A DNA stretch of 64,000 bases, from contig NZ_BFBR01000009.1 in assembly GCF_003112735.1 (NCBI RefSeq), forward strand, positions 62,001 to 126,000, written 5' to 3'. Shown one piece after another: positions 1 through 64,000 of the stretch (position 1 is the stretch's first letter; each line of letters opens with the position of its first letter). The position numbers and the translations under genes were made by a program. The notes under the pieces are model-generated. The model was not told the origin of the DNA, did not search any database, and worked only from the letters and a program-made list of their open reading frames with translations. This DNA is from Candidatus Phycosocius bacilliformis (lineage in GTDB: Bacteria > Pseudomonadota > Alphaproteobacteria > Caulobacterales > Aquidulcibacteraceae).

Positions 1-114
1 CGCAAAGCCCTTGTGTGCCACCGATCGACTTTCACTCCTCGTCAAGCCGCGCTTTGCGCGGCAACTCATTAAATGCGCGTGGACACTTCAACAAGTGCTC
101 TGCCACCTGAAATT

Positions 115-353
115 TGGACCATTTGGAGTTGGAGTTTTTTGCCGTAGTTTTCCTTGGCTGGACGAAGAGGTTTGGCATGAAAGCATCGAAGTTCACGTAC
201 GCGCAGAAAGCGTTCGTCGTGAAGCAAGGCGAAGAAGGAACGCCAGTCGCGTAGATCTGTCGCAAGGCAGGGATCAGCCAGGCGACATACTTCAACTGGA
301 AGAAACGTTATGCTGGCCTTACGCCGTCTGAAATGCTTAGGCTGCGAGAACTG
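115..353 (+). pseudogene. IS3-family orfA remnant (transposase fragment)
   Basis: From the ATG at 177 the sequence reads as the start of an IS3-type OrfA: a basic KASKFTYAQK opening followed, after an in-frame TAG at 252-254, by a helix-turn-helix stretch (ICRKAGISQATYFNWKKRY) and AGLTPSEMLRLREL. This pattern is typical of the DNA-binding protein of IS3 elements. The match stops abruptly near 353, and no OrfB (DDE domain) follows, so only the left part of an element is left and it cannot be active. The left edge near 115 is a guess from a TGGACC...GGAGTTGG stretch that resembles an IS3 end. The fragment runs into the 3' end of the gene on the opposite strand. Confidence 0.75.
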
Positions 354-1365
354 CGCGCGCCTCATCTCCAACCATCGCAAGCGATGCGCCAATGGCGTCC
401 CGCCATGATGGACCTTGCTCCCTTGCCGTCTCGTAGGCCCGCTTTAACTCTGCTGGCCTGTCTTCAGCCAATGACATGATGAGAGCTTGGGCTTGGCCTA
501 AGTCTTTTCGGCGTTTCGCAATACCCGCTCCGGTGCGCTGTTGGGCAACGATAAGCTTGTGAATGGCGAAACGCTCCGGGCGAGGAATGCGGACAAGTAC
601 GCCATGGCGATAAAGGCCGACAGCTGGAATGGGGTCGGCCAACAAATAATTCAGATAGTGCAAGCCTTGTGCCCACACCCCCAACGCTTCAAGCCAGACG
701 AGATCTTGGTCCTCTTCAAAAGATGGGGCAAGAAAATCCAATACAGGCTCACCGGTCCTGCGCCGCCAGCGCCCGCTGCGACCTCTCGGGTCAATGGATG
801 GCGTAACCTCCAAACCGAACTTAGTGAGGGTTGCTGGTAAAGCCTTCAAGCTTGCTGCCGCATCATCGGCCAAAGCGATCGATAAATTCTGATAGCTCGC
901 AATGTCGATGTCTTGTGTCAGCGCAGGCTGAATGCGCGTGACCCGCCTGCCGATCTCTGCATCATAAAGCCTAAAGGCCATGGTGCCGACCAGTGTGCCA
1001 CCCAAATCAAAAACGCCTTGAGCTGAAAGGCTAGCCAGTAGGCTGCCGCTCGCAGCGTCAAGAGTTGGCAGCCGCGCTGCGCGCAACTGGGCGACCATAT
1101 CGCCGCAGCGTGTCTCGAATGCTTCTGTCGCTCCGCGACGTGCTTCAATCTCGACCAACCGCGATTTGGTCTCCTCATTGTCGGGGCCAATGTATCGTTG
1201 AACCACATGGCTACCGGTTCGGTCAGTTGCATACCAATAGGCTTTCCCACGCACCATGCGTTTGAAGGGCGCTCCAGTCAGGCCAGCGCTTGGTGTACGC
1301 GATAAATGCGTATCAACGAGATCTTGGTAAAGCGTCATCAATTGGAGGGGGAGAACTTCAGCCAT
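337..1365 (-). CDS. GSU2403-type nucleotidyltransferase-fold protein
   Basis: A 342-residue protein that I place in the GSU2403-type nucleotidyltransferase-fold family (NTP_transf_8). The first half contains the family-like segments KRMVRGKAYWYATDR and YIGPDNEETK. The middle has a nucleotidyltransferase-like core: GVFDLGGTLVGTMAF, then DIDIAS, which would supply the metal-binding acidic residues. The C-terminal half includes IHKLIVAQQR. No substrate is known; such proteins are often compared with toxin or antitoxin nucleotidyltransferases. The ATG at 1365 has no Shine-Dalgarno sequence. A strong inverted repeat lies just upstream (1373-1397). The last five codons (AVLAA) and the stop lie inside the IS3 remnant read antisense, so the native C-terminus was probably replaced. 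Family assignment is from memory of conserved segments. Confidence 0.75.
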   Translation of the reverse strand: MAEVLPLQLMTLYQDLVDTHLSRTPSAGLTGAPFKRMVRGKAYWYATDRTGSHVVQRYIGPDNEETKSRLVEIEARRGATEAFETRCGDMVAQLRAARLPTLDAASGSLLASLSAQGVFDLGGTLVGTMAFRLYDAEIGRRVTRIQPALTQDIDIASYQNLSIALADDAAASLKALPATLTKFGLEVTPSIDPRGRSGRWRRRTGEPVLDFLAPSFEEDQDLVWLEALGVWAQGLHYLNYLLADPIPAVGLYRHGVLVRIPRPERFAIHKLIVAQQRTGAGIAKRRKDLGQAQALIMSLAEDRPAELKRAYETAREQGPSWRDAIGASLAMVGDEARAVLAA

Positions 1366-1372
1366 GTCGTTA

Positions 1373-1397
1373 CACTACAAATTTATTTTATGTAGTG
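1373..1397. promoter_or_regulatory. Inverted repeat CACTACA-N11-TGTAGTG upstream of the nucleotidyltransferase-fold gene
   Basis: A perfect 7-bp inverted repeat with an 11-bp AT-rich centre lies 8 bp upstream of the ATG at 1365. Reading the minus strand, TTGCAC (1400-1395) could be a -35 box and TAGTGT (1377-1372) a -10 box 17 bp away. That would put the transcription start at or next to the start codon, which fits the missing ribosome binding site. A TAAAAT hexamer in the centre is an alternative -10. The repeat would cover the promoter either way, as expected of an operator. The half-site order (CTACA then TGTAG) is the reverse of the palindromes at 11584 and 39068, so it need not bind the same protein. 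Confidence 0.5.
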
Positions 1398-1399
1398 CA

Positions 1400-2300
1400 A
1401 GACACATACTTCCAGGCCATGCAGGACTTGCTTCTAGCACATATGTTGCTTCGCGTTTCTTATAGTTTCGTTGTGTTTCTGAGTGGGTGCCAAGCGTGAA
1501 CAGTTTAAAAAATAATAGTGGAGAGGCAAGATAAAGGGAAGAGTTTACAGTTTTATCATACTGATATTATTCGTAAAATAGGTGAATCTGATTGCCCTTC
1601 ATGAAATGCCATGAATTACTGCGCCCATGGCTGGTTTCTGGGTCTTCCTGGACCGCCATCTGGGAGTTCCAACCATGGCCTATGGCAATCAGGATCAGGG
1701 TGATCGCAGGAGCAGATCAGACCGGGTCTTCACGCTTCTGGAGCGCTTGAGCCCGCGCCTCGCAAGCCATGGGGCCGAGGCCATGGAGGCAGAACTTCGG
1801 ACCCGGGCAGATCATCTCATCAAGGCTAAGCATGGAGCAGCACAAAGCCGTGGGGTCGGGTTCAAGGCTGAAAGTTGGTATGCTCTTCGCGACAAGGACC
1901 TCCAAGCTGCCGCACGCGAGCAGCTCGGGATCGAGCGCGGCCCAATCGGCGTGCAGCCCAGTGCCTCGGAAGGCACGGTCCTTGGTCACATCGATGCCGC
2001 TCTTGGCCGCCATGCAATCGTTGATCGAGGGGTGAATGTCATCGCGGTTCGCGAGATACCCGGCGCGGAGCTTGTGCTTGGGCAGGTTCTAGGTGCGGGG
2101 ATCGGTCGGTGACATTTGTTGTTTGGACTAATGTCAAAACTGCGACTGAGGTCAAATTAGCGGTCCCTGCTGGACCTTCGCTAGCGTGTGAAAGACTTCG
2201 AAACGGATCGACGAAACCGACCTCAAAGCGGCCCTAACTGCAATTTGTTTGAAACTAAAATGTGGGTACCGTTGTGGATACAGAGGCGTCCGACTTTTAA
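1400..2300. other. Gene-poor decayed stretch
   Basis: I find no convincing intact gene here. About 1627-2112 can be read open on the plus strand and 1717-2013 on the minus strand, but neither product resembles a family I know. On the minus strand the sense-looking reading LPKHKLRAGYLANRDDIHPS continues upstream of 2013 up to an in-frame stop near 2090, which suggests the broken 3' part of an older gene rather than a functional one. Together with the IS3 remnant at 115-353, this looks like a scar of past insertions next to a tRNA gene. I saw no integrase and no duplicated tRNA end. Confidence 0.4.
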
Positions 2301-2330
2301 GTTTTGAAAAATCGGGAAAATCGTTCGAGC

Positions 2331-2420
2331 TGGCGGACAGAGAGGGATTCGAACCCTCGATGGGCTTTCACCCATACACGCGTTCCAGGCGTGCGCCTTC
2401 AACCACTCGGCCACCTGCCC
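2331..2420 (-). tRNA. tRNA-Ser(GGA)
   Basis: A 90-nt class II tRNA read on the minus strand. It starts GGGCAGGTGGCCGAGTGG and ends CTGTCCG followed by an encoded CCA (2331-2333). The anticodon loop is CTGGAAC between the stems CACGC and GCGTG, giving anticodon GGA for serine UCC/UCU. The long variable arm has a TGGGTGAAAGCCCA hairpin, and the T arm is GAGGG-TTCGAAT-CCCTC. The acceptor stem closes with two G-U pairs. All class II serine features are present, so it should be functional. Confidence 0.97.
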
Positions 2421-2503
2421 ATCCGAAGGCGCGGGTATAAAGCACCGCTCAGACTAAGCAAGCCATCAATACACTCGGTCAGCACCTTTGACCGCCAAAA
2501 GGC

Positions 2504-3436
2504 TCATTCAGCTAGAAGTGGGCCAACCCAGCTATCAAAAAGGCTCCAGAACTGATCCCTGATAGCATCAGTTTCGTTTAGCAACTCATGTCTAGCGCCA
2601 GGGATGATCCTAAGCTGGGCATTCGGCAATTGCCCGCAAATGCGGACATGTGACGAATTGTCCACGATGGTCTCACCTTCTGCGCTCACAACCAGAATTG
2701 GCATATTCAGGCGACTTAACCGTGCAGGGGTGAAGCTGGCTAGTGCTTTAAAGGCTTCGTCAAGCCAGCCATTGGTCGGCCCACCAATCTGCAAAGCCGG
2801 CTCTGCCAACATCAATGCATTATTGCGGGCGAAGCGCTTGAGGTCATGGGTCACCTGATTAGCTTCAAAAGCCTCAGGCTGCCACATCGTGGGCAGAGAT
2901 GGGGCCACATCTTTGGCCTTTCCTGCCACGACCAATGATTTGGCCAACAGTTTCATACCAGGCGGGCCCAATATACCCCACATGGGGGCTGAGAAAGCAG
3001 CCCCAACGACATTCGGGATCGCATCAACCAAAAGAGCTTCTAGGCAGATAGCCCCGCCCATTGAGTGACTCAACAAAACTCGCCTACCCGTCAGCCGATC
3101 ACTAACAGCTTCAACTGCACGCGCCAGATGTTCAGCAGCTTTGGTAAAACTATCGAGATGGCCGGCAAAGTGCGTTGATCCCAATCGGTCAGACCAGCCC
3201 TGTCCCCGATGATCAACAGTCAAAACATGAAAGCCGCGCGCCAAGAGGTCGGTGATGGTCTCGGCATATTTCTCGATATACTCAGTCCGGCCTGGAGCTA
3301 GAATGACAGAACCGCGCGGCTTTTCCGCCGAGGAGGCGATAAAAGCCGCGCGGATCATCTTATCATCAGGACCCGTCACGCGGAAAACCTCAAGGCCCTT
3401 GAGATTGTCAACCAGTGGGTCCTGAACCAATTGCAT
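2504..3436 (-). CDS. Alpha/beta hydrolase, lysophospholipase / monoacylglycerol lipase type
   Basis: A 310-residue serine hydrolase of the lysophospholipase-like (Hydrolase_4) type. It shows an oxyanion/strand segment (ILAPGRTEYIEKYAE), the DHRGQGWSDR loop typical of PldB and monoglyceride lipases, the nucleophile elbow SHSMGG (serine near residue 130), and a C-terminal catalytic histidine in PGARHELLNE. The acid is probably in the SAEGETIVDN region. I start it at the ATG at 3436; an upstream in-frame extension would run through the preceding SCP2 gene. The 14-bp gap to that gene suggests co-transcription. The likely role is hydrolysis of lysophospholipids or monoacylglycerols in membrane lipid turnover; the substrate is inferred. 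Confidence 0.85.
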   Translation of the reverse strand: MQLVQDPLVDNLKGLEVFRVTGPDDKMIRAAFIASSAEKPRGSVILAPGRTEYIEKYAETITDLLARGFHVLTVDHRGQGWSDRLGSTHFAGHLDSFTKAAEHLARAVEAVSDRLTGRRVLLSHSMGGAICLEALLVDAIPNVVGAAFSAPMWGILGPPGMKLLAKSLVVAGKAKDVAPSLPTMWQPEAFEANQVTHDLKRFARNNALMLAEPALQIGGPTNGWLDEAFKALASFTPARLSRLNMPILVVSAEGETIVDNSSHVRICGQLPNAQLRIIPGARHELLNETDAIRDQFWSLFDSWVGPLLAE

Positions 3437-3450
3437 AAACGCGATCGACC

Positions 3451-3747
3451 TTAGCCGATGATCGACTGAAGCTTCATGGCGACCGACATGTCTCCATCTA
3501 CCTTCAACTTGCCGCTCATAAACGCATTCATGCCATTCAGACGGCCTTCGACCATATCGATGAAGTCGCCCAAAGCGATTTTCAGCGTGCAATCAGCTGC
3601 GCCATCATCATTCGTGACCGTGTTGCCGTTCTTGCCGTCGATGTGGATTTTTCCAGCATCGCCAAAGTCAAATTTGACCGAATTGCCAAAGGCTGGCTTG
3701 GCTTCAATACGTTCTTTCATGCCAGCGGTAAGTGTCGCGAGATCCAT
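3451..3747 (-). CDS. SCP2 sterol-binding domain protein
   Basis: A 98-residue single-domain SCP2 protein. The fold is recognisable from the FDFGDAGKIHIDGKNG strand pair, CTLKIALGDFIDMVEGRLN and MSGKLKVDGDMSVAMKL at the C-terminus, which matches the usual end of stand-alone bacterial SCP2 proteins. These bind acyl chains or other hydrophobic ligands in the cytoplasm. The ATG at 3747 is preceded by a good ribosome binding site (GGGAGG, 5 nt away). It is first in a two-gene unit with the lysophospholipase-like hydrolase, so it may carry lipid to or from that enzyme (inference). Confidence 0.9.
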   Translation of the reverse strand: MDLATLTAGMKERIEAKPAFGNSVKFDFGDAGKIHIDGKNGNTVTNDDGAADCTLKIALGDFIDMVEGRLNGMNAFMSGKLKVDGDMSVAMKLQSIIG

Positions 3748-3898
3748 GATTTCCTCCCTAAGCGTATCCAGCAAAATGCGCCAGATCACGCGCTGCACCC
3801 TCTGTAGACCGGGAAGATGCAGAGGGGAAGCGGTCCGTTACGTCAATTGGTGCGGCTACTTCCTTGCAAATGCAGATAACGCATGGCAACTCACGACA

Positions 3899-4717
3899 AT
3901 GTCAGACATCGTAAGCCCATTTGGCACTTATGCGCCAAGCCGTTTCCAAGGCCAAATCATTGGCTTGGCTCGCCGTTGCGACCCCGGACCCTTCAGCAAG
4001 TTGGCAGCTTCGATTGGTAAGCGACTTGTATTCCCAGGCCTAACTGGACCTCTTGATGTTCTGACTTGGGGCGTTCGCATGCGTCTCGATCCTCGGCGGA
4101 ATGTGACCGAGAAGCGTCTTATGTTCTCCCCTTCTCGATTTGAGCTCGAGGAACGCGACATTCTCGCAGAAGAACTCAAGCCCGGCGCAGTCTTCGTCGA
4201 CGTTGGGGCCAATGTGGGTGCATATTCTTTGTGGGTGGGTCGACTGATTGGCTCGACGGGCAGGATTGTGGCGATTGAGCCTCAACCCAGCGTGCTTGCC
4301 CGGCTGCGGGCGAATTTTGCGCTTAATCCAGACTTCAATACCAAAGTATTTCCATATGGTGCCGGGGAAAGCGAAGGAGTTTTGACCCTCTCAGTTGGCA
4401 GTGACAACGAAGGTGGGGCGTCCTTGGCCCATGTCGCAGGCGGACGCGATCAAATCAAAGTGGCCGTTCGTCCATTGACGGCGATTCTGGACGATGCTGG
4501 CGTCGAACGCATTGACGCCCTCAAGATCGACATTGAGGGTTTCGAGGACCGCGCGCTCCTGCCGTTTTTTGCAACAGCATCCGAGTCGCTGTGGCCCCGA
4601 CTCTTGATCCTCGAGCGCAGCGAAAAAGACTGGGTCGGCGACCTGCTCGGTACCCTTGACCGCGCAGGCTATCGACGGACCTTAACCACTAAACGCAATT
4701 ATGTTTTTAAGCGTTAG
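3899..4717 (+). CDS. FkbM-family methyltransferase
   Basis: A 272-residue SAM-dependent methyltransferase of the FkbM family. The SAM-binding motif VFVDVGANVGAYS sits near residues 98-110, the adenine-side acidic motif IVAIEPQPSV follows, and the conserved FkbM motif IDALKIDIEGFE lies near residue 214. FkbM enzymes methylate hydroxyl groups on sugars or polyketides, often on surface glycans; the substrate here cannot be told. I chose the ATG at 3899 because the frame upstream is antisense to the SCP2 gene and has no coding character. It converges on the sigma-54 regulator with only 6 bp between the stops. Confidence 0.85.
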   Translation: MSDIVSPFGTYAPSRFQGQIIGLARRCDPGPFSKLAASIGKRLVFPGLTGPLDVLTWGVRMRLDPRRNVTEKRLMFSPSRFELEERDILAEELKPGAVFVDVGANVGAYSLWVGRLIGSTGRIVAIEPQPSVLARLRANFALNPDFNTKVFPYGAGESEGVLTLSVGSDNEGGASLAHVAGGRDQIKVAVRPLTAILDDAGVERIDALKIDIEGFEDRALLPFFATASESLWPRLLILERSEKDWVGDLLGTLDRAGYRRTLTTKRNYVFKR

Positions 4718-4723
4718 TCAAAC

Positions 4724-6238
4724 CTAACCGGCAGCTCGGGCCATATGCTCCTCAAGATCATATTCCTTGAGCTTACGATAAAGGGTTGAGCGACCAATAC
4801 CTAAACGACGGGCCACCTCAGTCATATGACCAGCATAAAGGTCAATTGCGTATTCGATGAGATCTCGCTCAATCTGCTCCAGCGTGCGTAAATGGCCCGC
4901 TGGATCGAAAATGGCGATCCCGCTCCCAGCCTCGATGGCTGCCGCCAAGATATCGGAATTGGCTGGGGCCACCGATTGGACCTGTGGCAAAATTGAAGCG
5001 GGAACTGATTGGGGAAAATTGGCCGGAGAAGATGGAAGACTGCCTTCGTCAATAACAAACTGGGGTAATGCAGCTTGTACATGAGGAAAGTCCTCAGGCT
5101 GTAGAAAATCCCCATCACAAAGCACCACGGCCCGGAAAACCGCATTCTCCAGTTGGCGCACATTACCGGGCCAGTCAAAGCTCTGCAGCATTGACATCGC
5201 TTGTGGGCTAGCCCCAAGGACCCGCTTGCCTTCTTCGGCATTGATACGAGTGACAAAATACTTGAGCAGAGCCGGTACATCATCCATCCGCTCGCGCAAA
5301 GGTGGGGCATCGATTGGGAAAACATTGAGCCGATAATATAGGTCCTCTCGGAACCGGCCTTCTGCTACCAACTTAGTCAAGTCTTTGTTCGTGGCAGCGA
5401 TAATCCTCACGTCAACTTTGATAGGTCGCTTGGAACCGACTGGATCGACTTCACTCTCCTGCAGTGCGCGCAAAAGCTTTACCTGAATATCGAGCGGCAA
5501 CTCACCAACCTCATCGAGGAAAAGAGTGCCACCGTCAGCTTCTTGAAACTTGCCCAAATGACGATCATGTGCACCTGTGAAGGCACCCTTTTCGTGTCCA
5601 AACAAGATGCTTTCGACCAGGTTTTCTGGAATAGCGCCGCAATTGACGGCCACAATCGGGCGGCCGGAGCGTTCGCTCTCCCCATGGATGGCTCGCGCAA
5701 TCACTTCCTTACCCACACCGCTTTCGCCTAGGATCAAAACAGGAATGTTCGAGCTAGCCGCGCGCTGACCCAAGCGGATGACTTGGCGCATGGCCGGGGC
5801 CCCTGCGACCATATCCGAGAATGTAAAGGTACCAGCCGCTTTCTTTTTTAACCGCTTCACCTCACCCGACAATTCCCCAACCTTCAGGGCGTTGCGGATC
5901 GAGACCATGACACGTTCAGGGCTGGCTGGCTTGACGAAAAAGTCTGTTGCGCCCGCCTGCATGGCTTTGACAACGGTATCGATACCGCCTGAAGCTGTCA
6001 GCACCACGACAGGCAAATCCTCGCGTTTGGCCCGAATGGCCCCAAGCGCTTCCATACCAGACACGCCTGGCATGATGAGATCAAGCAGTACCACATCCAC
6101 TGCCGGGTCCATCGCTTGGGCAATGGCCTGGGCCCCATCTTCTGCGGTGCGGGTGGCAAAGCCCTGTCGTTCAACCGCGCCTTGCAACAAGCGACGCTGG
6201 GCTGGATCGTCATCAACGATTAGGACTGTCTTACTCAT
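4724..6238 (-). CDS. Sigma-54-dependent response regulator (NtrC/TacA type)
   Basis: A 504-residue transcriptional activator with three domains. The receiver spans residues 1-115, with the acidic pocket at D10-D11, phosphoacceptor D53 in LLDLIMPG and K103. The AAA+ domain has Walker A GESGVGKE (171-178), the sigma-54 contact loop GAFTGA (218-223) and Walker B GGTLFLDE (236-243). The C-terminal Fis-type helix-turn-helix contains EVARRLGIGRSTLYRKLKEY. A linker of about 90 residues rich in P, Q and S separates the last two domains. The ATG at 6238 follows a GGTGGG ribosome site. The overall pattern resembles Caulobacter TacA, which activates stalk and polar genes, but orthology cannot be shown here. 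No kinase gene is adjacent, so it is an orphan regulator. Confidence 0.9.
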   Translation of the reverse strand: MSKTVLIVDDDPAQRRLLQGAVERQGFATRTAEDGAQAIAQAMDPAVDVVLLDLIMPGVSGMEALGAIRAKREDLPVVVLTASGGIDTVVKAMQAGATDFFVKPASPERVMVSIRNALKVGELSGEVKRLKKKAAGTFTFSDMVAGAPAMRQVIRLGQRAASSNIPVLILGESGVGKEVIARAIHGESERSGRPIVAVNCGAIPENLVESILFGHEKGAFTGAHDRHLGKFQEADGGTLFLDEVGELPLDIQVKLLRALQESEVDPVGSKRPIKVDVRIIAATNKDLTKLVAEGRFREDLYYRLNVFPIDAPPLRERMDDVPALLKYFVTRINAEEGKRVLGASPQAMSMLQSFDWPGNVRQLENAVFRAVVLCDGDFLQPEDFPHVQAALPQFVIDEGSLPSSPANFPQSVPASILPQVQSVAPANSDILAAAIEAGSGIAIFDPAGHLRTLEQIERDLIEYAIDLYAGHMTEVARRLGIGRSTLYRKLKEYDLEEHMARAAG

Positions 6239-6466
6239 TCTACCCACCAAGTCATCTTTGCCGAGTGTTCTCGGTCATTTTGTCGTGAACCAGAGCCTCT
6301 CGGGGTGGTTCAGAAAGCTTTCGCAGCTAGGCTCTACCATCAGGATGTAAAGGCTGGCTTAAAATGGGACATTGGCCCAAGTTGAACTGCAGCCGAAGGC
6401 CTCTTGACCTCGACAAGCCATAAGGCCATGCCGGGCGCACAATTCGTTATGCAACGAGGTCCACTT

Positions 6467-7555
6467 ATGTCCGTCGCCCCACTGCCAGGAATTCTCGACA
6501 TCGTTCCCTACAAGGGCGGTGAAGCTAAAGTTCCTGGCTTTGAAAAGCCTTGGAAGCTCTCGTCAAATGAGAATCCTTTGGGTTGCAGCCCAAGGGCTTT
6601 GCAGGCCTATAGAGCTGCCGCCGATGAACTTGCGATTTATCCTGATGGTGAGCATGCTGGCCTTCGTACAGCCATTGCCCATCGTTATGGCCTAGATGCG
6701 AACCGAATCATGTGCGGGAGTGGTTCTGACGAAATCTTCCAATTGCTTGGCCGCGCCTTTCTCGATCAGGGTGATGAAGTGGTACAGTCGGCACACGGCT
6801 TCTTGGTTTACCGTCTTACAGCTCAACAAGCGGGAGCTGTCTGTATATCTGCGCCTGAGACAAATCTAACCGCTGATGTCGATGCATTATTGGGTTGTGT
6901 CACAACCAAGACAAAAATTATGTTTTTGGCCAATCCAAATAATCCAACAGGGACCTATTTGCCTTATTCCGAGATAAAGCGACTCCACGCAGGCTTACCC
7001 AGCCACGTCTTACTGGTTCTGGACGCAGCCTACAGTGAGTATGTCCAGACCAATGACTATTCTTCAGGTCTCGAATTGGCTGGGCAAGAAGGCAATGTTT
7101 TGATGACACGCACGTTCTCAAAAATCCACGGATTGGCAGCCGCTCGGGTTGGTTGGTGCTATGGTCCTCAATTGGTCATCGACGCTCTCAACCGAGTCCG
7201 TGGTCCGTTTAACATAAGCGCACCGGGCTTGGCTGCTGCCGAAGCTGCAATCCTTGATCAGGATTTCGCCAACAAAAGTATCATATTCAATGCGCAGTGG
7301 CTCGCATATTTGACCCAAGAAATACGCTTACTTGGGCTGGAAGTAACTCCAAGCGTTGGGAACTTCTTGTTAGTGCGCTTCCCCGGCGAAAACGGCAAGA
7401 CTTCATCGGCGGCGGATAACTTCCTGCGGGAGCGCGGTCTTATCGTGCGGGCAGTTAAAGCCTATCAATTGGATGATTATTTGCGCATCAGCGTGGGCCT
7501 TGAGGAGCCAAATCGTCTTTTGGTGGCGGCACTCAAAGACTTTATGGCAAGCTAA
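6467..7555 (+). CDS. hisC: Histidinol-phosphate / aromatic aminotransferase
   Basis: A 362-residue PLP-dependent class I/II aminotransferase of the HisC family. It has the N-terminal KLSSNENPLG signature, NPNNPTG for PLP contacts, and the Schiff-base lysine K219 in TFSKIHGLAAARVGW. The ATG at 6467 has GAGG upstream and gives the usual N-terminus (PGILDIVPY); in-frame starts at 6404 (TTG) and 6428 (ATG) are possible. Its stop overlaps the ATG of tyrA by one base. HisC paralogues next to tyrA often transaminate prephenate, phenylpyruvate or hydroxyphenylpyruvate rather than serving histidine synthesis alone, so an aromatic amino acid role is likely (inference). Confidence 0.9.
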   Translation: MSVAPLPGILDIVPYKGGEAKVPGFEKPWKLSSNENPLGCSPRALQAYRAAADELAIYPDGEHAGLRTAIAHRYGLDANRIMCGSGSDEIFQLLGRAFLDQGDEVVQSAHGFLVYRLTAQQAGAVCISAPETNLTADVDALLGCVTTKTKIMFLANPNNPTGTYLPYSEIKRLHAGLPSHVLLVLDAAYSEYVQTNDYSSGLELAGQEGNVLMTRTFSKIHGLAAARVGWCYGPQLVIDALNRVRGPFNISAPGLAAAEAAILDQDFANKSIIFNAQWLAYLTQEIRLLGLEVTPSVGNFLLVRFPGENGKTSSAADNFLRERGLIVRAVKAYQLDDYLRISVGLEEPNRLLVAALKDFMAS

Positions 7556-8517
7556 TGACCGCGTCTCCTCCGATCTTTGACACACTGGCCATCATTGGGG
7601 CCGGTCTGATCGGTTCATCCGTGGCGAAAGCCAGTCGTGCTCGTGGCTTGGTCAGACATATTGTTCTCTATGACCGAGACCCTGCAGTGAAGGCCCGGAT
7701 TGCTGAACTTAAACTGGGCGTCATCGCAGATAGCCCGGAAGCGGCTGTGGCGCATGCAGATGCCGTCATACTGTGCACGCCGCCCGGCAGCATGGGAGAA
7801 ATTGGCACATTGATTGGACCACACGTCAAGCCCGGTGCAATCATAACCGATGTTGGGTCTGTTAAAGAAGCGATCATCGAACAATTGCGCCCTGTCCTGC
7901 CAGAGCATTGCTTCCTGGTCCCGGGTCACCCAATTGCAGGAGCCGAACGATCTGGCCCTGATGCTGGGTATTCAACACTATTTGAGGGCCGTTGGGCGAT
8001 CCTGACACCAATTGACGATCCGCGCCCCACCTATCAGGATGCAGTACGCAAGCTTACCGATCTTTGGGAAAGCTTAGGTGCCCGCGTTGAGTGCATGGAC
8101 CCCATCCGTCACGACCAAGTCCTGGCCATGACCAGCCATTTGCCTCACTTGATCGCCTTTTGTGTGGTAGCCACAGCTCAAGATGTTGAGGCCGTCACCG
8201 ACAGTGAAGTCGTGAAATACTCCGCCGGTGGCTTCCGCGATTTCACTCGAATCGCCGCATCAGACCCGACAATGTGGCGCGATGTGTTCTTAATGAACAA
8301 GGAAGCCGTCCTTGATCTCTTGGGACGATTCTCGGAAGATCTGACCGCGCTGCGTCGCGCCATTCGCTGGGGCGACGGCGATACCCTATTCTCCACATTT
8401 GAGCGGGCGCGCAAAATGCGCCGAGAAGTCATCGAAGCTGGCCAAGATACTGATGTTCCCAATTTTGGGCGCGATCTAACCACAACAAAATCAGGACTAC
8501 AGTCAGAAAGTCATTGA
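7555..8517 (+). CDS. tyrA: Prephenate/arogenate (cyclohexadienyl) dehydrogenase
   Basis: A 320-residue TyrA-type dehydrogenase for the oxidative decarboxylation that leads to tyrosine. The NAD(P)-binding Rossmann motif is GAGLIGSS (residues 15-22), followed by an acidic end of beta2 (LYDRD), which favours NAD. The family motifs DVGSVKEAI, PGHPIAGAERSG and MTSHLPHLIAF carry the substrate-binding residues and the catalytic histidine. The length is normal for a monofunctional enzyme; no chorismate mutase domain is fused. It is translationally coupled to hisC through the TAATG overlap, so together they give two late steps of tyrosine (and possibly phenylalanine) synthesis. Confidence 0.93.
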   Translation: MTASPPIFDTLAIIGAGLIGSSVAKASRARGLVRHIVLYDRDPAVKARIAELKLGVIADSPEAAVAHADAVILCTPPGSMGEIGTLIGPHVKPGAIITDVGSVKEAIIEQLRPVLPEHCFLVPGHPIAGAERSGPDAGYSTLFEGRWAILTPIDDPRPTYQDAVRKLTDLWESLGARVECMDPIRHDQVLAMTSHLPHLIAFCVVATAQDVEAVTDSEVVKYSAGGFRDFTRIAASDPTMWRDVFLMNKEAVLDLLGRFSEDLTALRRAIRWGDGDTLFSTFERARKMRREVIEAGQDTDVPNFGRDLTTTKSGLQSESH

Positions 8518-8626
8518 TTTCCTGTGCGGATCGCACCACGAGTTTGGCCTATGGTAAACTAAGCGTTAACCAGTTCAGTCTTCATGTGTGGATGAAGGAT
8601 TTTAATCCACATTTCGGGAGAAACCC

Positions 8627-9856
8627 GTGCTCGCTGCCGCCCATTTCGTGCTCTTTTTGACTTATTGCATTGCAGCGATCGGCTTGGGTGCGGGTGCCTA
8701 TTATGTGCAGGGAGCCGGCGCGGGTGTTTCTATCTGTATGGGCGGGCTCCTTGCTGTGGCCTGTGGTTTGTTCCATCTGGCTTTCACCCCACGCGAGGCC
8801 AAATTGGCGCGGACTGAACAAGCCAAAATCGATGGTGAGTTCCAAGCAATCAAAGACCAGCAAGTTGTTACTCGGCAGGAAATCGAGACTCTGAAAACGA
8901 CGCTTGCCGAAGATGCTCAAGCCCGCGAGGCAGCTTTGGCTCGCGAAGTGCGCGAGATTGCTCTTCTTTTGACAAATTATGTCCAAAAAAACGAACGGCG
9001 GCGTGAGTCCGTTGCCCAAGATGGCATCAAATTGGCTCCGCGCCTATCAGATCGTAGCCTTTTGGCTGCCGTTCGATCGGCACTGGAAGAAAATCGTGTC
9101 GAATTGCATTTGCAGCCGATCGTTGCGTTGCCTCAGCGAAAGATCGTCTACTATGAAGGCTTCACACGCCTCCGCGATCCATCTGGGGCGGTAATCCTTC
9201 CAAGTGAATTCTTGAGGGTGGCAGAGCCGTCAGGTTTGGTCGGCGAGATCGATAATTTGCTACTGTTACGATGTGTTCATATTGCGCGCCGCCTTATCAA
9301 GCATGACAGAAGGATTGGAATCTTTTGCAACATTTCAACCACGAGTCTGGGAGATGAGACTTTCTTCCCCCAATTCATCGCCTTCCTGCGTGACAATAAG
9401 GACTTGGCCAATTCCATTATATTTGAGCTAACGCGTGATTCTTTCGAGCGTATTCCCATGGCTGCGGAGCGCAACATGGGAAGGCTCTTCGACCTCGGTT
9501 TCCGTTTCTCCATCGATCGTTGCGAGACTCTCGATTTTGATCTGCGCAAACTTGAGCGGATGGGTGTGCGCTACGTTAAGATAGCGGGGGATCGCCTAAT
9601 CCAGCAACTCGTTGAAGCCAAGACTGTGCCCGTCACTGGCCTGAACCGCCAATTCGAACCTGCAGATGTTTCCGCCCTATTCTCCCGCTACGGTGTTGAA
9701 CTGATTGCCGACCGGGTGGAAAGTGAGCGGACAATCGTAGAAATCCTAGAGCTCGATATCACTCATGCACAGGGCAATTTGTTCGGCAAACCAAAATCAA
9801 GCAACGAGATTATCAAAGCTAGCGAGGAAGGGCCACGCTTGCGCATGGTCAGCTAG
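8627..9856 (+). CDS. tipF: TipF-like degenerate EAL-domain protein
   Basis: A 409-residue membrane protein with two N-terminal transmembrane segments (about residues 5-25 and 30-52), a coiled coil (55-125) and a C-terminal EAL domain (140-390). The layout is that of Caulobacter TipF, a c-di-GMP receptor that helps set the site of flagellum assembly. The EAL signature is EGF (177-179) and the Mg-binding DDFGTG loop is replaced by [11 protein letters not shown] (295-305), while K318 and AQG (381-383) remain. This points to ligand binding without phosphodiesterase activity. A GTG start at 8627 is supported by GGGAG 8 nt upstream. Its 3' end overlaps the convergent halogenase gene by 4 bp. The tipF call rests on architecture and synteny is not available. 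Confidence 0.85.
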
Positions 9857-11370
9857 GTCTCAACAGTTGCTGCCTGACAGTTTTGAGCTATAAACATTCT
9901 GTGGGTCGGCAAAGTTTCTGCTGTTTCGGCCATGAGTTTCTTCAGACTTGCCAAATGCCGATCTGCTTCGACTTGTGGACGAGCGTCAACAAGTGGGTCA
10001 TAGCCACTGGGTTCCACGAATTGGCCTAGATAGACTGCCAGCCAGCTTGGATTAAGAAAGAGCTCCGGTCCATCTGACACCATGCGACCATATTTCCGGA
10101 AATGAGCCAGTTTATAAGCAAGTGTGTCGGGCAAACTCATGTTCGCGCAATATCGCCAAAGCTCCGTATCGGTCCGCTCAGTGGCGCAATAGTGTAAAAT
10201 CAGGAAATCGCGGATGCGTTCCCATTCGTAAGTGGTAAGCCGGTTGAACTCAGCTTCCAGCACCGGATCAATCTCCTTGTCCGGAAACAAGGCAAGAAAG
10301 CGAGTGATGCCGGTCTGGATCAGATGCAAGCTGGTCGATTCCAGCGGCTCCATGAAGCCTGCTGCCAGCCCTATGGCGACACAATTCTTGTTCCAAGCCT
10401 TCTTTCGGCGACCGGTGGTAAAGCGCAATGGCCGGGGATCGGCTAAAGCCTTGCCATCTAGATTGGCCAACAGCGTACGCTGCGCCTCCTGATCACTGAT
10501 AAAGTCACTAGAATAAACGTAGCCATTGCCGATGCGATGCTGCAACGGAATCCGCCATTGCCAGCCCGCTTCGCGAGCCGTAGACCGAGTATAAGGAGTA
10601 AACTCGCCGCCATGCGCACAGGGCACTGCCACAGCCCTGTTGCAGGGCAGCCAATGCGACCAATCTTCATAGCCAGTCTTTAAGGCCCCCTCAATCAGTA
10701 TGCCGCGAAAGCCCGAGCAGTCGACAAAGAAGTCGCCTGCCACCACTCTGCCATCTTCCAACCTCACGAAGTCAATGCGGCCATCCTTTTGGGACAAACC
10801 AACATCGGCAATCTTTCCTTCGAGCCTCTTGACCCCGCGCGCCTCGGCGTAGGAACGCAGATAGCGTGCATAAAGCCCGGCATCAAAGTGATAGGCATAA
10901 TCATAAGTCGACTGGATTAAGCGGGGATCTTGAGTCGGTGGCGCAAAGCGTCCACGCTTTGCCACTTGCCAAGCCATCGTGAAATCGTCCAACGACCCCG
11001 GCGACATTCCACGCTGACGTGCCCGCAGGAAATACTGGTGCAGCGGGACCATATCAAAATCTACACCATAAGTTCCAAACGGATGGAAATAACGATGGCC
11101 TTGACGGCCCCAATTCACAAACTCGATGCCAAGCTTAAAGGTACCCTTTGTCTGGACCACAAACTCCCGTTCATCAATGCCGAGGCTCCGATTGAAAACC
11201 TTGATCGGAGGAATAGTGGCTTCGCCGACTCCAACGGTGCCAATCTCGTCGGATTCAATTAGCGTAATCTCGCACGCGCGACCGGCCGCATTTGCGGCCG
11301 CGGCAGCGGCCATCCAGCCGGCAGATCCACCCCCAACGATCACAAGGTTGTCCAGATTCCGGTCCTGCAT
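9853..11370 (-). CDS. Flavin-dependent (tryptophan-type) halogenase 1
   Basis: A 505-residue FAD-dependent halogenase. It has the GGGSAGWM dinucleotide motif (13-20), the catalytic lysine K79 in [12 protein letters not shown], the halogenase fingerprint WQWRIP in [16 protein letters not shown], and the PLESTS motif that carries the second catalytic residue, a glutamate. Such enzymes need a flavin reductase partner, and none is encoded here. It is transcribed divergently from the TonB receptor, across a 405-bp regulatory region, and has a close paralogue on the other side of that receptor. Halogenases beside TonB receptors in Caulobacterales and Xanthomonas rarely act on free tryptophan (BrvH prefers indole), and their natural substrate is unknown. 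The start ATG follows GAGG. Confidence 0.93.
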
Positions 11371-11775
11371 GCGCTCATTTCCTCCCCAATGAAGCCTCAG
11401 CTCGGTTATCTATCTATCGCGCAACTTGCGTGCATTCTTTTTTAAACCCCTCACGCTGATATAGCCGGAGGTGCCAAATTGACCAGCGTAGGCTGTTGCA
11501 AGCCTGCACCAGTCTGGCTGCCTTGTCGCATTTACCTGCATTCATGGCCACTTTGCCATTGCACATTGGTTGCAATTTTGTCATGTAGCTTTCCTACACG
11601 TTCACAAATTAGTGTTGGTTGAACGTCTTTTGAATGCTGATTCAAGGCTCTTGGGTCAGTCTAGGGCGCAGGATATCGCTGAGCGGTCTAACATGAGACT
11701 GACAATTGGCGTGTTCTGCCATGAATCACAGGCGGGTCCGTTGCGGTCGGACAGGCCTTATTGGGAGGAACCGCG
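11371..11775. promoter_or_regulatory. Divergent regulatory region between halogenase 1 and the TonB receptor
   Basis: This 405-bp gap has no coding character. It must hold the promoters of both flanking genes. I see an ATTGCA-N7-TGCAAT inverted repeat at 11558-11576 and a TGTAG-N5-CTACA palindrome at 11584-11598. The ten-mer ATTGCACATT (11558-11567) also occurs in the malK/rpiR promoter region at 39055-39064. From 11584 the leader to the receptor start is about 190 nt, long enough for further regulation, but I recognise no riboswitch in it. Confidence 0.6.
11584..11598. promoter_or_regulatory. Putative RpiR/HexR-type operator TGTAGCTTTCCTACA
   Basis: A 15-bp palindrome with perfect 5-bp arms (TGTAG and CTACA) around CTTTC. 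The arms and spacing equal those of the palindrome at 39068-39082 in front of the RpiR-type regulator. They also resemble the published HexR consensus of the type TGTAAT-N3-ATTACA. It sits about 178 bp upstream of the TonB receptor start and downstream of the TTGCAC/TTGCAA hexamers, where a repressor could block the promoter. Binding is inferred. Confidence 0.55.
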
Positions 11776-14517
11776 ATGAATAGTCACTCAGAATCACGCC
11801 CCGGCGTGTCGCGTTCGCGTTTGCTGGTCGGTGCCGTGTCGTCATTTGCCATGCTGGCAGCCTTAAGCGGGACAGCCCATGCACAATCCACCAACACGAC
11901 TGAGGCCTCAGACAAGGATGTTGAGACCATCGTTGTGGTTGGTATCCGTCGCGGGATTGAAAACTCCATTAATGCCAAAAAGAGCTTGGGCGTGATCGCC
12001 GAAGTCGTTTCGGCTGAAGATATTGGTAAATTGCCCGATGTCTCGATCGCTGAATCACTTGCCCGTCTGCCAGGCGTTGCCGCCCAGCGGATCGATGGTC
12101 GGGCGTCGCAATTGTCAGTTCGTGGCCTAGGCCCAGATTACACCACCACCCTACTCAACGGCCGCGAGCAAGTCTCAGTTGGTGATAACCGCGGCGTTGA
12201 ATTTGATCAGTACCCTTCAGAACTCTTGGCTGGTGCTGCAGTCTATAAGACCCCGACGGCGACCTTGTTGGCGCAGGGCGTTGCAGGTACCGTTGATCTT
12301 CAAACCATTCGTCCCCTGAAGTTTGGCCGTCGCCAATTCGCAGTCGGTGCGCGTTATGAGCAGAATGACCTTGGCGCGTTGAACGCTGGCACCTCTGAGA
12401 ATGGCAACCGCGTGTCGCTAGCCTATATCGATCAATTCATGGACGGCAAACTGGGAGTAGCGTTAGGCTATGCCCACATGGAATCCCCATATCAGTCTAA
12501 CCGTTATGAAGCTTGGGGATATCCAACAGTGGGTTCCAACCCATTCAACGTTCCGGCTAACACATTTGTTATCGGCGGGGTAAAGCCCTATGCGCTGTCA
12601 GGAAATATCACCCGTGATGGTTATATGGGTGTCATCGAGTTCCAACCATCTGAAACGCTGACGCTGTCGCTGGATGGCTATTATTCGAAATTCAACGACG
12701 AGCAAATTTTGCGCGGCATTGAATTGCCATTGTGGTGGTCGGGTGCCCAATTGCAGCCACCCCCAACTGCTGTAGTAAGCAATGGCATCATCGCTCGCGG
12801 TACGTTTAACGGCGTCAAGGGCATAATTCGCAATGACGTCCGTGCCCGAGAAGCTGAATTGTCAGCTCTAGCCGGCAAAGCTGAATGGCAATTCGGTCCT
12901 AGGGACTCACTGGTTGTTGATTTGAGCTGGTCGAAGGGTGACCGGACAGACACTGATATCGAATCCTACTCTGGTACGGGTCGCGGGTCGGCCGGTGCGA
13001 CCGACAATCTGGCTTTCGCAACTGCTGAGGCTGGTCGCTTGGTGTTTAAGCCCAGCATCAACTATGGCGACTACAACACCATCAGCCTTACCGATCCCGG
13101 CGGCTGGGGCCAAGCGGGATACTACAAGGCACCCGGCACAGTTGATGAACTCAACACGCTGAAGATCGCTGCGAAGCACGAATTTAGCGGCGACAAGGCA
13201 ATTAAGTCAGTCGAATATGGTGTTGGCTATTCAGATCGCAGCAAAGAAAAGACTGTGAATGAATGGTTCCTGGATTTGGCTGGTGGTGCCAGTAGCGTGA
13301 CAATTCCAACCTCGGCACGGGTTGGTCAAACCAATCTTTCTTGGCTCGGCTTAGGTAATGTGGTCAGCTATGACCCTCGTGGCTTCCTCGGCACGGTCTA
13401 TTCACTGCGTCCGAATACAGCTGCCGACGTAGCAATCAAAAGCTGGTTGGTTGAGGAAACTCTGATCACCGCCTTTGCTAAGTTCAATATCGATACCGAC
13501 GTGGGCAGCTTGCCGTTGACAGGTGATTTCGGCGTTCAAGTCGTCAACACCGACCAAAGCTCAACTGCTCGGGGTCGCAGCAACTCGAACGCGACCTTGG
13601 TGACCAAGACTGAAGGAACCGACTATACGTATGTTCTGCCCAGCATGAACTTGGCGTTCGCGCTAGACAATGACGCCAAGATCCGCGTTGCATTGGCCCG
13701 AACGCTTTCACGTCCTCGCATGGATCAGATGAATGCGGCCTTCAGCTACAGCTATGACAGCTCGATAGTCCCGACCCGCGGCACCCGCTGGTTCCAGAAT
13801 TCGGGCAACCCATTGCTGCAACCTATTTTGGCTCAAGCTCTCGACGTCAGCTACGAAAAATACTTCGGTCGCCGCGCCTACTTCGCAGTTGCCGGCTTCT
13901 ATAAGAACCTCGAATCTTGGATCGTTGACAGTGTCGAACGTCCGTTTGATGCAACTGGTTTGATTGTGCCGACAGGCGCACCCGCAAGCCCAACCACAGT
14001 TGGTATTGCAAGCTCGCCCGGAAATGTGAAGGGTGGGTTCATTAGGGGTGTTGAATTCACCGCTTCGTTCCCGTTCGATCAGTTCGTGCCAGCCCTTGAA
14101 GGCTTTGGTGCAAACTTCAGTGCCACCTATAATGACAGTAGCATCAAGCCGATCGCTGGTCAGCCTGCGACAAAAGTGCCTGGCTTGTCAGAGCAGATTT
14201 TCAACACTTCGATCTACTACGAGCGCTATGGCTTCCAAGCGCGCCTTAGCAACCGTTACCGTTCAGACTTCACTGGTTCGGTGGTTGCCTTCGGTGCAAA
14301 CTTGGAAACCCGCAGCATACAGGCAGAGTCGGTACTTGACGGTCAAATCGGATACACTTTCCAATCTGGCCCTCTGAACAATCTGTCAATCCTGTTCCAA
14401 GTGAATAACATCACTGATGAGCCTTTCACCACGCTAATCAATGATGACGAGCGTTTGGTGAAGGATTATCAGGAATATGGCCGTACCTTCTTGGTGGGTG
14501 TGAACTACAAGTTCTGA
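11776..14517 (+). CDS. TonB-dependent receptor, Caulobacter/Xanthomonas carbohydrate type
   Basis: A 913-residue outer-membrane transporter. A signal peptide ends at AHA-Q near residue 36. A TonB box-like stretch (ETIVVVGIRRG) precedes the plug domain, which has KLPDVSIAESLARLPGV, SQLSVRGLG and VAGTVDLQTIRPL. The rest forms the beta barrel and ends in a C-terminal aromatic residue (LVGVNYKF) as outer-membrane proteins do. The start at 11776 has an ideal GGGAGGAA ribosome site. The plug style matches the large TonB-Xanth-Caul family that imports oligosaccharides such as maltodextrins (for example Caulobacter MalA). The neighbouring pullulanase-like gene and Mal transporter support an alpha-glucan substrate (inference). 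A terminator follows at 14541. Confidence 0.93.
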   Translation: MNSHSESRPGVSRSRLLVGAVSSFAMLAALSGTAHAQSTNTTEASDKDVETIVVVGIRRGIENSINAKKSLGVIAEVVSAEDIGKLPDVSIAESLARLPGVAAQRIDGRASQLSVRGLGPDYTTTLLNGREQVSVGDNRGVEFDQYPSELLAGAAVYKTPTATLLAQGVAGTVDLQTIRPLKFGRRQFAVGARYEQNDLGALNAGTSENGNRVSLAYIDQFMDGKLGVALGYAHMESPYQSNRYEAWGYPTVGSNPFNVPANTFVIGGVKPYALSGNITRDGYMGVIEFQPSETLTLSLDGYYSKFNDEQILRGIELPLWWSGAQLQPPPTAVVSNGIIARGTFNGVKGIIRNDVRAREAELSALAGKAEWQFGPRDSLVVDLSWSKGDRTDTDIESYSGTGRGSAGATDNLAFATAEAGRLVFKPSINYGDYNTISLTDPGGWGQAGYYKAPGTVDELNTLKIAAKHEFSGDKAIKSVEYGVGYSDRSKEKTVNEWFLDLAGGASSVTIPTSARVGQTNLSWLGLGNVVSYDPRGFLGTVYSLRPNTAADVAIKSWLVEETLITAFAKFNIDTDVGSLPLTGDFGVQVVNTDQSSTARGRSNSNATLVTKTEGTDYTYVLPSMNLAFALDNDAKIRVALARTLSRPRMDQMNAAFSYSYDSSIVPTRGTRWFQNSGNPLLQPILAQALDVSYEKYFGRRAYFAVAGFYKNLESWIVDSVERPFDATGLIVPTGAPASPTTVGIASSPGNVKGGFIRGVEFTASFPFDQFVPALEGFGANFSATYNDSSIKPIAGQPATKVPGLSEQIFNTSIYYERYGFQARLSNRYRSDFTGSVVAFGANLETRSIQAESVLDGQIGYTFQSGPLNNLSILFQVNNITDEPFTTLINDDERLVKDYQEYGRTFLVGVNYKF

Positions 14518-14540
14518 TCTTGACAGATCGGTAACGTGAT

Positions 14541-14573
14541 AACCCCCGTCGGCCTGCGCTGGCGGGGGTTTTC
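14541..14573 (+). terminator. Rho-independent terminator after the TonB receptor
   Basis: An AACCCCCG ... CGGGGGTT hairpin with a 16-nt loop, which can pair further, is followed by TTTTC. It starts 23 nt after the receptor stop codon. It would separate the highly expressed receptor from halogenase 2, perhaps allowing partial read-through. Confidence 0.8.
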
Positions 14574-14639
14574 TATGTTGTGATTTGCCCGTTGAAACGG
14601 CCTGTGTCAGGCAGGTCTGAGCGCAAGGAGAAGCAGGCT

Positions 14640-16148
14640 TTGGACGCACAACCTATTGAGAGAATTGTCATCGTTGGTGGTGGCACCGCGGGTTGGATGA
14701 CCGCCAGCGCCTTGGCCAAGGTGCTGGGTCCCCGCATCTTGATCGACCTTATCGAAAGCGATGAGATCGGCACAGTTGGCGTCGGTGAGGCCACCATCCC
14801 GCAGATCAACATTTTCAATTCAATCCTCGGCATTGATGAAAATGAGTTTGTTGCCAAGACCAATGGCACGTTCAAATTGGGTATCGAATTCGTCAATTGG
14901 CATCGCCAGGGGGAGCGCTATATCCACGCTTTTGGCGGTATCGGTCATAATCTTGGCTTCGTTCCCTTCCATCATCATTGGTTGCGGCATCAGAAAACCG
15001 GCAAAGGACGCTCACTTTGGGACTATTCGACCGCCGGCCAGGCAGCCTATTGCAATCGCTTTGACCGGCTTGAGCGGCTAGGCACTTCGCCACTGCCCGG
15101 TCCAACCTGGGCCTTCCAATTTGATGCAGGCCTCTACGCGCGCTTCCTGCGCCAGTTCGCCGAACGCCTTGGCGTCACGCGGAACGAGGGGAAAATCGGC
15201 TCTGTGGCGCTTGACCCACTTACAGGCTTTATCGCCTCCGTCAGACTTGAAACAGGCCGCGAAATCCCCGGGGATCTCTTCATTGATTGCTCTGGGTTTC
15301 GCGGACTGCTGATCGAAGAGGCCTTGAAGACCGGCTATGAAGATTGGACTGAGTTTCTGCCGTGTGACCGGGCGCTGGCGGTTCCATGTGAATCAGTCAG
15401 CCCGCTAACGCCCTATACACGAGCGACGGCCCGTCAGGCTGGCTGGCAATGGCGCATCCCACTCCAGCATCGCATTGGCAATGGCCACGTCTATTGCAGC
15501 GCCTTCATGAGCGATGATGAAGCTGCCCAAGCCCTGTTGGCCAATCTGGACGGGCGGGCGCTGGCCGATCCCAAACCGCTGAAGTTCACCACAGGTCGAC
15601 GCAAGAAATTTTGGAACAAGAATTGTGTTGCTGTAGGCCTAGCCAGTGGCTTTATGGAGCCGCTGGAATCAACGTCCATCCATCTGATCCAATCCGCAGT
15701 GAGTCGCCTGATTTCCCTATTTCCCAACAAGGCCTGTGACACCGTGTTGTCGGATGAATACAACCAACAGGCTGGCGAGGAATATGCCCTCATCCGGGAT
15801 TTTCTGGTTCTCCATTATCATGCCAATGCGCGCACCGACTCGCCCTTCTGGCTGGCTTGCCAGACCATGAAAATCCCCGACAGCTTGGCCCATAAGATTG
15901 ACTTGTTCCGTGCGACAGGACGCATTGAACGTCGGCCGAATGATCTCTTCGCCGAGCCGAGTTGGCTACAGGTTCTGTTAGGCCAAGGGATTGAGCCCAG
16001 ATCCTATCATGCACTGGCTGACAATCTGTCTGACCAAGACTTAGATGAATTCATGACTAATGTCGCCACCATCATTGATAAGGCTGTCGCCAATATGCCA
16101 AGCCACGATGACTTCATCGCCCGGAATTGTCGAGCCATTTTGGGGTAA
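14640..16148 (+). CDS. Flavin-dependent (tryptophan-type) halogenase 2
   Basis: A 502-residue paralogue of halogenase 1, alignable along its length. It has GGGTAGWM (13-20), [18 protein letters not shown], the catalytic lysine K79 in [19 protein letters not shown] and PLESTS, so all known catalytic elements are kept. I prefer a TTG start at 14640 because AAGGAG lies 9 nt upstream and the resulting N-terminus (MDAQPIERIVIVGGG) matches the first paralogue; a GTG at 14580 is in frame but overlaps the terminator leader. It lies downstream of the TonB receptor and 43 bp ahead of the pullulanase-like gene, so it probably belongs to the same regulated unit. Substrate unknown. Confidence 0.92.
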   Translation: MDAQPIERIVIVGGGTAGWMTASALAKVLGPRILIDLIESDEIGTVGVGEATIPQINIFNSILGIDENEFVAKTNGTFKLGIEFVNWHRQGERYIHAFGGIGHNLGFVPFHHHWLRHQKTGKGRSLWDYSTAGQAAYCNRFDRLERLGTSPLPGPTWAFQFDAGLYARFLRQFAERLGVTRNEGKIGSVALDPLTGFIASVRLETGREIPGDLFIDCSGFRGLLIEEALKTGYEDWTEFLPCDRALAVPCESVSPLTPYTRATARQAGWQWRIPLQHRIGNGHVYCSAFMSDDEAAQALLANLDGRALADPKPLKFTTGRRKKFWNKNCVAVGLASGFMEPLESTSIHLIQSAVSRLISLFPNKACDTVLSDEYNQQAGEEYALIRDFLVLHYHANARTDSPFWLACQTMKIPDSLAHKIDLFRATGRIERRPNDLFAEPSWLQVLLGQGIEPRSYHALADNLSDQDLDEFMTNVATIIDKAVANMPSHDDFIARNCRAILG

Positions 16149-16191
16149 TCCCCGCTGCATCCAGCCAGACCAGACCTTAAGGAGGAATTCC

Positions 16192-18582
16192 ATGCCCCCC
16201 CCTGCCCTGCGCCGCTGCCTGCGTCTCCTAACCGCGAGTTTGGCACTTTGTACAAGCGGCTTTGCTGTTGCCGGCGAGCCCATCAAGCCAAGTCTGCGCG
16301 CTGAACTTGCCAGCCCCACAGCGATCTGGGCACATCTGGAAGGGGTCGAGCGCTCTTTTGCGCCCTCTGAGTGGCGCCTGGTCGCTAGCGACAATCAGGA
16401 AATTGCCATCGCGACCATCCTGCCGAATGAGGCCGAAACCAGTCTGATCATACCAGCACAACCCATCGACATGAAAGCCTCTTACCGGCTTGACTATAAG
16501 TCGCAGAATTTATCAGCCCGGGTACGCCCTGATGCCTGGTTTCGCACCCTTTATTCGCCAAAGCCACTTGGGGCCAATGTGTCAGCAGATGGCCGTACAA
16601 CACGGTTTGCTATTTTCTCACCGCGCGCAGAGAAGGTTCGCCTCTATCTTTATGATGCGGCAGGGGCAAAGCCTGAAGAGGCACGGCAAGTTATCGATAT
16701 GGTCCGTGACGACAATGGCGTCTGGGCGGCAGACCTTAAGGGCGATCTTAGCGGCACATTTTACGACTTCACCGTCCATGGCAAACCCGGCCCAGGTCGC
16801 TTCTTCTATGAAAGCCACCCGGTGCATATCTCGGATCCCTACGCCCGCGCCAATGCTGAATCCTATGGCAAGAGCCGGGTCATGGCCAAAACACGCCCAG
16901 CCCGCCCACTCGCCAATGGTCGCCCCAAAATGGAGGATGTGGTGGCCTACGAAGTCCATATTGAGGATTTCACCCGGCAATTACCTGTAGCCGATGACCT
17001 GAAAGGCACGATCCCGGCCTTTACGATCCCAGGCTTGCGCAGCAAGAAAGGGCAGAAAATTGGCTTCGATCATCTTGTCGATCTGGGCATCAATGTTGTC
17101 CACCTGCTGCCGATGCAGGAATTCCTGCATTATCCTGCAGCCGAATGGCAAGAGGCATTTGCAAAAGACCCCGAAATGCAACGCCTCGGCGTGGCCGGGC
17201 TCAGTTACGAATGGGGCTATCGCACCACTCATGCCTTTGCCATTGAGAACACCTATCGACGAAAAGGTAGCGATTATGGTGCAGAACGTGAACAATTCCG
17301 CGATCTCGTCCAGGCCTTCCACGATCGCGGCATTGCAGTGATTGTCGACATTGTGCCCAACCACACCGGCGAAAACATGGATGGGCGCAACATGTTGTTC
17401 AATTTCAACGTGCTGGACCGGGATTATTATTATCGAACCAGCGACGCGGGTGAACATATTGGTGTTTTCGGCAATGAAGTGAAAACAGAAGATCGGCCGA
17501 TGACCCAGCGCTGGTTGATTGATCAGGCCAAGGCTTTGATCGAGGAGTTTGGGATTGATGGCTTCCGCATTGATCTGGCCGGCCAAATTGACCAACAGAC
17601 ATTGATTGCTCTTCGGGAGGCAGTCGGGCCCGATGTCATCATCTATGGTGAGCCCTGGATTGATGTGAGTGACCCCATCGTGCGGGCAAACCCGGATTGG
17701 GACTGGTACAAGCAAGATGCTCCGATCACATTCTTCCAAGATGATACGCGCAATGCCTTGGTCGGCTCCCCCTTCAAGCTCGATGACAAAAGGACTGACC
17801 GCGGCTATGCCGGGGGCAATGCTGCACAGCGCGCCAATGCCATGAAGGCCATTGCCAATAGCTGGCCTGAAGAAGCCGGTTCGACCAATCTTGGGATCAA
17901 TTATGCGGATATCCACGACAATTGGACGCTGGCCGACCGGTTTGCAGACCGCAATTGGAATGGTTTGGAGGGGGTCGACGAGGCCCCCTACCGGGTCGCC
18001 GCGGGCCTTCTGCTCACCAGTCTTGGACCCATTGTCTTGCATGGCGGGTCGGAAATGATGCGCTCGAAAGGGCTTGCCCCGAAAGAGGATGTCATACGCT
18101 ACACCGCCACCGGCCCCATCTATTTCAAGGGTCGCCACGACACCTATAATGTCCGCACACCAAATGAATTTGTCTGGTCAGATCTGGATCGCTCACCAAA
18201 GACTGGCGCGCCAGACGATTTTGTGGCGATGAACGGCTGGTGGCGCGGCTTGATTGCTTTTCGCAACAGCGATGCTGGGGAAGTGTTCCGGGTCGCTAAG
18301 GTGCCAGGGCCAAATTACATCAACTGGATCACACCCGAAAATGAAAACCTATTGGGCTATTTCATTGGCGGTGAGGTGCTTGTGCTGGCCAATGTGGGCA
18401 GCACACCGGCCAAATTTGATGGCGTCATCGTCCCCCAAGGAAACTGGCGCAAGATTGCAGATGGCAAGACCATCGACCATCTGAAAGGCGTGGGAGGTAA
18501 AGACGCCACGCTGCTCGGGGGGGCGTCTGTAACCCTAGACAGCCCCGCCCAGAGCCTGCAGATTTGGGTTCGCACACCTTAG
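16192..18582 (+). CDS. Secreted GH13 pullulanase-like alpha-glucan hydrolase
   Basis: A 796-residue glycoside hydrolase. A signal peptide (LRLLTASLALCTSGFAVAG) is followed by an N-terminal beta domain, a CBM48-like domain (about 105-200, GANVSADGRTTRFAIFSPRAE) and a GH13 barrel. The barrel shows VDIVPNHTGEN, the nucleophile aspartate in IDGFRIDLAGQ, the acid/base glutamate in IIYGEPWID and the third aspartate in YADIHDNWTL. The CBM48-GH13 order and YEVHIEDFTR region fit pullulanases and debranching enzymes, so cleavage of alpha-1,6 branches of maltodextrins in the periplasm or outside is likely; pure alpha-1,4 activity is not excluded. The start has a perfect AAGGAGGAA ribosome site. Confidence 0.9.
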   Translation: MPPPALRRCLRLLTASLALCTSGFAVAGEPIKPSLRAELASPTAIWAHLEGVERSFAPSEWRLVASDNQEIAIATILPNEAETSLIIPAQPIDMKASYRLDYKSQNLSARVRPDAWFRTLYSPKPLGANVSADGRTTRFAIFSPRAEKVRLYLYDAAGAKPEEARQVIDMVRDDNGVWAADLKGDLSGTFYDFTVHGKPGPGRFFYESHPVHISDPYARANAESYGKSRVMAKTRPARPLANGRPKMEDVVAYEVHIEDFTRQLPVADDLKGTIPAFTIPGLRSKKGQKIGFDHLVDLGINVVHLLPMQEFLHYPAAEWQEAFAKDPEMQRLGVAGLSYEWGYRTTHAFAIENTYRRKGSDYGAEREQFRDLVQAFHDRGIAVIVDIVPNHTGENMDGRNMLFNFNVLDRDYYYRTSDAGEHIGVFGNEVKTEDRPMTQRWLIDQAKALIEEFGIDGFRIDLAGQIDQQTLIALREAVGPDVIIYGEPWIDVSDPIVRANPDWDWYKQDAPITFFQDDTRNALVGSPFKLDDKRTDRGYAGGNAAQRANAMKAIANSWPEEAGSTNLGINYADIHDNWTLADRFADRNWNGLEGVDEAPYRVAAGLLLTSLGPIVLHGGSEMMRSKGLAPKEDVIRYTATGPIYFKGRHDTYNVRTPNEFVWSDLDRSPKTGAPDDFVAMNGWWRGLIAFRNSDAGEVFRVAKVPGPNYINWITPENENLLGYFIGGEVLVLANVGSTPAKFDGVIVPQGNWRKIADGKTIDHLKGVGGKDATLLGGASVTLDSPAQSLQIWVRTP

Positions 18583-18607
18583 GCTCTCAAAATGAGTGAG
18601 TATCTTT

Positions 18608-19531
18608 ATGGACCGACGGACACTATTGACCGCCACAAGCGGTATGGCGGCAGCTTGCTTCTTTCCCGCTTTTCCAAGGGCTAGCAACACGATGGTCATT
18701 CGCTATGAAGCCATGCCCAGTCGTTTTACCGGGGCGCGCAATGTCAGTGTTTGGCTGCCGCCTGATTATCAGACGTCTAAGCGCCGTTACCGGGTGCTCT
18801 ATATGCATGACGGGCAAAACATCTTTGCTGGAAGCCATGCTTTTGGGGGCGAGTCGTGGCGCATTGATGCCGTCATGGAAGCACGTGCAGCTGAGGACCC
18901 TGATCATGCCGCCATTGTGGTGGGAGTCTGGAATACCAAAATGCGTGCACAAGACTACACGCCAACTGGTATTGAAAAGGCAATGGACTCTGAGCTCAGA
19001 ACCCGCGCGATTGAAGAAAATGGCGGCGCGTCTGGTGCCGATGGTTATTTGAGATTCCTTGTTGAGGAACTTAAACCCATGATCGACCGCGATTATCGAA
19101 CCAAGTCCGATCCAGCATCGACCTTTATCATGGGCTCCAGCATGGGCGGATTGATATCAGCCTATGCCATTTGCGAATATCCCCATGTGTTCGCTGGCGC
19201 AGGCTGTCTATCGACTCATTGGCCGATTGTCTGCCGAGGCCAAGTGTATAAGACCCATACGTGCGACACCCAAGCGATGATCAAGGCGATCACCACTTAT
19301 CTCGATCAGAAACTGCCCCGACCCGGAACACATCGCATCTGGATGGACCACGGGACGCAAAATCTTGATTCAATCTATGCACCCTATCAGCAAGCCGTTG
19401 ACCAGATGTTCACAGCCAAGGGCTGGCGGCAGGGCGTGGATTTTGAGAGCCGCATCTATGACGGAGCCGATCATAATGAGGCATCTTGGCGCGCCCGACT
19501 TAAAGAGCCCCTCGCCTTCCTCTTGGGCTGA
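18608..19531 (+). CDS. Exported alpha/beta esterase (esterase D / IroE type)
   Basis: A 307-residue member of the PF00756 esterase family. A short twin-arginine-like leader (DRRTLLTATSGMAAACFFPA) suggests export. The catalytic parts are YMHDGQNIF (oxyanion region), the nucleophile serine in GSSMGGLISA and the histidine in GADHNEASW. Similar esterases in polysaccharide loci remove acyl groups or hydrolyse esters of oligosaccharides; the substrate is not evident. The start is uncertain: I take the ATG at 18608, but a GTG at 18596 adds four residues, and neither has a strong ribosome site. It follows the pullulanase-like gene after 25 bp, so co-expression is likely. Confidence 0.85.
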   Translation: MDRRTLLTATSGMAAACFFPAFPRASNTMVIRYEAMPSRFTGARNVSVWLPPDYQTSKRRYRVLYMHDGQNIFAGSHAFGGESWRIDAVMEARAAEDPDHAAIVVGVWNTKMRAQDYTPTGIEKAMDSELRTRAIEENGGASGADGYLRFLVEELKPMIDRDYRTKSDPASTFIMGSSMGGLISAYAICEYPHVFAGAGCLSTHWPIVCRGQVYKTHTCDTQAMIKAITTYLDQKLPRPGTHRIWMDHGTQNLDSIYAPYQQAVDQMFTAKGWRQGVDFESRIYDGADHNEASWRARLKEPLAFLLG

Positions 19532-19663
19532 GTGTCACATCTGGCGACATAACCGGGGGCTGACAGCTGGCGAATAATCGCCATAGTGACGTGGCTTGAT
19601 AAAAATCACGGGCTGGCAAGACTGCGTCCGCCACACCAGGCACAAAAGGGGAGTGCGCCATTT

Positions 19664-20560
19664 ATGGATCCTAAGAAGCTGATGTTCCGGCCCGGCCTGA
19701 TGGCGGGCGAGCGCATTTTGGTCACTGGCGGGGGCACAGGTCTCGGCAAGGAAATGGCCGAAGCATTTCTGGCTTTGGGCGCTGAGGTATATATTCTGGG
19801 TCGTCGAGGAGCGGTTCTGGAAGAGACGCGGGACGAATTAATGGGTCGGCATGGCGGACGGGTTGTTGCCGTACCGTGTGACATTCGCAATGCGGAGGCA
19901 ATCCGTGACGCGATAGACCTTATCTGGGCCGATGGAGGCACCCTGACTGGCCTGGTGAATAATGCTGCAGGCAACTTCATCTCAAGAACCGAAGATTTGT
20001 CGCCCCGCGCCTTCGACGCCATCGCCAATATCGTATTTCGAGGCACTTTCTATATGACATTGGACATCGGCAAACGTTGGATCGCCGAGGGCAAGTCGGG
20101 AAATGTCATCAATATTCTCACGACCTGGGTATGGAATGGTTCAGCGTTCACTGTGCCTTCGGCTATGTCGAAATCAGGCATCCGCGCCATGGCTGAATCC
20201 CTGGCAGTAGAATGGGGCCGCTATGGCATTCGGTTCAATAATATCGCACCCGGTCCCTTCCCGACCAAAGGCATGACCGAGCGGCTGTCGCCGGGTTCGA
20301 GCATGGATTCGGCAGAACGGCAAAGCAATCCTTTAGGACGGGTTGGCGAAATGACCGAGCTGGCCAACTTGGCCGTCTTCTTAATGGCCAAGGGTGCCGA
20401 ATATGTGAATGGTCAGACCATTGCCATAGATGGGGCGGCTTATCAGGCCACAGGGGGCAATTTTGCGGGATTACGTGCATGGGATGACGCCCAATGGGAG
20501 GCAGTCCGTACCATGATTAAGGCAAGCAATGACAAGGATAAGGCCGCCAGAACCGTATGA
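19664..20560 (+). CDS. SDR oxidoreductase, 2,4-dienoyl-CoA reductase-like
   Basis: A 298-residue short-chain dehydrogenase/reductase. It has the cofactor motif TGGGTGLGKEMA, the structural NNAAGNF motif, and SAMSKSGIRAMAESLAVEWG where classical SDRs have YxxxK. Loss of the tyrosine with the lysine kept, together with APGPFPTKGM, is the pattern of the NADPH 2,4-dienoyl-CoA reductase subgroup (DECR/PDCR), so a role in degrading unsaturated fatty acids is suggested. The ATG at 19664 follows AAAAGGGGAG. Its stop overlaps the nucleoside hydrolase start (ATGA), which is a strange partnership for a fatty acid enzyme; the true substrate may differ. Confidence 0.82.
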   Translation: MDPKKLMFRPGLMAGERILVTGGGTGLGKEMAEAFLALGAEVYILGRRGAVLEETRDELMGRHGGRVVAVPCDIRNAEAIRDAIDLIWADGGTLTGLVNNAAGNFISRTEDLSPRAFDAIANIVFRGTFYMTLDIGKRWIAEGKSGNVINILTTWVWNGSAFTVPSAMSKSGIRAMAESLAVEWGRYGIRFNNIAPGPFPTKGMTERLSPGSSMDSAERQSNPLGRVGEMTELANLAVFLMAKGAEYVNGQTIAIDGAAYQATGGNFAGLRAWDDAQWEAVRTMIKASNDKDKAARTV

Positions 20561-21528
20561 CTCATCACCGCGCGCCCATTTCTCTTCTCATTGATTGTGA
20601 TCCCGGAGTTGATGACGCAGTTGCCCTTGCCCTGGCATTGGCAGCACCTGACCGGGTGACTCTGCTCGGCATCACCACAACGGCGGGCAATGTTGATCTC
20701 AGGCGGACCACACGAAACGCCTGCTTGATCCGCGAGATTGCGGGGCGGCTGGATGTTCCCGTTCATTCCGGACATGCCCGACCGATGACGCGTGAGCCGG
20801 TCATAGCCGATGATTTCCATGGTCCGGATGGACTTGGCCATTATCCGATCACCCCGCTGGAATCGGGTCCAAGCTCTGAGGATGCCATTTCATTCCTTAT
20901 ACAGACAATCGACAGCCATCCCGCCGGTACCATCGACCTCGCGGTGACAGGGCCCATGACCAACATCGCCGTGCTGATCCGGCAGGCACCAGAGGTAGCC
21001 AAGAGGCTGCGCCAAATCATCATCATGGGTGGAGCGCGACGTGAAGGTGGAAACATCACCGCATCGGCTGAATACAATGTCTATGCAGATCCTGAGGCGG
21101 CCGACATTTGCTTGAACTCAGGCTGCAAGCTTATCATCTTGGGGCTCGACGCCACGCATCAAGTCCGGGGGACCCAAGGCTGGATTGATGCCATCAATGC
21201 CCTTAACACGCCGCTGGCCACGTTGGTCGCCGAGATGCTGGCGTTCTCCAATGCGCTGCCGGCAAATCTGGTGGACACCGCTGAACCAGACAAGCCAGCC
21301 CCCGGCGCACCGCTGCACGATCCCTGTGTCATAGCCTATTTGCTGGTGCCCGAAGCTTTCACTTGTCAGCCCTGCCAGATCCGGGTTGAAACTCAAAGTG
21401 AACTCACACGGGGCCATACTGCGGTGGAATTCCGCCATCAGATTGCCGATGGATTCAATGCGCTGTGGGTGACCCAAATTGATGCGACTGCTGTACTCGA
21501 CCTCCTGTTAAAGTATCTGGCCCGATGA
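20557..21528 (+). CDS. Inosine/uridine-preferring nucleoside hydrolase
   Basis: A 323-residue nucleoside N-ribohydrolase. The calcium-binding signature IDCDPGVDDAVAL is at residues 12-24, and the family motifs VHSGHARP, IIIMGGARREGGNITASAEYN (ribose and calcium contacts) and PGAPLHDPCVIAYL follow. It should release ribose and a base from purine or pyrimidine nucleosides in the cytoplasm. It overlaps the preceding SDR and the following ribokinase by ATGA on both sides, so it is translationally coupled to the enzyme that phosphorylates its ribose product. Confidence 0.93.
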   Translation: MTHHRAPISLLIDCDPGVDDAVALALALAAPDRVTLLGITTTAGNVDLRRTTRNACLIREIAGRLDVPVHSGHARPMTREPVIADDFHGPDGLGHYPITPLESGPSSEDAISFLIQTIDSHPAGTIDLAVTGPMTNIAVLIRQAPEVAKRLRQIIIMGGARREGGNITASAEYNVYADPEAADICLNSGCKLIILGLDATHQVRGTQGWIDAINALNTPLATLVAEMLAFSNALPANLVDTAEPDKPAPGAPLHDPCVIAYLLVPEAFTCQPCQIRVETQSELTRGHTAVEFRHQIADGFNALWVTQIDATAVLDLLLKYLAR

Positions 21529-22391
21529 CACACCAACCTCGCATCCGAGTGATCGGTTCCATCAATCTCGATATCGTCGCGCGGGTTGAGACGCTGCCGC
21601 GACCTGGCGAGACCGTCAGTGGCGGCATCTTGGCGCACTATCCCGGTGGAAAAGGGGCCAACCAGGCCCTCGCAGCCCGACGCCTGGGTGCCGAGGTCGA
21701 GCTGATTGGAGCGGTTGGTCGTGACGATGCGGCCAGTCAAGCCTTGGCCATCCTTCGAGCGTCTGGTGTTGATTTGCACGGGGTCAAGGTCCTGGACGCA
21801 ATGACCACCGGCGTTGCCCTTATTGGTGTCGACAGACATGGCGAAAACCAAATCATCGTCGCCCCGGGGGCCAATGAACAAGTCTCTGAGGCTACCCTGC
21901 CCGTTTTCGACCAAATGGTTGATGCCACTTTGTGCCAACTCGAGCTGCCCGTCGCAACCATTGAACATGTGGCAGCAACAACCAAGGGACTCTTGTGCAT
22001 CAATCTCGCGCCAGCCCAGCCTTTGCCGCCGTCCATTCTCAATCGGGCCGATATCCTGGTCGTGAATGAGACCGAGTCGGCCTTTTATGGTGACATGCTC
22101 GACAAGAGCCGCTCACTGATTATCAAGACTTTAGGGTCACGTGGCGCGGTTGCCATCCAGCATGGACGCGAGATCGCCCGCGCTGCGTCGCCGAAGATAG
22201 ACCCAGTCGATACGACTGGTGCCGGTGACACCTTTGTCGGGGCCTTCATGGTGACATTCTTGAGAGAAGGATCGGTTGCAAAGGCGCTGACCTACGCCTG
22301 TGCGGCGGGGGCGGCGGCAACCCTGACGGCCGGGGCGCAGACATCCATGCCGACCCCCGAGCAGGTTTTGGCTCTGTTGGCGCAGAGCTGA
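21525..22391 (+). CDS. rbsK: Ribokinase
   Basis: A 288-residue PfkB-family sugar kinase of the ribokinase branch. The N-terminal GSINLDIVARVETLPRPGET and YPGGKGANQALAARRLG segments bind ribose. The C-terminal PfkB signature DTTGAGDTFVGAF holds the catalytic aspartate and anion hole. It converts ribose to ribose 5-phosphate. The ATGA overlap with the nucleoside hydrolase gene strongly supports a nucleoside salvage step in which released ribose enters the pentose phosphate pool. No ribose transporter or repressor is nearby. Confidence 0.93.
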   Translation: MTHQPRIRVIGSINLDIVARVETLPRPGETVSGGILAHYPGGKGANQALAARRLGAEVELIGAVGRDDAASQALAILRASGVDLHGVKVLDAMTTGVALIGVDRHGENQIIVAPGANEQVSEATLPVFDQMVDATLCQLELPVATIEHVAATTKGLLCINLAPAQPLPPSILNRADILVVNETESAFYGDMLDKSRSLIIKTLGSRGAVAIQHGREIARAASPKIDPVDTTGAGDTFVGAFMVTFLREGSVAKALTYACAAGAAATLTAGAQTSMPTPEQVLALLAQS

Positions 22392-22427
22392 TTTGGTCCA
22401 AATGGCCTGTTGGCCCGTATGAAGCGC

Positions 22428-23162
22428 ATGACACAGGTCAACCAACAGCATGTGATTATCCTTGGGGCCAGTGGCGCGATCGGCTCTGCTCTGGTTGAAG
22501 CCCTGCTCGCCGCGCCACACACACAGACAATCCGGTCCATAAGCCGGTCAGAATGCCACGCTTTGGACCCGCGTGTGAGCTGGTTAAGCTGTGATGTGAC
22601 AGATGAGGACAGCATCGCCGCCGCAGCCGCTGCGTGCCAAACATCGGGGCCGGCAGACCTCATTATCAATGCGATCGGTGTTCTGCATGAAGAAGGATCA
22701 ATCCGGCCCGAAAAGGGCTTGCGCGATTTGGATGGCGCCATGCTGACGCGCTTGTTTCAGATCAATGCAATTGGTCCGGCGCTTGTCCTAAAACATTTCT
22801 CCCCCCTTCTAGCACGCGACCGCCGGGCCATTTTTGCAAGCCTGTCGGCGCGGGTCGGGTCAATCAGTGATAATAAGGCGGGCGGCTGGTATGGTTACCG
22901 GGCCTCAAAAGCGGCCCTCAATCAGTTCATCAAGACCGCAGCGGTCGAACTCGCCATCAAGAGGCCTTCGGCCATTTGCGTTGGCTTGCATCCAGGTACC
23001 GTGCGCAGCCAAATGTCCGAGCCCTTCCTGCAACGCTACACGCGCAATGAAATTTTCGAACCCGCGACGGCCGCCGCCCATTTATTGTCGGTCATTGGCA
23101 CGCTGATGCCAAGCGACAGCGGTAAAGTCTTTGGCTGGGATGGGCAGGAAATATTGCCTTGA
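22428..23162 (+). CDS. SDR family oxidoreductase (CsgA/YciK-like)
   Basis: A short-chain dehydrogenase of about 245 residues. The cofactor motif is LGASGAIGSALVEALL at the N-terminus, a DVTD acidic element follows, and the active site is intact with YGYRASKAALNQF (YxxxK) after SLSARVGSISDN. The HPGTVRSQMS loop resembles the C-factor (CsgA) group of SDRs, whose substrates are mostly unknown. Start choice is uncertain: ATGs at 22419 and 22428 and a TTG at 22410 are in frame, none with a good ribosome site. It follows rbsK at about 36 bp. Confidence 0.82.
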   Translation: MTQVNQQHVIILGASGAIGSALVEALLAAPHTQTIRSISRSECHALDPRVSWLSCDVTDEDSIAAAAAACQTSGPADLIINAIGVLHEEGSIRPEKGLRDLDGAMLTRLFQINAIGPALVLKHFSPLLARDRRAIFASLSARVGSISDNKAGGWYGYRASKAALNQFIKTAAVELAIKRPSAICVGLHPGTVRSQMSEPFLQRYTRNEIFEPATAAAHLLSVIGTLMPSDSGKVFGWDGQEILP

Positions 23163-23255
23163 TTCAGGCCAAGGTTCGCGCCGCGCATCGACCCCTTTTG
23201 ATATACCAAATTTTCCGATAGGCTCTCTCCCAAGAACAAACGGGGAGAGTTTGCG

Positions 23256-23969
23256 ATGACGCATCGCACTATAACTGGCAAAATTGCCTATACATCGAAA
23301 AAGCCACATATGCTGGATCAGCCCCGCGGAGAAGAGACATTCCGCTTTACCCATCATGGTGATGGCCAGACCACATTGCGCGCTCATTGCTTCATTGCTG
23401 AGCCCGCACCGACTGTGATGCGGGATATCATTTATTCGATGGATGCGCGTCGTCGTCCGATGGACTGCCATGTCCGGCTGACTGTCGGTGACGCCTTCAT
23501 GGGATCTGGCTGGTTCCGCTTTGGTGAATCCTTCATCGAATGCGAAAGTTATGGGCCAAGCATTGGGCGCGTGTCGCAGCGCGTTGAACTGGCCCACCCG
23601 ATTGATGGGTTCGGCACCCATCCAATCGTCGCCGACGGCTATTTCCTCAGTCTTCATGACTGGGAAGCCCGCAAGCGGCACAGTTTCAATATGTATCTGC
23701 CTTCACCAGATCATCGCGGTGCCACTCCGCCCTTCCTCGCCCCGGTCAAGATCGATGGCCTGCTGATCGGGCACGAGGAAATCAAGGTCAAGGCCGGCAC
23801 ATTCTCCACCCGGCATTTCCAGTTTCTCGATGATGGCTCCAGCGGAATGGCCGGCGAGCATCCCGTTTATGACGTCTGGATCACAGATGACGATGATGCC
23901 ATCTTCGTCCAAGGCGGGGTGGGCGGCTATATGCAGACGTGGTACGAGTTGGTTGAACTTGAGCGTTAG
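23256..23969 (+). CDS. Protein of unknown function, beta-rich, 237 residues
   Basis: I do not recognise the family. The protein has no signal peptide or membrane segment and is rich in predicted beta strands, with the repeated pattern of short hydrophobic strands separated by GDG, DDGSS and DDDDA turns, somewhat like lipocalin or DUF3108-type barrels. Notable segments are MRDIIYSMDARRRPMDC, the tryptophan- and tyrosine-rich C-terminus (YMQTWYELVELER) and several histidines. A GGGGAGAG ribosome site precedes the ATG at 23256, so translation looks efficient. It has its own 93-bp upstream gap and its stop overlaps the convergent aldose epimerase by 4 bp. Confidence 0.75.
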   Translation: MTHRTITGKIAYTSKKPHMLDQPRGEETFRFTHHGDGQTTLRAHCFIAEPAPTVMRDIIYSMDARRRPMDCHVRLTVGDAFMGSGWFRFGESFIECESYGPSIGRVSQRVELAHPIDGFGTHPIVADGYFLSLHDWEARKRHSFNMYLPSPDHRGATPPFLAPVKIDGLLIGHEEIKVKAGTFSTRHFQFLDDGSSGMAGEHPVYDVWITDDDDAIFVQGGVGGYMQTWYELVELER

Positions 23970-24874
23970 GCGTGCTGGTGGCCCGTCCAGAATGGCTTGA
24001 AACGGGTCACAATGGTCAGCGGCTTGTCAGTCAGCTCAACAACACCCAGACGACAGGGATCGGCCTCGGCAAAGGATACACACCGCGCTGTGACAGGTTC
24101 AAGACAGAAATAGCCGCTGCCTGGGGGCGTATAAAGTTGCAGCCGGGTGCAAGGCTCCGGAGTATCACCCACCAGAATCTGCGCCGTCACATCGACACCA
24201 TGTTCAGGCCAGATAATCTGTGCACGGCCATTCCATCCCTCAAAACTATGGTCGAGATTGAGGTCTGTGGCAGCCACACCCTCTGCGAGACGCTCAACCA
24301 CCTCTGTGCGCACAAGTTGGGTTGGCAAGGCTTCGCCTGATATCTCCCAAAGTGCTTGAGCGACGAATGAAATCTGCGCGCCTGCGCTGAGGAAATAAGG
24401 ATGGGGGCCGAGGGATGACGGAAAAGGTCGATCATCTTTGCTCTGCACCGACAGACGCACTTCCACACCATCTGCGGACAGACGAAATGCTTGTCGAGTC
24501 TCAAAAACCCAAGGCCAATTCATGTCGCCATCATGATGCAGGACCAGCTCAATATGGTCGCTGCCAAGTGAGGCGACCTCCCACGGCACACGCCACCCAA
24601 TACCGTGGAGCGGGTGGCTGCCACCGATCATATTGGGAGGAATATTTGTAACCACCCCTTCCCATTCAAACCGGCCATCTACAATGCGACTGGCATAGGG
24701 CGTCATCGGAAAACTCGACAATCCCAAGGGATCGCGGGCGGCGACTGCGCCTTCCACCGCCGGACGCAGCAAGGGCCTGCCATGCCAGTCCAACCTCGCA
24801 ATCCCGCCCCCTGCTGAAGGCGCAATGGCCATCTGGAAGCCATGCGCGGCTAAGTCGATAAGCTCAGCGGTCAT
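23966..24874 (-). CDS. Aldose 1-epimerase family protein (GalM-like)
   Basis: A 302-residue mutarotase-fold protein. It carries PMTPYASRIVDGRFEWEG (arginine contact), the histidine motif HPLHGIGWR, the second conserved histidine in GPHPYF, and the catalytic glutamate region FCLEPVT near the C-terminus. It interconverts alpha and beta anomers of aldoses such as glucose. It is the last gene of the Entner-Doudoroff operon, 11 bp behind pyk, where it would feed glucose of the right anomer to glucokinase. It is more distant from E. coli GalM than a standard orthologue, so sugar specificity is open. Confidence 0.87.
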   Translation of the reverse strand: MTAELIDLAAHGFQMAIAPSAGGGIARLDWHGRPLLRPAVEGAVAARDPLGLSSFPMTPYASRIVDGRFEWEGVVTNIPPNMIGGSHPLHGIGWRVPWEVASLGSDHIELVLHHDGDMNWPWVFETRQAFRLSADGVEVRLSVQSKDDRPFPSSLGPHPYFLSAGAQISFVAQALWEISGEALPTQLVRTEVVERLAEGVAATDLNLDHSFEGWNGRAQIIWPEHGVDVTAQILVGDTPEPCTRLQLYTPPGSGYFCLEPVTARCVSFAEADPCRLGVVELTDKPLTIVTRFKPFWTGHQHA

Positions 24875-24885
24875 AAGCCTACCTC

Positions 24886-26301
24886 TTAGGTGGCACGCGC
24901 GATCCGCATCAGATTGGTGCCGCCTTTGGTGCCAAACGGCAGGCCAGCCACAATCACGATACGGTCACCAGGCTTTGCGGTTCCGACTTTGGAAGACATG
25001 GCGGAGGCCACACTGGCCATATCCTCCACATCCTTGGGGTCCTTGGTGACGCGGGCTTCCAAACCCCACACCAAGGCAAGCTTGCGTGCGGTCTTGATGC
25101 TGGGGGTTAGCACGAGAACAGGCTGCAGAGGCCGTTCGCGCGCGACGCGCAGTGCGGTGGTCCCTGTGGCGGTAAATGCCACCAGACAGGCCGCTTTTGA
25201 GGCATTGGCGGCCGTCCGGGCGGCGGCCGACACCGCGTCAGGCACAGCACTCTCAGGATCGGCATGTTCGGCATCCATTAAGCCGGGCCAACGAGGATCT
25301 GCTTCAACCCGCTCGGCAATCCGGCTCATCACGGCAACCGCCTCAAGCGGGAATTGGCCAGCAGCGGTTTCGGCTGACAGCATCAGCGCATCGGTACCCT
25401 CATAGACCGCATTGGCCACATCGCTCGCCTCCGCACGGGTGGGGGCTGCAGCCGAAATCATGCTTTCGAGCATTTGAGTTGCGACAATGGTTGGGACACC
25501 GCGCTCGCGCGCCATCCGCAAGATCAGTTTTTGGGCAACAGGCACATCTTCAGGTGCGAGTTCGACTCCTAAATCCCCACGGGCCACCATAACCCCGTCG
25601 CAATAGTCAAGGATTTCAGCAAGGCTTTCCAAAGCGGCTGGCTTTTCGATCTTGGCCAAACAGGCCGCCTTGCCATTAACCAGCTTTCTCAATTCCGCCA
25701 TATCGGCTGGCCTTTGGACAAAGGAAAGCGCGACCCAGTCAACACCCAGACTAAGGGCAAACATCAGGTCTCTGCGGTCCTTGTCCGTCATGGCCGAGAT
25801 CGGCAAAATCGCGGTAGGGACATTGACACCCTTCCGATCTGAGATGGGGCCTGGCTGGATCACCTCTGTGTGGACCCAATCCTCACCTTGTTCGAGAACC
25901 CGCAACCTGACCCGACCATCATCGATCAACAGATCATCCCCGACTTTGATCGCCGCAAAAATCTCCGGGTGAGGCATGCAGGCGCGCAAGATGTCTCCAG
26001 GTGCCGGGTCGCGATCAAGGCGAAAATGCGCTCCCTTCTCAAGATGCACTTTGCCTTCAGTGAACGTCCCTAAGCGGAGCTTTGGCCCCTGCAGATCAGC
26101 AAGGATCCCGATCGGACGACCGGCCGCTTTCTCAGCTGCTCGGACATTGGCATAGGCCTCTGCATGATCTTCGTGACTTCCATGACTGAAGTTCATGCGA
26201 AAGACGTCAACTCCGGCCTGGGCAAGCGCGAGTGTCATTTCCGCAGACCGGCTGGCAGGGCCCAAAGTGGCGACAATCCGTGTGCGGCGATTACGGATCA
26301 T
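24886..26301 (-). CDS. pyk: Pyruvate kinase
   Basis: A 471-residue pyruvate kinase. The N-terminus RIVATLGPAS and FRMNFSHGSHEDH, the active-site segment CLAKIEKPAALE with the catalytic lysine, MVARGDLGVEL, ATQMLESM, and AVYEGTDALMLSAETAAGQFP are all standard. The C-terminal allosteric domain is present. It makes ATP and pyruvate from phosphoenolpyruvate. I start it at the ATG at 26301, which overlaps the eda stop as ATGA, so pyk is translationally coupled to KDPG aldolase. Including pyk in the operon closes the route from glucose to pyruvate on both halves of the Entner-Doudoroff split. Confidence 0.96.
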   Translation of the reverse strand: MIRNRRTRIVATLGPASRSAEMTLALAQAGVDVFRMNFSHGSHEDHAEAYANVRAAEKAAGRPIGILADLQGPKLRLGTFTEGKVHLEKGAHFRLDRDPAPGDILRACMPHPEIFAAIKVGDDLLIDDGRVRLRVLEQGEDWVHTEVIQPGPISDRKGVNVPTAILPISAMTDKDRRDLMFALSLGVDWVALSFVQRPADMAELRKLVNGKAACLAKIEKPAALESLAEILDYCDGVMVARGDLGVELAPEDVPVAQKLILRMARERGVPTIVATQMLESMISAAAPTRAEASDVANAVYEGTDALMLSAETAAGQFPLEAVAVMSRIAERVEADPRWPGLMDAEHADPESAVPDAVSAAARTAANASKAACLVAFTATGTTALRVARERPLQPVLVLTPSIKTARKLALVWGLEARVTKDPKDVEDMASVASAMSSKVGTAKPGDRIVIVAGLPFGTKGGTNLMRIARAT

Positions 26302-26927
26302 GGCTTTTTGAATCCTGCTGCTTTGCGGGCATTGGCTTCGATGGTGGCAAAATCGCCAGCAGCAATCAGTTCCGGAGTGGCAATCCAAGTGCCGCCGACA
26401 GCCACCACATTGGGCAGGGCGAGATAGCTGTCAATCTTGTCGGGCGTGACCCCTCCGGTTGGACAAAAGCGGGCATCGGGCAATGGCCCGGCAAAGCTTT
26501 TCAGCGCCGCTGCACCGCCAGATTGCTCAGCGGGGAAAAACTTCAAAATGCCAAAGCCCTCCTCCAACCGGCTCATCACCTCAGTGGCTGTGGCCACGCC
26601 AACCATGACATTGGCGTCGGCCTTCAAGAGAGCCGCTCGCAGGCCCGGGCTGGATCCGGGAGTCACAATGAAATCGGCACCAACTTTAAAGCAGGCCTCG
26701 ACATCGCCCTCACTCAATACCGTCCCTGCGCCAATAGCCAGATCTGGCGCAGCGGCCTTCATCAGAGCGATGGCTTCAAGGGCAACAGGCGTGCGCAGGG
26801 TCACTTCAAGATTCTTCAGACCCCCGGCCTGAAGTGCCAATGCCAATTGCTCTGCCTTCTCCAGCTCAGCAATGGTGAGGACCGGAATAAGGGGCGCGGC
26901 CCGAAGCTGGGATGCAAAGCTGGTCAT
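26298..26927 (-). CDS. eda: KDPG aldolase (2-dehydro-3-deoxy-phosphogluconate aldolase)
   Basis: A 209-residue class I aldolase of the Entner-Doudoroff pathway. The catalytic glutamate and arginine lie in NLEVTLRTPVALEAI, the phosphate and substrate loops in GAGTVLSEGDVEACFKVGAD and TPGSSPG, and the Schiff-base lysine in ILKFFPAEQSGG. CPTGGVTPDKI completes the family signature. It splits KDPG into pyruvate and glyceraldehyde 3-phosphate. It lies 9 bp after glk and overlaps pyk by 4 bp. Confidence 0.96.
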   Translation of the reverse strand: MTSFASQLRAAPLIPVLTIAELEKAEQLALALQAGGLKNLEVTLRTPVALEAIALMKAAAPDLAIGAGTVLSEGDVEACFKVGADFIVTPGSSPGLRAALLKADANVMVGVATATEVMSRLEEGFGILKFFPAEQSGGAAALKSFAGPLPDARFCPTGGVTPDKIDSYLALPNVVAVGGTWIATPELIAAGDFATIEANARKAAGFKKP

Positions 26928-26936
26928 CGACCTCTC

Positions 26937-27917
26937 CTAACCAAAAGAAACAGGGTCCGACTTAGGACCAAAGAATGCGGCCCCTTCGAGGGCAGCAAAG
27001 CCATTCCGGGCCCGTCGAACAGGGATACCCCTCAGATAGCCACTGATCTGTCCGCGCTCCAGCAGCCGGCTTGCAAATGTCGGCGTCCGCATAAACGGAG
27101 CCAAGGCTTCAGAAACCCCTCCCGCAATCACACACCCCCCACGCGCACCTGTGGCCAAGATTGCATTTCCCGCGAATGTCGCCAAAGAATTGATCATAAT
27201 CTCCACGGCCTCAATAGCAGAGGGATCATCTCCGGCAATCGCAGCCGGCCCAATCTCGTCACCACCTCTAAGACGCGCCACGCGACTTTCAAGCCGAGCG
27301 ATCGCCTTATAGAGACGGTCAAGCCCGAGACCCGACACCAAATTCTCATAGCTCACATAGGGCAGCTCCTGCACAACAAGATCCAAAATCTCACGCTCGC
27401 GCGCAGAGCAAGGCGCATAAGCCTGGTGGCCGCCCTCGGTCGAAATCACGGACCAGCCAGACCCATCTGGTACGAGCAGAGCCATACCCAAACCAGTGCC
27501 AGGCCCCAAGACGACAATTGGTGCCCCAGGCTGGGCCTCACCATCGATCAGCACTTCAAAGGCGTCAGGACCATTTGCCGGCACAGCCCGAGCTTGAGCG
27601 GCAAAGTCATTGACCAAGGTCACGCTATCAAAGCCAAAGCGCGATTTAATCGCGCTGGCCGACACTACCCAGTCAGAATTGGTAAAGCGTACGCTGTCTG
27701 CGCCGGTCGGTCCAGCGAGCGCAAACACCGCTGTCTTGGGCAAGGCGCGACCCTCATCGCGCCACGCCGCAATTGCGTCTTCCAAGCCAGCAAAGGACAG
27801 AACCGGCATGCGCGCCACATCTGACAATTCAACTTGCTGAGTGTTGCTGATGCGCGCAGTGGCCAAGCGAACATTGGTACCGCCGACATCACCGACAAGA
27901 ATTGGGGCCTTGCTCAT
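26937..27917 (-). CDS. glk: Glucokinase
   Basis: A 326-residue bacterial glucokinase (ROK-independent Glk family). It has the ATP-binding phosphate 1 motif [11 protein letters not shown] near the N-terminus, [13 protein letters not shown] with the catalytic aspartate, [11 protein letters not shown], and [13 protein letters not shown] with glucose contacts. [13 protein letters not shown] near the C-terminus is the adenosine motif. It phosphorylates glucose delivered by maltodextrin breakdown. The start overlaps the edd stop (ATGA). Confidence 0.96.
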
Positions 27918-29806
27918 GCATCAGCCTCAGCAGATTGTGGCGATTGATCCTGCTGCATGTCGGCGACATCGTCATCAGGGTCCATGTCGCCAAAGGGCAT
28001 AGCGCCCTCCTCGGCCGTACTGACGAGGGCACGGAACATGCCAAACATCTCTCGGCCAAAGCCGCGCGTGACCCCTGCCACCACTTTGGTATCAAAGTCT
28101 CGGGTTTGCCACACCTCATCGGCCACCAGTGCATCAAGCGTTCCAGCCTCGGCATCAACCCGGATGATATCACCGTCGCGAACCTTGCCAATCGGACCGC
28201 CCGACTTAGATTCAGGACTGACATGAATGGCTGCCAACACCTTCCCAGACGCCCCTGACATACGACCGTCGGTCACCAACGCAACCTTGAAACCGCGATC
28301 CTGCAGGACGCCAAGAGGCGGGGTCAACTTATGCAATTCCGGCATGCCCGTGGCTGCCGGTCCCTGCCCGCGCACAACTACGACAACATCGCGATCAAGC
28401 TCGCCTGCTTTAAAGGCCGCGTGTAAGCTGGCTTGATCCTTGAACACGCGCGCTGGTGCCTCGACAATACGGTGCTCGGCATTGACCGCAGAGACCTTAA
28501 CGCACCCGCGGCCGAGATTGCCTTCGACCAAACGCAAACCACCGTCTTTCGAAAACGGTGTCGCAACCGGGTTTAGCACTTGGTTGTCCCCACTCTGCAG
28601 GGGTGCGTCACGCCACTCTAGGCCGGTCTCCGTCAAGAAGGGCTCGCGGGTATAGGCTTCCAGCCCTTGACCAGCCACGGTCAGCACATCGCCATGTACA
28701 AGGCCGGCGGTGAGCAATTCGCGGACCAGAAAGCCCATGCCGCCTGCAGCATGGAAGTGATTCACATCGGCCACACCATTTGGGTAGACCCGGCATAAGA
28801 GCGGTGTCGCTGAAGAGAGGTCATGGAAGTCATTCCAATCCACAATCAGGCCAGCGGCCTGAGCAATGGCTGGAATATGGATCATCTGATTAGTCGAGCC
28901 ACCCGTGGCACACAGGCCGACAATGGCGTTCACGATGGCGCGCGCATCCACAACCTGACCAATCGGAATATAGGTATCGCCCAATTGCGTGATCTGGCTG
29001 GCCCGCAGGGCACAGGCTTCGACAAGCGCTGTCCGCAAGGGTGTATTGGGATTGATAAAGGCCGTGCCGGGGACGTGCAGACCCATGATTTCCATCAGCA
29101 TCTGGTTTGAATTGGCTGTCCCATAGAAAGTACAGGTTCCAGGGCTGTGGTAGCTTTGGGATTCTGCTTCCAAGAGCGCATCCCGGCCAACCTTGCCCTC
29201 AGCGAACAATTGGCGGATACGGGCCTTTTCGGGATTTGGCAGGCCTGAGGGCATGGGTCCGGCTGGACAAAAAATCGAGGGCAACCAGCCATGGCGCAGC
29301 GCCCCGATCAACAGACCCGGCACGATCTTGTCGCAAACACCCAGATAAATCGCTGCATCGAACGTATCATGCGACAAAGCAATGGCCGCACCCATGGCAA
29401 TTGTATCGCGTGAGAACAGCGACAATTCCATCCCTTCGAAGCCCTGGGTGATGCCGTCGCACATGGCGGGCACCCCGCCGGCCACTTGGGCGGTCGCCCC
29501 TGCTTTGCGTGCTGCCTGCTTGATGATGTCAGGATAGGCGGCCAAAGGCTGATGGGCCGAGAGCATGTCATTATAGGCCGTGACGATGCCAATGTTCGCC
29601 CAGCGACCAGTCTTGAGCATTTCCTTGTCCTGCAAGGGACAGGCGGCAAAGCCGTGTGCTTGATTGGCCGCCGCCAGTCGCACTCTGGCCGGATCTGGTG
29701 AGCGACGCGAGTCGATCAGGTCCAAATAGCGCTGGCGTCGCAGCTTGGAGCGCGCCTCAATTCGTGCGGTAACAGCTTCAACAACTGGATGCAAAGATGT
29801 GGACAT
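27914..29806 (-). CDS. edd: 6-phosphogluconate dehydratase
   Basis: A 630-residue IlvD/Edd-family dehydratase. The family segments [37 protein letters not shown] and [12 protein letters not shown] carry two of the cysteines for the [4Fe-4S] cluster. [21 protein letters not shown] carries the third, and [15 protein letters not shown] is the C-terminal motif. It turns 6-phosphogluconate into KDPG. The length is slightly above the E. coli enzyme because of a charged C-terminal tail ([16 protein letters not shown]). It starts 15 bp after pgl and overlaps glk by 4 bp. Confidence 0.96.
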
Positions 29807-29821
29807 GGTTATTGCTCTCGA

Positions 29822-30538
29822 TCAACTGGCCCAGAATGTCACAAACCGAGGCCCCGCTGCCTCGATTGCCGCCCGTATCGGTGCTTGAGTGATCGGTGCG
29901 GTAACTGCACTTTCCAGGATGGCCTTCTTGTCGTCGCCAAACAGGAGCAGGAGAACGTGGCCCGCTTCGCACACGCAGGGCAAAGTCATGGTCATACGCT
30001 CGCGATAGGGCAATGCCACTGGGGCTTGCCCGGCATCAACGCCGATCACGCTGGCGCGGGTGTCGGGATTAAGACAAGCCGCAAGGTCTGGCGAACCGGG
30101 AAACCAGGATGCGGTGTGCGCATCAGGCCCCATCCCCAAAACAATCGCGTCAAAGGGGCGCAACTCGGCCATGATGGCATTGATGTCAGCTTCGGCCTGC
30201 CGCGCCGACAGCGTCGGGCGCACCAAGCCATGTATCGTCACGCCCGTCGCCGCACCAAAGGCCCGCTCGATCATTGCCTGATTGGAACCGGGGTTATCGG
30301 TGCTAACCCAGCGATCATCAACAAGCGCGATGTCGATTTGTGACCAGTTCAGGTCAAGAGCCGCAAACGCGCGATAGGCGGGTTCGGGGCTTGATCCCCC
30401 GGACAAGGCAATGCGGGCCCTGCGCCCCGCCTTGTGGGCCTCAGCAACCCGACTTGCCAGTGCCGAGGCCAAGGCCTCACCTGCTGCCGGCCGACTTGGA
30501 AAGCTCAAGAGCGGGAAGGCCAATGTGCTTTCCATCAT
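29822..30538 (-). CDS. pgl: 6-phosphogluconolactonase
   Basis: A 238-residue DevB-type lactonase. Family motifs are ALSGGSSPEPAYRAF (phosphate binding), ALVDDRWVSTDNPGSN, FDAIVLGMGPDAHTASWFPG and a C-terminal LLFGDDKKAIL. It hydrolyses 6-phosphogluconolactone between the zwf and edd steps. I choose the ATG at 30538, which overlaps the zwf stop as ATGA; ATGs at 30553 and 30535 are also in frame. Confidence 0.94.
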   Translation of the reverse strand: MMESTLAFPLLSFPSRPAAGEALASALASRVAEAHKAGRRARIALSGGSSPEPAYRAFAALDLNWSQIDIALVDDRWVSTDNPGSNQAMIERAFGAATGVTIHGLVRPTLSARQAEADINAIMAELRPFDAIVLGMGPDAHTASWFPGSPDLAACLNPDTRASVIGVDAGQAPVALPYRERMTMTLPCVCEAGHVLLLLFGDDKKAILESAVTAPITQAPIRAAIEAAGPRFVTFWAS

Positions 30539-32001
30539 ATCAGATCCCGCCATTTTCGGCCATCACGGTCCATCAGCAAAGCCGCTTGCAAGGGCCCATC
30601 GCTTCCAGCTGTATACGGATGAGGATGGCTTGACGTTGCGTCCCAAGCTGCAATGACCTGATCCACCCAAGCCCACGCGGCCTCGACCTCATCCTTGCGC
30701 ATGAAGAGTGACAGATTGCCCCGCACAACATCCATCAAGAGCCGCTCATACGCATCGGGATAGCGCAATGTAAAAGCTGTTTCATAGGACAAGTCGAGCG
30801 GCACCGACTTCACCCTGAGGCCGCCTGGCCCCGGTTCCTTGATCTGCAGCCACATCTCCATTCCTTCATCAGGCTGAAGACGCATGACAAGCTGATTGGG
30901 TTCGCCGCCTTGGTCAAACAAGCTGTGGGGTGGGGGCCGGAACGTGACGACAATCTCAGAACGCCGAGATGGAAGCCGTTTGCCAGTGCGCAGGTAAAAA
31001 GGCACGCCCGACCAGCGCCAATTGGCAATCTCGGCCTTCAGGGCAACATAGGTTTCAGTCGAACTTGTCCGTCCCGGCCCCAATTCCTCAAGATAGCCTT
31101 TAACAGGTTCACTCTCGACCAAACCTTCTCGATATTGGCCGCGAACACTATGTGCGGCAACATCATTTGGCCCAATCGGCACAAGCGCCTGGAGCACTTT
31201 GATCTTCTCTGTACGGATGGCATCAGCATCAACCGAATTGGGCGGCTCCATCGCCACCAAACACAAGAGCTGCAGCAAATGGTTCTGGACCATGTCGCGC
31301 ATCGCGCCCGACTTGTCATAATAATCGCCGCGACTGCCAACACCAATGGTCTCAGCCACCGTGATCTGAACATGGTCAATCGCAGCCCGTGACCAAACAG
31401 GTTCAAACAACGCATTGGCAAAGCGCAACACAAGCAGGTTCTGGACGGTTTCTTTGCCCAAATAATGATCGATCCGATAGACGCGGTCTTCGGAGAAAAC
31501 TTCGGCCACCGCATCATTAATCGCCTTGGCGGAGGCCAAGTCGCGGCCCAAAGGCTTTTCCAACACAACACGCGACAGAGGCGATACCAAACCCGCATCA
31601 CGCAATTGTGCACAAATACCACCGAACACCGAGGGCGGGGTTGAAAGATAAAACACCCGAACCTTATCCTTACCGCCTGCTAACGATTGCACAAGCAAAT
31701 CCCACGGCCCGTCGGCCCGGGTGGCGTCCAAAGCCACATAGTCAATCAAATCCAAAAAAGCTTGAAACTCGGGCGAACTGGCGTCGCCCTTGGCAAGATT
31801 GACAAAACCGTCACTGACACTTTTGCGGAAGGCGTCCCGCGTCAGCGCCTGACGAGCGACACCAACAATGCGGCTGTCGATTGGAATCTGTCCGTCCTTG
31901 AAGCGATGAAACAAGGACGGAAACAATTTGCGCAGCGCAAGATCGCCCGACGCGCCAAAGACCACGAGGTCAAAACTGGGAACGGGTACGAATTCAGCCA
32001 T
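30535..32001 (-). CDS. zwf: Glucose-6-phosphate 1-dehydrogenase
   Basis: A 488-residue G6PD. The coenzyme motif is FGASGDLALRKLFP, LEKPLGRDL follows, and the active-site signature RIDHYLGKETVQNLLVLRFAN contains the catalytic histidine and lysine. GVPFYLRTGKRL and the C-terminal dimer region are intact. It opens the Entner-Doudoroff operon on the minus strand. The 87-bp gap upstream holds no TGTAG-type palindrome that I can see, so it may be read through from the mal genes or have its own promoter. Confidence 0.97.
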   Translation of the reverse strand: MAEFVPVPSFDLVVFGASGDLALRKLFPSLFHRFKDGQIPIDSRIVGVARQALTRDAFRKSVSDGFVNLAKGDASSPEFQAFLDLIDYVALDATRADGPWDLLVQSLAGGKDKVRVFYLSTPPSVFGGICAQLRDAGLVSPLSRVVLEKPLGRDLASAKAINDAVAEVFSEDRVYRIDHYLGKETVQNLLVLRFANALFEPVWSRAAIDHVQITVAETIGVGSRGDYYDKSGAMRDMVQNHLLQLLCLVAMEPPNSVDADAIRTEKIKVLQALVPIGPNDVAAHSVRGQYREGLVESEPVKGYLEELGPGRTSSTETYVALKAEIANWRWSGVPFYLRTGKRLPSRRSEIVVTFRPPPHSLFDQGGEPNQLVMRLQPDEGMEMWLQIKEPGPGGLRVKSVPLDLSYETAFTLRYPDAYERLLMDVVRGNLSLFMRKDEVEAAWAWVDQVIAAWDATSSHPHPYTAGSDGPLQAALLMDRDGRKWRDLI

Positions 32002-32088
32002 GTCTGCGCTCCATCAGAACTTTCGGTTATAGAGATTTGTCGCAAGGTCCAGCGCCAAATCAGTGTCTTTCCAGATAGGCCCTATGCC

Positions 32089-33771
32089 TCAATGAACAGC
32101 CTGCAGCTGTATGATCCCGGTGCTCAAGGGCGGCAGATCAATTTCAATCGACCCCGCACTCGACTGAACCCCCACATCCCCTATCAGCAGGCGTGATCCC
32201 CGAAGGTTTGCAAGATCGACAGCCTCCCGCGTGAGACGGATGCGCCGGGCATGGTCAGATACATTCATGATCAGGACGTATTTCTCGTTTCCCAGAGATT
32301 TGAGATCTGCATACACATCTTGATCGGAAAAAAGATGTGTGCGGGCCCCGGATGACAGCGCTGGGCTGACTTTCCGTAAGGTCAGTAACTCGGTCAGGTA
32401 GGAGCGCAGTGCAAGCGCTTTGGGCAGCACTTCGGATTCTTTTGCATTGACCGGGGGCAATTTGACCATGTTTCGCGCAATGTGGTCATCACATGTCTGG
32501 CTTTTCCCGCAATTTTGTCCTGTCCGACCTGAAAAGCCCGGCACCTCGGCACCAAGCTCTTCGCCATAATAGAATGTAATCGGGCCCGACCACGCGGCCA
32601 TAAAGGTAAAGGCCAGACGATGGCGCGCCCAATAGGAATCGGCCTCTTGCCCTCCCTTGCCCGCCCGCTCAATCAGGTCACCGAAACGGACAAGGTCGTG
32701 ATTACCCAGCATGAGATTGGGGATGGCATGGTCAGGATAGTTGCTGTGGGCACCCAGTGCCCAAGGCTCCACCAAAGTCCTCGCGGGGCGGTTCTTTGTG
32801 CCGGCTTCGTCGCTGGCCAAGACCTGGACCAAGGCATAGCGAGTGGGAAAGTCGAAAGCGCTTGTCAGGCCCGGCGCCTCGCTCGTGCCATAGGCAGCGC
32901 GAATGTCATCCGCTTTCCGCCAGATTTCGCCAACGACATAGCCCGATTTTGGTCGAACAGAGGCCGCCTCCTCAACAATTTGGCTTAGGCGCGCCAATGC
33001 GGGATTGGGAAGCTGATAGGCCTGATCCAGTCGCCAACCATCTATGCCAAACCGCTCAATCCAATAGCGAGCCACTTCTTCATAAAAAGCGAGCGACTGG
33101 GGCTGATCGAAATCAACAACTTGGCCGGGATAATTTTCAGGGTGGCCAAAATAATCGCTAACCCGATTTGACGTTGCCGGAACAATGCCTGTTGGTGAGG
33201 GCGTGATCCCGCCTTTATGATGGCCGAACACACCATCAAATATGATCTTGATACCGCGCTGATGGGCTTGGTCGACAAGGGTGCGAACGTCGGCCTCGCT
33301 GCCAAACTGCGGATCGATCCGGAAATAATCGCGTGGATAATAGCCCGTTCCGTCGAGGCGTTGGTTGACCACCTTCTTGCCCGAGACCCTAAGCTGAGGC
33401 TCCCCGGCATGGGACTCAAATATGGGGGTGAGCCAAATCGCATTGAAGCCCATCGCTTGGATCATATCTAAAGACTGGATCACGCCGGCCAAATCTCCGC
33501 TATGGGGTCCTGGGCCATAGGCCGATCCTGCCCCGACGGCTCCATTGCCATCGACAAAGCTGCTGACCATCACTTGGTACAGTCTTAGATCACAATATGG
33601 GCTGGCTGCCCGGTTGCAGGGCAGACGCGCTTCGACAGGGCCTTGAGGCTTCTCAATAATCACGCGCTGGTTGTCTGCTTCAACCCGTGACGGGCCAAAG
33701 ATCACACCCAGACAAGCCCACAGCAATATTGATGCCTGCCCACCCAATCGCCAGAAAAAGCGTGCTGGCAT
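32089..33771 (-). CDS. Exported GH13 alpha-amylase family enzyme
   Basis: A 560-residue GH13 enzyme with an N-terminal signal sequence (GGQASILLWACLGVIFGP). The barrel has FNAIWLTPIFES, IIFDGVFGHH (an unusual form of the DxxxNH motif), the nucleophile aspartate in GIDGWRLDQAYQLP, the acid/base glutamate in YVVGEIWRK and the third aspartate in LMLGNHDLVRFGD. Two pairs of cysteines (CNRAASPYC and CGKSQTC) could form disulfides in the periplasm. A small C-terminal beta domain ends the protein. It follows malG by 4 bp, so it probably trims maltodextrins before ABC import. Exact bond specificity cannot be told. Confidence 0.9.
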   Translation of the reverse strand: MPARFFWRLGGQASILLWACLGVIFGPSRVEADNQRVIIEKPQGPVEARLPCNRAASPYCDLRLYQVMVSSFVDGNGAVGAGSAYGPGPHSGDLAGVIQSLDMIQAMGFNAIWLTPIFESHAGEPQLRVSGKKVVNQRLDGTGYYPRDYFRIDPQFGSEADVRTLVDQAHQRGIKIIFDGVFGHHKGGITPSPTGIVPATSNRVSDYFGHPENYPGQVVDFDQPQSLAFYEEVARYWIERFGIDGWRLDQAYQLPNPALARLSQIVEEAASVRPKSGYVVGEIWRKADDIRAAYGTSEAPGLTSAFDFPTRYALVQVLASDEAGTKNRPARTLVEPWALGAHSNYPDHAIPNLMLGNHDLVRFGDLIERAGKGGQEADSYWARHRLAFTFMAAWSGPITFYYGEELGAEVPGFSGRTGQNCGKSQTCDDHIARNMVKLPPVNAKESEVLPKALALRSYLTELLTLRKVSPALSSGARTHLFSDQDVYADLKSLGNEKYVLIMNVSDHARRIRLTREAVDLANLRGSRLLIGDVGVQSSAGSIEIDLPPLSTGIIQLQAVH

Positions 33772-33775
33772 CGTA

Positions 33776-34654
33776 TCAGCCCTTCACGCCACCAGCCGTC
33801 AGCCCGGAAACCAGGAAACGCTGCAACACGAGGAACAACGCCACTACGGGCAGCGACACCAAGATCGAACCAGCAGCAAAATAGCCCCATTGGCTGGAAT
33901 ATTCACTGACAAAGAAACGCAAGCCAACCGGGGCCGTATAAAGTGCCTCTTCGTCCATGAAGGTCGCCGCAAGAATGAATTCGTTCCAAGCTGTCATGAA
34001 GCTGAATAGCGCCGTCACGGCCACTGCCGGTCGGGCCAAGGGCAGGACGATCTGGAAGAAAATGCGCGAAGGGGAACAGCCATCCATGATCGCGCTTTCC
34101 TCGATCTCCATGGGGATGGAGTCAAAATAGCCCTTCAACATCCACACACAAAACGGAATCGCGGTCACTGAATAGACAATAACCAGCGCCCAGATTGAGT
34201 TATCAAGATCGAGCCAGTCGACAATAATGACATAGAGCGGGATCAACATCAGCGTGCCTGGAAACATTTGGGTGACCAGAAACAACGTCATCCCAAATTC
34301 CCGGCCTTTGAAGCGGAAGCGGGAAAAAGCATAACCTGCCGAGCAGGCCAATGCGACGCCAAATACAGTTGTCAATGCCGCAACAATCAAGCTGTTGAGC
34401 ATCCATTTCAGAAACGGCTGGTCTCGCAAGACGCCCACGAAATTATCAAGCGACCATTGTGTCGGCACCGGCGTGGCCGCGCGCATTCGGTCCCAGAAGC
34501 CAGGATTTGCCGGCAGATCGGCCAAGCCAATATTCTGTGTGCCCGAAAATGCCAGGGCCAGCACCCAGAAAATTGGATAGAGTGCCAGAAGGACGATGAT
34601 CATCAGGATCGGATGCAGCCAGAGCGGTGCCTTCTTGGTATCAGACGAGGTCAT
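33776..34654 (-). CDS. malG: Maltose/maltodextrin ABC transporter permease MalG-like
   Basis: A 292-residue inner-membrane permease with six predicted transmembrane helices, the first at LHPILMIIVLLALYPIFWVLALAF. The EAA loop that docks to the ATPase is IEESAIMDGCSPSRIFFQIVLPLARP. The C-terminal helix is SILVSLPVVALFLVLQRFLVSGLTAGGVKG, the typical MalG ending. Its start overlaps the malF stop by ATGA. Confidence 0.92.
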   Translation of the reverse strand: MTSSDTKKAPLWLHPILMIIVLLALYPIFWVLALAFSGTQNIGLADLPANPGFWDRMRAATPVPTQWSLDNFVGVLRDQPFLKWMLNSLIVAALTTVFGVALACSAGYAFSRFRFKGREFGMTLFLVTQMFPGTLMLIPLYVIIVDWLDLDNSIWALVIVYSVTAIPFCVWMLKGYFDSIPMEIEESAIMDGCSPSRIFFQIVLPLARPAVAVTALFSFMTAWNEFILAATFMDEEALYTAPVGLRFFVSEYSSQWGYFAAGSILVSLPVVALFLVLQRFLVSGLTAGGVKG

Positions 34655-36468
34655 TTGTTATTGGCCTCCGTGGCCGAGGTCGCGCGGATTTGGAAGACCC
34701 CATAAACCAAGAGAATGAGGAAGATCACCACCGAATAAGCCGCCGCATAGCCATAGCGATATTCTTCAAAGGCAATACGATATGCCCGTGTCACCAAAAT
34801 CTCATTGGCCCCCGACGGTTGACCAGCGCTGACGAGATAAATGACGTTGAACATGTTAAACGTCCAAACCACCGAAACAATGATGGCCGGCAGGAGCGCG
34901 GGCCGTAGGCTGGGAAGAGTGATGTACCAGAATTGTTGCCAGGGCGAGGCCCCGTCGATCCGGGCTGCCTCATACATATCCTCATCAACAGCCTGTAGCG
35001 CGCCGAGCGCGACAACCATCATGAAGGGAAAGGATAGCCAAGCATTGGTCGCAAGCCCGGTCATGAAGCTGGGCACCACATTATCGAACCATTGCACTGG
35101 CTGGCCGCCAAAGGCCTGAATCGCCTGATTGATCGCCCCAAATTGGGGATGGAACATCCCTTTCCAAGTGAGCGCCGTAATATAATTAGGAATAGCCCAA
35201 GGCAGAATAAGAAGCGTGCGATAAATGGCCACCCCACGCAGGCCCTTGATGTTGAGCAAGAGCGCCATCGCCAAGCCAATCGACACACCCAACACCACAT
35301 TGGAAATCGTCCAAACAATGGTGACACCCAATGTCCAGTAAAAGTTCTGGTAATTGAAGGCATTGCCACCGCCGCCGAAGTTAAAGTCGATCAGAATGGA
35401 CGCATAATTGGCAAACCCCACCCAGCGATCCGCCCAGCTCGCTCCCTGGTTGAGGAGTGTTGTGTCAGTGAAGGACAGGACAACACCATAGAAGAAGGGG
35501 AAAAAAGCCAAGAGCAACATGCCAATCAGCGCTGGGGCGACATAGGCATAAGCCGTTGGGTTTTCGGCGATCGCCTTCCAGCTCGCGTTCGCAGCACCAA
35601 ACCCGATAAAGGCACCCAGCAGCGCACCAAGCACGCCGGTCAGCAGCATGGAATGGCCCAGACCCGCTGCGTCCATCACAGCGCTCATCAGCTCTGGCTT
35701 AAACGGAGGGGGGGATCCAGCCATCAAAAGGCCCTGATTGGCGGCGACTGCACGCACAGCCTCACCCAGTATATTAAGTTCTTGGTTCATCTGGCTGATC
35801 AGGACTGGCGCATCCCCAGCCAGACCGGCCTGGGCAAGCTGGCCAAGCGCCAAGCCAGCTGCAAGCGGCAGAACAAGGCTGATCCAAGGCCCAAGAGCTT
35901 GCAGCCGCACCGCCAACGCGCAGGCGACGACCGTCACCAGACCCAAAAGCCCCCACTGCCAAAGCGCAATAAGGGGTGGGCCGGTCGGGCCCAAAGGCTT
36001 GACGATTTCCACCACCCCCACACGCTGACCATCGACAATGACCGGGGCCGCGGCGCGCGCACCCTCAGGTGTCATCGTTAGACTTACCCCCTCTGTGGGC
36101 ACTGAGAGGATGAGGTCATAGAGCGGCTTTTCTGAAATCTTCAAAGGCCGACCAGATTGACCCCCTGCAATTTCTTCAGGCCAATTGCTATGAACAAGCC
36201 GCTTCCCATCACGCAGGACAAGCCGATAGCGGTCGGTCTGCTGATCGGCCCGCGCCAAGCTGTCGGACAAGAGGGATGCCAGGGCTTGATCAGTCTGACC
36301 ATCTGTCAGTGCAACCGAGGTCAGCCCGGCAAGTTCAACGGCAATGGCCTTAGCAGCCATCCCAGCACTGAGTGCCTGACGATGTTGACTCGCCTGGGAT
36401 AGGAACACCAACGCGCCACACACAAGCAGCAGCATGGCCGAGACAATGGCTGTCAGATTTTGCTTCAT
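34651..36468 (-). CDS. malF: MalF-like permease with a large N-terminal extracytoplasmic extension
   Basis: A 605-residue protein, about twice the length of ordinary MalF-type permeases outside enterics. Residues from about 300 on are the permease: YAYVAPALIGMLLLAFFPFF, FYWTLGVTIVWTISNVVLGV, and the EAA loop EAARIDGASPWQQFWYITLPSLRP near 500-523. Before it lie a membrane anchor (7-23), an extracytoplasmic stretch (24-160) with RYRLVLRDGKRLVHSNWPEE and VIVDGQRVGVVEIVKPL, which looks like a PAS/CACHE-type sensor domain, two or three helices (about 165-215), a second outside loop (215-262) and another helix. The start at 36468 overlaps the malE stop (ATGA). The extension is not the P2 loop of E. 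coli MalF, which lies inside the permease. Confidence 0.88.
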   Translation of the reverse strand: MKQNLTAIVSAMLLLVCGALVFLSQASQHRQALSAGMAAKAIAVELAGLTSVALTDGQTDQALASLLSDSLARADQQTDRYRLVLRDGKRLVHSNWPEEIAGGQSGRPLKISEKPLYDLILSVPTEGVSLTMTPEGARAAAPVIVDGQRVGVVEIVKPLGPTGPPLIALWQWGLLGLVTVVACALAVRLQALGPWISLVLPLAAGLALGQLAQAGLAGDAPVLISQMNQELNILGEAVRAVAANQGLLMAGSPPPFKPELMSAVMDAAGLGHSMLLTGVLGALLGAFIGFGAANASWKAIAENPTAYAYVAPALIGMLLLAFFPFFYGVVLSFTDTTLLNQGASWADRWVGFANYASILIDFNFGGGGNAFNYQNFYWTLGVTIVWTISNVVLGVSIGLAMALLLNIKGLRGVAIYRTLLILPWAIPNYITALTWKGMFHPQFGAINQAIQAFGGQPVQWFDNVVPSFMTGLATNAWLSFPFMMVVALGALQAVDEDMYEAARIDGASPWQQFWYITLPSLRPALLPAIIVSVVWTFNMFNVIYLVSAGQPSGANEILVTRAYRIAFEEYRYGYAAAYSVVIFLILLVYGVFQIRATSATEANNK

Positions 36469-37751
36469 GCACGCCCCCCGGCTTGCGAGGCCCGCAAAGA
36501 CTGTATCGCCACCTGCACCTCTTTCTGACAATCATCCCAAGCAGCCTGGGCACTTGTTTCCATTTTGGTAAACCGCTTCATGGCCCGGTCTGCCGGTGAC
36601 CACACGAGGGTCATCTCTGGCTGATTGGGCATTGGCACGGCCAGTGCGCCCTGTGCCTTGAATGCACTAATGACCGAATTGCCCGCCAGTCGCGGATCGC
36701 CATAGGCAGCCGAAGACGCCGGCAATTGCCCACCGTCCAGCGCCAGGATGAGGGCCGCTTCAGGACCGGCAAGGAAACTGGCAAACTGCCAGGCCTCGTA
36801 TTCGTCCTGCGTTCCAGCTGCCAGATAAATGGCCTCGACCGTCATCCAAGGCCGGATGGGTCGGCCTCCGGCCTCGCTGATTTGCGGCAGAACAGCCACG
36901 CCCACATCAATATCCTTTGCCGCTTCGGCAAGGAACCAAGGCCCGCTCATCACCATTGCGGCGCGCTTTTCATTGAACAAGGCCGTGACCAAGGAATTTG
37001 CTGGATCGTCCGGCAGGAGACCCAGCTCACTGCGCCAGCGGCGGACCAGATTGCTCGCGGCAATATTGGCGGGATGATTGAGGATGAGTTCGCCTTGCTC
37101 ATCAAAAGCGCCACCGCCGAAGCCATTGGCAAGACCGGCATGGAAAAAATAATCGTCATAGGCATAGGCAAAGCCGAAGCGGCCGCGCGCCTTGTCGGTT
37201 AAACCTGTTGCCAAATCGACCATTTCAGCAGTGGTCTCGGGCGGGGCCTTGATACGGTCGCGATTGTAAATCAAGGCGGCCGATTTAAAATTGAGCGGGA
37301 GGGCATAAGTGATGCCGCGATAGGTCGTGGCGTCGAGCATGCCGGGCAAAAAGGCCGCCCGCTCGGCTGGGCCCAAAAAGAAGTCGATCGGAGCGACTGT
37401 GTTTCCGGTCTCGACCCAGCCGCCGAGCCGATCGTGGGAGAAGATGAACAGATCTGGGCCCTTGCCACGCGGAACAGCGGCGGAAATCTTGTCGGCAAAA
37501 GCGTCATTTGGTACCCCGACACAGCGCACAGGGCGGACCCTGCCGGCCTGCCGCGCCGAATAGAGCGCCGCCACCTTTTCGAGGGCTGCCTTCTCACGCC
37601 CGCGATACGCGTGCCACACCACCAATTCGGCCCGATGCCTTGCATTTGTCCGCGAGCAAGCCCCCAGCCAGGTCATGCCAGACAGCCCGATCCCTGTTGC
37701 CAGAATCGACCGCCTGGTGGGTGATCCCCCGTGATCGGCTGGGTCAGCCAT
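36465..37751 (-). CDS. malE: Maltodextrin-type ABC transporter substrate-binding lipoprotein
   Basis: A 428-residue extracellular solute-binding protein family 1 member. The leader has twin arginines (TRRSILATGIGLSG) and a lipobox WLGAC with the lipid cysteine at C32, so it is probably anchored to the inner membrane. The mature part starts LVVWHAYRGREKAALEKVA, contains GKGPDLFIFSHDRLG, ALPLNFKSAALIYNRD (hinge) and RRAAMVMSGPWF-like motifs, all usual for MalE relatives. It binds oligosaccharide for MalF and MalG. It lies 3 bp after malK and overlaps malF. Confidence 0.9.
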   Translation of the reverse strand: MADPADHGGSPTRRSILATGIGLSGMTWLGACSRTNARHRAELVVWHAYRGREKAALEKVAALYSARQAGRVRPVRCVGVPNDAFADKISAAVPRGKGPDLFIFSHDRLGGWVETGNTVAPIDFFLGPAERAAFLPGMLDATTYRGITYALPLNFKSAALIYNRDRIKAPPETTAEMVDLATGLTDKARGRFGFAYAYDDYFFHAGLANGFGGGAFDEQGELILNHPANIAASNLVRRWRSELGLLPDDPANSLVTALFNEKRAAMVMSGPWFLAEAAKDIDVGVAVLPQISEAGGRPIRPWMTVEAIYLAAGTQDEYEAWQFASFLAGPEAALILALDGGQLPASSAAYGDPRLAGNSVISAFKAQGALAVPMPNQPEMTLVWSPADRAMKRFTKMETSAQAAWDDCQKEVQVAIQSLRASQAGGRA

Positions 37752-37754
37752 CCC

Positions 37755-38861
37755 TTAGTCCCTCTCTGGCAGTCGCTGGTGAGTGACCGCATCAAAGAAA
37801 TGCGCTTTGTCGAGGTCAGCCTCAACCTGCACCATGTCGCCCATTTTGGGGCTGGGCTCTTGACCATGACTTTTGGCAATCAGGCTGGTGCCGTCGATAT
37901 CTAAGTGGATCAAGACCTCATGACCCAATGTTTCAACCATATCGACACGCCCGGTGAAACGGGCAGATGCTGCTGGCTTGCCCTGCCCTGCCAAGCGCAC
38001 ATCCTCTGGGCGCAAGCCGATCTCGATCCCCTCATGTGCCCCCAAATCCCAGCGCGCAGGCAGGTCAAAACCCGGACTGCCCGGCGCATGGATCGACCGG
38101 CCCTGTAGCCGACCTTGCAGAATCGACATGCTGGGTGCCCCGATGAACCGGGCGACAAACACATTGCGGGGCCGATGATAGAGTTCCAATGGCGCGCCGA
38201 CTTGCATCAGATTGCTGTCACCAGCCTCTGCCAAGGGGGCGAGGACGGCAATGCGATCACCCATGGTCATGGCTTCTGTCTGGTCGTGTGTGACATAAAC
38301 CGCCGTAGTGCCAAGGCGCTTTTGCAATCGCGAAATCTCGGCCCGCATGCCGGTGCGCAATTTGGCATCAAGATTGGACAAGGGCTCGTCAAACAAAAAG
38401 ACCGATGGGTCCCGCACGATGGCCCGGCCCAATGCGACCCGTTGGCGCTGGCCGCCTGACAATGCCTTGGGCTTGCGGTCAAGATAGGGATCAAGCCCCA
38501 GAATGGACGAAGCTTCTTGGACCCGTCGATCAATCTCGTCCTTTGGTGTTTTGCGCACTTCCAACCCGAAAGCGACATTTTGACGAACCGTCATGTGGGG
38601 ATAAAGCGCGTAGGATTGAAACACCATCGCCACGTCGCGGTCTTTTGGCTTGACGTCATTGACAATGCGATCCGCAATCCTGAGCTGTCCGGAGCTTACC
38701 GTTTCAAGCCCTGCAATCATGCGTAAGGCAGTGGACTTGCCGCACCCTGACGGGCCGACCAGCACCATGAATTCCCCGTCCCTGATCTCGAGAGACAGGT
38801 TCTTGATGACATCAGTTTCGCCATATCGCTTTGCGACGGATTGAAAAGTGATGCCAGCCAT
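37755..38861 (-). CDS. malK: ABC transporter ATPase, MalK/UgpC type
   Basis: A 368-residue ATPase. Walker A is GPSGCGKST, the Q loop VFQSYALYPHMTV, the ABC signature LSGGQRQRVALGRAI, Walker B VFLFDEPLSNLDAKLR and the switch histidine YVTHDQTEA. The C-terminal third is an MOP/TOBE regulatory domain (IGLRPEDVRLAG), where MalK proteins receive control signals. It is the first gene of the left arm and is divergently transcribed from the RpiR-type regulator over a 312-bp gap. Confidence 0.95.
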   Translation of the reverse strand: MAGITFQSVAKRYGETDVIKNLSLEIRDGEFMVLVGPSGCGKSTALRMIAGLETVSSGQLRIADRIVNDVKPKDRDVAMVFQSYALYPHMTVRQNVAFGLEVRKTPKDEIDRRVQEASSILGLDPYLDRKPKALSGGQRQRVALGRAIVRDPSVFLFDEPLSNLDAKLRTGMRAEISRLQKRLGTTAVYVTHDQTEAMTMGDRIAVLAPLAEAGDSNLMQVGAPLELYHRPRNVFVARFIGAPSMSILQGRLQGRSIHAPGSPGFDLPARWDLGAHEGIEIGLRPEDVRLAGQGKPAASARFTGRVDMVETLGHEVLIHLDIDGTSLIAKSHGQEPSPKMGDMVQVEADLDKAHFFDAVTHQRLPERD

Positions 38862-39173
38862 GCCGTCTTCCTGCCCCTGCTCACGCGCAGAAACCGAAAA
38901 TCACAGCCGTGGAGATGCGGGCCGATTGGCCGCGGGTCCATGCTTGCCGGACAAAAGTCGCCTTTTGGCAGCAAATGCCCACCCAGGTCTGCTTCTCTCC
39001 CCGACTGCAGTTTCCACCCTGTGGAGGGTTCGTCTGCCGTTCGTTTGTTTTGGTATTGCACATTTGATGTAGCAAAACTACAAAACCTACGCAACACGCG
39101 TTCAAGGATGGCATTGGGCGCAGAAAATGCGTATAAATCAAGTCAAGAAACAACAGTCGACAGGGGGGAAGCG
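38862..39173. promoter_or_regulatory. Divergent promoter region malK / rpiR
   Basis: A 312-bp gap between two divergent carbohydrate operons. The region near 39051-39090 holds a plausible promoter for the regulator: TTGCAC at 39056-39061, a 17-bp spacer and TACAAA at 39079-39084, with the palindrome at 39068-39082 overlapping spacer and -10. The regulator start is about 90 nt further on. No clear -35/-10 pair for malK stands out. The rest shows no coding character. Confidence 0.6.
39068..39082. promoter_or_regulatory. Putative RpiR/HexR-type operator TGTAGCAAAACTACA
   Basis: A 15-bp palindrome with 5-bp arms identical to those at 11584-11598. It covers the likely -10 region of the regulator gene, which suggests autorepression, and lies about 207 bp from malK. 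HexR of gammaproteobacteria binds a palindrome of the same length and arm start (TGTA...TACA) and loses affinity when KDPG binds its SIS domain. A KDPG-sensing role would fit the eda/edd operon nearby (inference). Confidence 0.6.
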
Positions 39174-40043
39174 GTGATCATCACTCAGATCGATTCGCAT
39201 CTTGCCCAATTGCGCCCTTCCGAACAGCGGGTCGCACGCTTTGTTCTGGGGCGGCCGACTGTTGTTGTAGAAATGTCGATTGCCGACTTGGCAGAGCGCG
39301 CCGAAGTGTCCGAACCCACCATCATGCGGTTCTGCAAGGCCATTGGCTGCATGGGCTTCATGGACTTCAAGCTTAGTCTGGCGCGCGACTTGGAACGCCG
39401 CACATTGTCCATGAGTCGGCAAAACCCGCACGTAAAGGGTCATAACGCCCTGGGTCAGGCTTTGTTTGAGCAGGTCACCAAGTCGCTGGGCCAACGCGGG
39501 GCGGCTCTGGGCCTCGACAATATGGATGAATTTCTCGAAATTTGTGCCGGCAGTGGGCAGATCATCATCCTGCATTCAGGCGCTGAGACTTTGTTCGCCG
39601 AAACCTTGGTCAAATCCCTGCGCGCCTGCGCGTTTGAAGTGTGTGATCAGACCGAAACACTAACAAGCGGTCGACGGGACTGCCTTCTGGTTATTGCCTT
39701 GAAGTCGGCCGGCCGCATGCCTGGGATCGAAACCTTCTTGAACGAAATTTGCGAGGCAGGTGGCCGTGTCGTCCTGATTGGCCATGCCGGTCTACCCGCC
39801 AGCTTTGCCCTTGGCCAATTGGGGTCGGATCTGGCAGATCATGTCGCCTATGCCGCCTTAATTGAGGCAATTAGACTGGGGATTGAGGCGCGGCTATCGA
39901 CATCTGGGCATTTTTCCCAAGCTGATTCTGAAATGCTGCAATCTCAGCGAGAGATGGCCTATGACGACGCCCGTCGGCGCGACCGGCAAACTGCAGAGCA
40001 GGGTGACACTGCCGAGCGCCTCATGATCAAGGGGACAGGTTGA
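39174..40043 (+). CDS. RpiR/HexR-family transcriptional regulator
   Basis: A 289-residue regulator with an N-terminal RpiR-type helix-turn-helix (LRPSEQRVARFVL, MSIADLAERAEVSEPTIMRFCKAIG) and a C-terminal SIS sugar-phosphate domain (GQIIILHSGAETLFAETL, GGRVVLIGHA). This arrangement is that of HexR, which represses zwf, edd and eda in other bacteria and is relieved by KDPG. I take the GTG at 39174 because GGGGGGAA precedes it and the frame upstream lacks family similarity. Its stop overlaps the glgB ATG (TGATG), so regulator and glycogen genes are one transcript. The natural targets are probably the palindromes at 39068 and 11584. Whether it is a true HexR orthologue is open. Confidence 0.88.
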   Translation: MIITQIDSHLAQLRPSEQRVARFVLGRPTVVVEMSIADLAERAEVSEPTIMRFCKAIGCMGFMDFKLSLARDLERRTLSMSRQNPHVKGHNALGQALFEQVTKSLGQRGAALGLDNMDEFLEICAGSGQIIILHSGAETLFAETLVKSLRACAFEVCDQTETLTSGRRDCLLVIALKSAGRMPGIETFLNEICEAGGRVVLIGHAGLPASFALGQLGSDLADHVAYAALIEAIRLGIEARLSTSGHFSQADSEMLQSQREMAYDDARRRDRQTAEQGDTAERLMIKGTG

Positions 40044-42301
40044 TGGCCATCAGAACCCGGAAACAAAAGCCAGTGGCCGATACGCCGCTGCACACCACAC
40101 ACACAATGTCCACAGACCTTGCCCATCCCGATGAAATTGCTGCCTTAATCGGCGGCCGCCACGCCAACCCGTTTGCCTTTCTCGGACCCCATCTTGACGA
40201 GGCGGCCTCGACGTGGATCATCCGGTGTTTCCTGCCAGGGGCAGAAAGCGTGGCTGTGGTGTTCGAGGACCAAGCGGTGGAGATGGTCCAGCTCCATAAG
40301 GAGGGTCTGTTCGCGGCGCGCATCGAACTAGTCCCCGGGCGCCCACATTATCACTTTAAGGCAAGATGGGACGGCCGGGACATCGCTCTTGAAGATCCTT
40401 TTCGCTTCCCTGTCATCCTCAATGGGAAGGAAATCTTGAGGTTCCGACAAGGCCAGCTGTGGCGGGCCTGGGAAACCCTGGGTGCACGAAGCCTGACACT
40501 TGAGGGGGTTCACGGCTTTGCCTTTGCCGTCTGGGCACCAGCAGCACAGCGGGTGTCAGTGGTCGGACCCTTCAATAATTGGGACGGTCGCCGTCACATC
40601 ATGCGCAAGCTGCATGATGCGGGCATATGGGAGATTTTCATCCCCGGCCTGTCAGTTGACGACATTTACAAGTACGAAATCATTGGGGCGGACGGCAGTT
40701 TACAGCCTCTCAAATCCGACCCCTTTGGCCAGGCCGCCGAAGTGCGCCCTGCCAATGCCAGCCGCTTGGTGGAGCCGGTTAAGGCTAATAATCAAGACCA
40801 GAATTGGCTGGAAAACCGCCATAGCCGCCATGGACTTGATGCACCCATTTCCGTCTATGAAGTTCATGCCGGCTCTTTCAGGCGTAAGCCTGAAGAGGGA
40901 AACCGCCCCCTCACCTATGGCGAATTGGGTGACTGGCTGATCCCTTATGTACGCGAGATGGGCTTTACCCATGTTCAATTCATGCCACTCACCGAATATC
41001 CCTTCGACGGGTCCTGGGGTTATCAACCTGTCGGCATGTATGCGGTGACGAGTCGGTATGGCTCTCCCGATGAGTTCCGTGACTTGGTTGCCCGCCTGCA
41101 TGCCGCCGATATCGGGGTCTTGTGCGATTTTGTTCCCGCCCATTTCCCAATTGATGGCCATGGTCTCAACCGTTTCGACGGGACAGCCCTTTATGAACAT
41201 GCCGACCCCCGGCTGGGCTTCCACCCTGATTGGAAGACCAATATTTACGATTTCACCAAGCCGGAAGTGGTCAATTTTCTGGTCTCATCGGCCCTCTATT
41301 GGCTCGACCGGTTCAAGATTGATGGGCTTCGCGTCGATGCGGTCAGCTCGATGCTCTATTTGGACTATTCGCGCGCTGAAGGTGAGTGGATACCCAATAT
41401 CTATGGCGGCAACATCAATCTGGAAGCCGTCCAATTCATGCGTCGCCTCAATGAGATGTGCTATGGTGAAGCCGATGGCATCATGATGGTGGCTGAGGAG
41501 TCCACCGCTTGGGCCGGTGTGTGCAAGCCGACCTATGACGGCGGTCTGGGCTTCGGGTTCAAATGGAACCTTGGCTGGATGCATGACACCCTGCAATATA
41601 TGAGCCGAGATCCCATACATCGCGCTTGGCACCATGGCGAGATCACGTTTGGGCTGGCCTATGCTTGGTCGGAGAACTTCATGCTGGCCCTCAGCCATGA
41701 TGAAGTTGTCCATGGCAAGGGATCCATTTTCTCGCGCATGCCTGGGGATGATTGGCAGCGCTATGCCAATCTGCGGGCCTATTACGCCCTCATGTGGGCT
41801 CATCCTGGCAAAAAGCTGATTTTCATGGGGGCTGAATTCGCCCAAGTCGCTGAATGGAATTATGAAGGCAGCCTTGATTGGCACCTGCTCGACCAACCTG
41901 GTCATCGCGGCGTGCAGTCCTTGGTGCGCGATCTCAACCATCTGTATCGATCATTGCCCGCATTGCATCAGCGCGATTGCGACCCTTCAGGCTTTGACTG
42001 GGTACAAGCCGATGCCGCTGATGTGTCGGTCTTTGCTTTCCTGCGCTGGAACCATGACCGCAGCGAGAAGCTGTTGGCTTTGATCAACATGACGCCTGTC
42101 CCCCGAACAGAGTATCGGGTCGGGGTGCCCCATGCCGGTCGCTGGAAAGTGATCCTCAACACAGATTCTGCCGCTTATCACGGCTCGAATTATGATGGTC
42201 CCGACCAAGTGGAAGCCGAGGCTGTGGCCTTCAATGGCCAGCCTCACTCGATCGTCCTGACCCTGCCTCCCTTGGCGGGCCTCTATCTGATCCCCGCATA
42301 G
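40043..42301 (+). CDS. glgB: 1,4-alpha-glucan branching enzyme
   Basis: A 752-residue GH13 branching enzyme. Two N-terminal CBM48-like modules contain NPFAFLGPH and VWAPAAQRVSVVGPFNNWDGR. The barrel has YEVHAGSF, FDGSWGYQPVGMYAVTSRYG, the nucleophile aspartate in IDGLRVDAVSSMLYLDYSR, the acid/base glutamate in MMVAEESTAW and the third aspartate in LSHDEVVHGKGS. It forms alpha-1,6 branches in glycogen. The ATG at 40043 shares a base with the regulator stop. No glgA or glgC is in the window, so glycogen synthesis must be completed from elsewhere. Confidence 0.96.
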   Translation: MAIRTRKQKPVADTPLHTTHTMSTDLAHPDEIAALIGGRHANPFAFLGPHLDEAASTWIIRCFLPGAESVAVVFEDQAVEMVQLHKEGLFAARIELVPGRPHYHFKARWDGRDIALEDPFRFPVILNGKEILRFRQGQLWRAWETLGARSLTLEGVHGFAFAVWAPAAQRVSVVGPFNNWDGRRHIMRKLHDAGIWEIFIPGLSVDDIYKYEIIGADGSLQPLKSDPFGQAAEVRPANASRLVEPVKANNQDQNWLENRHSRHGLDAPISVYEVHAGSFRRKPEEGNRPLTYGELGDWLIPYVREMGFTHVQFMPLTEYPFDGSWGYQPVGMYAVTSRYGSPDEFRDLVARLHAADIGVLCDFVPAHFPIDGHGLNRFDGTALYEHADPRLGFHPDWKTNIYDFTKPEVVNFLVSSALYWLDRFKIDGLRVDAVSSMLYLDYSRAEGEWIPNIYGGNINLEAVQFMRRLNEMCYGEADGIMMVAEESTAWAGVCKPTYDGGLGFGFKWNLGWMHDTLQYMSRDPIHRAWHHGEITFGLAYAWSENFMLALSHDEVVHGKGSIFSRMPGDDWQRYANLRAYYALMWAHPGKKLIFMGAEFAQVAEWNYEGSLDWHLLDQPGHRGVQSLVRDLNHLYRSLPALHQRDCDPSGFDWVQADAADVSVFAFLRWNHDRSEKLLALINMTPVPRTEYRVGVPHAGRWKVILNTDSAAYHGSNYDGPDQVEAEAVAFNGQPHSIVLTLPPLAGLYLIPA

Positions 42302-42313
42302 AAAGCGGCACGG

Positions 42314-44413
42314 ATGTTGGTGAAACTGACACCTGGTAGCCCTGCCCCCATGGGTGCGACGCCGGTAGAAGGCGGGGTGAATTTCGCCGTGTTCAGTGCG
42401 CATGCCGTCCGGGTTGAATTGGTAATCTTCTCCCCCGATGGCAGGGCCGAAATCGGGCGTGCGGACTTGCCCGCACGCGATGGAGACATTTGGCATGGCT
42501 TTGCCCCGCGGCTGGGGTCTGGCACCGTTTATGGCTATCGAGTTCATGGGCCGTATCAGCCAAGCCAAGGCCATTTGTTTAATCCGCACAAATTGCTGCT
42601 TGATCCCTATGCCAAGTCGCTGACCGGCAGTTTCAGTTGGGGACCTGAGCATTATGGCTATTTTTATGAAAGCCACGATCCCGACTCTCAGGCCGATACG
42701 AGGGACAATGCCGCGCGTTGTGTGAAGGCCGTGGTGGTCGATCCGTCGACTTTGCCCCCTCTTCCAAGTCATTCTGCCCGGCCCTGGCGTGACACCATCA
42801 TTTACGAAATGCACGCCAAAGGCTTCACCATGATGATGCCCGGCTTGTCGGACCGCGAGAAGGGAACATTGGCAGGCCTGTCGACACCGGCCGCACTGGA
42901 TTATTTGAGTGCGCTGGGTATCACCACGCTTGAACTCCTACCGCTGCATCATTTCATCCATGACCGGTTTCTGGTGGACCAAGGGCTCAAGAATTATTGG
43001 GGCTACAACACTCTGAATTATTTCGTGCCTCAGCTTGAGTATGGCATGGAGGACAGCAAAACGGAGATGCGTCGTTTTGTTGAAGCCGCTCATGACCGCA
43101 AACTCGATGTCTGGATTGACGTGGTCTATAATCACACGTGCGAAGGAAATCGGCATGGCCCGACTTTGGCGTACCGGGGCCTCGACAATGCCTCATATTA
43201 TCGCCTGAACCCGCAAAACCCTGCACAATATGATGACATCAGCGGATGTGGTGCAACGTTGAACGCGGCCCACCCACAGGTTCAGGCGCTGATCGTTGAA
43301 TCACTGTCTCATTGGGCCGAATTCTATGGCATTGACGGCTTCCGCTTTGACATTGCCCCGTCGCTCTCATTGGACACTTCTGGCCGCTTCAACTCACACG
43401 GGCCCATTTTTGATGCAATTCGACGCGATCGACGGCTGACTGGCAAACGTCTGGTCGCCGAAGCTTGGGACGCCCGCGGGGGCTATTATGTTGGAGACTT
43501 CCCGCTTGATTGGGCTGATTGGAACGGCAAGGCACGCGACAGCATCCGCCAATTCTGGCGCGGTGATCAGGATAAAGCGCGCGACTTTGCCAAGGCGTTG
43601 GCTGGCTCACCGGATTTGTTTCGTCACAAGGGCAAACCAGTATCCGCCAGCGTCAATTTCGTGACCTGCCATGATGGCTTCCCGCTGGTCGACCTAACCC
43701 GGTATTCCCGCAAGCATAATCACGGCAATGGCGAGAATAATCGCGATGGTGGAGATCACGACTTTTCCGCCAATTATGGTGTTGAAGGCCCGAGTGGGGA
43801 TGACAAGATCACCCACCTGCGCGAACGCCAAGCACGCAACATGCTGACCAGCGCTTTCATGTGCTTTGGCACGCCAATGCTGTTGGCAGGCGATGAAATC
43901 GGTCGCACGCAAGGCGGCAACAATAACGCCTATTCACAGGACAATCCGGTCAGCTGGATCGATTGGTCCTTGCTGCAGACCAAGGCCGGGGCAAGCCAAT
44001 TGTCCTTCACCCGCCAACTGATCAGCTTGCGCAAGCAGATGTTTGCCGGTTTTCCCGATGGCCATCCCAATGGTGTGGGAGAGCGAGAGCCCACCATCAG
44101 CTGGTGGACGGTCTGGGGCCGCCCCATGTGCCCGGACGACTGGGCCGATCCGCTGACACACTGTTTTGCCGCCATTTATGAGCCCGGTGGCTGGCTGATC
44201 TTGATCAATGCCAGCGCCGAGGATGCCAATTTCATTCTGCCCCCGACGGCAGCGGGCATCTGGCGACTAGCACTTTCAACCGCGGACCCGTCGCGGCCCG
44301 CCGGCGAACATGTGGCTGCGGGTGGACAGACCCTGAAACTGCCTGCCCACAGCCTGAAGATTTTTTCCCACGACCCCAGCAGAAAGATAGGAAAGACCGG
44401 ACATGGCTTTTGA
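42314..44413 (+). CDS. glgX: Glycogen debranching enzyme GlgX
   Basis: A 699-residue isoamylase-type GH13 enzyme. A CBM48 module (GGVNFAVFSAHAVRVELVIF) is followed by YEMHAKGFT, YWGYNTLNYFVPQ, DVVYNHTCEGN, the nucleophile aspartate in IDGFRFDIAPSLS, the glutamate in LVAEAWDARGGY and the third aspartate in VTCHDGFPLVDL. LLAGDEIGRTQGGNNNAYSQD is a GlgX hallmark. It removes short outer branches from phosphorylase-limit glycogen. It lies 12 bp after glgB and overlaps malQ by 11 bp. Confidence 0.96.
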   Translation: MLVKLTPGSPAPMGATPVEGGVNFAVFSAHAVRVELVIFSPDGRAEIGRADLPARDGDIWHGFAPRLGSGTVYGYRVHGPYQPSQGHLFNPHKLLLDPYAKSLTGSFSWGPEHYGYFYESHDPDSQADTRDNAARCVKAVVVDPSTLPPLPSHSARPWRDTIIYEMHAKGFTMMMPGLSDREKGTLAGLSTPAALDYLSALGITTLELLPLHHFIHDRFLVDQGLKNYWGYNTLNYFVPQLEYGMEDSKTEMRRFVEAAHDRKLDVWIDVVYNHTCEGNRHGPTLAYRGLDNASYYRLNPQNPAQYDDISGCGATLNAAHPQVQALIVESLSHWAEFYGIDGFRFDIAPSLSLDTSGRFNSHGPIFDAIRRDRRLTGKRLVAEAWDARGGYYVGDFPLDWADWNGKARDSIRQFWRGDQDKARDFAKALAGSPDLFRHKGKPVSASVNFVTCHDGFPLVDLTRYSRKHNHGNGENNRDGGDHDFSANYGVEGPSGDDKITHLRERQARNMLTSAFMCFGTPMLLAGDEIGRTQGGNNNAYSQDNPVSWIDWSLLQTKAGASQLSFTRQLISLRKQMFAGFPDGHPNGVGEREPTISWWTVWGRPMCPDDWADPLTHCFAAIYEPGGWLILINASAEDANFILPPTAAGIWRLALSTADPSRPAGEHVAAGGQTLKLPAHSLKIFSHDPSRKIGKTGHGF

Positions 44414-45932
44414 TCGCGTGAGTGGCATCTTGCTCCACCCCTCCAGCTTGCCCGGCCCCTATGGTGTGGGTGAAATTGGCGATGAGGCCATGACCTTCAT
44501 CGATGCCCTGGCCGATGCTGGCCAGAAGGTGTGGCAAATCCTGCCGATCAATGCGACTGGAAACAATGCTAGCCCTTATTCGGCGACCACCACATTTGCC
44601 GCCAATCCGCTCCTGATCGATATTGATGGCCTCATTGAGGCGGAGTTGCTGAGCCATGAGGAAGTTGCCCATCTCAAAGAGCTGCCTCAGGAAAAGGTCG
44701 ACTATGAGGTCACGGTTCCAGCGCGGCTCGCAGTGTTGCATATGGCCGGTCGTCGCTTGGCCACAAAGCCAAATCATCCACTTGCGCCAGGATTAGCAGC
44801 CTTCAAGGCCCGGCATGGGCGTGCCTGGCTTGACGATTATGCGCTGTTCGAGGCGATTTCGGTCTCGCGCCAGCGGCAGGGTTGGATGCATTGGCCTGAT
44901 GGGCTTCGCGCCCGTGATCCTGAGGCACTCGCACAAGCCCGGACAGATTTGGCAGAAGACATTGCCGCCATCGAGGCCTTGCAATTTCTGTTTGACTTGC
45001 GCTGGCAGCGCTTGCGCCGGCATGCAGAATCCAAGGGCATTATGATTATTGGCGATATGGCTATTTTTGTTGCCCATGATTCAGCCGATGTCTGGGCTCG
45101 GCCTGACCTGTTTAAGCTGGATGAGGACTTCAACACCCGTGTCGGGGCGGGCGTTCCCCCGGATTACTTCAGCGCAACTGGCCAGTTATGGGGAAATCCC
45201 ATCTATGAATGGGACAAGATGGCCGATGAAGGCTTCTCTTGGTGGATCGCCCGTATGCGACGGCTGCTGGATTTTGCCGACGCTGTGCGTATCGACCACT
45301 TCCGCGGTTTTGCAGCATGCTGGGAAACTCCCGCAGGCGAAACCACTGCCATCAATGGCCAATGGGTTGAAGTACCCGGAGATGCGCTATTCACTGCAAT
45401 TACACAGGCTTTGCCAGATCTTAAGGTGATCGCCGAGGATCTCGGACACATCACCGAGGATGTCATTGCGTTGCGTGATAAGTTCGATTTTCCTGGTTTG
45501 AAGATCCTCGAGTTTGAGTTTGGCAATGGCGCGCCACGTGATGAACGTCACCCCTATCACTATCCGGCGTCTACAGTGTGCTACCCCAGCACGCATGATA
45601 ACAATACAGTGATTGGCTGGTTCAAAAATGATGGACGAGAGGCTGAAGCCCGGGCCCCGGACGCAGCCCGGGAAGCCGCAGCCGCACTTGAACTCCTAGG
45701 AGGGGACGGAAGTGACTTAAATTGGCGCTTCATCGAGTTAGCCCTCCAATCAGGCTCAAGTTTGGCCATAATCGCTTTGCAAGACGTTTTGGGCTTGGAT
45801 GGTAACGGGCGGATGAATACACCTGGGACCATTGACGATAATTGGAACTGGCGTTTTCAGGCGGGTGATTTCGGGCCTGCACATCGTCAACGTTTGCACA
45901 GCCTGACCCAAAAATATGGACGATTGACCTGA
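44403..45932 (+). CDS. malQ: 4-alpha-glucanotransferase (amylomaltase)
   Basis: A 509-residue GH77 enzyme. It begins RVSGILLHPSSLPGPYGVGEIG, and has QILPINATGNNASPYSA, GVPPDYFSATGQLWGNPIYEW, the nucleophile in VRIDHFRGFAACWE, the glutamate in VIAEDLGHITEDV and PSTHDNNTVIGWF with the third acid. It transfers maltodextrin chains and frees glucose, which links imported maltodextrin to glucokinase. The first four codons overlap glgX and its stop shares a base with the next start (TGATG). Confidence 0.96.
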   Translation: MAFDRVSGILLHPSSLPGPYGVGEIGDEAMTFIDALADAGQKVWQILPINATGNNASPYSATTTFAANPLLIDIDGLIEAELLSHEEVAHLKELPQEKVDYEVTVPARLAVLHMAGRRLATKPNHPLAPGLAAFKARHGRAWLDDYALFEAISVSRQRQGWMHWPDGLRARDPEALAQARTDLAEDIAAIEALQFLFDLRWQRLRRHAESKGIMIIGDMAIFVAHDSADVWARPDLFKLDEDFNTRVGAGVPPDYFSATGQLWGNPIYEWDKMADEGFSWWIARMRRLLDFADAVRIDHFRGFAACWETPAGETTAINGQWVEVPGDALFTAITQALPDLKVIAEDLGHITEDVIALRDKFDFPGLKILEFEFGNGAPRDERHPYHYPASTVCYPSTHDNNTVIGWFKNDGREAEARAPDAAREAAAALELLGGDGSDLNWRFIELALQSGSSLAIIALQDVLGLDGNGRMNTPGTIDDNWNWRFQAGDFGPAHRQRLHSLTQKYGRLT

Positions 45933-48880
45933 TGCACCCTAATGAGTCTTCGCCCCGGGACCGCCTCGAATATTGGTTCGGGCACATAGAGGCAATCTTT
46001 CTTAATCGCTTGAGTCCCGAGGCAGGCCTTCTGCCAGCCAGCACAGCCAAGACCGTCCATGGCGATTACGCTCATGCGTGGGTCCGCGACAACGTTTATT
46101 CGATCTTGGGCGTTTGGGGGCTGGCTTGCGCATTTCGTCGCCATGGACAAGGGGATCCCCGGGGTAGCCATCTGGAGGAGTGCGTAGTCCGGCTTATGCG
46201 AGGCTTGCTGTCTGCGATGATGGGACAGGCCGACAAAGTCGAACGGTTTAAGTATACTCAGGACCCTCTCGACAGCCTCCATGCAAAATATGATGCAGCG
46301 ACTGGCAAGCCGGTCGTGGGCGATGCCCACTGGGGCCATTTGCAGATCGATGCAACGTCCCTTTTCCTTTTATTCTTGGCTCAAATGACCGCGGGTGGTC
46401 TGAAAATCGTGTCACAGGCGGAGGAGGTCGATTTTGTCCAAAACCTCGTTCACTATATCGGACCAGCTTATCGGATTGCAGATTATGGCATCTGGGAACG
46501 TGGCCGTAAGTCGAATGACGGCGTAGTCGAGATTAACGCCAGCTCAGTTGGGCTCGCCAAAGCCGCATTGGAATCGATGTCAGGTCTGGATTTTGGGTGC
46601 TTTGACCGTGGCCCGATTCAAGTTGCTCCAGATGATATCGCCCGTGCCCGCGAAACCTTGCAAGTGTTGCTACCGGGCGAGTCTGCATCGAAAGAAACCG
46701 ATGCAGCGCTACTGGCTGTTGTTGGTTGGCCGGCCTTTGCGGTCGACGACAAAGTGATGGTGGCTCACACACGCGGACGGGTGTTGGACCGTTTGGCTGG
46801 TCGCTATGGGTGTAAGCGCTTCCTGCGGGACGGGCACCAAACCACGGTCGAAGACGAGCACCGCCTGCATTATCTAGCCGGGGAATTGTTGAAGTTCGCC
46901 AATATCGAGTCTGAATGGCCCCTCTTCTTCACCTACCTTTTGGTTGACGCTGAAATGACAGGGGACCATCGAGGGGGTGAAACTTGGGCAGACCGGCTTG
47001 AACCCTTATTTCAAATCCGCGACGGTTTACCCCTGCTACCGGAGCTCTATTATGTCGATGCCAACCTTGTTGAGGCCGAGGCCTCTCAACCAGGCAGCCA
47101 AGAACGGGTTGCCAATACCAATCTTCCATTGCTTTGGGCGCAGTCACAATGGGCATTAGGGGCCATGTTGAAAGAGGGCTTATTGGAGCCCCAAGACATA
47201 GATCCACTGGGCCGTCGTCATCATCTAGACCGGCGAGCCCAACCCGAAATTGCCTTTTCGATTGTTGCGCAAGACGAGCATACGGCTAAGATTCTAGCGC
47301 TTCATGGCTTTAGAGTTGAGACGATGGCCGAAGTACAATCTCACGCAATGGTCCGTCCGGCGGGAGATCTGGTGAGCGTCTGGACACACATTGGTGCTAA
47401 CTGCGACTTGGGGCTAACTGGCAGACCGGATAAACGGTTGGGGCCATTGGCTAACGCCTATGTCTATCAGGTTGCAGGTCAGCCGCTTGTGTTTTCACCA
47501 ACTCTCCTCGATGCGCATGATCACCATATCCGCTATGATGCTGCCGCGCGGGCACGTCGGTTGCGCGGGGATTTGCGCTATCTGGCGCGCCACTGGCGAG
47601 GGAGTGATAATCCTATCTTCGTTCTATGCTTGGATGCAGCTGCAATTGGTGGAACCGGCGTAGAGCGCCTGATTGGCCTGTTGCACGAGGTTGAACGCGG
47701 CCAGGTGGATTTTGTTCGTACAAGACTATGCTGTTTGCGAGAAGCTTTGGCCACTCAGTCACATTGGCGTGACCTCGGACCGGCTCTTCCACCGCTTGGG
47801 CTAGAACCATCCCAATTGATCGGGCTCGCATCATCCCTGACCTCCCCCAGTCAAGGGCTTGAAGAGGCCATTACTAATGGGGATTTAGGCTATGCTGAGG
47901 CCATGTATCATGCTGCCGGACTGATGGGTGATTGGTCAACAGCTCGCAAAGCAGCTGCTTGGCTGCAACGGACGGACCCCCGGCTACAGGATTCGGCCAA
48001 GGACATTGTCGTGCGGCTCCGACGGCTTGCCTTGGGCGAAGGGCGTGTCATCACCCGGCCGATTACAGAGCCTGATCTGGTAAAGTTGGTTGAAGAAGGC
48101 CTGCAGTCCAAACTCCATGCTGTAATCGCCCAAGAGGTTCTGCAGGCGCTTGGTCTATTCAGCAAGGCAGATTCAACAGCCGTCAAAGGTATGCGAACAA
48201 TCCGATTGACAGAAATTGTGCGGCGTTTAGCTCAGGAAGAAGACGGTGGTATGGACAATTTGATAGCCGAACCGCCAAGCGTAATATTCGACCGAGTTAA
48301 GGCAATCCTGCTGGAAACTCCATCTGTACGGGCGGTCGTCTCCCCTGCCCCGAACTTTGCACTCACTCCCTCAGCTAATGTCATTGCAGGAGACTGGGAA
48401 CGCTGGCGGGACCGTCTGGGTGTCTTAACCCGGGTCGGCAGCGACTTCTTCGCCCGGCTGTGGTCGTTGCTCCATGTCTGCCCAGGGATTGTATTTGGCG
48501 CAAATAATCGACTGGACGCCGCGATTGCCCGTTCAGACTTGACGGCCTGGGAAAAGGACTTTGCCCTAGAGATTGAGGTCCGGCTCGAATCGATAAGGGA
48601 CCCCTCATATCGCACCTTTTGTCTGGAAGCTTTAAATGTACTTGCTAATCGCCATGAGCAAGATCCAGACTTTCGCTTGGATCAAGACATTATTCTCGAT
48701 GGACTGATCCATGACGCTGTCGCCGTCATATGGCGCGAGGCCGGACATGGGGAACCTGATTGGCAATACCCTGAACCAATCTGGTCCCTGGCGCGTCAGG
48801 CGGATGCTCAAACCATGGCCATGGCGATATATCAATGCTGCCGAAGCGACACCCGCCAGCCAGAGGCTGCTTGCAGTTAG
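45932..48880 (+). CDS. Phosphorylase kinase alpha/beta-like protein (GH15-like fold)
   Basis: A 982-residue protein that resembles the regulatory alpha and beta subunits of animal phosphorylase kinase. The N-terminal (alpha/alpha)6 GH15-like domain holds HAWVRDNVYSILGVWGLA, LMRGLLSAMMGQADKVERFKY, DSLHAKYDAATGKPVVGD, HWGHLQIDATSLFLLFLAQM, YGIWERGRKSNDG and INASSVGLAKAALE. From memory these segments are near-identical to human PHKA. The middle and C-terminal parts (VYQVAGQPLVFSPTLLDAHD, YRTFCLEALNVLANRHEQ) also follow that pattern. No kinase (gamma) subunit, calmodulin or glgP is nearby. It is the last gene of the glgB-glgX-malQ unit. It could be a glucan-binding regulator or a glycosidase; activity is not known. 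Confidence 0.88.
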   Translation: MHPNESSPRDRLEYWFGHIEAIFLNRLSPEAGLLPASTAKTVHGDYAHAWVRDNVYSILGVWGLACAFRRHGQGDPRGSHLEECVVRLMRGLLSAMMGQADKVERFKYTQDPLDSLHAKYDAATGKPVVGDAHWGHLQIDATSLFLLFLAQMTAGGLKIVSQAEEVDFVQNLVHYIGPAYRIADYGIWERGRKSNDGVVEINASSVGLAKAALESMSGLDFGCFDRGPIQVAPDDIARARETLQVLLPGESASKETDAALLAVVGWPAFAVDDKVMVAHTRGRVLDRLAGRYGCKRFLRDGHQTTVEDEHRLHYLAGELLKFANIESEWPLFFTYLLVDAEMTGDHRGGETWADRLEPLFQIRDGLPLLPELYYVDANLVEAEASQPGSQERVANTNLPLLWAQSQWALGAMLKEGLLEPQDIDPLGRRHHLDRRAQPEIAFSIVAQDEHTAKILALHGFRVETMAEVQSHAMVRPAGDLVSVWTHIGANCDLGLTGRPDKRLGPLANAYVYQVAGQPLVFSPTLLDAHDHHIRYDAAARARRLRGDLRYLARHWRGSDNPIFVLCLDAAAIGGTGVERLIGLLHEVERGQVDFVRTRLCCLREALATQSHWRDLGPALPPLGLEPSQLIGLASSLTSPSQGLEEAITNGDLGYAEAMYHAAGLMGDWSTARKAAAWLQRTDPRLQDSAKDIVVRLRRLALGEGRVITRPITEPDLVKLVEEGLQSKLHAVIAQEVLQALGLFSKADSTAVKGMRTIRLTEIVRRLAQEEDGGMDNLIAEPPSVIFDRVKAILLETPSVRAVVSPAPNFALTPSANVIAGDWERWRDRLGVLTRVGSDFFARLWSLLHVCPGIVFGANNRLDAAIARSDLTAWEKDFALEIEVRLESIRDPSYRTFCLEALNVLANRHEQDPDFRLDQDIILDGLIHDAVAVIWREAGHGEPDWQYPEPIWSLARQADAQTMAMAIYQCCRSDTRQPEAACS

Positions 48881-49575
48881 GCGCAATGTAGCTTTGGTGG
48901 CCTGAATTTGGTTTCCACTGGCCGCGATTACCTTCACAGAGGCACCCTGCCCGCCTTCTTGATCTGCAGTCGGCTGATACAGGCCCACGATTTTCTCCAC
49001 ATGTCCTCTCCTTAGGCGTCCCGAAGTGTCCACACGTATTTGGAGACGGCACGTCGACGTACCCAAAGGCGGGATCATCCGCTCATGGGCATGACTGCGA
49101 CTCCACACATTTGCAACTTGAGGCGCCGACATGTAGGGGTGTGGATATGTGGTCTTTGGTCCAAAATCACGGGCCTCGAACTCAAGAAGGCACGTTATGG
49201 TGCCATTGGGCACCACTTTAGCTTTGGAAGGCTTCGATCGAGCTAGGCATGCTGCCAGTTCATAGCCTAGACGCCACAGAAATCGACCAGGAGGGCCTTT
49301 GTCAGCAAATAAGCATCAACGCCACCAAACAAAGGCCCACGTGTCTAACCGCCGATTTCTGCAAGCTTCGATAAGAAATCGTTAAGGGTTCAACGCTAGA
49401 GTTTCGACATGTGGACATGGGGAGCTACCCGCAAATCCACAAGTCCGGCTCTCGGAGTGACCACATTTGGTCATGTCTGTGTCGGCCACTTGTGGAGACC
49501 TCCTAGGGTCAGGACTCAGCCATGTCGACACGACGTAACTGCCACATGACTACATGTGGACACGAGGAGGGGAAA
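48881..49575. other. Non-coding region upstream of parA with partition-type repeats
   Basis: This 695-bp gap has short open stretches on both strands but none with family similarity, good ribosome sites or sensible composition. Its main content is a set of direct and inverted copies of a CATGTGGACA-like motif, listed separately. It is the expected place for the parA promoter and for a centromere-like site. Confidence 0.6.
48996..49566. repeat. CATGTGGACA repeat cluster, putative partition site/operator
   Basis: Exact copies of CATGTGGACA occur at 49408-49417 and 49553-49562. Near copies in either orientation are at 48996-49006 (TCCACATGTCC), 49027-49036 (TGTCCACACG), 49101-49110, 49128-49155 (GACATGTAGG and GGATATGTGG), 49432-49445, 49471-49486 and 49487-49500. 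The copy at 49553 ends just before the parA ribosome site (GAGGAGGGG), where a bound protein would block parA expression. Type Ib partition systems use such repeats both as centromere and as operator for the ribbon-helix-helix protein. Confidence 0.6.
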
Positions 49576-50223
49576 ATGCACGTTGTTGCGATTGTAAGCC
49601 AAAAGGGCGGGGCTGGAAAAACCACGCTTTCGGTCCATTTGGCTGTTGCTGCGGCCGCCAAAGGCCTGTCAGTCGCCCTGATTGACCTTGACCCCCAAGC
49701 CACCGCAGCTCAATGGGGTGACTGGCGCGGCGGGGACAATCCTGCTGTGGTTGCAACACCTTACACTCGATTGGACGCGACCTTGCAAGAGGCAAAGCAA
49801 GCGGGGGTGGATTTGTGCATCCTCGACAGTCCGCCAGCCGCCGACGCGGCAGCTGTGTCAGCCGCTCGAGCCGCTGATCTGGTGTTAGTACCAACCCGTG
49901 TTAGCGCCTTTGACCTTCATGCCATCAAAACGACTGGTGAGCTCATGCGGATCGCCCAAAAGCCTGCATTCACCATTTTCAATGCTGTTCCGCCCCGGGC
50001 AGCGGCTTTAGTAGAAGATGCAGCTGCGGTTGTGCGTGGCATTGGCATGCCCTTGGCTCCTGTGTGCCTGACCGAGAGAGCAGCTTATCGCCATGCTGTT
50101 GTTGATGGACACACCGCAGGTGAATACGAGCCAGGCTGCAAGGCTGCATGCGAAATCGACGCTGTGTTGGACTGGATGATGGGACGTCTAACAAAGCCAA
50201 GCTCAATAGCCCAAGCGGCATAA
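49576..50223 (+). CDS. parA: ParA-family partition ATPase
   Basis: A 215-residue ParA/MinD-type ATPase. The deviant Walker A motif is SQKGGAGKTTLS (about residues 8-19), Walker A' is VALIDLDPQ and Walker B is LCILDSPPA. It has no N-terminal helix-turn-helix, so it is the short ParA of type Ib partition modules, where DNA binding falls to a partner. The ATG at 49576 follows GAGGAGGGG. The gene sits 32 bp upstream of a small ribbon-helix-helix gene and 0.7 kb upstream of repA, a plasmid-like order. Confidence 0.93.
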   Translation: MHVVAIVSQKGGAGKTTLSVHLAVAAAAKGLSVALIDLDPQATAAQWGDWRGGDNPAVVATPYTRLDATLQEAKQAGVDLCILDSPPAADAAAVSAARAADLVLVPTRVSAFDLHAIKTTGELMRIAQKPAFTIFNAVPPRAAALVEDAAAVVRGIGMPLAPVCLTERAAYRHAVVDGHTAGEYEPGCKAACEIDAVLDWMMGRLTKPSSIAQAA

Positions 50224-50255
50224 ATACGTGAGATCAGATAAGGAAGGGAAACACC

Positions 50256-50624
50256 ATGGCTAAAGCACCAAGCCTTGCAGCACGGCTGGCCGCCGTCGCG
50301 GCTCAGCCCAACGGAGCCGCCTTTGCGACCAGCAATTCAGTCGCCGCAGAAATCGCAGCCCAACCTGAGCAGCCTTTTAAGCCCCCTTTAGCAGCGGAGC
50401 CCAGAGTGCAAACCTATGCGCCTCCAAGCTTTGCTCTGCCATCAGCTGCCAAGCCAAAGGCGCGCGACGGTCGGGTCATGGTCGCGGGCTATTTCAGTCC
50501 AGAACTGTCTCGGTCTTTGCGCATTCTAGCTGCCGAACGGGATGTCACAATCCAACATCTCGTCGGCGAGGGGCTCGATTTTGTTCTGCGGCATTATGGC
50601 AAGCACCCGATGGGCGAACGTTAG
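50256..50624 (+). CDS. Small ribbon-helix-helix protein, putative ParB-like partner of ParA
   Basis: A 122-residue protein. The first 75 residues are low-complexity, rich in alanine, proline and lysine, and probably disordered. The last 45 (VMVAGYFSPELSRSLRILAA, then ERDVTIQHLVGEGLDFVLRH) form a typical ribbon-helix-helix DNA-binding fold. An RHH protein with a disordered tail encoded right after a short ParA is the pattern of type Ib centromere-binding proteins, whose tail stimulates the ATPase. AAGGAAGGG provides a ribosome site. An alternative is an orphan RHH antitoxin, but no toxin gene is adjacent. Confidence 0.8.
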   Translation: MAKAPSLAARLAAVAAQPNGAAFATSNSVAAEIAAQPEQPFKPPLAAEPRVQTYAPPSFALPSAAKPKARDGRVMVAGYFSPELSRSLRILAAERDVTIQHLVGEGLDFVLRHYGKHPMGER

Positions 50625-50918
50625 GCCAGTCAGCATCTTAATCCGATGAGCCATCTGGTAGTTTCGTGGTTAATCACACATTGCCACATTTAGACGCGTC
50701 GGCATGTCCACATGCTGTCGAGCCTCACATCCACCCGCCATTAGAATCTGATATAGTGAGGAGTGACGCTTTGACGAGCGTTCGACTTGGTCGCCCCCGA
50801 GAATCGGCACACTCGACAGAGTAAGCTTCTTGAATTGGATATGGGTGTCCTCAAACAGGAATTAGCTCTGCACAGTCGCACCACAGCCTGAAGCGACGTT
50901 CGAAAGAGAGGAACTGCC
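50625..50918. other. Gap between the partition operon and repA
   Basis: A 294-bp non-coding gap. It holds a further copy of the partition motif in inverted orientation (TGTCCACATG, 50705-50714) within GCATGTCCACATGC, and a related TTGCCACATT at 50680-50689. The rest is likely the repA promoter and leader. GAGAGGAACTGCC precedes the repA start. Confidence 0.55.
50705..50714. repeat. Inverted copy of the CATGTGGACA motif upstream of repA
   Basis: The complement of this decamer is CATGTGGACA, identical to the copies at 49408 and 49553. It lies about 200 bp upstream of repA. If the RHH protein binds it, partition and replication control would share one regulator. Confidence 0.5.
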
Positions 50919-51836
50919 ATGTCCGGGCGACGCAAGGATGATCCCCAGTTCGATTTCTTTATCCCAATGGTGCATGATATCCCGCTCAAAGACCAGCGGG
51001 AGACGATGGAGCGGCCATTCTTCTCGTTGCAGAAACGCAAACGATTGAAGCCGATCGATTATCGAAGCCCCGATGGCGAGGTATGGGTCAAAGTCGAAGC
51101 CGTTCCCGCTTATGGTATGGCAACAATATGGGACGCCGACATCCTAATCTGGGCAGCATCGGCCCTGAACCGCCTAAAGCAACAGGGCGTTAATGATCTG
51201 CCTCGGACATTGCGCACAACAGCCTACGATCTATTGCGCGCAATCAAGCGCGATACAGGCGGGAAGGGGTATCAGGAATTGCGCGCCGCTTTGGATAGGC
51301 TCGCCTCCACAACGATCTTTACGTCATTGCGCGCCAAGAGGGGGCGAGACAGGCGGTTCTCCTGGATCGATGAATGGGATATTGAAGTAGACCCAATCAC
51401 TGAACAGCCGCGCGCACTGCGGATTACCTTGTCGAACTGGATCTATGAGGGGGTCACACAAGAAAAGCAATTGCTGACCATGCACCCTGATTATTTCAAT
51501 TTGACTGGGGGATTGGAACGCGCTTTGTATCGAATTGCGCGCAAACATGCTGGGGACCAGAAAAATGGCTGGCTTTGCCGATTCTCCGTTCTCAAAGACA
51601 AAACCGGGTCTGATTCCGAGCCGAAAGAGTTTGCTCGCATGATGCGCAAGATTGCTGATCGCGATGAATTGCCCGAGTATTCAATCAAGATCGTCAAGGC
51701 AGCGGATGGAACACCGGCGGCCCATTTTCTTCGCCGTGACGCCGGGGAGCGCACCTTCGCAAGTGAGGCACTGCTGGAATTTGACCAAGTCTATTCAGAC
51801 CGAATGGCCCGACTTCAACGTGACTTGCCCCTGTAA
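50919..51836 (+). CDS. repA: Plasmid replication initiator, RPA family
   Basis: A 305-residue replication initiator protein A (RPA, PF10134 type) as found on alphaproteobacterial and broad-host plasmids. Recognisable segments are DPQFDFFIPMVHDIPLKDQR at the N-terminus, MERPFFSLQKRKR, YGMATIWDADILIWAAS, LRTTAYDLLRAIKRDTGGKGY, DRLASTTIFTSL and YFNLTGGLERALYRIARKHAG, which includes winged-helix parts for iteron binding. The reading frame is intact and starts with ATG after GAGAGGAACTGCC. It follows the parA-RHH pair and precedes iteron-like repeats, so this is a complete replicon core. Confidence 0.93.
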   Translation: MSGRRKDDPQFDFFIPMVHDIPLKDQRETMERPFFSLQKRKRLKPIDYRSPDGEVWVKVEAVPAYGMATIWDADILIWAASALNRLKQQGVNDLPRTLRTTAYDLLRAIKRDTGGKGYQELRAALDRLASTTIFTSLRAKRGRDRRFSWIDEWDIEVDPITEQPRALRITLSNWIYEGVTQEKQLLTMHPDYFNLTGGLERALYRIARKHAGDQKNGWLCRFSVLKDKTGSDSEPKEFARMMRKIADRDELPEYSIKIVKAADGTPAAHFLRRDAGERTFASEALLEFDQVYSDRMARLQRDLPL

Positions 51837-51855
51837 AGCCAATGGGAAAACAAGA

Positions 51856-52100
51856 CGGGGGATCACCCACCAATTTCACGGGAAGTGACATAGCACACCC
51901 GCAGACAGGCACGTCAGACCTAAGTTACGGTGCCTAACGAACGACATTCTCAAGCGTAAAATCCCAAAACTTCAATGGTCTTTGCCATCTCGGGGGAACG
52001 CACACTTTCTTACGGGGGATAGGCCACCGAGTTAGCGGTGGAACGCCCACGAAAGCTACGGGGTATCAAACGCCAAACCACGGGGGAACGCCCGCTTTAG
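51856..52100 (+). repeat. Iteron-like direct repeats (CGGGGGAACGCCC family)
   Basis: Three copies of CGGKGGAACG start at 51991, 52036 and 52081, exactly 45 bp apart. A second half-unit, TACGGGG(G)AT/TAT, starts at 52011 and 52057, 46 bp apart, so the unit alternates two related blocks. A further relative, CGGGGGATCACCCACC, lies at 51856-51871, and TTCACGGGAAGTG at 51875-51887. Repeats of this type next to an initiator gene normally bind the initiator. Confidence 0.65.
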
Positions 52101-52195
52101 ATGCTTTTATGACATTGAAATATAGACGAAAAACAAGCCAACTGCCGCGGTTAACTCTTTAACTCTTCTCTTAAGACTCTTTCTAAATGGGCTTA
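52101..52195 (+). other. AT-rich segment with tandem TTAACTCT repeats, putative unwinding element
   Basis: TTAACTCT occurs in tandem at 52151-52158 and 52159-52166, followed by TCTCTTAAGACTCT. The stretch is clearly AT-richer than its surroundings and directly follows the iterons. Such a layout is usual for the duplex-opening part of plasmid origins. Function is inferred. Confidence 0.45.
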
Positions 52196-52251
52196 GGCAC
52201 ACACAACTTGTGCCCAAGCCCAACGATTAAAACCCGCTAGGACATAAAAGT

Positions 52252-53253
52252 TCAATTTAACCAACCATGCCCAAATGTACCATCCTCGCCAACAAAGCAA
52301 AATCGAGCACTACTCGGGTGCAAAGCCATATCGATAATAGAACGCCGCATTTTACGGGGATCCTCCAACAATTGTTGACGCGGCCGAGGACCGTGAACAT
52401 GTTTAAACTGACCAGTCGCAAGATCAACTTCATCGATACCACCATCTGACCAACCGACGAGAGTTCGCCCATTAAGAGCAGCAACAGAAGTGGCTAGGCC
52501 CAAACGAGATCTATAGACCCCAGCGGATTGCCCCATCGGACCTTTGCCAGGCAAAAGCGGCCAAGCCAGCAAGGCAGGACCGCCAGAAGTAAGCAGCACT
52601 GTTCCAGTGTCGTTTAAACATAATTGACGGGGCTTTGCTGGATAACCACCCATCTTAAAAGCTTGTCCATCGGCAAGCCGCCAGCCAGCCAAGGCAGGTT
52701 CCGACAAACCGACGAACAAAAATGAATCCTCTTGTCCATAGCAAATCGATACAGGACCGCCAGCACAAGGAATATCCTGCACCTTGGTGCCCGTCTCAGC
52801 CTCGTAAAGGGACACACCACCGCCATGAGCGACAGCCAGCTCCTGGCCATCTCTTGTAAAGGCCAGTGCGGTTGGACCTCGTGGAGGGCGAACATCCACC
52901 TGCTTTCCTGATCGACGAATAATGTAAACGGTTTGCCCAGCAGCAACCGCTGCGCCGTCACCGGTTGGGTCCAATGCTATCGAGTCGAGCCATTTACGCG
53001 GAAGCGTCAGATGCTCGTGCATGTGCCCGCTCGCATCAGTTTCAACCAATCTGCCATCATCTCCGCTGGTCCAAATGGTAGACCGGTCCGGGCTAGCCTG
53101 CATGGTTAACATAGCACCTGCATGAACTTTCACGATGGTCTCCCCCAGCTTTAGGTGGCCATCACCGAAGCCAAAGATCGCGACATGTCCCAGCCATGCC
53201 GCGCCAATGCCAGGGGCCGAATAGGGCAGGGGGCCTTTGGGGCGTTTCGACAC
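52252..53253 (-). CDS. WD40/quinoprotein-like beta-propeller protein
   Basis: A 333-residue cytoplasmic protein made of repeating propeller blades: AMLTMQASPDRSTIWTSGDDGRLVETD, IALDPTGDGAAVAAG, ALAFTRDGQELAVAHGGGVSLYEAETG, QLCLNDTGTVLLTSGGPALLAWPL and IIDMALHPSSARFCFVGEDGTFGHG. About six or seven blades fit its length. No signal peptide or enzyme motif is visible, so it is probably a scaffold. I chose the GTG at 53253 (MSKRPKGPLPYS) because AAGGAAG lies just upstream. It sits between the origin repeats and the GT-C gene, and a 16-mer from the iteron family occurs on both sides of it. Confidence 0.75.
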   Translation of the reverse strand: MSKRPKGPLPYSAPGIGAAWLGHVAIFGFGDGHLKLGETIVKVHAGAMLTMQASPDRSTIWTSGDDGRLVETDASGHMHEHLTLPRKWLDSIALDPTGDGAAVAAGQTVYIIRRSGKQVDVRPPRGPTALAFTRDGQELAVAHGGGVSLYEAETGTKVQDIPCAGGPVSICYGQEDSFLFVGLSEPALAGWRLADGQAFKMGGYPAKPRQLCLNDTGTVLLTSGGPALLAWPLLPGKGPMGQSAGVYRSRLGLATSVAALNGRTLVGWSDGGIDEVDLATGQFKHVHGPRPRQQLLEDPRKMRRSIIDMALHPSSARFCFVGEDGTFGHGWLN

Positions 53254-53426
53254 GTGTGCTTCCTTTTTCCCGCTTGCTAACAACACGAGCAGGGGCGAGT
53301 GTGCAATACCCCGAATCACATCTGCAGGTGATGGCTGACTATCTGACGATTGCTACTATAAACACCTTAGAAACAAACTTCTAAAGCAAAACAACCTGAG
53401 CCGTTAGCCTTGCAGTTGCTAAAACT

Positions 53427-53442
53427 CGGGGGATCACCCACC
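53427..53442 (+). repeat. Isolated copy of the origin 16-mer CGGGGGATCACCCACC
   Basis: It is identical over 16 bp, and in the same orientation, to 51856-51871. It lies over the stop codon of the GT-C-type gene (stop at 53434-53436, minus strand). Such a long exact match 1.57 kb away is unlikely to be chance. It may be a duplicated or displaced iteron. Confidence 0.6.
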
Positions 53443-55251
53443 GATTCGGTTCTCGTCAAGCTGGACTTTAAACAGACGCACATCCGAACCTTTGGCCTTA
53501 GGCAAAGGCATCAGCCAGTCAGGGATATTGTTCGACGACAAGTCGGCCATCAGACCCCCGGGTCCCTCACGAGACAAAATGGCAATTTCCGCAGACCGGG
53601 TGCAAATGGCGACATAATCTCCCCTCAAACCTGCGACCATGGCCTTGGCTTGATCAGACTTGGCCATAAAGACCCGGTATGAGGCAAGATTGCCGGTCTC
53701 GTTGCGGTGATAGGGGGCGGCAAGAACTTGATGGCGCGTGGTCAACAGAATGCGGGCACCCATATCGATCGGTGCAATTACTAGACCCGGCTTTTGCTGA
53801 TTGAGAGTCGCAAAGGCTTGTTGCGTATAGCATCCAGCCCCACCGCCCACTTTGAACTTACCGCTCTTGGGTTCGAACATTCGAGCAATACTCGCCCCAA
53901 AAAAGCCCGGGACAATAGGATTTAACACCAAAGCTACCATCAAGGCTGCACGCAGGCTGATGAATTCCGAAATCTTACCAATCAAACCACCCGCCATAAC
54001 GCCCGACACCGCAGCAGCAAGACCAGACGTGCGAGCTTGCCAGAAAATAGCAAGTCCTACCGACATTAAAATCGTCATTGCAGCCAGAACCCAAAGGTCT
54101 CGTTCTTTGCCTTTGGCCCAACCAATAGCAACAATGCTGATAAGGCCTGCAATAACTGGAAATACTGCAAAGCCAAGAGTGGTGCTCAAAAGCGCATCTG
54201 ACAATGGTTTGGCTTCACTAACATTGTTAAGCCAAAGACGCAGCAATAATGGGTCAAGTTTAGAATAGGGCGGGACAATCAGCTCTGGGAAAACAAATAA
54301 CCCACTGAGGACCACAATCCCAATCCCGATAAGTATAAGAAGCCGGATGACCAAGCCCATTCTGTCGACTTTTGTCTCTTTTGAAAGGTGCGACCCGGCC
54401 GTCAACAGAATGCCACCTAGTATGCCGAGTACGACGTGGCCACGCCCCATTGCATCATTTATAGGCAGAGCCCATTTCTCGGCTGGAACAGTTGCAACAA
54501 AGCACAAGGCTAAACCTACGGCCAAACAGGTGGCAAACCAGCGGGTCTGTGTCGCCACATCGTTTCCTCGCCATGCCCAACGCAGTGCAACCCAGGCTAT
54601 TAGGATAAGCTGCATTGGCAGAGTCTCAAGCCCAATCGCAATGCCGATGGCGATTGCAGCTCCACTCAACCCCGCCATTTTCTGAGATGATGATACAAGG
54701 CCCCAAATTGCCGTTACCAGCAGAATGAGTTGCAATCCGTGGTGATCGACCCGACCCGGCAGGAAATAGGCTAAAGCAGCAGGAGCCCCGGCCACAAGAA
54801 AAACCGCTGGGATCATGGATTTATTGCCGCCCAGTGCAATTGAGGCTTTGACACCCACAAGCACATAAACAACGCCAAGCCAAACAGGAGTGACAAATAC
54901 AGCCGCCTTCTCCCCCAATTCTCCGCCCAGAGTAGCTCTTGTAATCATCATAGTCATTGCAAGCGGTAGGTCTGCAAAGCGTGACCAATGAATGTTGCTA
55001 ATTGGATGCGGCGTTAGACGATGCTGGGAAACATCAAACCATGCCTGTCCCGCCAACCAATCGCGAACCTGGAGGACCCGCATGGCATCATCGTTATCGA
55101 TTAGGTTCCACATCTGAACCCGGGCCCAATACGGGCCCAAGACCTGGTAAATCGCCGCACAGATAGCAAGAATCAAAACAGACCTGATCGACCAGCTCAA
55201 AATGGAACGCTGTGCAACAGAACTTGGGTTTGAATTGGTTGGCAGGGACAT
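53434..55251 (-). CDS. Polytopic membrane protein, GT-C glycosyltransferase-like
   Basis: A 605-residue inner-membrane protein with about 11-13 hydrophobic segments followed by a soluble C-terminal domain of about 140 residues. The first extracytoplasmic loop has an acidic pair (MWNLIDNDDAMRVLQVRDWL, D54-D55) in the position where GT-C glycosyltransferases keep catalytic or metal-binding acids, and a following FADLPLAM and LPGRVDHHGLQ. I cannot name an exact family. GT-C enzymes use polyprenyl-phosphate sugars, and the GtrA gene across the 228-bp gap would fit such chemistry. The ATG at 55251 is preferred over upstream in-frame codons that precede the first helix by an atypical leader. Confidence 0.75.
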   Translation of the reverse strand: MSLPTNSNPSSVAQRSILSWSIRSVLILAICAAIYQVLGPYWARVQMWNLIDNDDAMRVLQVRDWLAGQAWFDVSQHRLTPHPISNIHWSRFADLPLAMTMMITRATLGGELGEKAAVFVTPVWLGVVYVLVGVKASIALGGNKSMIPAVFLVAGAPAALAYFLPGRVDHHGLQLILLVTAIWGLVSSSQKMAGLSGAAIAIGIAIGLETLPMQLILIAWVALRWAWRGNDVATQTRWFATCLAVGLALCFVATVPAEKWALPINDAMGRGHVVLGILGGILLTAGSHLSKETKVDRMGLVIRLLILIGIGIVVLSGLFVFPELIVPPYSKLDPLLLRLWLNNVSEAKPLSDALLSTTLGFAVFPVIAGLISIVAIGWAKGKERDLWVLAAMTILMSVGLAIFWQARTSGLAAAVSGVMAGGLIGKISEFISLRAALMVALVLNPIVPGFFGASIARMFEPKSGKFKVGGGAGCYTQQAFATLNQQKPGLVIAPIDMGARILLTTRHQVLAAPYHRNETGNLASYRVFMAKSDQAKAMVAGLRGDYVAICTRSAEIAILSREGPGGLMADLSSNNIPDWLMPLPKAKGSDVRLFKVQLDENRIGG

Positions 55252-55479
55252 AAAGCAGGTCAACCTAGGACAGATAAACAGGAAGTAGCTTTGACAATTG
55301 CGCCAAAGCTGCGAACAAGTCTGTTCCAAGATCAGTGGGAAGGCTTAATCTGACCCCGAAAGATCAAGATCTTAAACCTGACCTTGACGACTTTTCCCAG
55401 CTTATCTTGTGTCGAGGATTGTGAACAGAACCAGATGCGCGCAATGATCACCGATCTGCTAGTTGGTTTCTTGTGATTT

Positions 55480-55908
55480 GTGAGGGCCGGAGTGAGAATT
55501 GTTTCGACATTTCTGAAGGCACCCGCCACAGACCGGATTATACGATTCATTCTTGTCGGGAGTGTGGCTTTTTTGCTGGACGCTGGCCTGGTGTTTGCCA
55601 TGACAAGTATCGGTTTCAGCCTCTATCTTAGCCGCGCTTTATCATTGATCGTCGTGGTCCTGTTTACGTTTATGCTCAATCGTTGGGCGACTTTCAACAA
55701 ATCCGGCTTGCCCGAAGCAAGAGAAGTTGTGGCCTATGTTGGAGCAAGCCTTGTAGGGTTGGGCATTAATTATGCGATTTTCACCATTGCTATTTTTTGT
55801 CACTTTCCCTGGATTATCGCCATGGCAGCCGGCACACTAATAGCCTCAACATTCAACTTCTTAGTTTATGGGCGAATCTTCAAAACTGAAAGCAATACAG
55901 ATCGCTGA
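55480..55908 (+). CDS. GtrA family membrane protein
   Basis: A 142-residue protein with four transmembrane helices: FILVGSVAFLLDAGLVFAM, YLSRALSLIVVVLFTFMLNRWATF, VVAYVGASLVGLGINYAIFTI and WIIAMAAGTLIASTFNFLVYG. The LNRWATF and FNFLVYGRIF segments at the ends of helices 2 and 4 are GtrA signatures. GtrA-type flippases move undecaprenyl-phosphate-linked sugar across the inner membrane for glycan modification. Start is GTG at 55480 (or GTG at 55492). It is divergent from the GT-C-like gene, which could use its product. Confidence 0.9.
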   Translation: MRAGVRIVSTFLKAPATDRIIRFILVGSVAFLLDAGLVFAMTSIGFSLYLSRALSLIVVVLFTFMLNRWATFNKSGLPEAREVVAYVGASLVGLGINYAIFTIAIFCHFPWIIAMAAGTLIASTFNFLVYGRIFKTESNTDR

Positions 55909-55912
55909 GGAT

Positions 55913-56329
55913 TCAGCACTTTGCAGACCCGGTCTTGCGCAAAATGTGATCCCAATGGTTCGGGCCAACCGGCTGAACCGATAAACGCGGTGATGTAACC
56001 AGAGCCATTTCTGCAAGTAGTGGGTCGGCTTTGATTTCAGCAAGACTAATTGGCTTGGTCAGTGGCCGTTGTGCGACAACATCCACCGCGAGCCATAGCG
56101 GATCGGTTGGGTCTGGGTAGGCTGACGTTTGGACTTCGACAATCCCGACAATCTGTTTCTCCACGCCGGTATGATAAAAAAATGCCAAATCGCCTTGAAC
56201 CATCTCTTTGAGAAAGTTTTTCGCCTGATGATTGCGGACGCCCGTCCAAGGCTCGCCGGTCACGCCGCGCGCTACTTGGTTGGCCCAGGAAAAGCTTTCA
56301 GGCTCTGTCTTTAGCAACCAAAATGCCAT
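55913..56329 (-). CDS. EVE domain-containing protein
   Basis: A 138-residue single-domain protein. It starts AFWLLKTEPESFSWA and has WTGVRNHQAKNFLKEM, GDLAFFYHTGVEKQIVGIVEV and WLAVDVVAQRPL, which mark the EVE fold (PUA-like). EVE proteins are thought to bind modified bases in DNA or RNA. The start ATG at 56329 gives the usual N-terminus. It converges on gtrA with a 4-bp gap and is divergent from the nag genes. Confidence 0.93.
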   Translation of the reverse strand: MAFWLLKTEPESFSWANQVARGVTGEPWTGVRNHQAKNFLKEMVQGDLAFFYHTGVEKQIVGIVEVQTSAYPDPTDPLWLAVDVVAQRPLTKPISLAEIKADPLLAEMALVTSPRLSVQPVGPNHWDHILRKTGSAKC

Positions 56330-56432
56330 GTCGCTTGCCCTTTCCACCGCGATAGCTTTATCAGACTAATATAGGTGCTGGCGGGGTGAGTATGGCAAGG
56401 CATGTATCTGCAAACCGTGACAGGAGTCCCAT

Positions 56433-57467
56433 TTGAGCGTGAAACAGACCTGGATGAAGCAAGAGGCCGCTGAGGCCGCCCAAATTATTCATCACCAATT
56501 TGAACAGAATGCACTTCTAATGCGTCAACTGGGGGCCCGCCTACGTGCGACACCCCCAAAACTCGTTCTGACTTGTGCCAGGGGATCATCTGATCATGCG
56601 GCAGGATTTGCCAAATATGTTATCGAGACCCGGCTTGAAACGCTGGTCGCCTCCCATGCCCCTTCAACATCCTCCATCTTTGCCACCCCTTTGCGGCATT
56701 TGGATGGGGTCTTGTTTCTGGTGATTTCACAGTCTGGGAAGAGCCCTGACATTCTCACTTCCATGCGTTTCGCTAGACAAGCTGGCGCTTATGTGGTCGC
56801 AATGGTCAATGATGCGCTGTCGCCAGCAGCTCAAGAAGCGGATGTCTTCATCCCGCTTCATGCTGGACCGGAGCGGGCTGTGGCAGCCACAAAATCATAC
56901 ATCGCCTCCTTAGCCGCAATCTTGCACCTTGTTGGCGAATGGGCCGAAGATAGCCAATTGCTTACCGCCCTGGCCAAAGCGAGCGAGCCTGTCCGGGCGG
57001 CTTTTGATGCGGACTGGACAAAGTTCTCTGAAACTTTGCTTTCTGCTCGAAGCTTGTTTGTGATCGGTCGAGGTATCACATTCGGAATCGCTCATGAAAT
57101 GGCTCTAAAGCTGAAGGAGACGAGCGGGTTACATGCGGAGGCCTTTTCCGCTGCAGAAGTTCGACACGGTCCAATGGCGATTGTCGAATCGGGCTTCCCA
57201 GTACTGATGATTGCGCCTCAAGATGCGGCGGCGGGGGGATATGCAGCTTTGAGCGAAGAGTTTACAGCCCGGCACGCACAGGTGTTTTCGTCCGGCGGCC
57301 CTTTTCCAGGGGCGTATGAACTGCCGACGCCAAAAGGTCTTCATCCGCTGATTCTACCGCTGTGTCAGGTGACATCTTTCTATGCCTGTGCGGAGGCTTT
57401 GGCCCGTGCACGTGGGCGAAACCCCGATTCACCGCCTTGGCTAAAAAAAGTGACCGAGACTCACTGA
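56433..57467 (+). CDS. nagB-II: SIS-domain sugar isomerase, glucosamine-6-phosphate deaminase type (NagB-II)
   Basis: A 344-residue protein with two SIS domains, like the isomerase half of GlmS without the glutaminase. Motifs are VLTCARGSSDHAAGFAKY, LVISQSGKSPDILTSMRFAR, AVAATKSYIASLAAILHLVG, FVIGRGITFGIAHEMALKLKE and AEAFSAAEVRHGPMAI. This NagB-II type replaces the classical NagB in Shewanella and alphaproteobacteria, giving fructose 6-phosphate and ammonia. The TTG start at 56433 follows CAGGAG by 8 nt. Its stop overlaps nagA as TGATG. The fused-free GlmS-like activity is a less likely alternative. Confidence 0.88.
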   Translation: MSVKQTWMKQEAAEAAQIIHHQFEQNALLMRQLGARLRATPPKLVLTCARGSSDHAAGFAKYVIETRLETLVASHAPSTSSIFATPLRHLDGVLFLVISQSGKSPDILTSMRFARQAGAYVVAMVNDALSPAAQEADVFIPLHAGPERAVAATKSYIASLAAILHLVGEWAEDSQLLTALAKASEPVRAAFDADWTKFSETLLSARSLFVIGRGITFGIAHEMALKLKETSGLHAEAFSAAEVRHGPMAIVESGFPVLMIAPQDAAAGGYAALSEEFTARHAQVFSSGGPFPGAYELPTPKGLHPLILPLCQVTSFYACAEALARARGRNPDSPPWLKKVTETH

Positions 57468-58612
57468 TGCGTCAAATCTTTCTAAATGGCCGTTTATTGA
57501 CAGCCAAAGGCTTGTTGTCAGATGCGACACTGGTTGTCGCTAATGGTCAGATCGAGGCCATTGGTAAAAACCTACCGACGCCGCCCGATGCCGAAGTGAT
57601 TGATCTATCCGGAGATTATTTGGCCCCTGGCCTCCTTGACTTGCAGGTGAATGGCGGAGGCGGTGTCCTGTTTAACGATTCTCCTACGATTGAAGCTATT
57701 GCAGCCATTGGAGAAGCCCATCTGAAGCGGGGGACAACTAGCTTTTTGCCGACATTGATTTCCGATGATCTTGATAAAGTGGCAACAGCGATCAGCGCGG
57801 TTGATGCTGCTATTGAGGCGGGCATACCTGGTGTTGCGGGGATCCATTTGGAAGGTCCGTTTTTGAACGCGATGCGCAAGGGCGTTCATGATTCGCGTAA
57901 ATTTCGAGTCCTAGACGAAGCCGCCATCGAGCTACTGTCCAGTCTGCGGCTTGGCAAGACACTGATTACTTTGGCACCCGAAACCGCACCAGATGGCGCA
58001 ATTTTCGAGCTTGCCCGTCGGGGAGGGCAGGTCTTCGCCGGCCACACTGAAGCAACATATGAACAAATCTTGTTGGCTGAAGGAGAAGGGCTTCGGGGTT
58101 TCACCCACATCTTCAATGCAATGAGCCCACTAACGAGCCGAGCACCTGGTGTTGTTGGTGCCGCGTTGACAAGCCAACACTCCTTTGCTGGTTTGATTGC
58201 TGATGGCGTGCATGTCCATCCTGCCAATCTTAAGTTGGTCGCCCGTCTTCTTGGACCGGAAAGGACCGTTTTGGTGAGTGACGCGATGCCGACCATGGGG
58301 TCGGCTCAGGACTGGTTTATGCTCAAGGGCGAAAAAATTGAGGCGCGTGGCCTCACCTGTTACACCCCCGATGGGGTGTTGGCGGGGTCCAACCTATCGC
58401 TACTCGATGGGGTTCGAACTATGGTCTCGCAGGGTGGTGCTTCTTTGGAAGATGCCCTGACCATGGCTAGCCTCGCGCCTGCTAGAGCCATGGGTTTGAT
58501 GGACAAGCTAGGCACGCTTCGGGCCGGGGGCAGGGCTGATTTTGTTCGTCTCACCGAGGGCGGTAATCTGTTGGGGGTTTGGCAGGGCGGGAAACAGCGT
58601 CTCGGTCAATAG
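57467..58612 (+). CDS. nagA: N-acetylglucosamine-6-phosphate deacetylase
   Basis: A 381-residue amidohydrolase. It has YLAPGLLDLQVNGGGGVLFND, the metal-site glutamate in GIHLEGPFLN, the histidines in VFAGHTEATYEQ and GFTHIFNAMSPL, and the catalytic aspartate in LVSDAMPTMG. It produces glucosamine 6-phosphate for NagB-II. The ATG at 57467 shares a base with the preceding stop. No transporter, GlcNAc kinase or regulator is in this pair. It overlaps the convergent flavoprotein gene by 7 bp. Confidence 0.95.
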   Translation: MRQIFLNGRLLTAKGLLSDATLVVANGQIEAIGKNLPTPPDAEVIDLSGDYLAPGLLDLQVNGGGGVLFNDSPTIEAIAAIGEAHLKRGTTSFLPTLISDDLDKVATAISAVDAAIEAGIPGVAGIHLEGPFLNAMRKGVHDSRKFRVLDEAAIELLSSLRLGKTLITLAPETAPDGAIFELARRGGQVFAGHTEATYEQILLAEGEGLRGFTHIFNAMSPLTSRAPGVVGAALTSQHSFAGLIADGVHVHPANLKLVARLLGPERTVLVSDAMPTMGSAQDWFMLKGEKIEARGLTCYTPDGVLAGSNLSLLDGVRTMVSQGGASLEDALTMASLAPARAMGLMDKLGTLRAGGRADFVRLTEGGNLLGVWQGGKQRLGQ

Positions 58613-59841
58613 GCTTTGCGCCAATTCAGCATACCTTGAGCTGCATGGTAGCCGCTGGCGAAGCACGCTTGCAGCAGATAACCCCCAGTTGGGGCATCCC
58701 AATCAAGCATTTCTCCAGCAACAAACACGCCTGGTAAAGCCCGTAGCATCAAGTGGTCATCGACACTTTCACGGCTAACCCCTCCCGAGGTCGAGATTGC
58801 CCGATCAAGACCTCCCCGCCCAGCGAATGGCAAGACAACTTGTTTCACCAATTGAGCAAGGTCTCCATGATGTGCCGGCAGGTGATTGGACGTTGCCTCA
58901 CGCATGAGGGCGATGGCTGCAGGTGACAAACGCAACGCCGTTTTTAGTTTCGTAGTCGCAGATTGGCCGGGGCGGGACCTGTCCAAACGCTTGGCAAGGG
59001 TTTCGATCGCTATGTCGGGCCTTAGGTCGATTTGGATATTGATGGGGCCTTCCCTGAAAGCCCCGCGAAGAGTTTGAGTGATGGCATAGATCGGGCCACC
59101 TTCAATTCCATTCCGCGTGATGATTAAATCCCCGCGTCCGGTCGCTTCATTGAGACTGACACGGACGTTCTTAACAACCGCTCCCGCAAAGCGGCTCTGC
59201 ATCTCCACACTCCAGTCTCGCAGCACGCCAGAATTGGCAGCTTCTATCGGGGTAACACCCACCCCTAGTGAAGAAAGGCGATCAATCCAATCACCATCTG
59301 ATCCCAGCCTAGGCCATGAAGCACCCCCCAGGGCCAAGAGGACGGCCGCTCCCTTTTCATTAGTGATTTGCCCATTCAGATGCCGGAAGGACGCGGCACC
59401 ATCTGGTGAGAAGCCAATCCATCGAGCCGACGGGATTATTTCAACACCCAGTAAGTGCATTCGGTCCAACCAGGCACGCAAAAGTGGAGAGGCTTTGAAG
59501 CATCGGGGGAACACACGCCCACTTGACCCCACAAATAACGGCTGGCCCAGACCTTCCGCCCATGCCCTGAGATCGTCGGGTCTAAAGCCGTTCAGCCAAG
59601 GTGCCACCCAAGCCTCAGCCTGCCCATAGCGACGCATGAAACCGGGTAGGGCTTCGCTATGGGTCAAGTTCAGACCACCCCGGCCTGCCATCAGAAACTT
59701 CCGGCCGACCGATGGCATTGCGTCGAAGACACGAACGCGATGACCGGCTTGGGCAAGCTTTTCGGCAGCAAACAGGCCAGCAGGGCCTGCCCCGATGACG
59801 ATGAACGGTAGATCAAAGGGGAGGGGAGGCGACGTTGACAT
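58606..59841 (-). CDS. BaiN/HI0933-like flavoprotein
   Basis: A 411-residue FAD protein. The dinucleotide motif is VIGAGPAGLFAAEKLAQAGHRVRVFDA, followed by the family-specific RKFLMAGRGGLNLTHSE, VFPRCFKASPLLRAWL and, at the C-terminus, TSGGVSRESVD and VFVAGEMLDWDAPTGGYLLQACFASGYHAA. This is the BaiN/HI0933 group (TIGR03862-like subset). Members reduce or oxidise unknown substrates; some act on bile acid intermediates. No partner gene is evident. Confidence 0.88.
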   Translation of the reverse strand: MSTSPPLPFDLPFIVIGAGPAGLFAAEKLAQAGHRVRVFDAMPSVGRKFLMAGRGGLNLTHSEALPGFMRRYGQAEAWVAPWLNGFRPDDLRAWAEGLGQPLFVGSSGRVFPRCFKASPLLRAWLDRMHLLGVEIIPSARWIGFSPDGAASFRHLNGQITNEKGAAVLLALGGASWPRLGSDGDWIDRLSSLGVGVTPIEAANSGVLRDWSVEMQSRFAGAVVKNVRVSLNEATGRGDLIITRNGIEGGPIYAITQTLRGAFREGPINIQIDLRPDIAIETLAKRLDRSRPGQSATTKLKTALRLSPAAIALMREATSNHLPAHHGDLAQLVKQVVLPFAGRGGLDRAISTSGGVSRESVDDHLMLRALPGVFVAGEMLDWDAPTGGYLLQACFASGYHAAQGMLNWRKAY

Positions 59842-59876
59842 AGCTGCTTGTCACCCAGACAAAGCGACCGGGCAAG

Positions 59877-61361
59877 TTAGTCTAGGCTGATCGAACTGCC
59901 TGAGGGCGCGGGGCGGGCAGCAAAATGCATTACGGAATCATCTAACTTGCCAAATCGGAAGGCCAAGAGGTCAAGCAGATAATTCTGATGGACTTTCCAA
60001 GGTGAGACATGGCCTTGTTTGGGAAAGCTAGCCATCGCCCGGGTGACGTAGCCAGAAGTGAAATCAAGCCATGGGGCAGGTTCTAATTCTTCATGGCCCT
60101 TTTGTGGTACACAATAGGCTTGGCCATTAGAATCCATATGATTGATTAGGCGGCATACATATTCGGCAGTGAGGTCAGCTTTCAGGGTCCAGGATGCATT
60201 AGTATAGCCAAAAGCAGAGGCCAGATTGGGTACACCGCTGAACATCATACCTTTGTAAGAGAAGGTTTCTGCGAAATCGACCCTGCGGCCATCGACGGAG
60301 AAAGGCACCCCGCTCAAAACTTGCAATTCAAGTCCAGTCGCCGTTACGATTACATCGGCATCAAGATGTCGGCCCGACGTCAGCATGATCCCACCGGCAT
60401 CAAAATGGTCGATATGGTCGGTCGCAACACTGGCCTTGCCGCTTTTGATGGCAGTAAAGAGGTCAGAATCGGGAACCAAACATAGCCGCTGGTCCCAAGG
60501 ATTGTAGCTTGGCGTAAAGTGCCGGGTCATGTCGAAATCGACTGGTAGTTCATTTCTGAGCATTGCTAACAGCCGTTCTTTGACTTTGTCGGGAAATTTG
60601 CGCGCCATGGTGTAAAAGTACAGCTGGAACAAAACGTTGCGCCAACGGATCAACCCATAGGCCAGCTTGCTCGGTAGGACTTTTCGCAACCAATTGGCAA
60701 ATGCATCCTCCCCAGGACGGGAGACCACATATGTGGGTGAACGTTGCAGCATGGTCACATGGCCCGCGGTTTCGGCCATGGCTGGCACCAAAGTGACCGC
60801 CGTGGCACCACTACCGATAATGACCACCCTTTTTCCGCGATAATCCACATGTTCAGGCCAGAACTGGGGATGAATGATGTCGCCTTCGAAGGCATCTTCT
60901 CCGGGAAAGTCTGGTCGATGCCCTTTGAGATAATTGTAATAGCCTGTGCACATATAAATGAAATTGGCTGATAATTGTGTCAGCTCACCATTTGGTCCGT
61001 GCCGGTAGGTTATGATCCAGCGTGCTTGCTGGCTGTCCCAATCCGCGGCTACTACTCGGTGATTGAGCCGGATCAAGGACTTGATACCCAATTCATTGGC
61101 GGTCTCATGCAAATAGCGCAGGATTGCAGGCCCATCCGCAATGGCCTTAGCCTCCCGCCAAGGCTTAAAGGAGAATCCCAGCGTGTACATATCAGAATCT
61201 GACCGAATTCCGGGGTATCGGAATAAATCCCAAGTCCCACCAATCGCTGAGCGCCCTTCGAAAATGGCAAAGCGCTTGCTCGGGCAAGAGGTTTTCAAAT
61301 GATAAGCACCGCTGATGCCTGAAATGCCTGCACCCACAATTAGCACGTCGAGATGTTCCAA
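59877..61361 (-). CDS. Flavin-containing Baeyer-Villiger-type monooxygenase
   Basis: A 494-residue class B flavoprotein monooxygenase. It has the FAD motif VLIVGAGISGISGAYHL, the BVMO-like WDLFRYPGIRSDSDMYTLGFSF, the fingerprint FEGDIIHPQFWP (FxGxxxHxxxW) and the NADPH motif VVIIGSGATAVTL. VTATGLELQVLSGVPF and GYTNASWTLKADL follow the pattern of FMO/BVMO enzymes that oxidise ketones or other lipophiles. I prefer a TTG start at 61361 (MEHLDVLIVGAG), with AAAGGA upstream; a GTG at 61397 adds 12 residues. Substrate unknown. Confidence 0.88.
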   Translation of the reverse strand: MEHLDVLIVGAGISGISGAYHLKTSCPSKRFAIFEGRSAIGGTWDLFRYPGIRSDSDMYTLGFSFKPWREAKAIADGPAILRYLHETANELGIKSLIRLNHRVVAADWDSQQARWIITYRHGPNGELTQLSANFIYMCTGYYNYLKGHRPDFPGEDAFEGDIIHPQFWPEHVDYRGKRVVIIGSGATAVTLVPAMAETAGHVTMLQRSPTYVVSRPGEDAFANWLRKVLPSKLAYGLIRWRNVLFQLYFYTMARKFPDKVKERLLAMLRNELPVDFDMTRHFTPSYNPWDQRLCLVPDSDLFTAIKSGKASVATDHIDHFDAGGIMLTSGRHLDADVIVTATGLELQVLSGVPFSVDGRRVDFAETFSYKGMMFSGVPNLASAFGYTNASWTLKADLTAEYVCRLINHMDSNGQAYCVPQKGHEELEPAPWLDFTSGYVTRAMASFPKQGHVSPWKVHQNYLLDLLAFRFGKLDDSVMHFAARPAPSGSSISLD

Positions 61362-61562
61362 AGTCAGCGTCCTTTGAGCATAGTATCGGGTCCGCACTTA
61401 GATGGCGACCTTGTTACGGCCCATCGTCAGGCATGATGACGCGTCCGTCAAGATAACCCGACCTCTCGTCTCACGCTCAACTGAAAGCAGAGCCTATCAC
61501 ATATCAGATAGCTCACTCATCGGGGGTTGCAGCCCAGCCTTGCTGGTCGACTTCTCTAGTCT

Positions 61563-62117
61563 TCAGCGCGGCGCGCGCTTGGCCAGGATGCGTTGAAGGG
61601 TTCGCCTGTGCATATTCAGTCGGCGAGCAGTCTCTGACACATTGTGGCCACACAGCTCAAAAACCCGCTGGATGTGTTCCCAGCGAACACGATCCGCGCT
61701 CATCGGATTTGCCGGCGGGTCAGGCAGATTGTCACTTTGGGCAAGTAAGGCCTTTACAACATCGTCGGCATCAGCCGGCTTAGACAGATAATCCACAGCT
61801 CCGGCTTTTACGGCAGCGACCGCGGTGGCAATATTTCCATAACCTGTCAACATAACGACGCGGGCGTCGGGGCGCCTGATGTGCAATTCTTCGACCACTG
61901 ATAGGCCAGAGCCATCCTCTAGGCGCAAGTCGAGAACGGCAAATGCGGGCGGGTCAATGCGCGCAATTGTCATCGCCTCTTCTACCCCGGCAGCCGTCCT
62001 GACTGAAAAGCCTCGACTTTCCAAAGCGCGCGCCAATCGATTGCGCAACGGTGCATCATCGTCCATGACAAGCAGGGAACGGTCAGGCAAAGTGTCGATT
62101 GTTGTTTCAGAAGCCAT
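61563..62117 (-). CDS. regA: RegA/ActR/PrrA-type redox response regulator
   Basis: A 184-residue two-domain regulator. The receiver domain has VMDDDAPLRNRL (acidic pair), FAVLDLRLEDGSGL with the phosphoacceptor aspartate, MLTGYGNIATAVAAVKAGAVDYLSKPAD with the conserved lysine. A proline-containing linker (NLPDPPANP) leads to a Fis-type HTH with NVSETARRLNMHRRTLQRILAKRAPR, which is nearly invariant in RegA homologues. It controls respiration, carbon and nitrogen genes by redox state in other alphaproteobacteria. The ATG at 62117 was chosen by homology. It lies 71 bp downstream of regB. Confidence 0.95.
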   Translation of the reverse strand: MASETTIDTLPDRSLLVMDDDAPLRNRLARALESRGFSVRTAAGVEEAMTIARIDPPAFAVLDLRLEDGSGLSVVEELHIRRPDARVVMLTGYGNIATAVAAVKAGAVDYLSKPADADDVVKALLAQSDNLPDPPANPMSADRVRWEHIQRVFELCGHNVSETARRLNMHRRTLQRILAKRAPR

Positions 62118-62188
62118 GCCTATCCGTGGACTGAAAACACAATAATAGCAAGTGACAAGACGTCGCAGGTGACGATATGCCTCTAGAC

Positions 62189-63529
62189 TCAACTCTTGGC
62201 TGCAATTGCTGAGAAAGGCCAGACGGTTTGAACGACCGCTCCCCGGCTGGCTCCTGTATTATTCCAAAATGAGACCTGTGCGCCAGAGCGCTCCAAAAGC
62301 GTCTTGGCAATGAAAAAGCCAAGGCCCATCCCTTCACGCGAATTAGTGTTTATAGGTCCTTGCAGGCTTGTCGTGACATAAGGCTCGCCTAGCCGGTCAA
62401 GCACCACTTCATCAAACCCTGGTCCATCATCAGAAATAGTCACTCGAACGCTGCGTTCATCCCATTTGGCTGAGACCGTGACCGCCTGATTGGCATATTG
62501 AATGGCGTTCTCGAGCATGTTCCCGAGCCCATAAAGTATAGCTGGCTTGCGTATAACCATTAGTTCGCCTTTGCCCTCGGGGCCTTGGATGTCGAACAAC
62601 ACGGCCTTGTGGCCAAGATCAGGATGACGTTCGGCAACTTCCTCGAGTAACTGGCCGAAGGGGAGGGTTTCTGTGACCGACTCCGAGATTTCCTTCTGAT
62701 TGGTTAGATTGCGCAGAATCTCCCGACAACGCTGAGCTTGGGAAAGAATGAGTTCGGCGTCCTCAAGATCCAGACTTTTCGGCGGTAAGGAACGCAGCAT
62801 CTCTTTTGCCGTAACCTGGATCGTTGCCAGTGGTGTGCCCAGCTCATGGGCCGCGGCAGCCGCAAGACCTCCCAAAGCTGCCAGTCGCTGTTCCCGCGCC
62901 AGCACCTCTTGGGTAGCGATTAGGGCATCGGCGAGTTGGCTTTCCTCAAGCGATACCCGCCACGCATAGCTGGCGGTAAACAACAGACCGATGATGATCG
63001 CGAAGGCCATGGCAAATTGATATAGCGCCGGCAACATAAATCCCCCGGGCGGGTTCCAGGGCAGAGGGTAGGAGTAAAGTGCAAGTACCCCAACGCTGAG
63101 AATGGTCACTCCAACAATGCTTAAGGTCCAGCGTGGCTGCAGAGTTGAGGCCGCGATTGTGGCTGGCGCGATGAGTAAAAGGCAAAATGGGTTTGCAATT
63201 CCGCCGGTAAGATAGAGCAACAGTGCCAATTGCAGAACATCAAAGGTCAGCTGCGCTGCCGCTTCCCACTGTCGCACCAGCCTCTGAGGCGGAAGTCCCA
63301 CTGTGATAATGATGTTGAGGGTGATGTTGGCTGCAATTGTCAGCAGACAGGCTAGCAGTGGCAGCTCGAAGTTGAAGCCGAAATGCACCACCAGCACAGT
63401 GATGAACTGACCGATCAAAGCAAACCAACGCGAGCTTACCAATGTCCGCGACCGCAAGCGGCCAACAAACGGCGCATTTATCGCGATTGCAGCCGCAATT
63501 ATCTCTTGGTCTTTAGATGCATTATTCAT
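62189..63529 (-). CDS. regB: RegB/ActS/PrrB-type redox sensor histidine kinase
   Basis: A 446-residue kinase with about six N-terminal transmembrane helices. The conserved quinone-related motif GGIANPF sits between helices, followed by helices to about residue 200. The H box is LAAAAAHELGTPLATIQV with the phosphorylated histidine. QRCREILRN downstream holds a cysteine that matches the redox-active cysteine region of RegB. N, G1 and G2 boxes are NMLENAIQYA, DDGPGF and GMGLGFFIAKTLLERSG. It senses the quinone pool or redox state and phosphorylates RegA. The ATG at 63529 is preferred; upstream in-frame codons extend into the intergenic region. Confidence 0.94.
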   Translation of the reverse strand: MNNASKDQEIIAAAIAINAPFVGRLRSRTLVSSRWFALIGQFITVLVVHFGFNFELPLLACLLTIAANITLNIIITVGLPPQRLVRQWEAAAQLTFDVLQLALLLYLTGGIANPFCLLLIAPATIAASTLQPRWTLSIVGVTILSVGVLALYSYPLPWNPPGGFMLPALYQFAMAFAIIIGLLFTASYAWRVSLEESQLADALIATQEVLAREQRLAALGGLAAAAAHELGTPLATIQVTAKEMLRSLPPKSLDLEDAELILSQAQRCREILRNLTNQKEISESVTETLPFGQLLEEVAERHPDLGHKAVLFDIQGPEGKGELMVIRKPAILYGLGNMLENAIQYANQAVTVSAKWDERSVRVTISDDGPGFDEVVLDRLGEPYVTTSLQGPINTNSREGMGLGFFIAKTLLERSGAQVSFWNNTGASRGAVVQTVWPFSAIAAKS

Positions 63530-63614
63530 GGCAGATCCATACTCCACAGCCGTCGATCGTGTCACGGCTTTGGCCGGTCTAGTCTGCGATAGATTGCCGC
63601 AGGTCGCTAAGACC

Positions 63615-64000
63615 CTAAGGCGTGACGATCGGGAAGGGTGGGCGTGGTGTTGCCGCATCAAGGCTACCCATGAAGGTCCGTAGGGCATCGGTCTGCCCAT
63701 CGATTTTCATGATGCCTCGCAGCACAAGGCTCGTTGGGCTGACGCCTGAAAACAGCATGCCAAGAAAGGCAGTACGTGGCATCGTTACAGTTGCATCCAC
63801 AGGACCATTGCCGAGCGCTTCAGTCACCATGACCGAATTGCGCAAGGTCACCTTGTAACGTTCATTGCGGTCAGGGAAGACAAAGCCGATCGCGATATTC
63901 TTGTCTTTGGCCTTTTCGGGATCTACCCGAATGGCCAAAAGATCGAACAATTGCGGAGTTGAGATCGCACCAATCATATCAGGAGAAACGGTTCCGGCAC
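63615..64000 (-). CDS. Alkyl/aryl-sulfatase, C-terminal SCP2-like domain (partial)
   Basis: The frame is open to the window edge on the minus strand, so this is the 3' end of a larger gene, about 128 residues. It reads SPDMIGAISTPQLFDLLAIRVDPEKAKDKNIAIGFVFPD, RYKVTLRNSVMV, DATVTMPRTAFLGML and GIMKIDGQTDALRTFMGSLD. This is the SCP2-like C-terminal domain of SdsA1-type alkyl sulfatases, which cleave SDS and similar surfactants with a metallo-beta-lactamase-type domain (not visible here). It ends 86 bp upstream of regB in the same direction. Confidence 0.85.
   Translation of the reverse strand, partial: AGTVSPDMIGAISTPQLFDLLAIRVDPEKAKDKNIAIGFVFPDRNERYKVTLRNSVMVTEALGNGPVDATVTMPRTAFLGMLFSGVSPTSLVLRGIMKIDGQTDALRTFMGSLDAATPRPPFPIVTP

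Follow-up and report, generated by a model that had tools for sequence, protein, structure and literature searches.

What does a close relative of the alpha and beta subunits of phosphorylase kinase (PhK) do in a bacterium, where its gene follows malQ in an operon of alpha-glucan enzymes? PhK is one of the earliest protein kinases to have been studied. The reason for the glucoamylase-like domain in its huge alpha and beta subunits is still an open question, and so is the role of that domain (PMC10978961). Finding this domain intact in a protein encoded in a bacterial malQ operon offers a concrete answer to test, namely that the domain was once a glucose-releasing enzyme, and would make the bacterial protein a guide to what the PhK subunits did before kinase regulation. 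Sequences of bacterial family members are already known, as illustrated by our control genome, Synechococcus elongatus, which scores with the Pfam model of the PhK C-terminal domain (KPBB_C). In the open-access literature we found no paper on bacterial PhK homologues; within the open papers searched, what appears to be new is the evidence that these proteins are likely enzymes, together with a specific difference from human alpha.

A predicted five-domain PhK alpha/beta homologue

Within the window, the stretch of 64,000 nucleotides analysed here, the PhK-like gene occupies 45932..48880 on the + strand, starts with ATG and encodes 982 amino acids. The open reading frame is real, and its product contains the segments that a sequence-only reading of this DNA had likened to animal PHKA. 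Pfam matches were obtained for GH15 (E 4e-53) and KPBB_C (E 9e-32), and no NCBIfam model matched the protein. When PDB sequences were searched with phmmer, human PHKA1 (E 1e-154) and PHKB (E 6e-130) were recovered and nothing besides these at E 0.01; likewise, when a profile was built from the D1 domain (45932..47221, + strand in the window) of the bacterial proteins, PhK alpha and beta were its only significant matches, and even at a threshold of E 10 no ordinary GH15 enzyme appeared in the list. In aligned D1-D2 columns the protein is 43.4% identical to PHKA1 and 35.2% to PHKB, and the two human proteins are 42.5% identical to one another over D1-D2. Both searches place the homology of D1 with PhK alpha/beta and not with other GH15 proteins, and at the level of sequence the resemblance is real and far beyond chance. 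A canonical GH15 profile run against the PDB was set aside, having returned only designed PPR/alpha-solenoid proteins, which are spurious; a single glucoamylase query was used in place of that profile for the PDB comparison with the GH15 enzyme TtGA.

VIA-align matched 898 residues of a full-length AlphaFold2 model (pLDDT 83, pTM 0.87) to PhK alpha (Z 45.2), structural alignment to PhK beta extended over about 914 residues (Z 39.3), and GH15 enzymes matched over D1 (Z 20-28). The D1 model alone (pLDDT 84.6, with modest confidence in the active-site loops) gave Z 48 to PhK alpha, Z 30 to the isomaltose glucohydrolase KfIG (5z3a) and Z 28 to the Thermoanaerobacterium glucoamylase TtGA (1lf6). 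On this model the protein has each of the domains D1-D5 that PMC10978961 describes for PhK, in the fold of PHKA1 and PHKB, and its D5-like C-terminal domain comprises residues 819-977. The close PhK kinship that had been proposed, and for which structure prediction and comparison with PhK and GH15 had been suggested as a check, is thus borne out by phmmer, Pfam, identity and fold; and since the D1 profile matches only PhK alpha/beta in the PDB, the protein is not an ordinary bacterial glucoamylase lacking a PhK relationship.

The gene follows malQ in a putative maltodextrin operon

Directly upstream lies malQ, encoding a GH77 4-alpha-glucanotransferase (44403..45932, + strand, E 1e-161), whose TGA stop shares one base with the ATG of the PhK-like gene (...ACCTGATGCACC..., TGATG), confirming the one-base coupling reported earlier. 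The gene order is regulator, glgB, glgX, malQ, PhK-like, all on the + strand: an RpiR/HexR-type regulator (38841..40043, PF01418 E 7e-20), whose true start is probably downstream of the listed one, because its orthologues have 289 aa; the branching enzyme gene glgB (40040..42301, TIGR01515 E 1e-259, with TTG as its listed start); and the debranching enzyme gene glgX (42314..44413, TIGR02100 E 6e-235), which overlaps malQ by 11 bases. On the - strand, a divergent maltose-type ABC transporter (33776..38861) consists of an ATPase (37755-38861), a solute-binding protein (36465-37751) and permeases (34651-36531 and 33776-34654), and is accompanied by a GH13 alpha-amylase-type protein (32089..33771) and by zwf, pgl-like, edd, glucokinase (26937-27917) and eda-like genes (26298..32001; NCBIfam models identify zwf, edd and glk, and the names of pgl and eda come from sequence), which together provide for glucose phosphorylation and the Entner-Doudoroff pathway.

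The locus had been read as a glycogen operon. Its glgB, glgX and malQ genes are indeed present, but the genome, rated 100% complete, has no glycogen phosphorylase (GlgP; PF00343) and no GT5 glycogen synthase. Because of these absences, and given the divergent maltose-type transporter, the GH13 amylase and the Entner-Doudoroff genes, maltodextrin utilisation fits better. The arrangement resembles MalQ/GlgX/GlgP catabolism of maltodextrin and glycogen in having MalQ, GlgX and GlgB with an adjoining transporter, and differs from it in that GlgP is absent and a PhK-like gene follows malQ in the operon.

The same absence bears on whether the protein might act as a regulatory subunit in a bacterial complex resembling phosphorylase kinase. 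Its homology to PhK alpha/beta, which extends to D5, through which human alpha binds the kinase, would be in keeping with such a role. Unlike PHKA1 and PHKB, however, it is encoded in a maltodextrin operon of a genome without GlgP, which also leaves the previously proposed GlgP pull-down without a target here, and its neighbourhood has no kinase gene, as had been noted. The sole Pkinase-domain protein found in the genome carries a Usp domain and is encoded on another contig, and no recurrent kinase gene adjoins the family in the loci read; this role is strongly disfavoured. A RIO kinase 5 kb upstream of a gammaproteobacterial copy (L026) was set aside as a candidate partner, being absent from the sister locus (L027). 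The protein ends in ...QPEAACS and so lacks a CaaX farnesylation motif.

GH15 catalytic residues are conserved in bacteria and altered in human PhK

In GH15 enzymes the general acid and base are Glu residues in the alpha5-6 and alpha11-12 loops, and a Tyr in the alpha1-alpha2 loop contacts the base (TtGA Tyr337, KfIG Tyr48), with an Asp at subsite -1 (TtGA Asp344) (PMC12446779). All of these have counterparts in the PhK-like protein. In an hhalign comparison with ordinary GH15 proteins from the same bacterial order, E189 (46496..46498, + strand), the predicted general acid, falls on GIWE, and E371 (47042..47044, +), the predicted general base, falls on LSED; they correspond to Glu185 and Glu371 of PHKA1, the pair named in PMC10978961, the second being Lys408 in PHKB. 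Y46 (46067..46069, +) is the equivalent of the base-contacting Tyr and lies in a motif, Y...W.RD, common to canonical GH15 proteins, with spacing to D53 (Y46-AHAWVR-D53) equal to that in the PDB sequence of TtGA (Y337-HLVWSR-D344). Of the canonical GH15 proteins inspected, nearly all had this Tyr; the L169 locus yielded no clean reading frame. W134 (46331..46333, +), in the motif W..[IL]Q[IL]D, is the equivalent of TtGA Trp390, which has been described as common to alpha-1,4-specific glucoamylases. E189, E371, Y46, W50, R52, D53 and W134 are each present in all of the 94 bacterial relatives compared. The two catalytic carboxylates that had been singled out as a check are therefore both present, and these residues lend support to the earlier option of an ancestral GH15-like enzyme.

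Likeness to TtGA (1LF6) and KfIG (5Z3A) thus includes the (alpha/alpha)6 barrel and the catalytic Glu pair, although identity is only 12-19%, the PhK-type domains D2-D5 are additional, and D1 begins at the N-terminus, without the N-terminal domain of TtGA. In inverting GH15 enzymes known so far, a Gln comes next after the base (TtGA Gln637); here that residue is Leu372. The position varies within GH15: dextran dextrinase has Ser, and some GH15 relatives from the order Caulobacterales have Asp.

A conserved Glu pair does not by itself prove mechanism in GH15: Gluconobacter dextran dextrinase has both Glu residues but is a retaining transglucosidase (PMC12446779). The PhK-like protein could accordingly be an active GH15 member with another reaction, as a transglucosidase or as a hydrolase of trehalose or of alpha-1,6, alpha-1,2 or alpha-1,3 links, and Leu372 in place of the usual Gln would suit this. 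Yet the pair P370-E371 is like the Pro-Glu of the inverting enzymes KfIG and AgGD and unlike the Gly-Glu found in dextran dextrinase, W134 corresponds to the Trp that alpha-1,4-specific glucoamylases share, and glucokinase genes adjoin the family elsewhere (see below), making a different reaction quite unlikely.

Near-invariant positions make up 31% of D1, compared with 3-5% of D2 and the remainder and 7.5% of D5 alone, and two shortened relatives keep D1 without the middle third (window residues about 431-818); this concentration in D1, and its retention in the shortened proteins, support a glucan glucohydrolase.

Human PhK alpha keeps both Glu residues yet showed no glucoamylase activity (PMC10978961). 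At the place of the base-contacting Tyr, PHKA1 has a six-residue deletion (LLPASY------DQKDAWVRD) and no Tyr at that position, whereas the HGxY loop (window residues 43-46) is invariant in bacteria; so too is a DGHQ motif including H302-Q303, which reads DGYK in human alpha. The missing Tyr may be a simple reason for the inactivity of human alpha, which would then be traceable to a specific residue.

Distribution and phylogeny

A scan of bacterial and archaeal genomes yielded at least 568 confirmed relatives. The best 80 of these are mainly from Cyanobacteria, with others from Methylobacter and other Methylococcales, Hyphomonadaceae and a Campylobacterales MAG; the nearest named relative of the window protein is from a Hyphomonadaceae MAG. 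The gene was present in 7/9 genomes of the genus, 11/101 genomes of the relatives set and 8/398 genomes of the phylum.

A D1-D2 tree groups human alpha with human beta (95/89) and joins this pair to a cyanobacterial branch (95/95), apart from the lineage of the window; when beta was left out, alpha still grouped with cyanobacteria at lower support (91/84). Cyanobacterial relatives reach 55% identity to human alpha, more than alpha shares with beta (42.5%). Since only two eukaryotic sequences, both on long branches, were included, this placement is provisional. The similarity to an animal protein had also raised the prospect of recent horizontal acquisition from a eukaryote. This did not hold up: given at least 568 diverse bacterial relatives, a human pair that joins cyanobacteria with the window lineage separate, and a GH15 Tyr kept by bacteria and absent in PHKA1, such an origin is highly improbable.

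Genomic partners point to free glucose

Among the 101 genomes of the relatives set, 12 have malQ, and the PhK-like gene was found in 11/12 of these and in 0/89 others (Fisher p 8e-14); by genus the figures are 5/6 with malQ and 0/23 without (p 5e-5), the genomes compared in both tests being related and hence not independent. Two genomes of the same genus as the window lack both genes, which suggests joint loss or gain of the cluster. One relative has an in-frame fusion of MalQ (GH77) to a shortened PhK-like protein (L025:2-3613, 1203 aa), which lacks window residues about 431-818. The fusion gene adjoins a GH13-type protein, and at a related locus (L024) a short PhK-like copy lies beside GH13 and GH97 genes.

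Glucokinase genes lie directly 3' of the PhK-like gene in six Methylococcales loci (L109, L071, L063, L073, L097, L104) and in a Campylobacterales MAG locus (L111), with gaps of -17 to +13 nt across the seven; in the last, glucokinase is followed by zwf, edd and eda. In two related gammaproteobacteria the PhK-like gene adjoins glgB and glgX, and clustering of neighbours revealed no functional link in the cyanobacterial loci. In passages of a methanotroph study, glycogen-derived free glucose is described as being handled by Glk and Gdh (glucose dehydrogenase) and is attributed to MalQ acting on glycogen fragments; GH15 has no match in its text (PMC8062543). Taken together, the malQ overlap, the co-occurrence, the fusion, and the placement of glucokinase as the next gene in methanotrophs and one campylobacterial genome make free glucose the likely product.

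These associations also bear on the idea of a non-catalytic glucan sensor, whose GH15 pocket would bind maltodextrin and which would regulate MalQ, GlgX or GlgB by contact, much as PhK alpha/beta do with their kinase. The tight malQ link and the malQ fusion would fit this, as would the conserved multi-domain scaffold and the lack of glucoamylase activity in human alpha despite both Glu residues. Against it stand the full catalytic set, invariant in 94/94 relatives and including the Tyr absent from PHKA1, and the glucokinase operons, which point to glucose as a product; we regard a sensor as unlikely.

Phosphorylase was found in 0/11 of the PhK-like-positive genomes of the relatives set, where the anticorrelation between the two genes is not significant by itself. 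Two complete gammaproteobacterial genomes (G254 and G282) likewise have the PhK-like gene and no phosphorylase, and a genome of the same genus as the first (G239) has phosphorylase. Most of the cyanobacteria and methanotrophs checked also have phosphorylase-family genes.

A probable cytoplasmic glucan glucohydrolase

On the evidence of its sequence and gene context, the PhK-like protein is probably an enzyme and not a kinase regulator. With a probability of roughly 70%, we propose that it is a cytoplasmic, exo-acting alpha-1,4-glucan glucohydrolase of GH15 type within the PhK alpha/beta family, which works with MalQ and GlgX and feeds glucokinase and the Entner-Doudoroff pathway. This proposal builds on homology and fold, on the conserved residues, on operon, co-occurrence and fusion, and on the lack of GlgP. 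It is the simplest account that accommodates the absence of phosphorylase together with a full active site, the partnership with malQ and the operons containing glucokinase. Imported maltodextrins would be reshaped by MalQ and GlgX/GlgB, and their non-reducing ends would bind in the (alpha/alpha)6 barrel, where E189 would act as acid and E371 as base in an inverting mechanism, with Y46 holding the base, R52 and D53 at subsite -1 and W134 beyond +1. Glucose would thereby be freed for the glucokinase and Entner-Doudoroff enzymes encoded nearby. D2-D5 probably serve in oligomerisation or as a glucan-binding scaffold.

Counted against a glucohydrolase are Leu372, the inactivity of human alpha despite both Glu residues, the phosphorylase-family genes of most cyanobacteria and methanotrophs checked, the lack of functional neighbours in cyanobacteria, the modest confidence of the active-site loops, and a second GH13 enzyme, resembling alpha-glucosidase, encoded elsewhere in the window's genome (L118), which may provide another route to glucose. 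If true, the glucohydrolase assignment would put a name to a glucose-producing step that is missing in methanotrophs, cyanobacteria and bacteria without phosphorylase. We lean, with some reserve, towards the wider view that bacterial PhK alpha/beta-type proteins form a distinct class of active cytoplasmic glucan glucohydrolases operating with MalQ and glucokinase, of which the animal subunits would be inactive descendants, alpha having lost the loop with the base-holding Tyr and beta the base itself.

Other features of the window

Just 3' of the operon (49522-51836), the window encodes replication initiator protein A (RPA, E 2e-76) along with a ParA-type ATPase and a ribbon-helix-helix protein resembling an antitoxin. 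In the congeners read, too, the PhK-like gene has a ParA gene after it; the operon may therefore be on a plasmid or secondary replicon. No match was found in plasmid records. Further upstream (14580-19531), a tryptophan-halogenase family protein (E 9e-196) is encoded beside a pullulanase-like GH13 protein and an esterase, possibly as a separate starch-use cluster.
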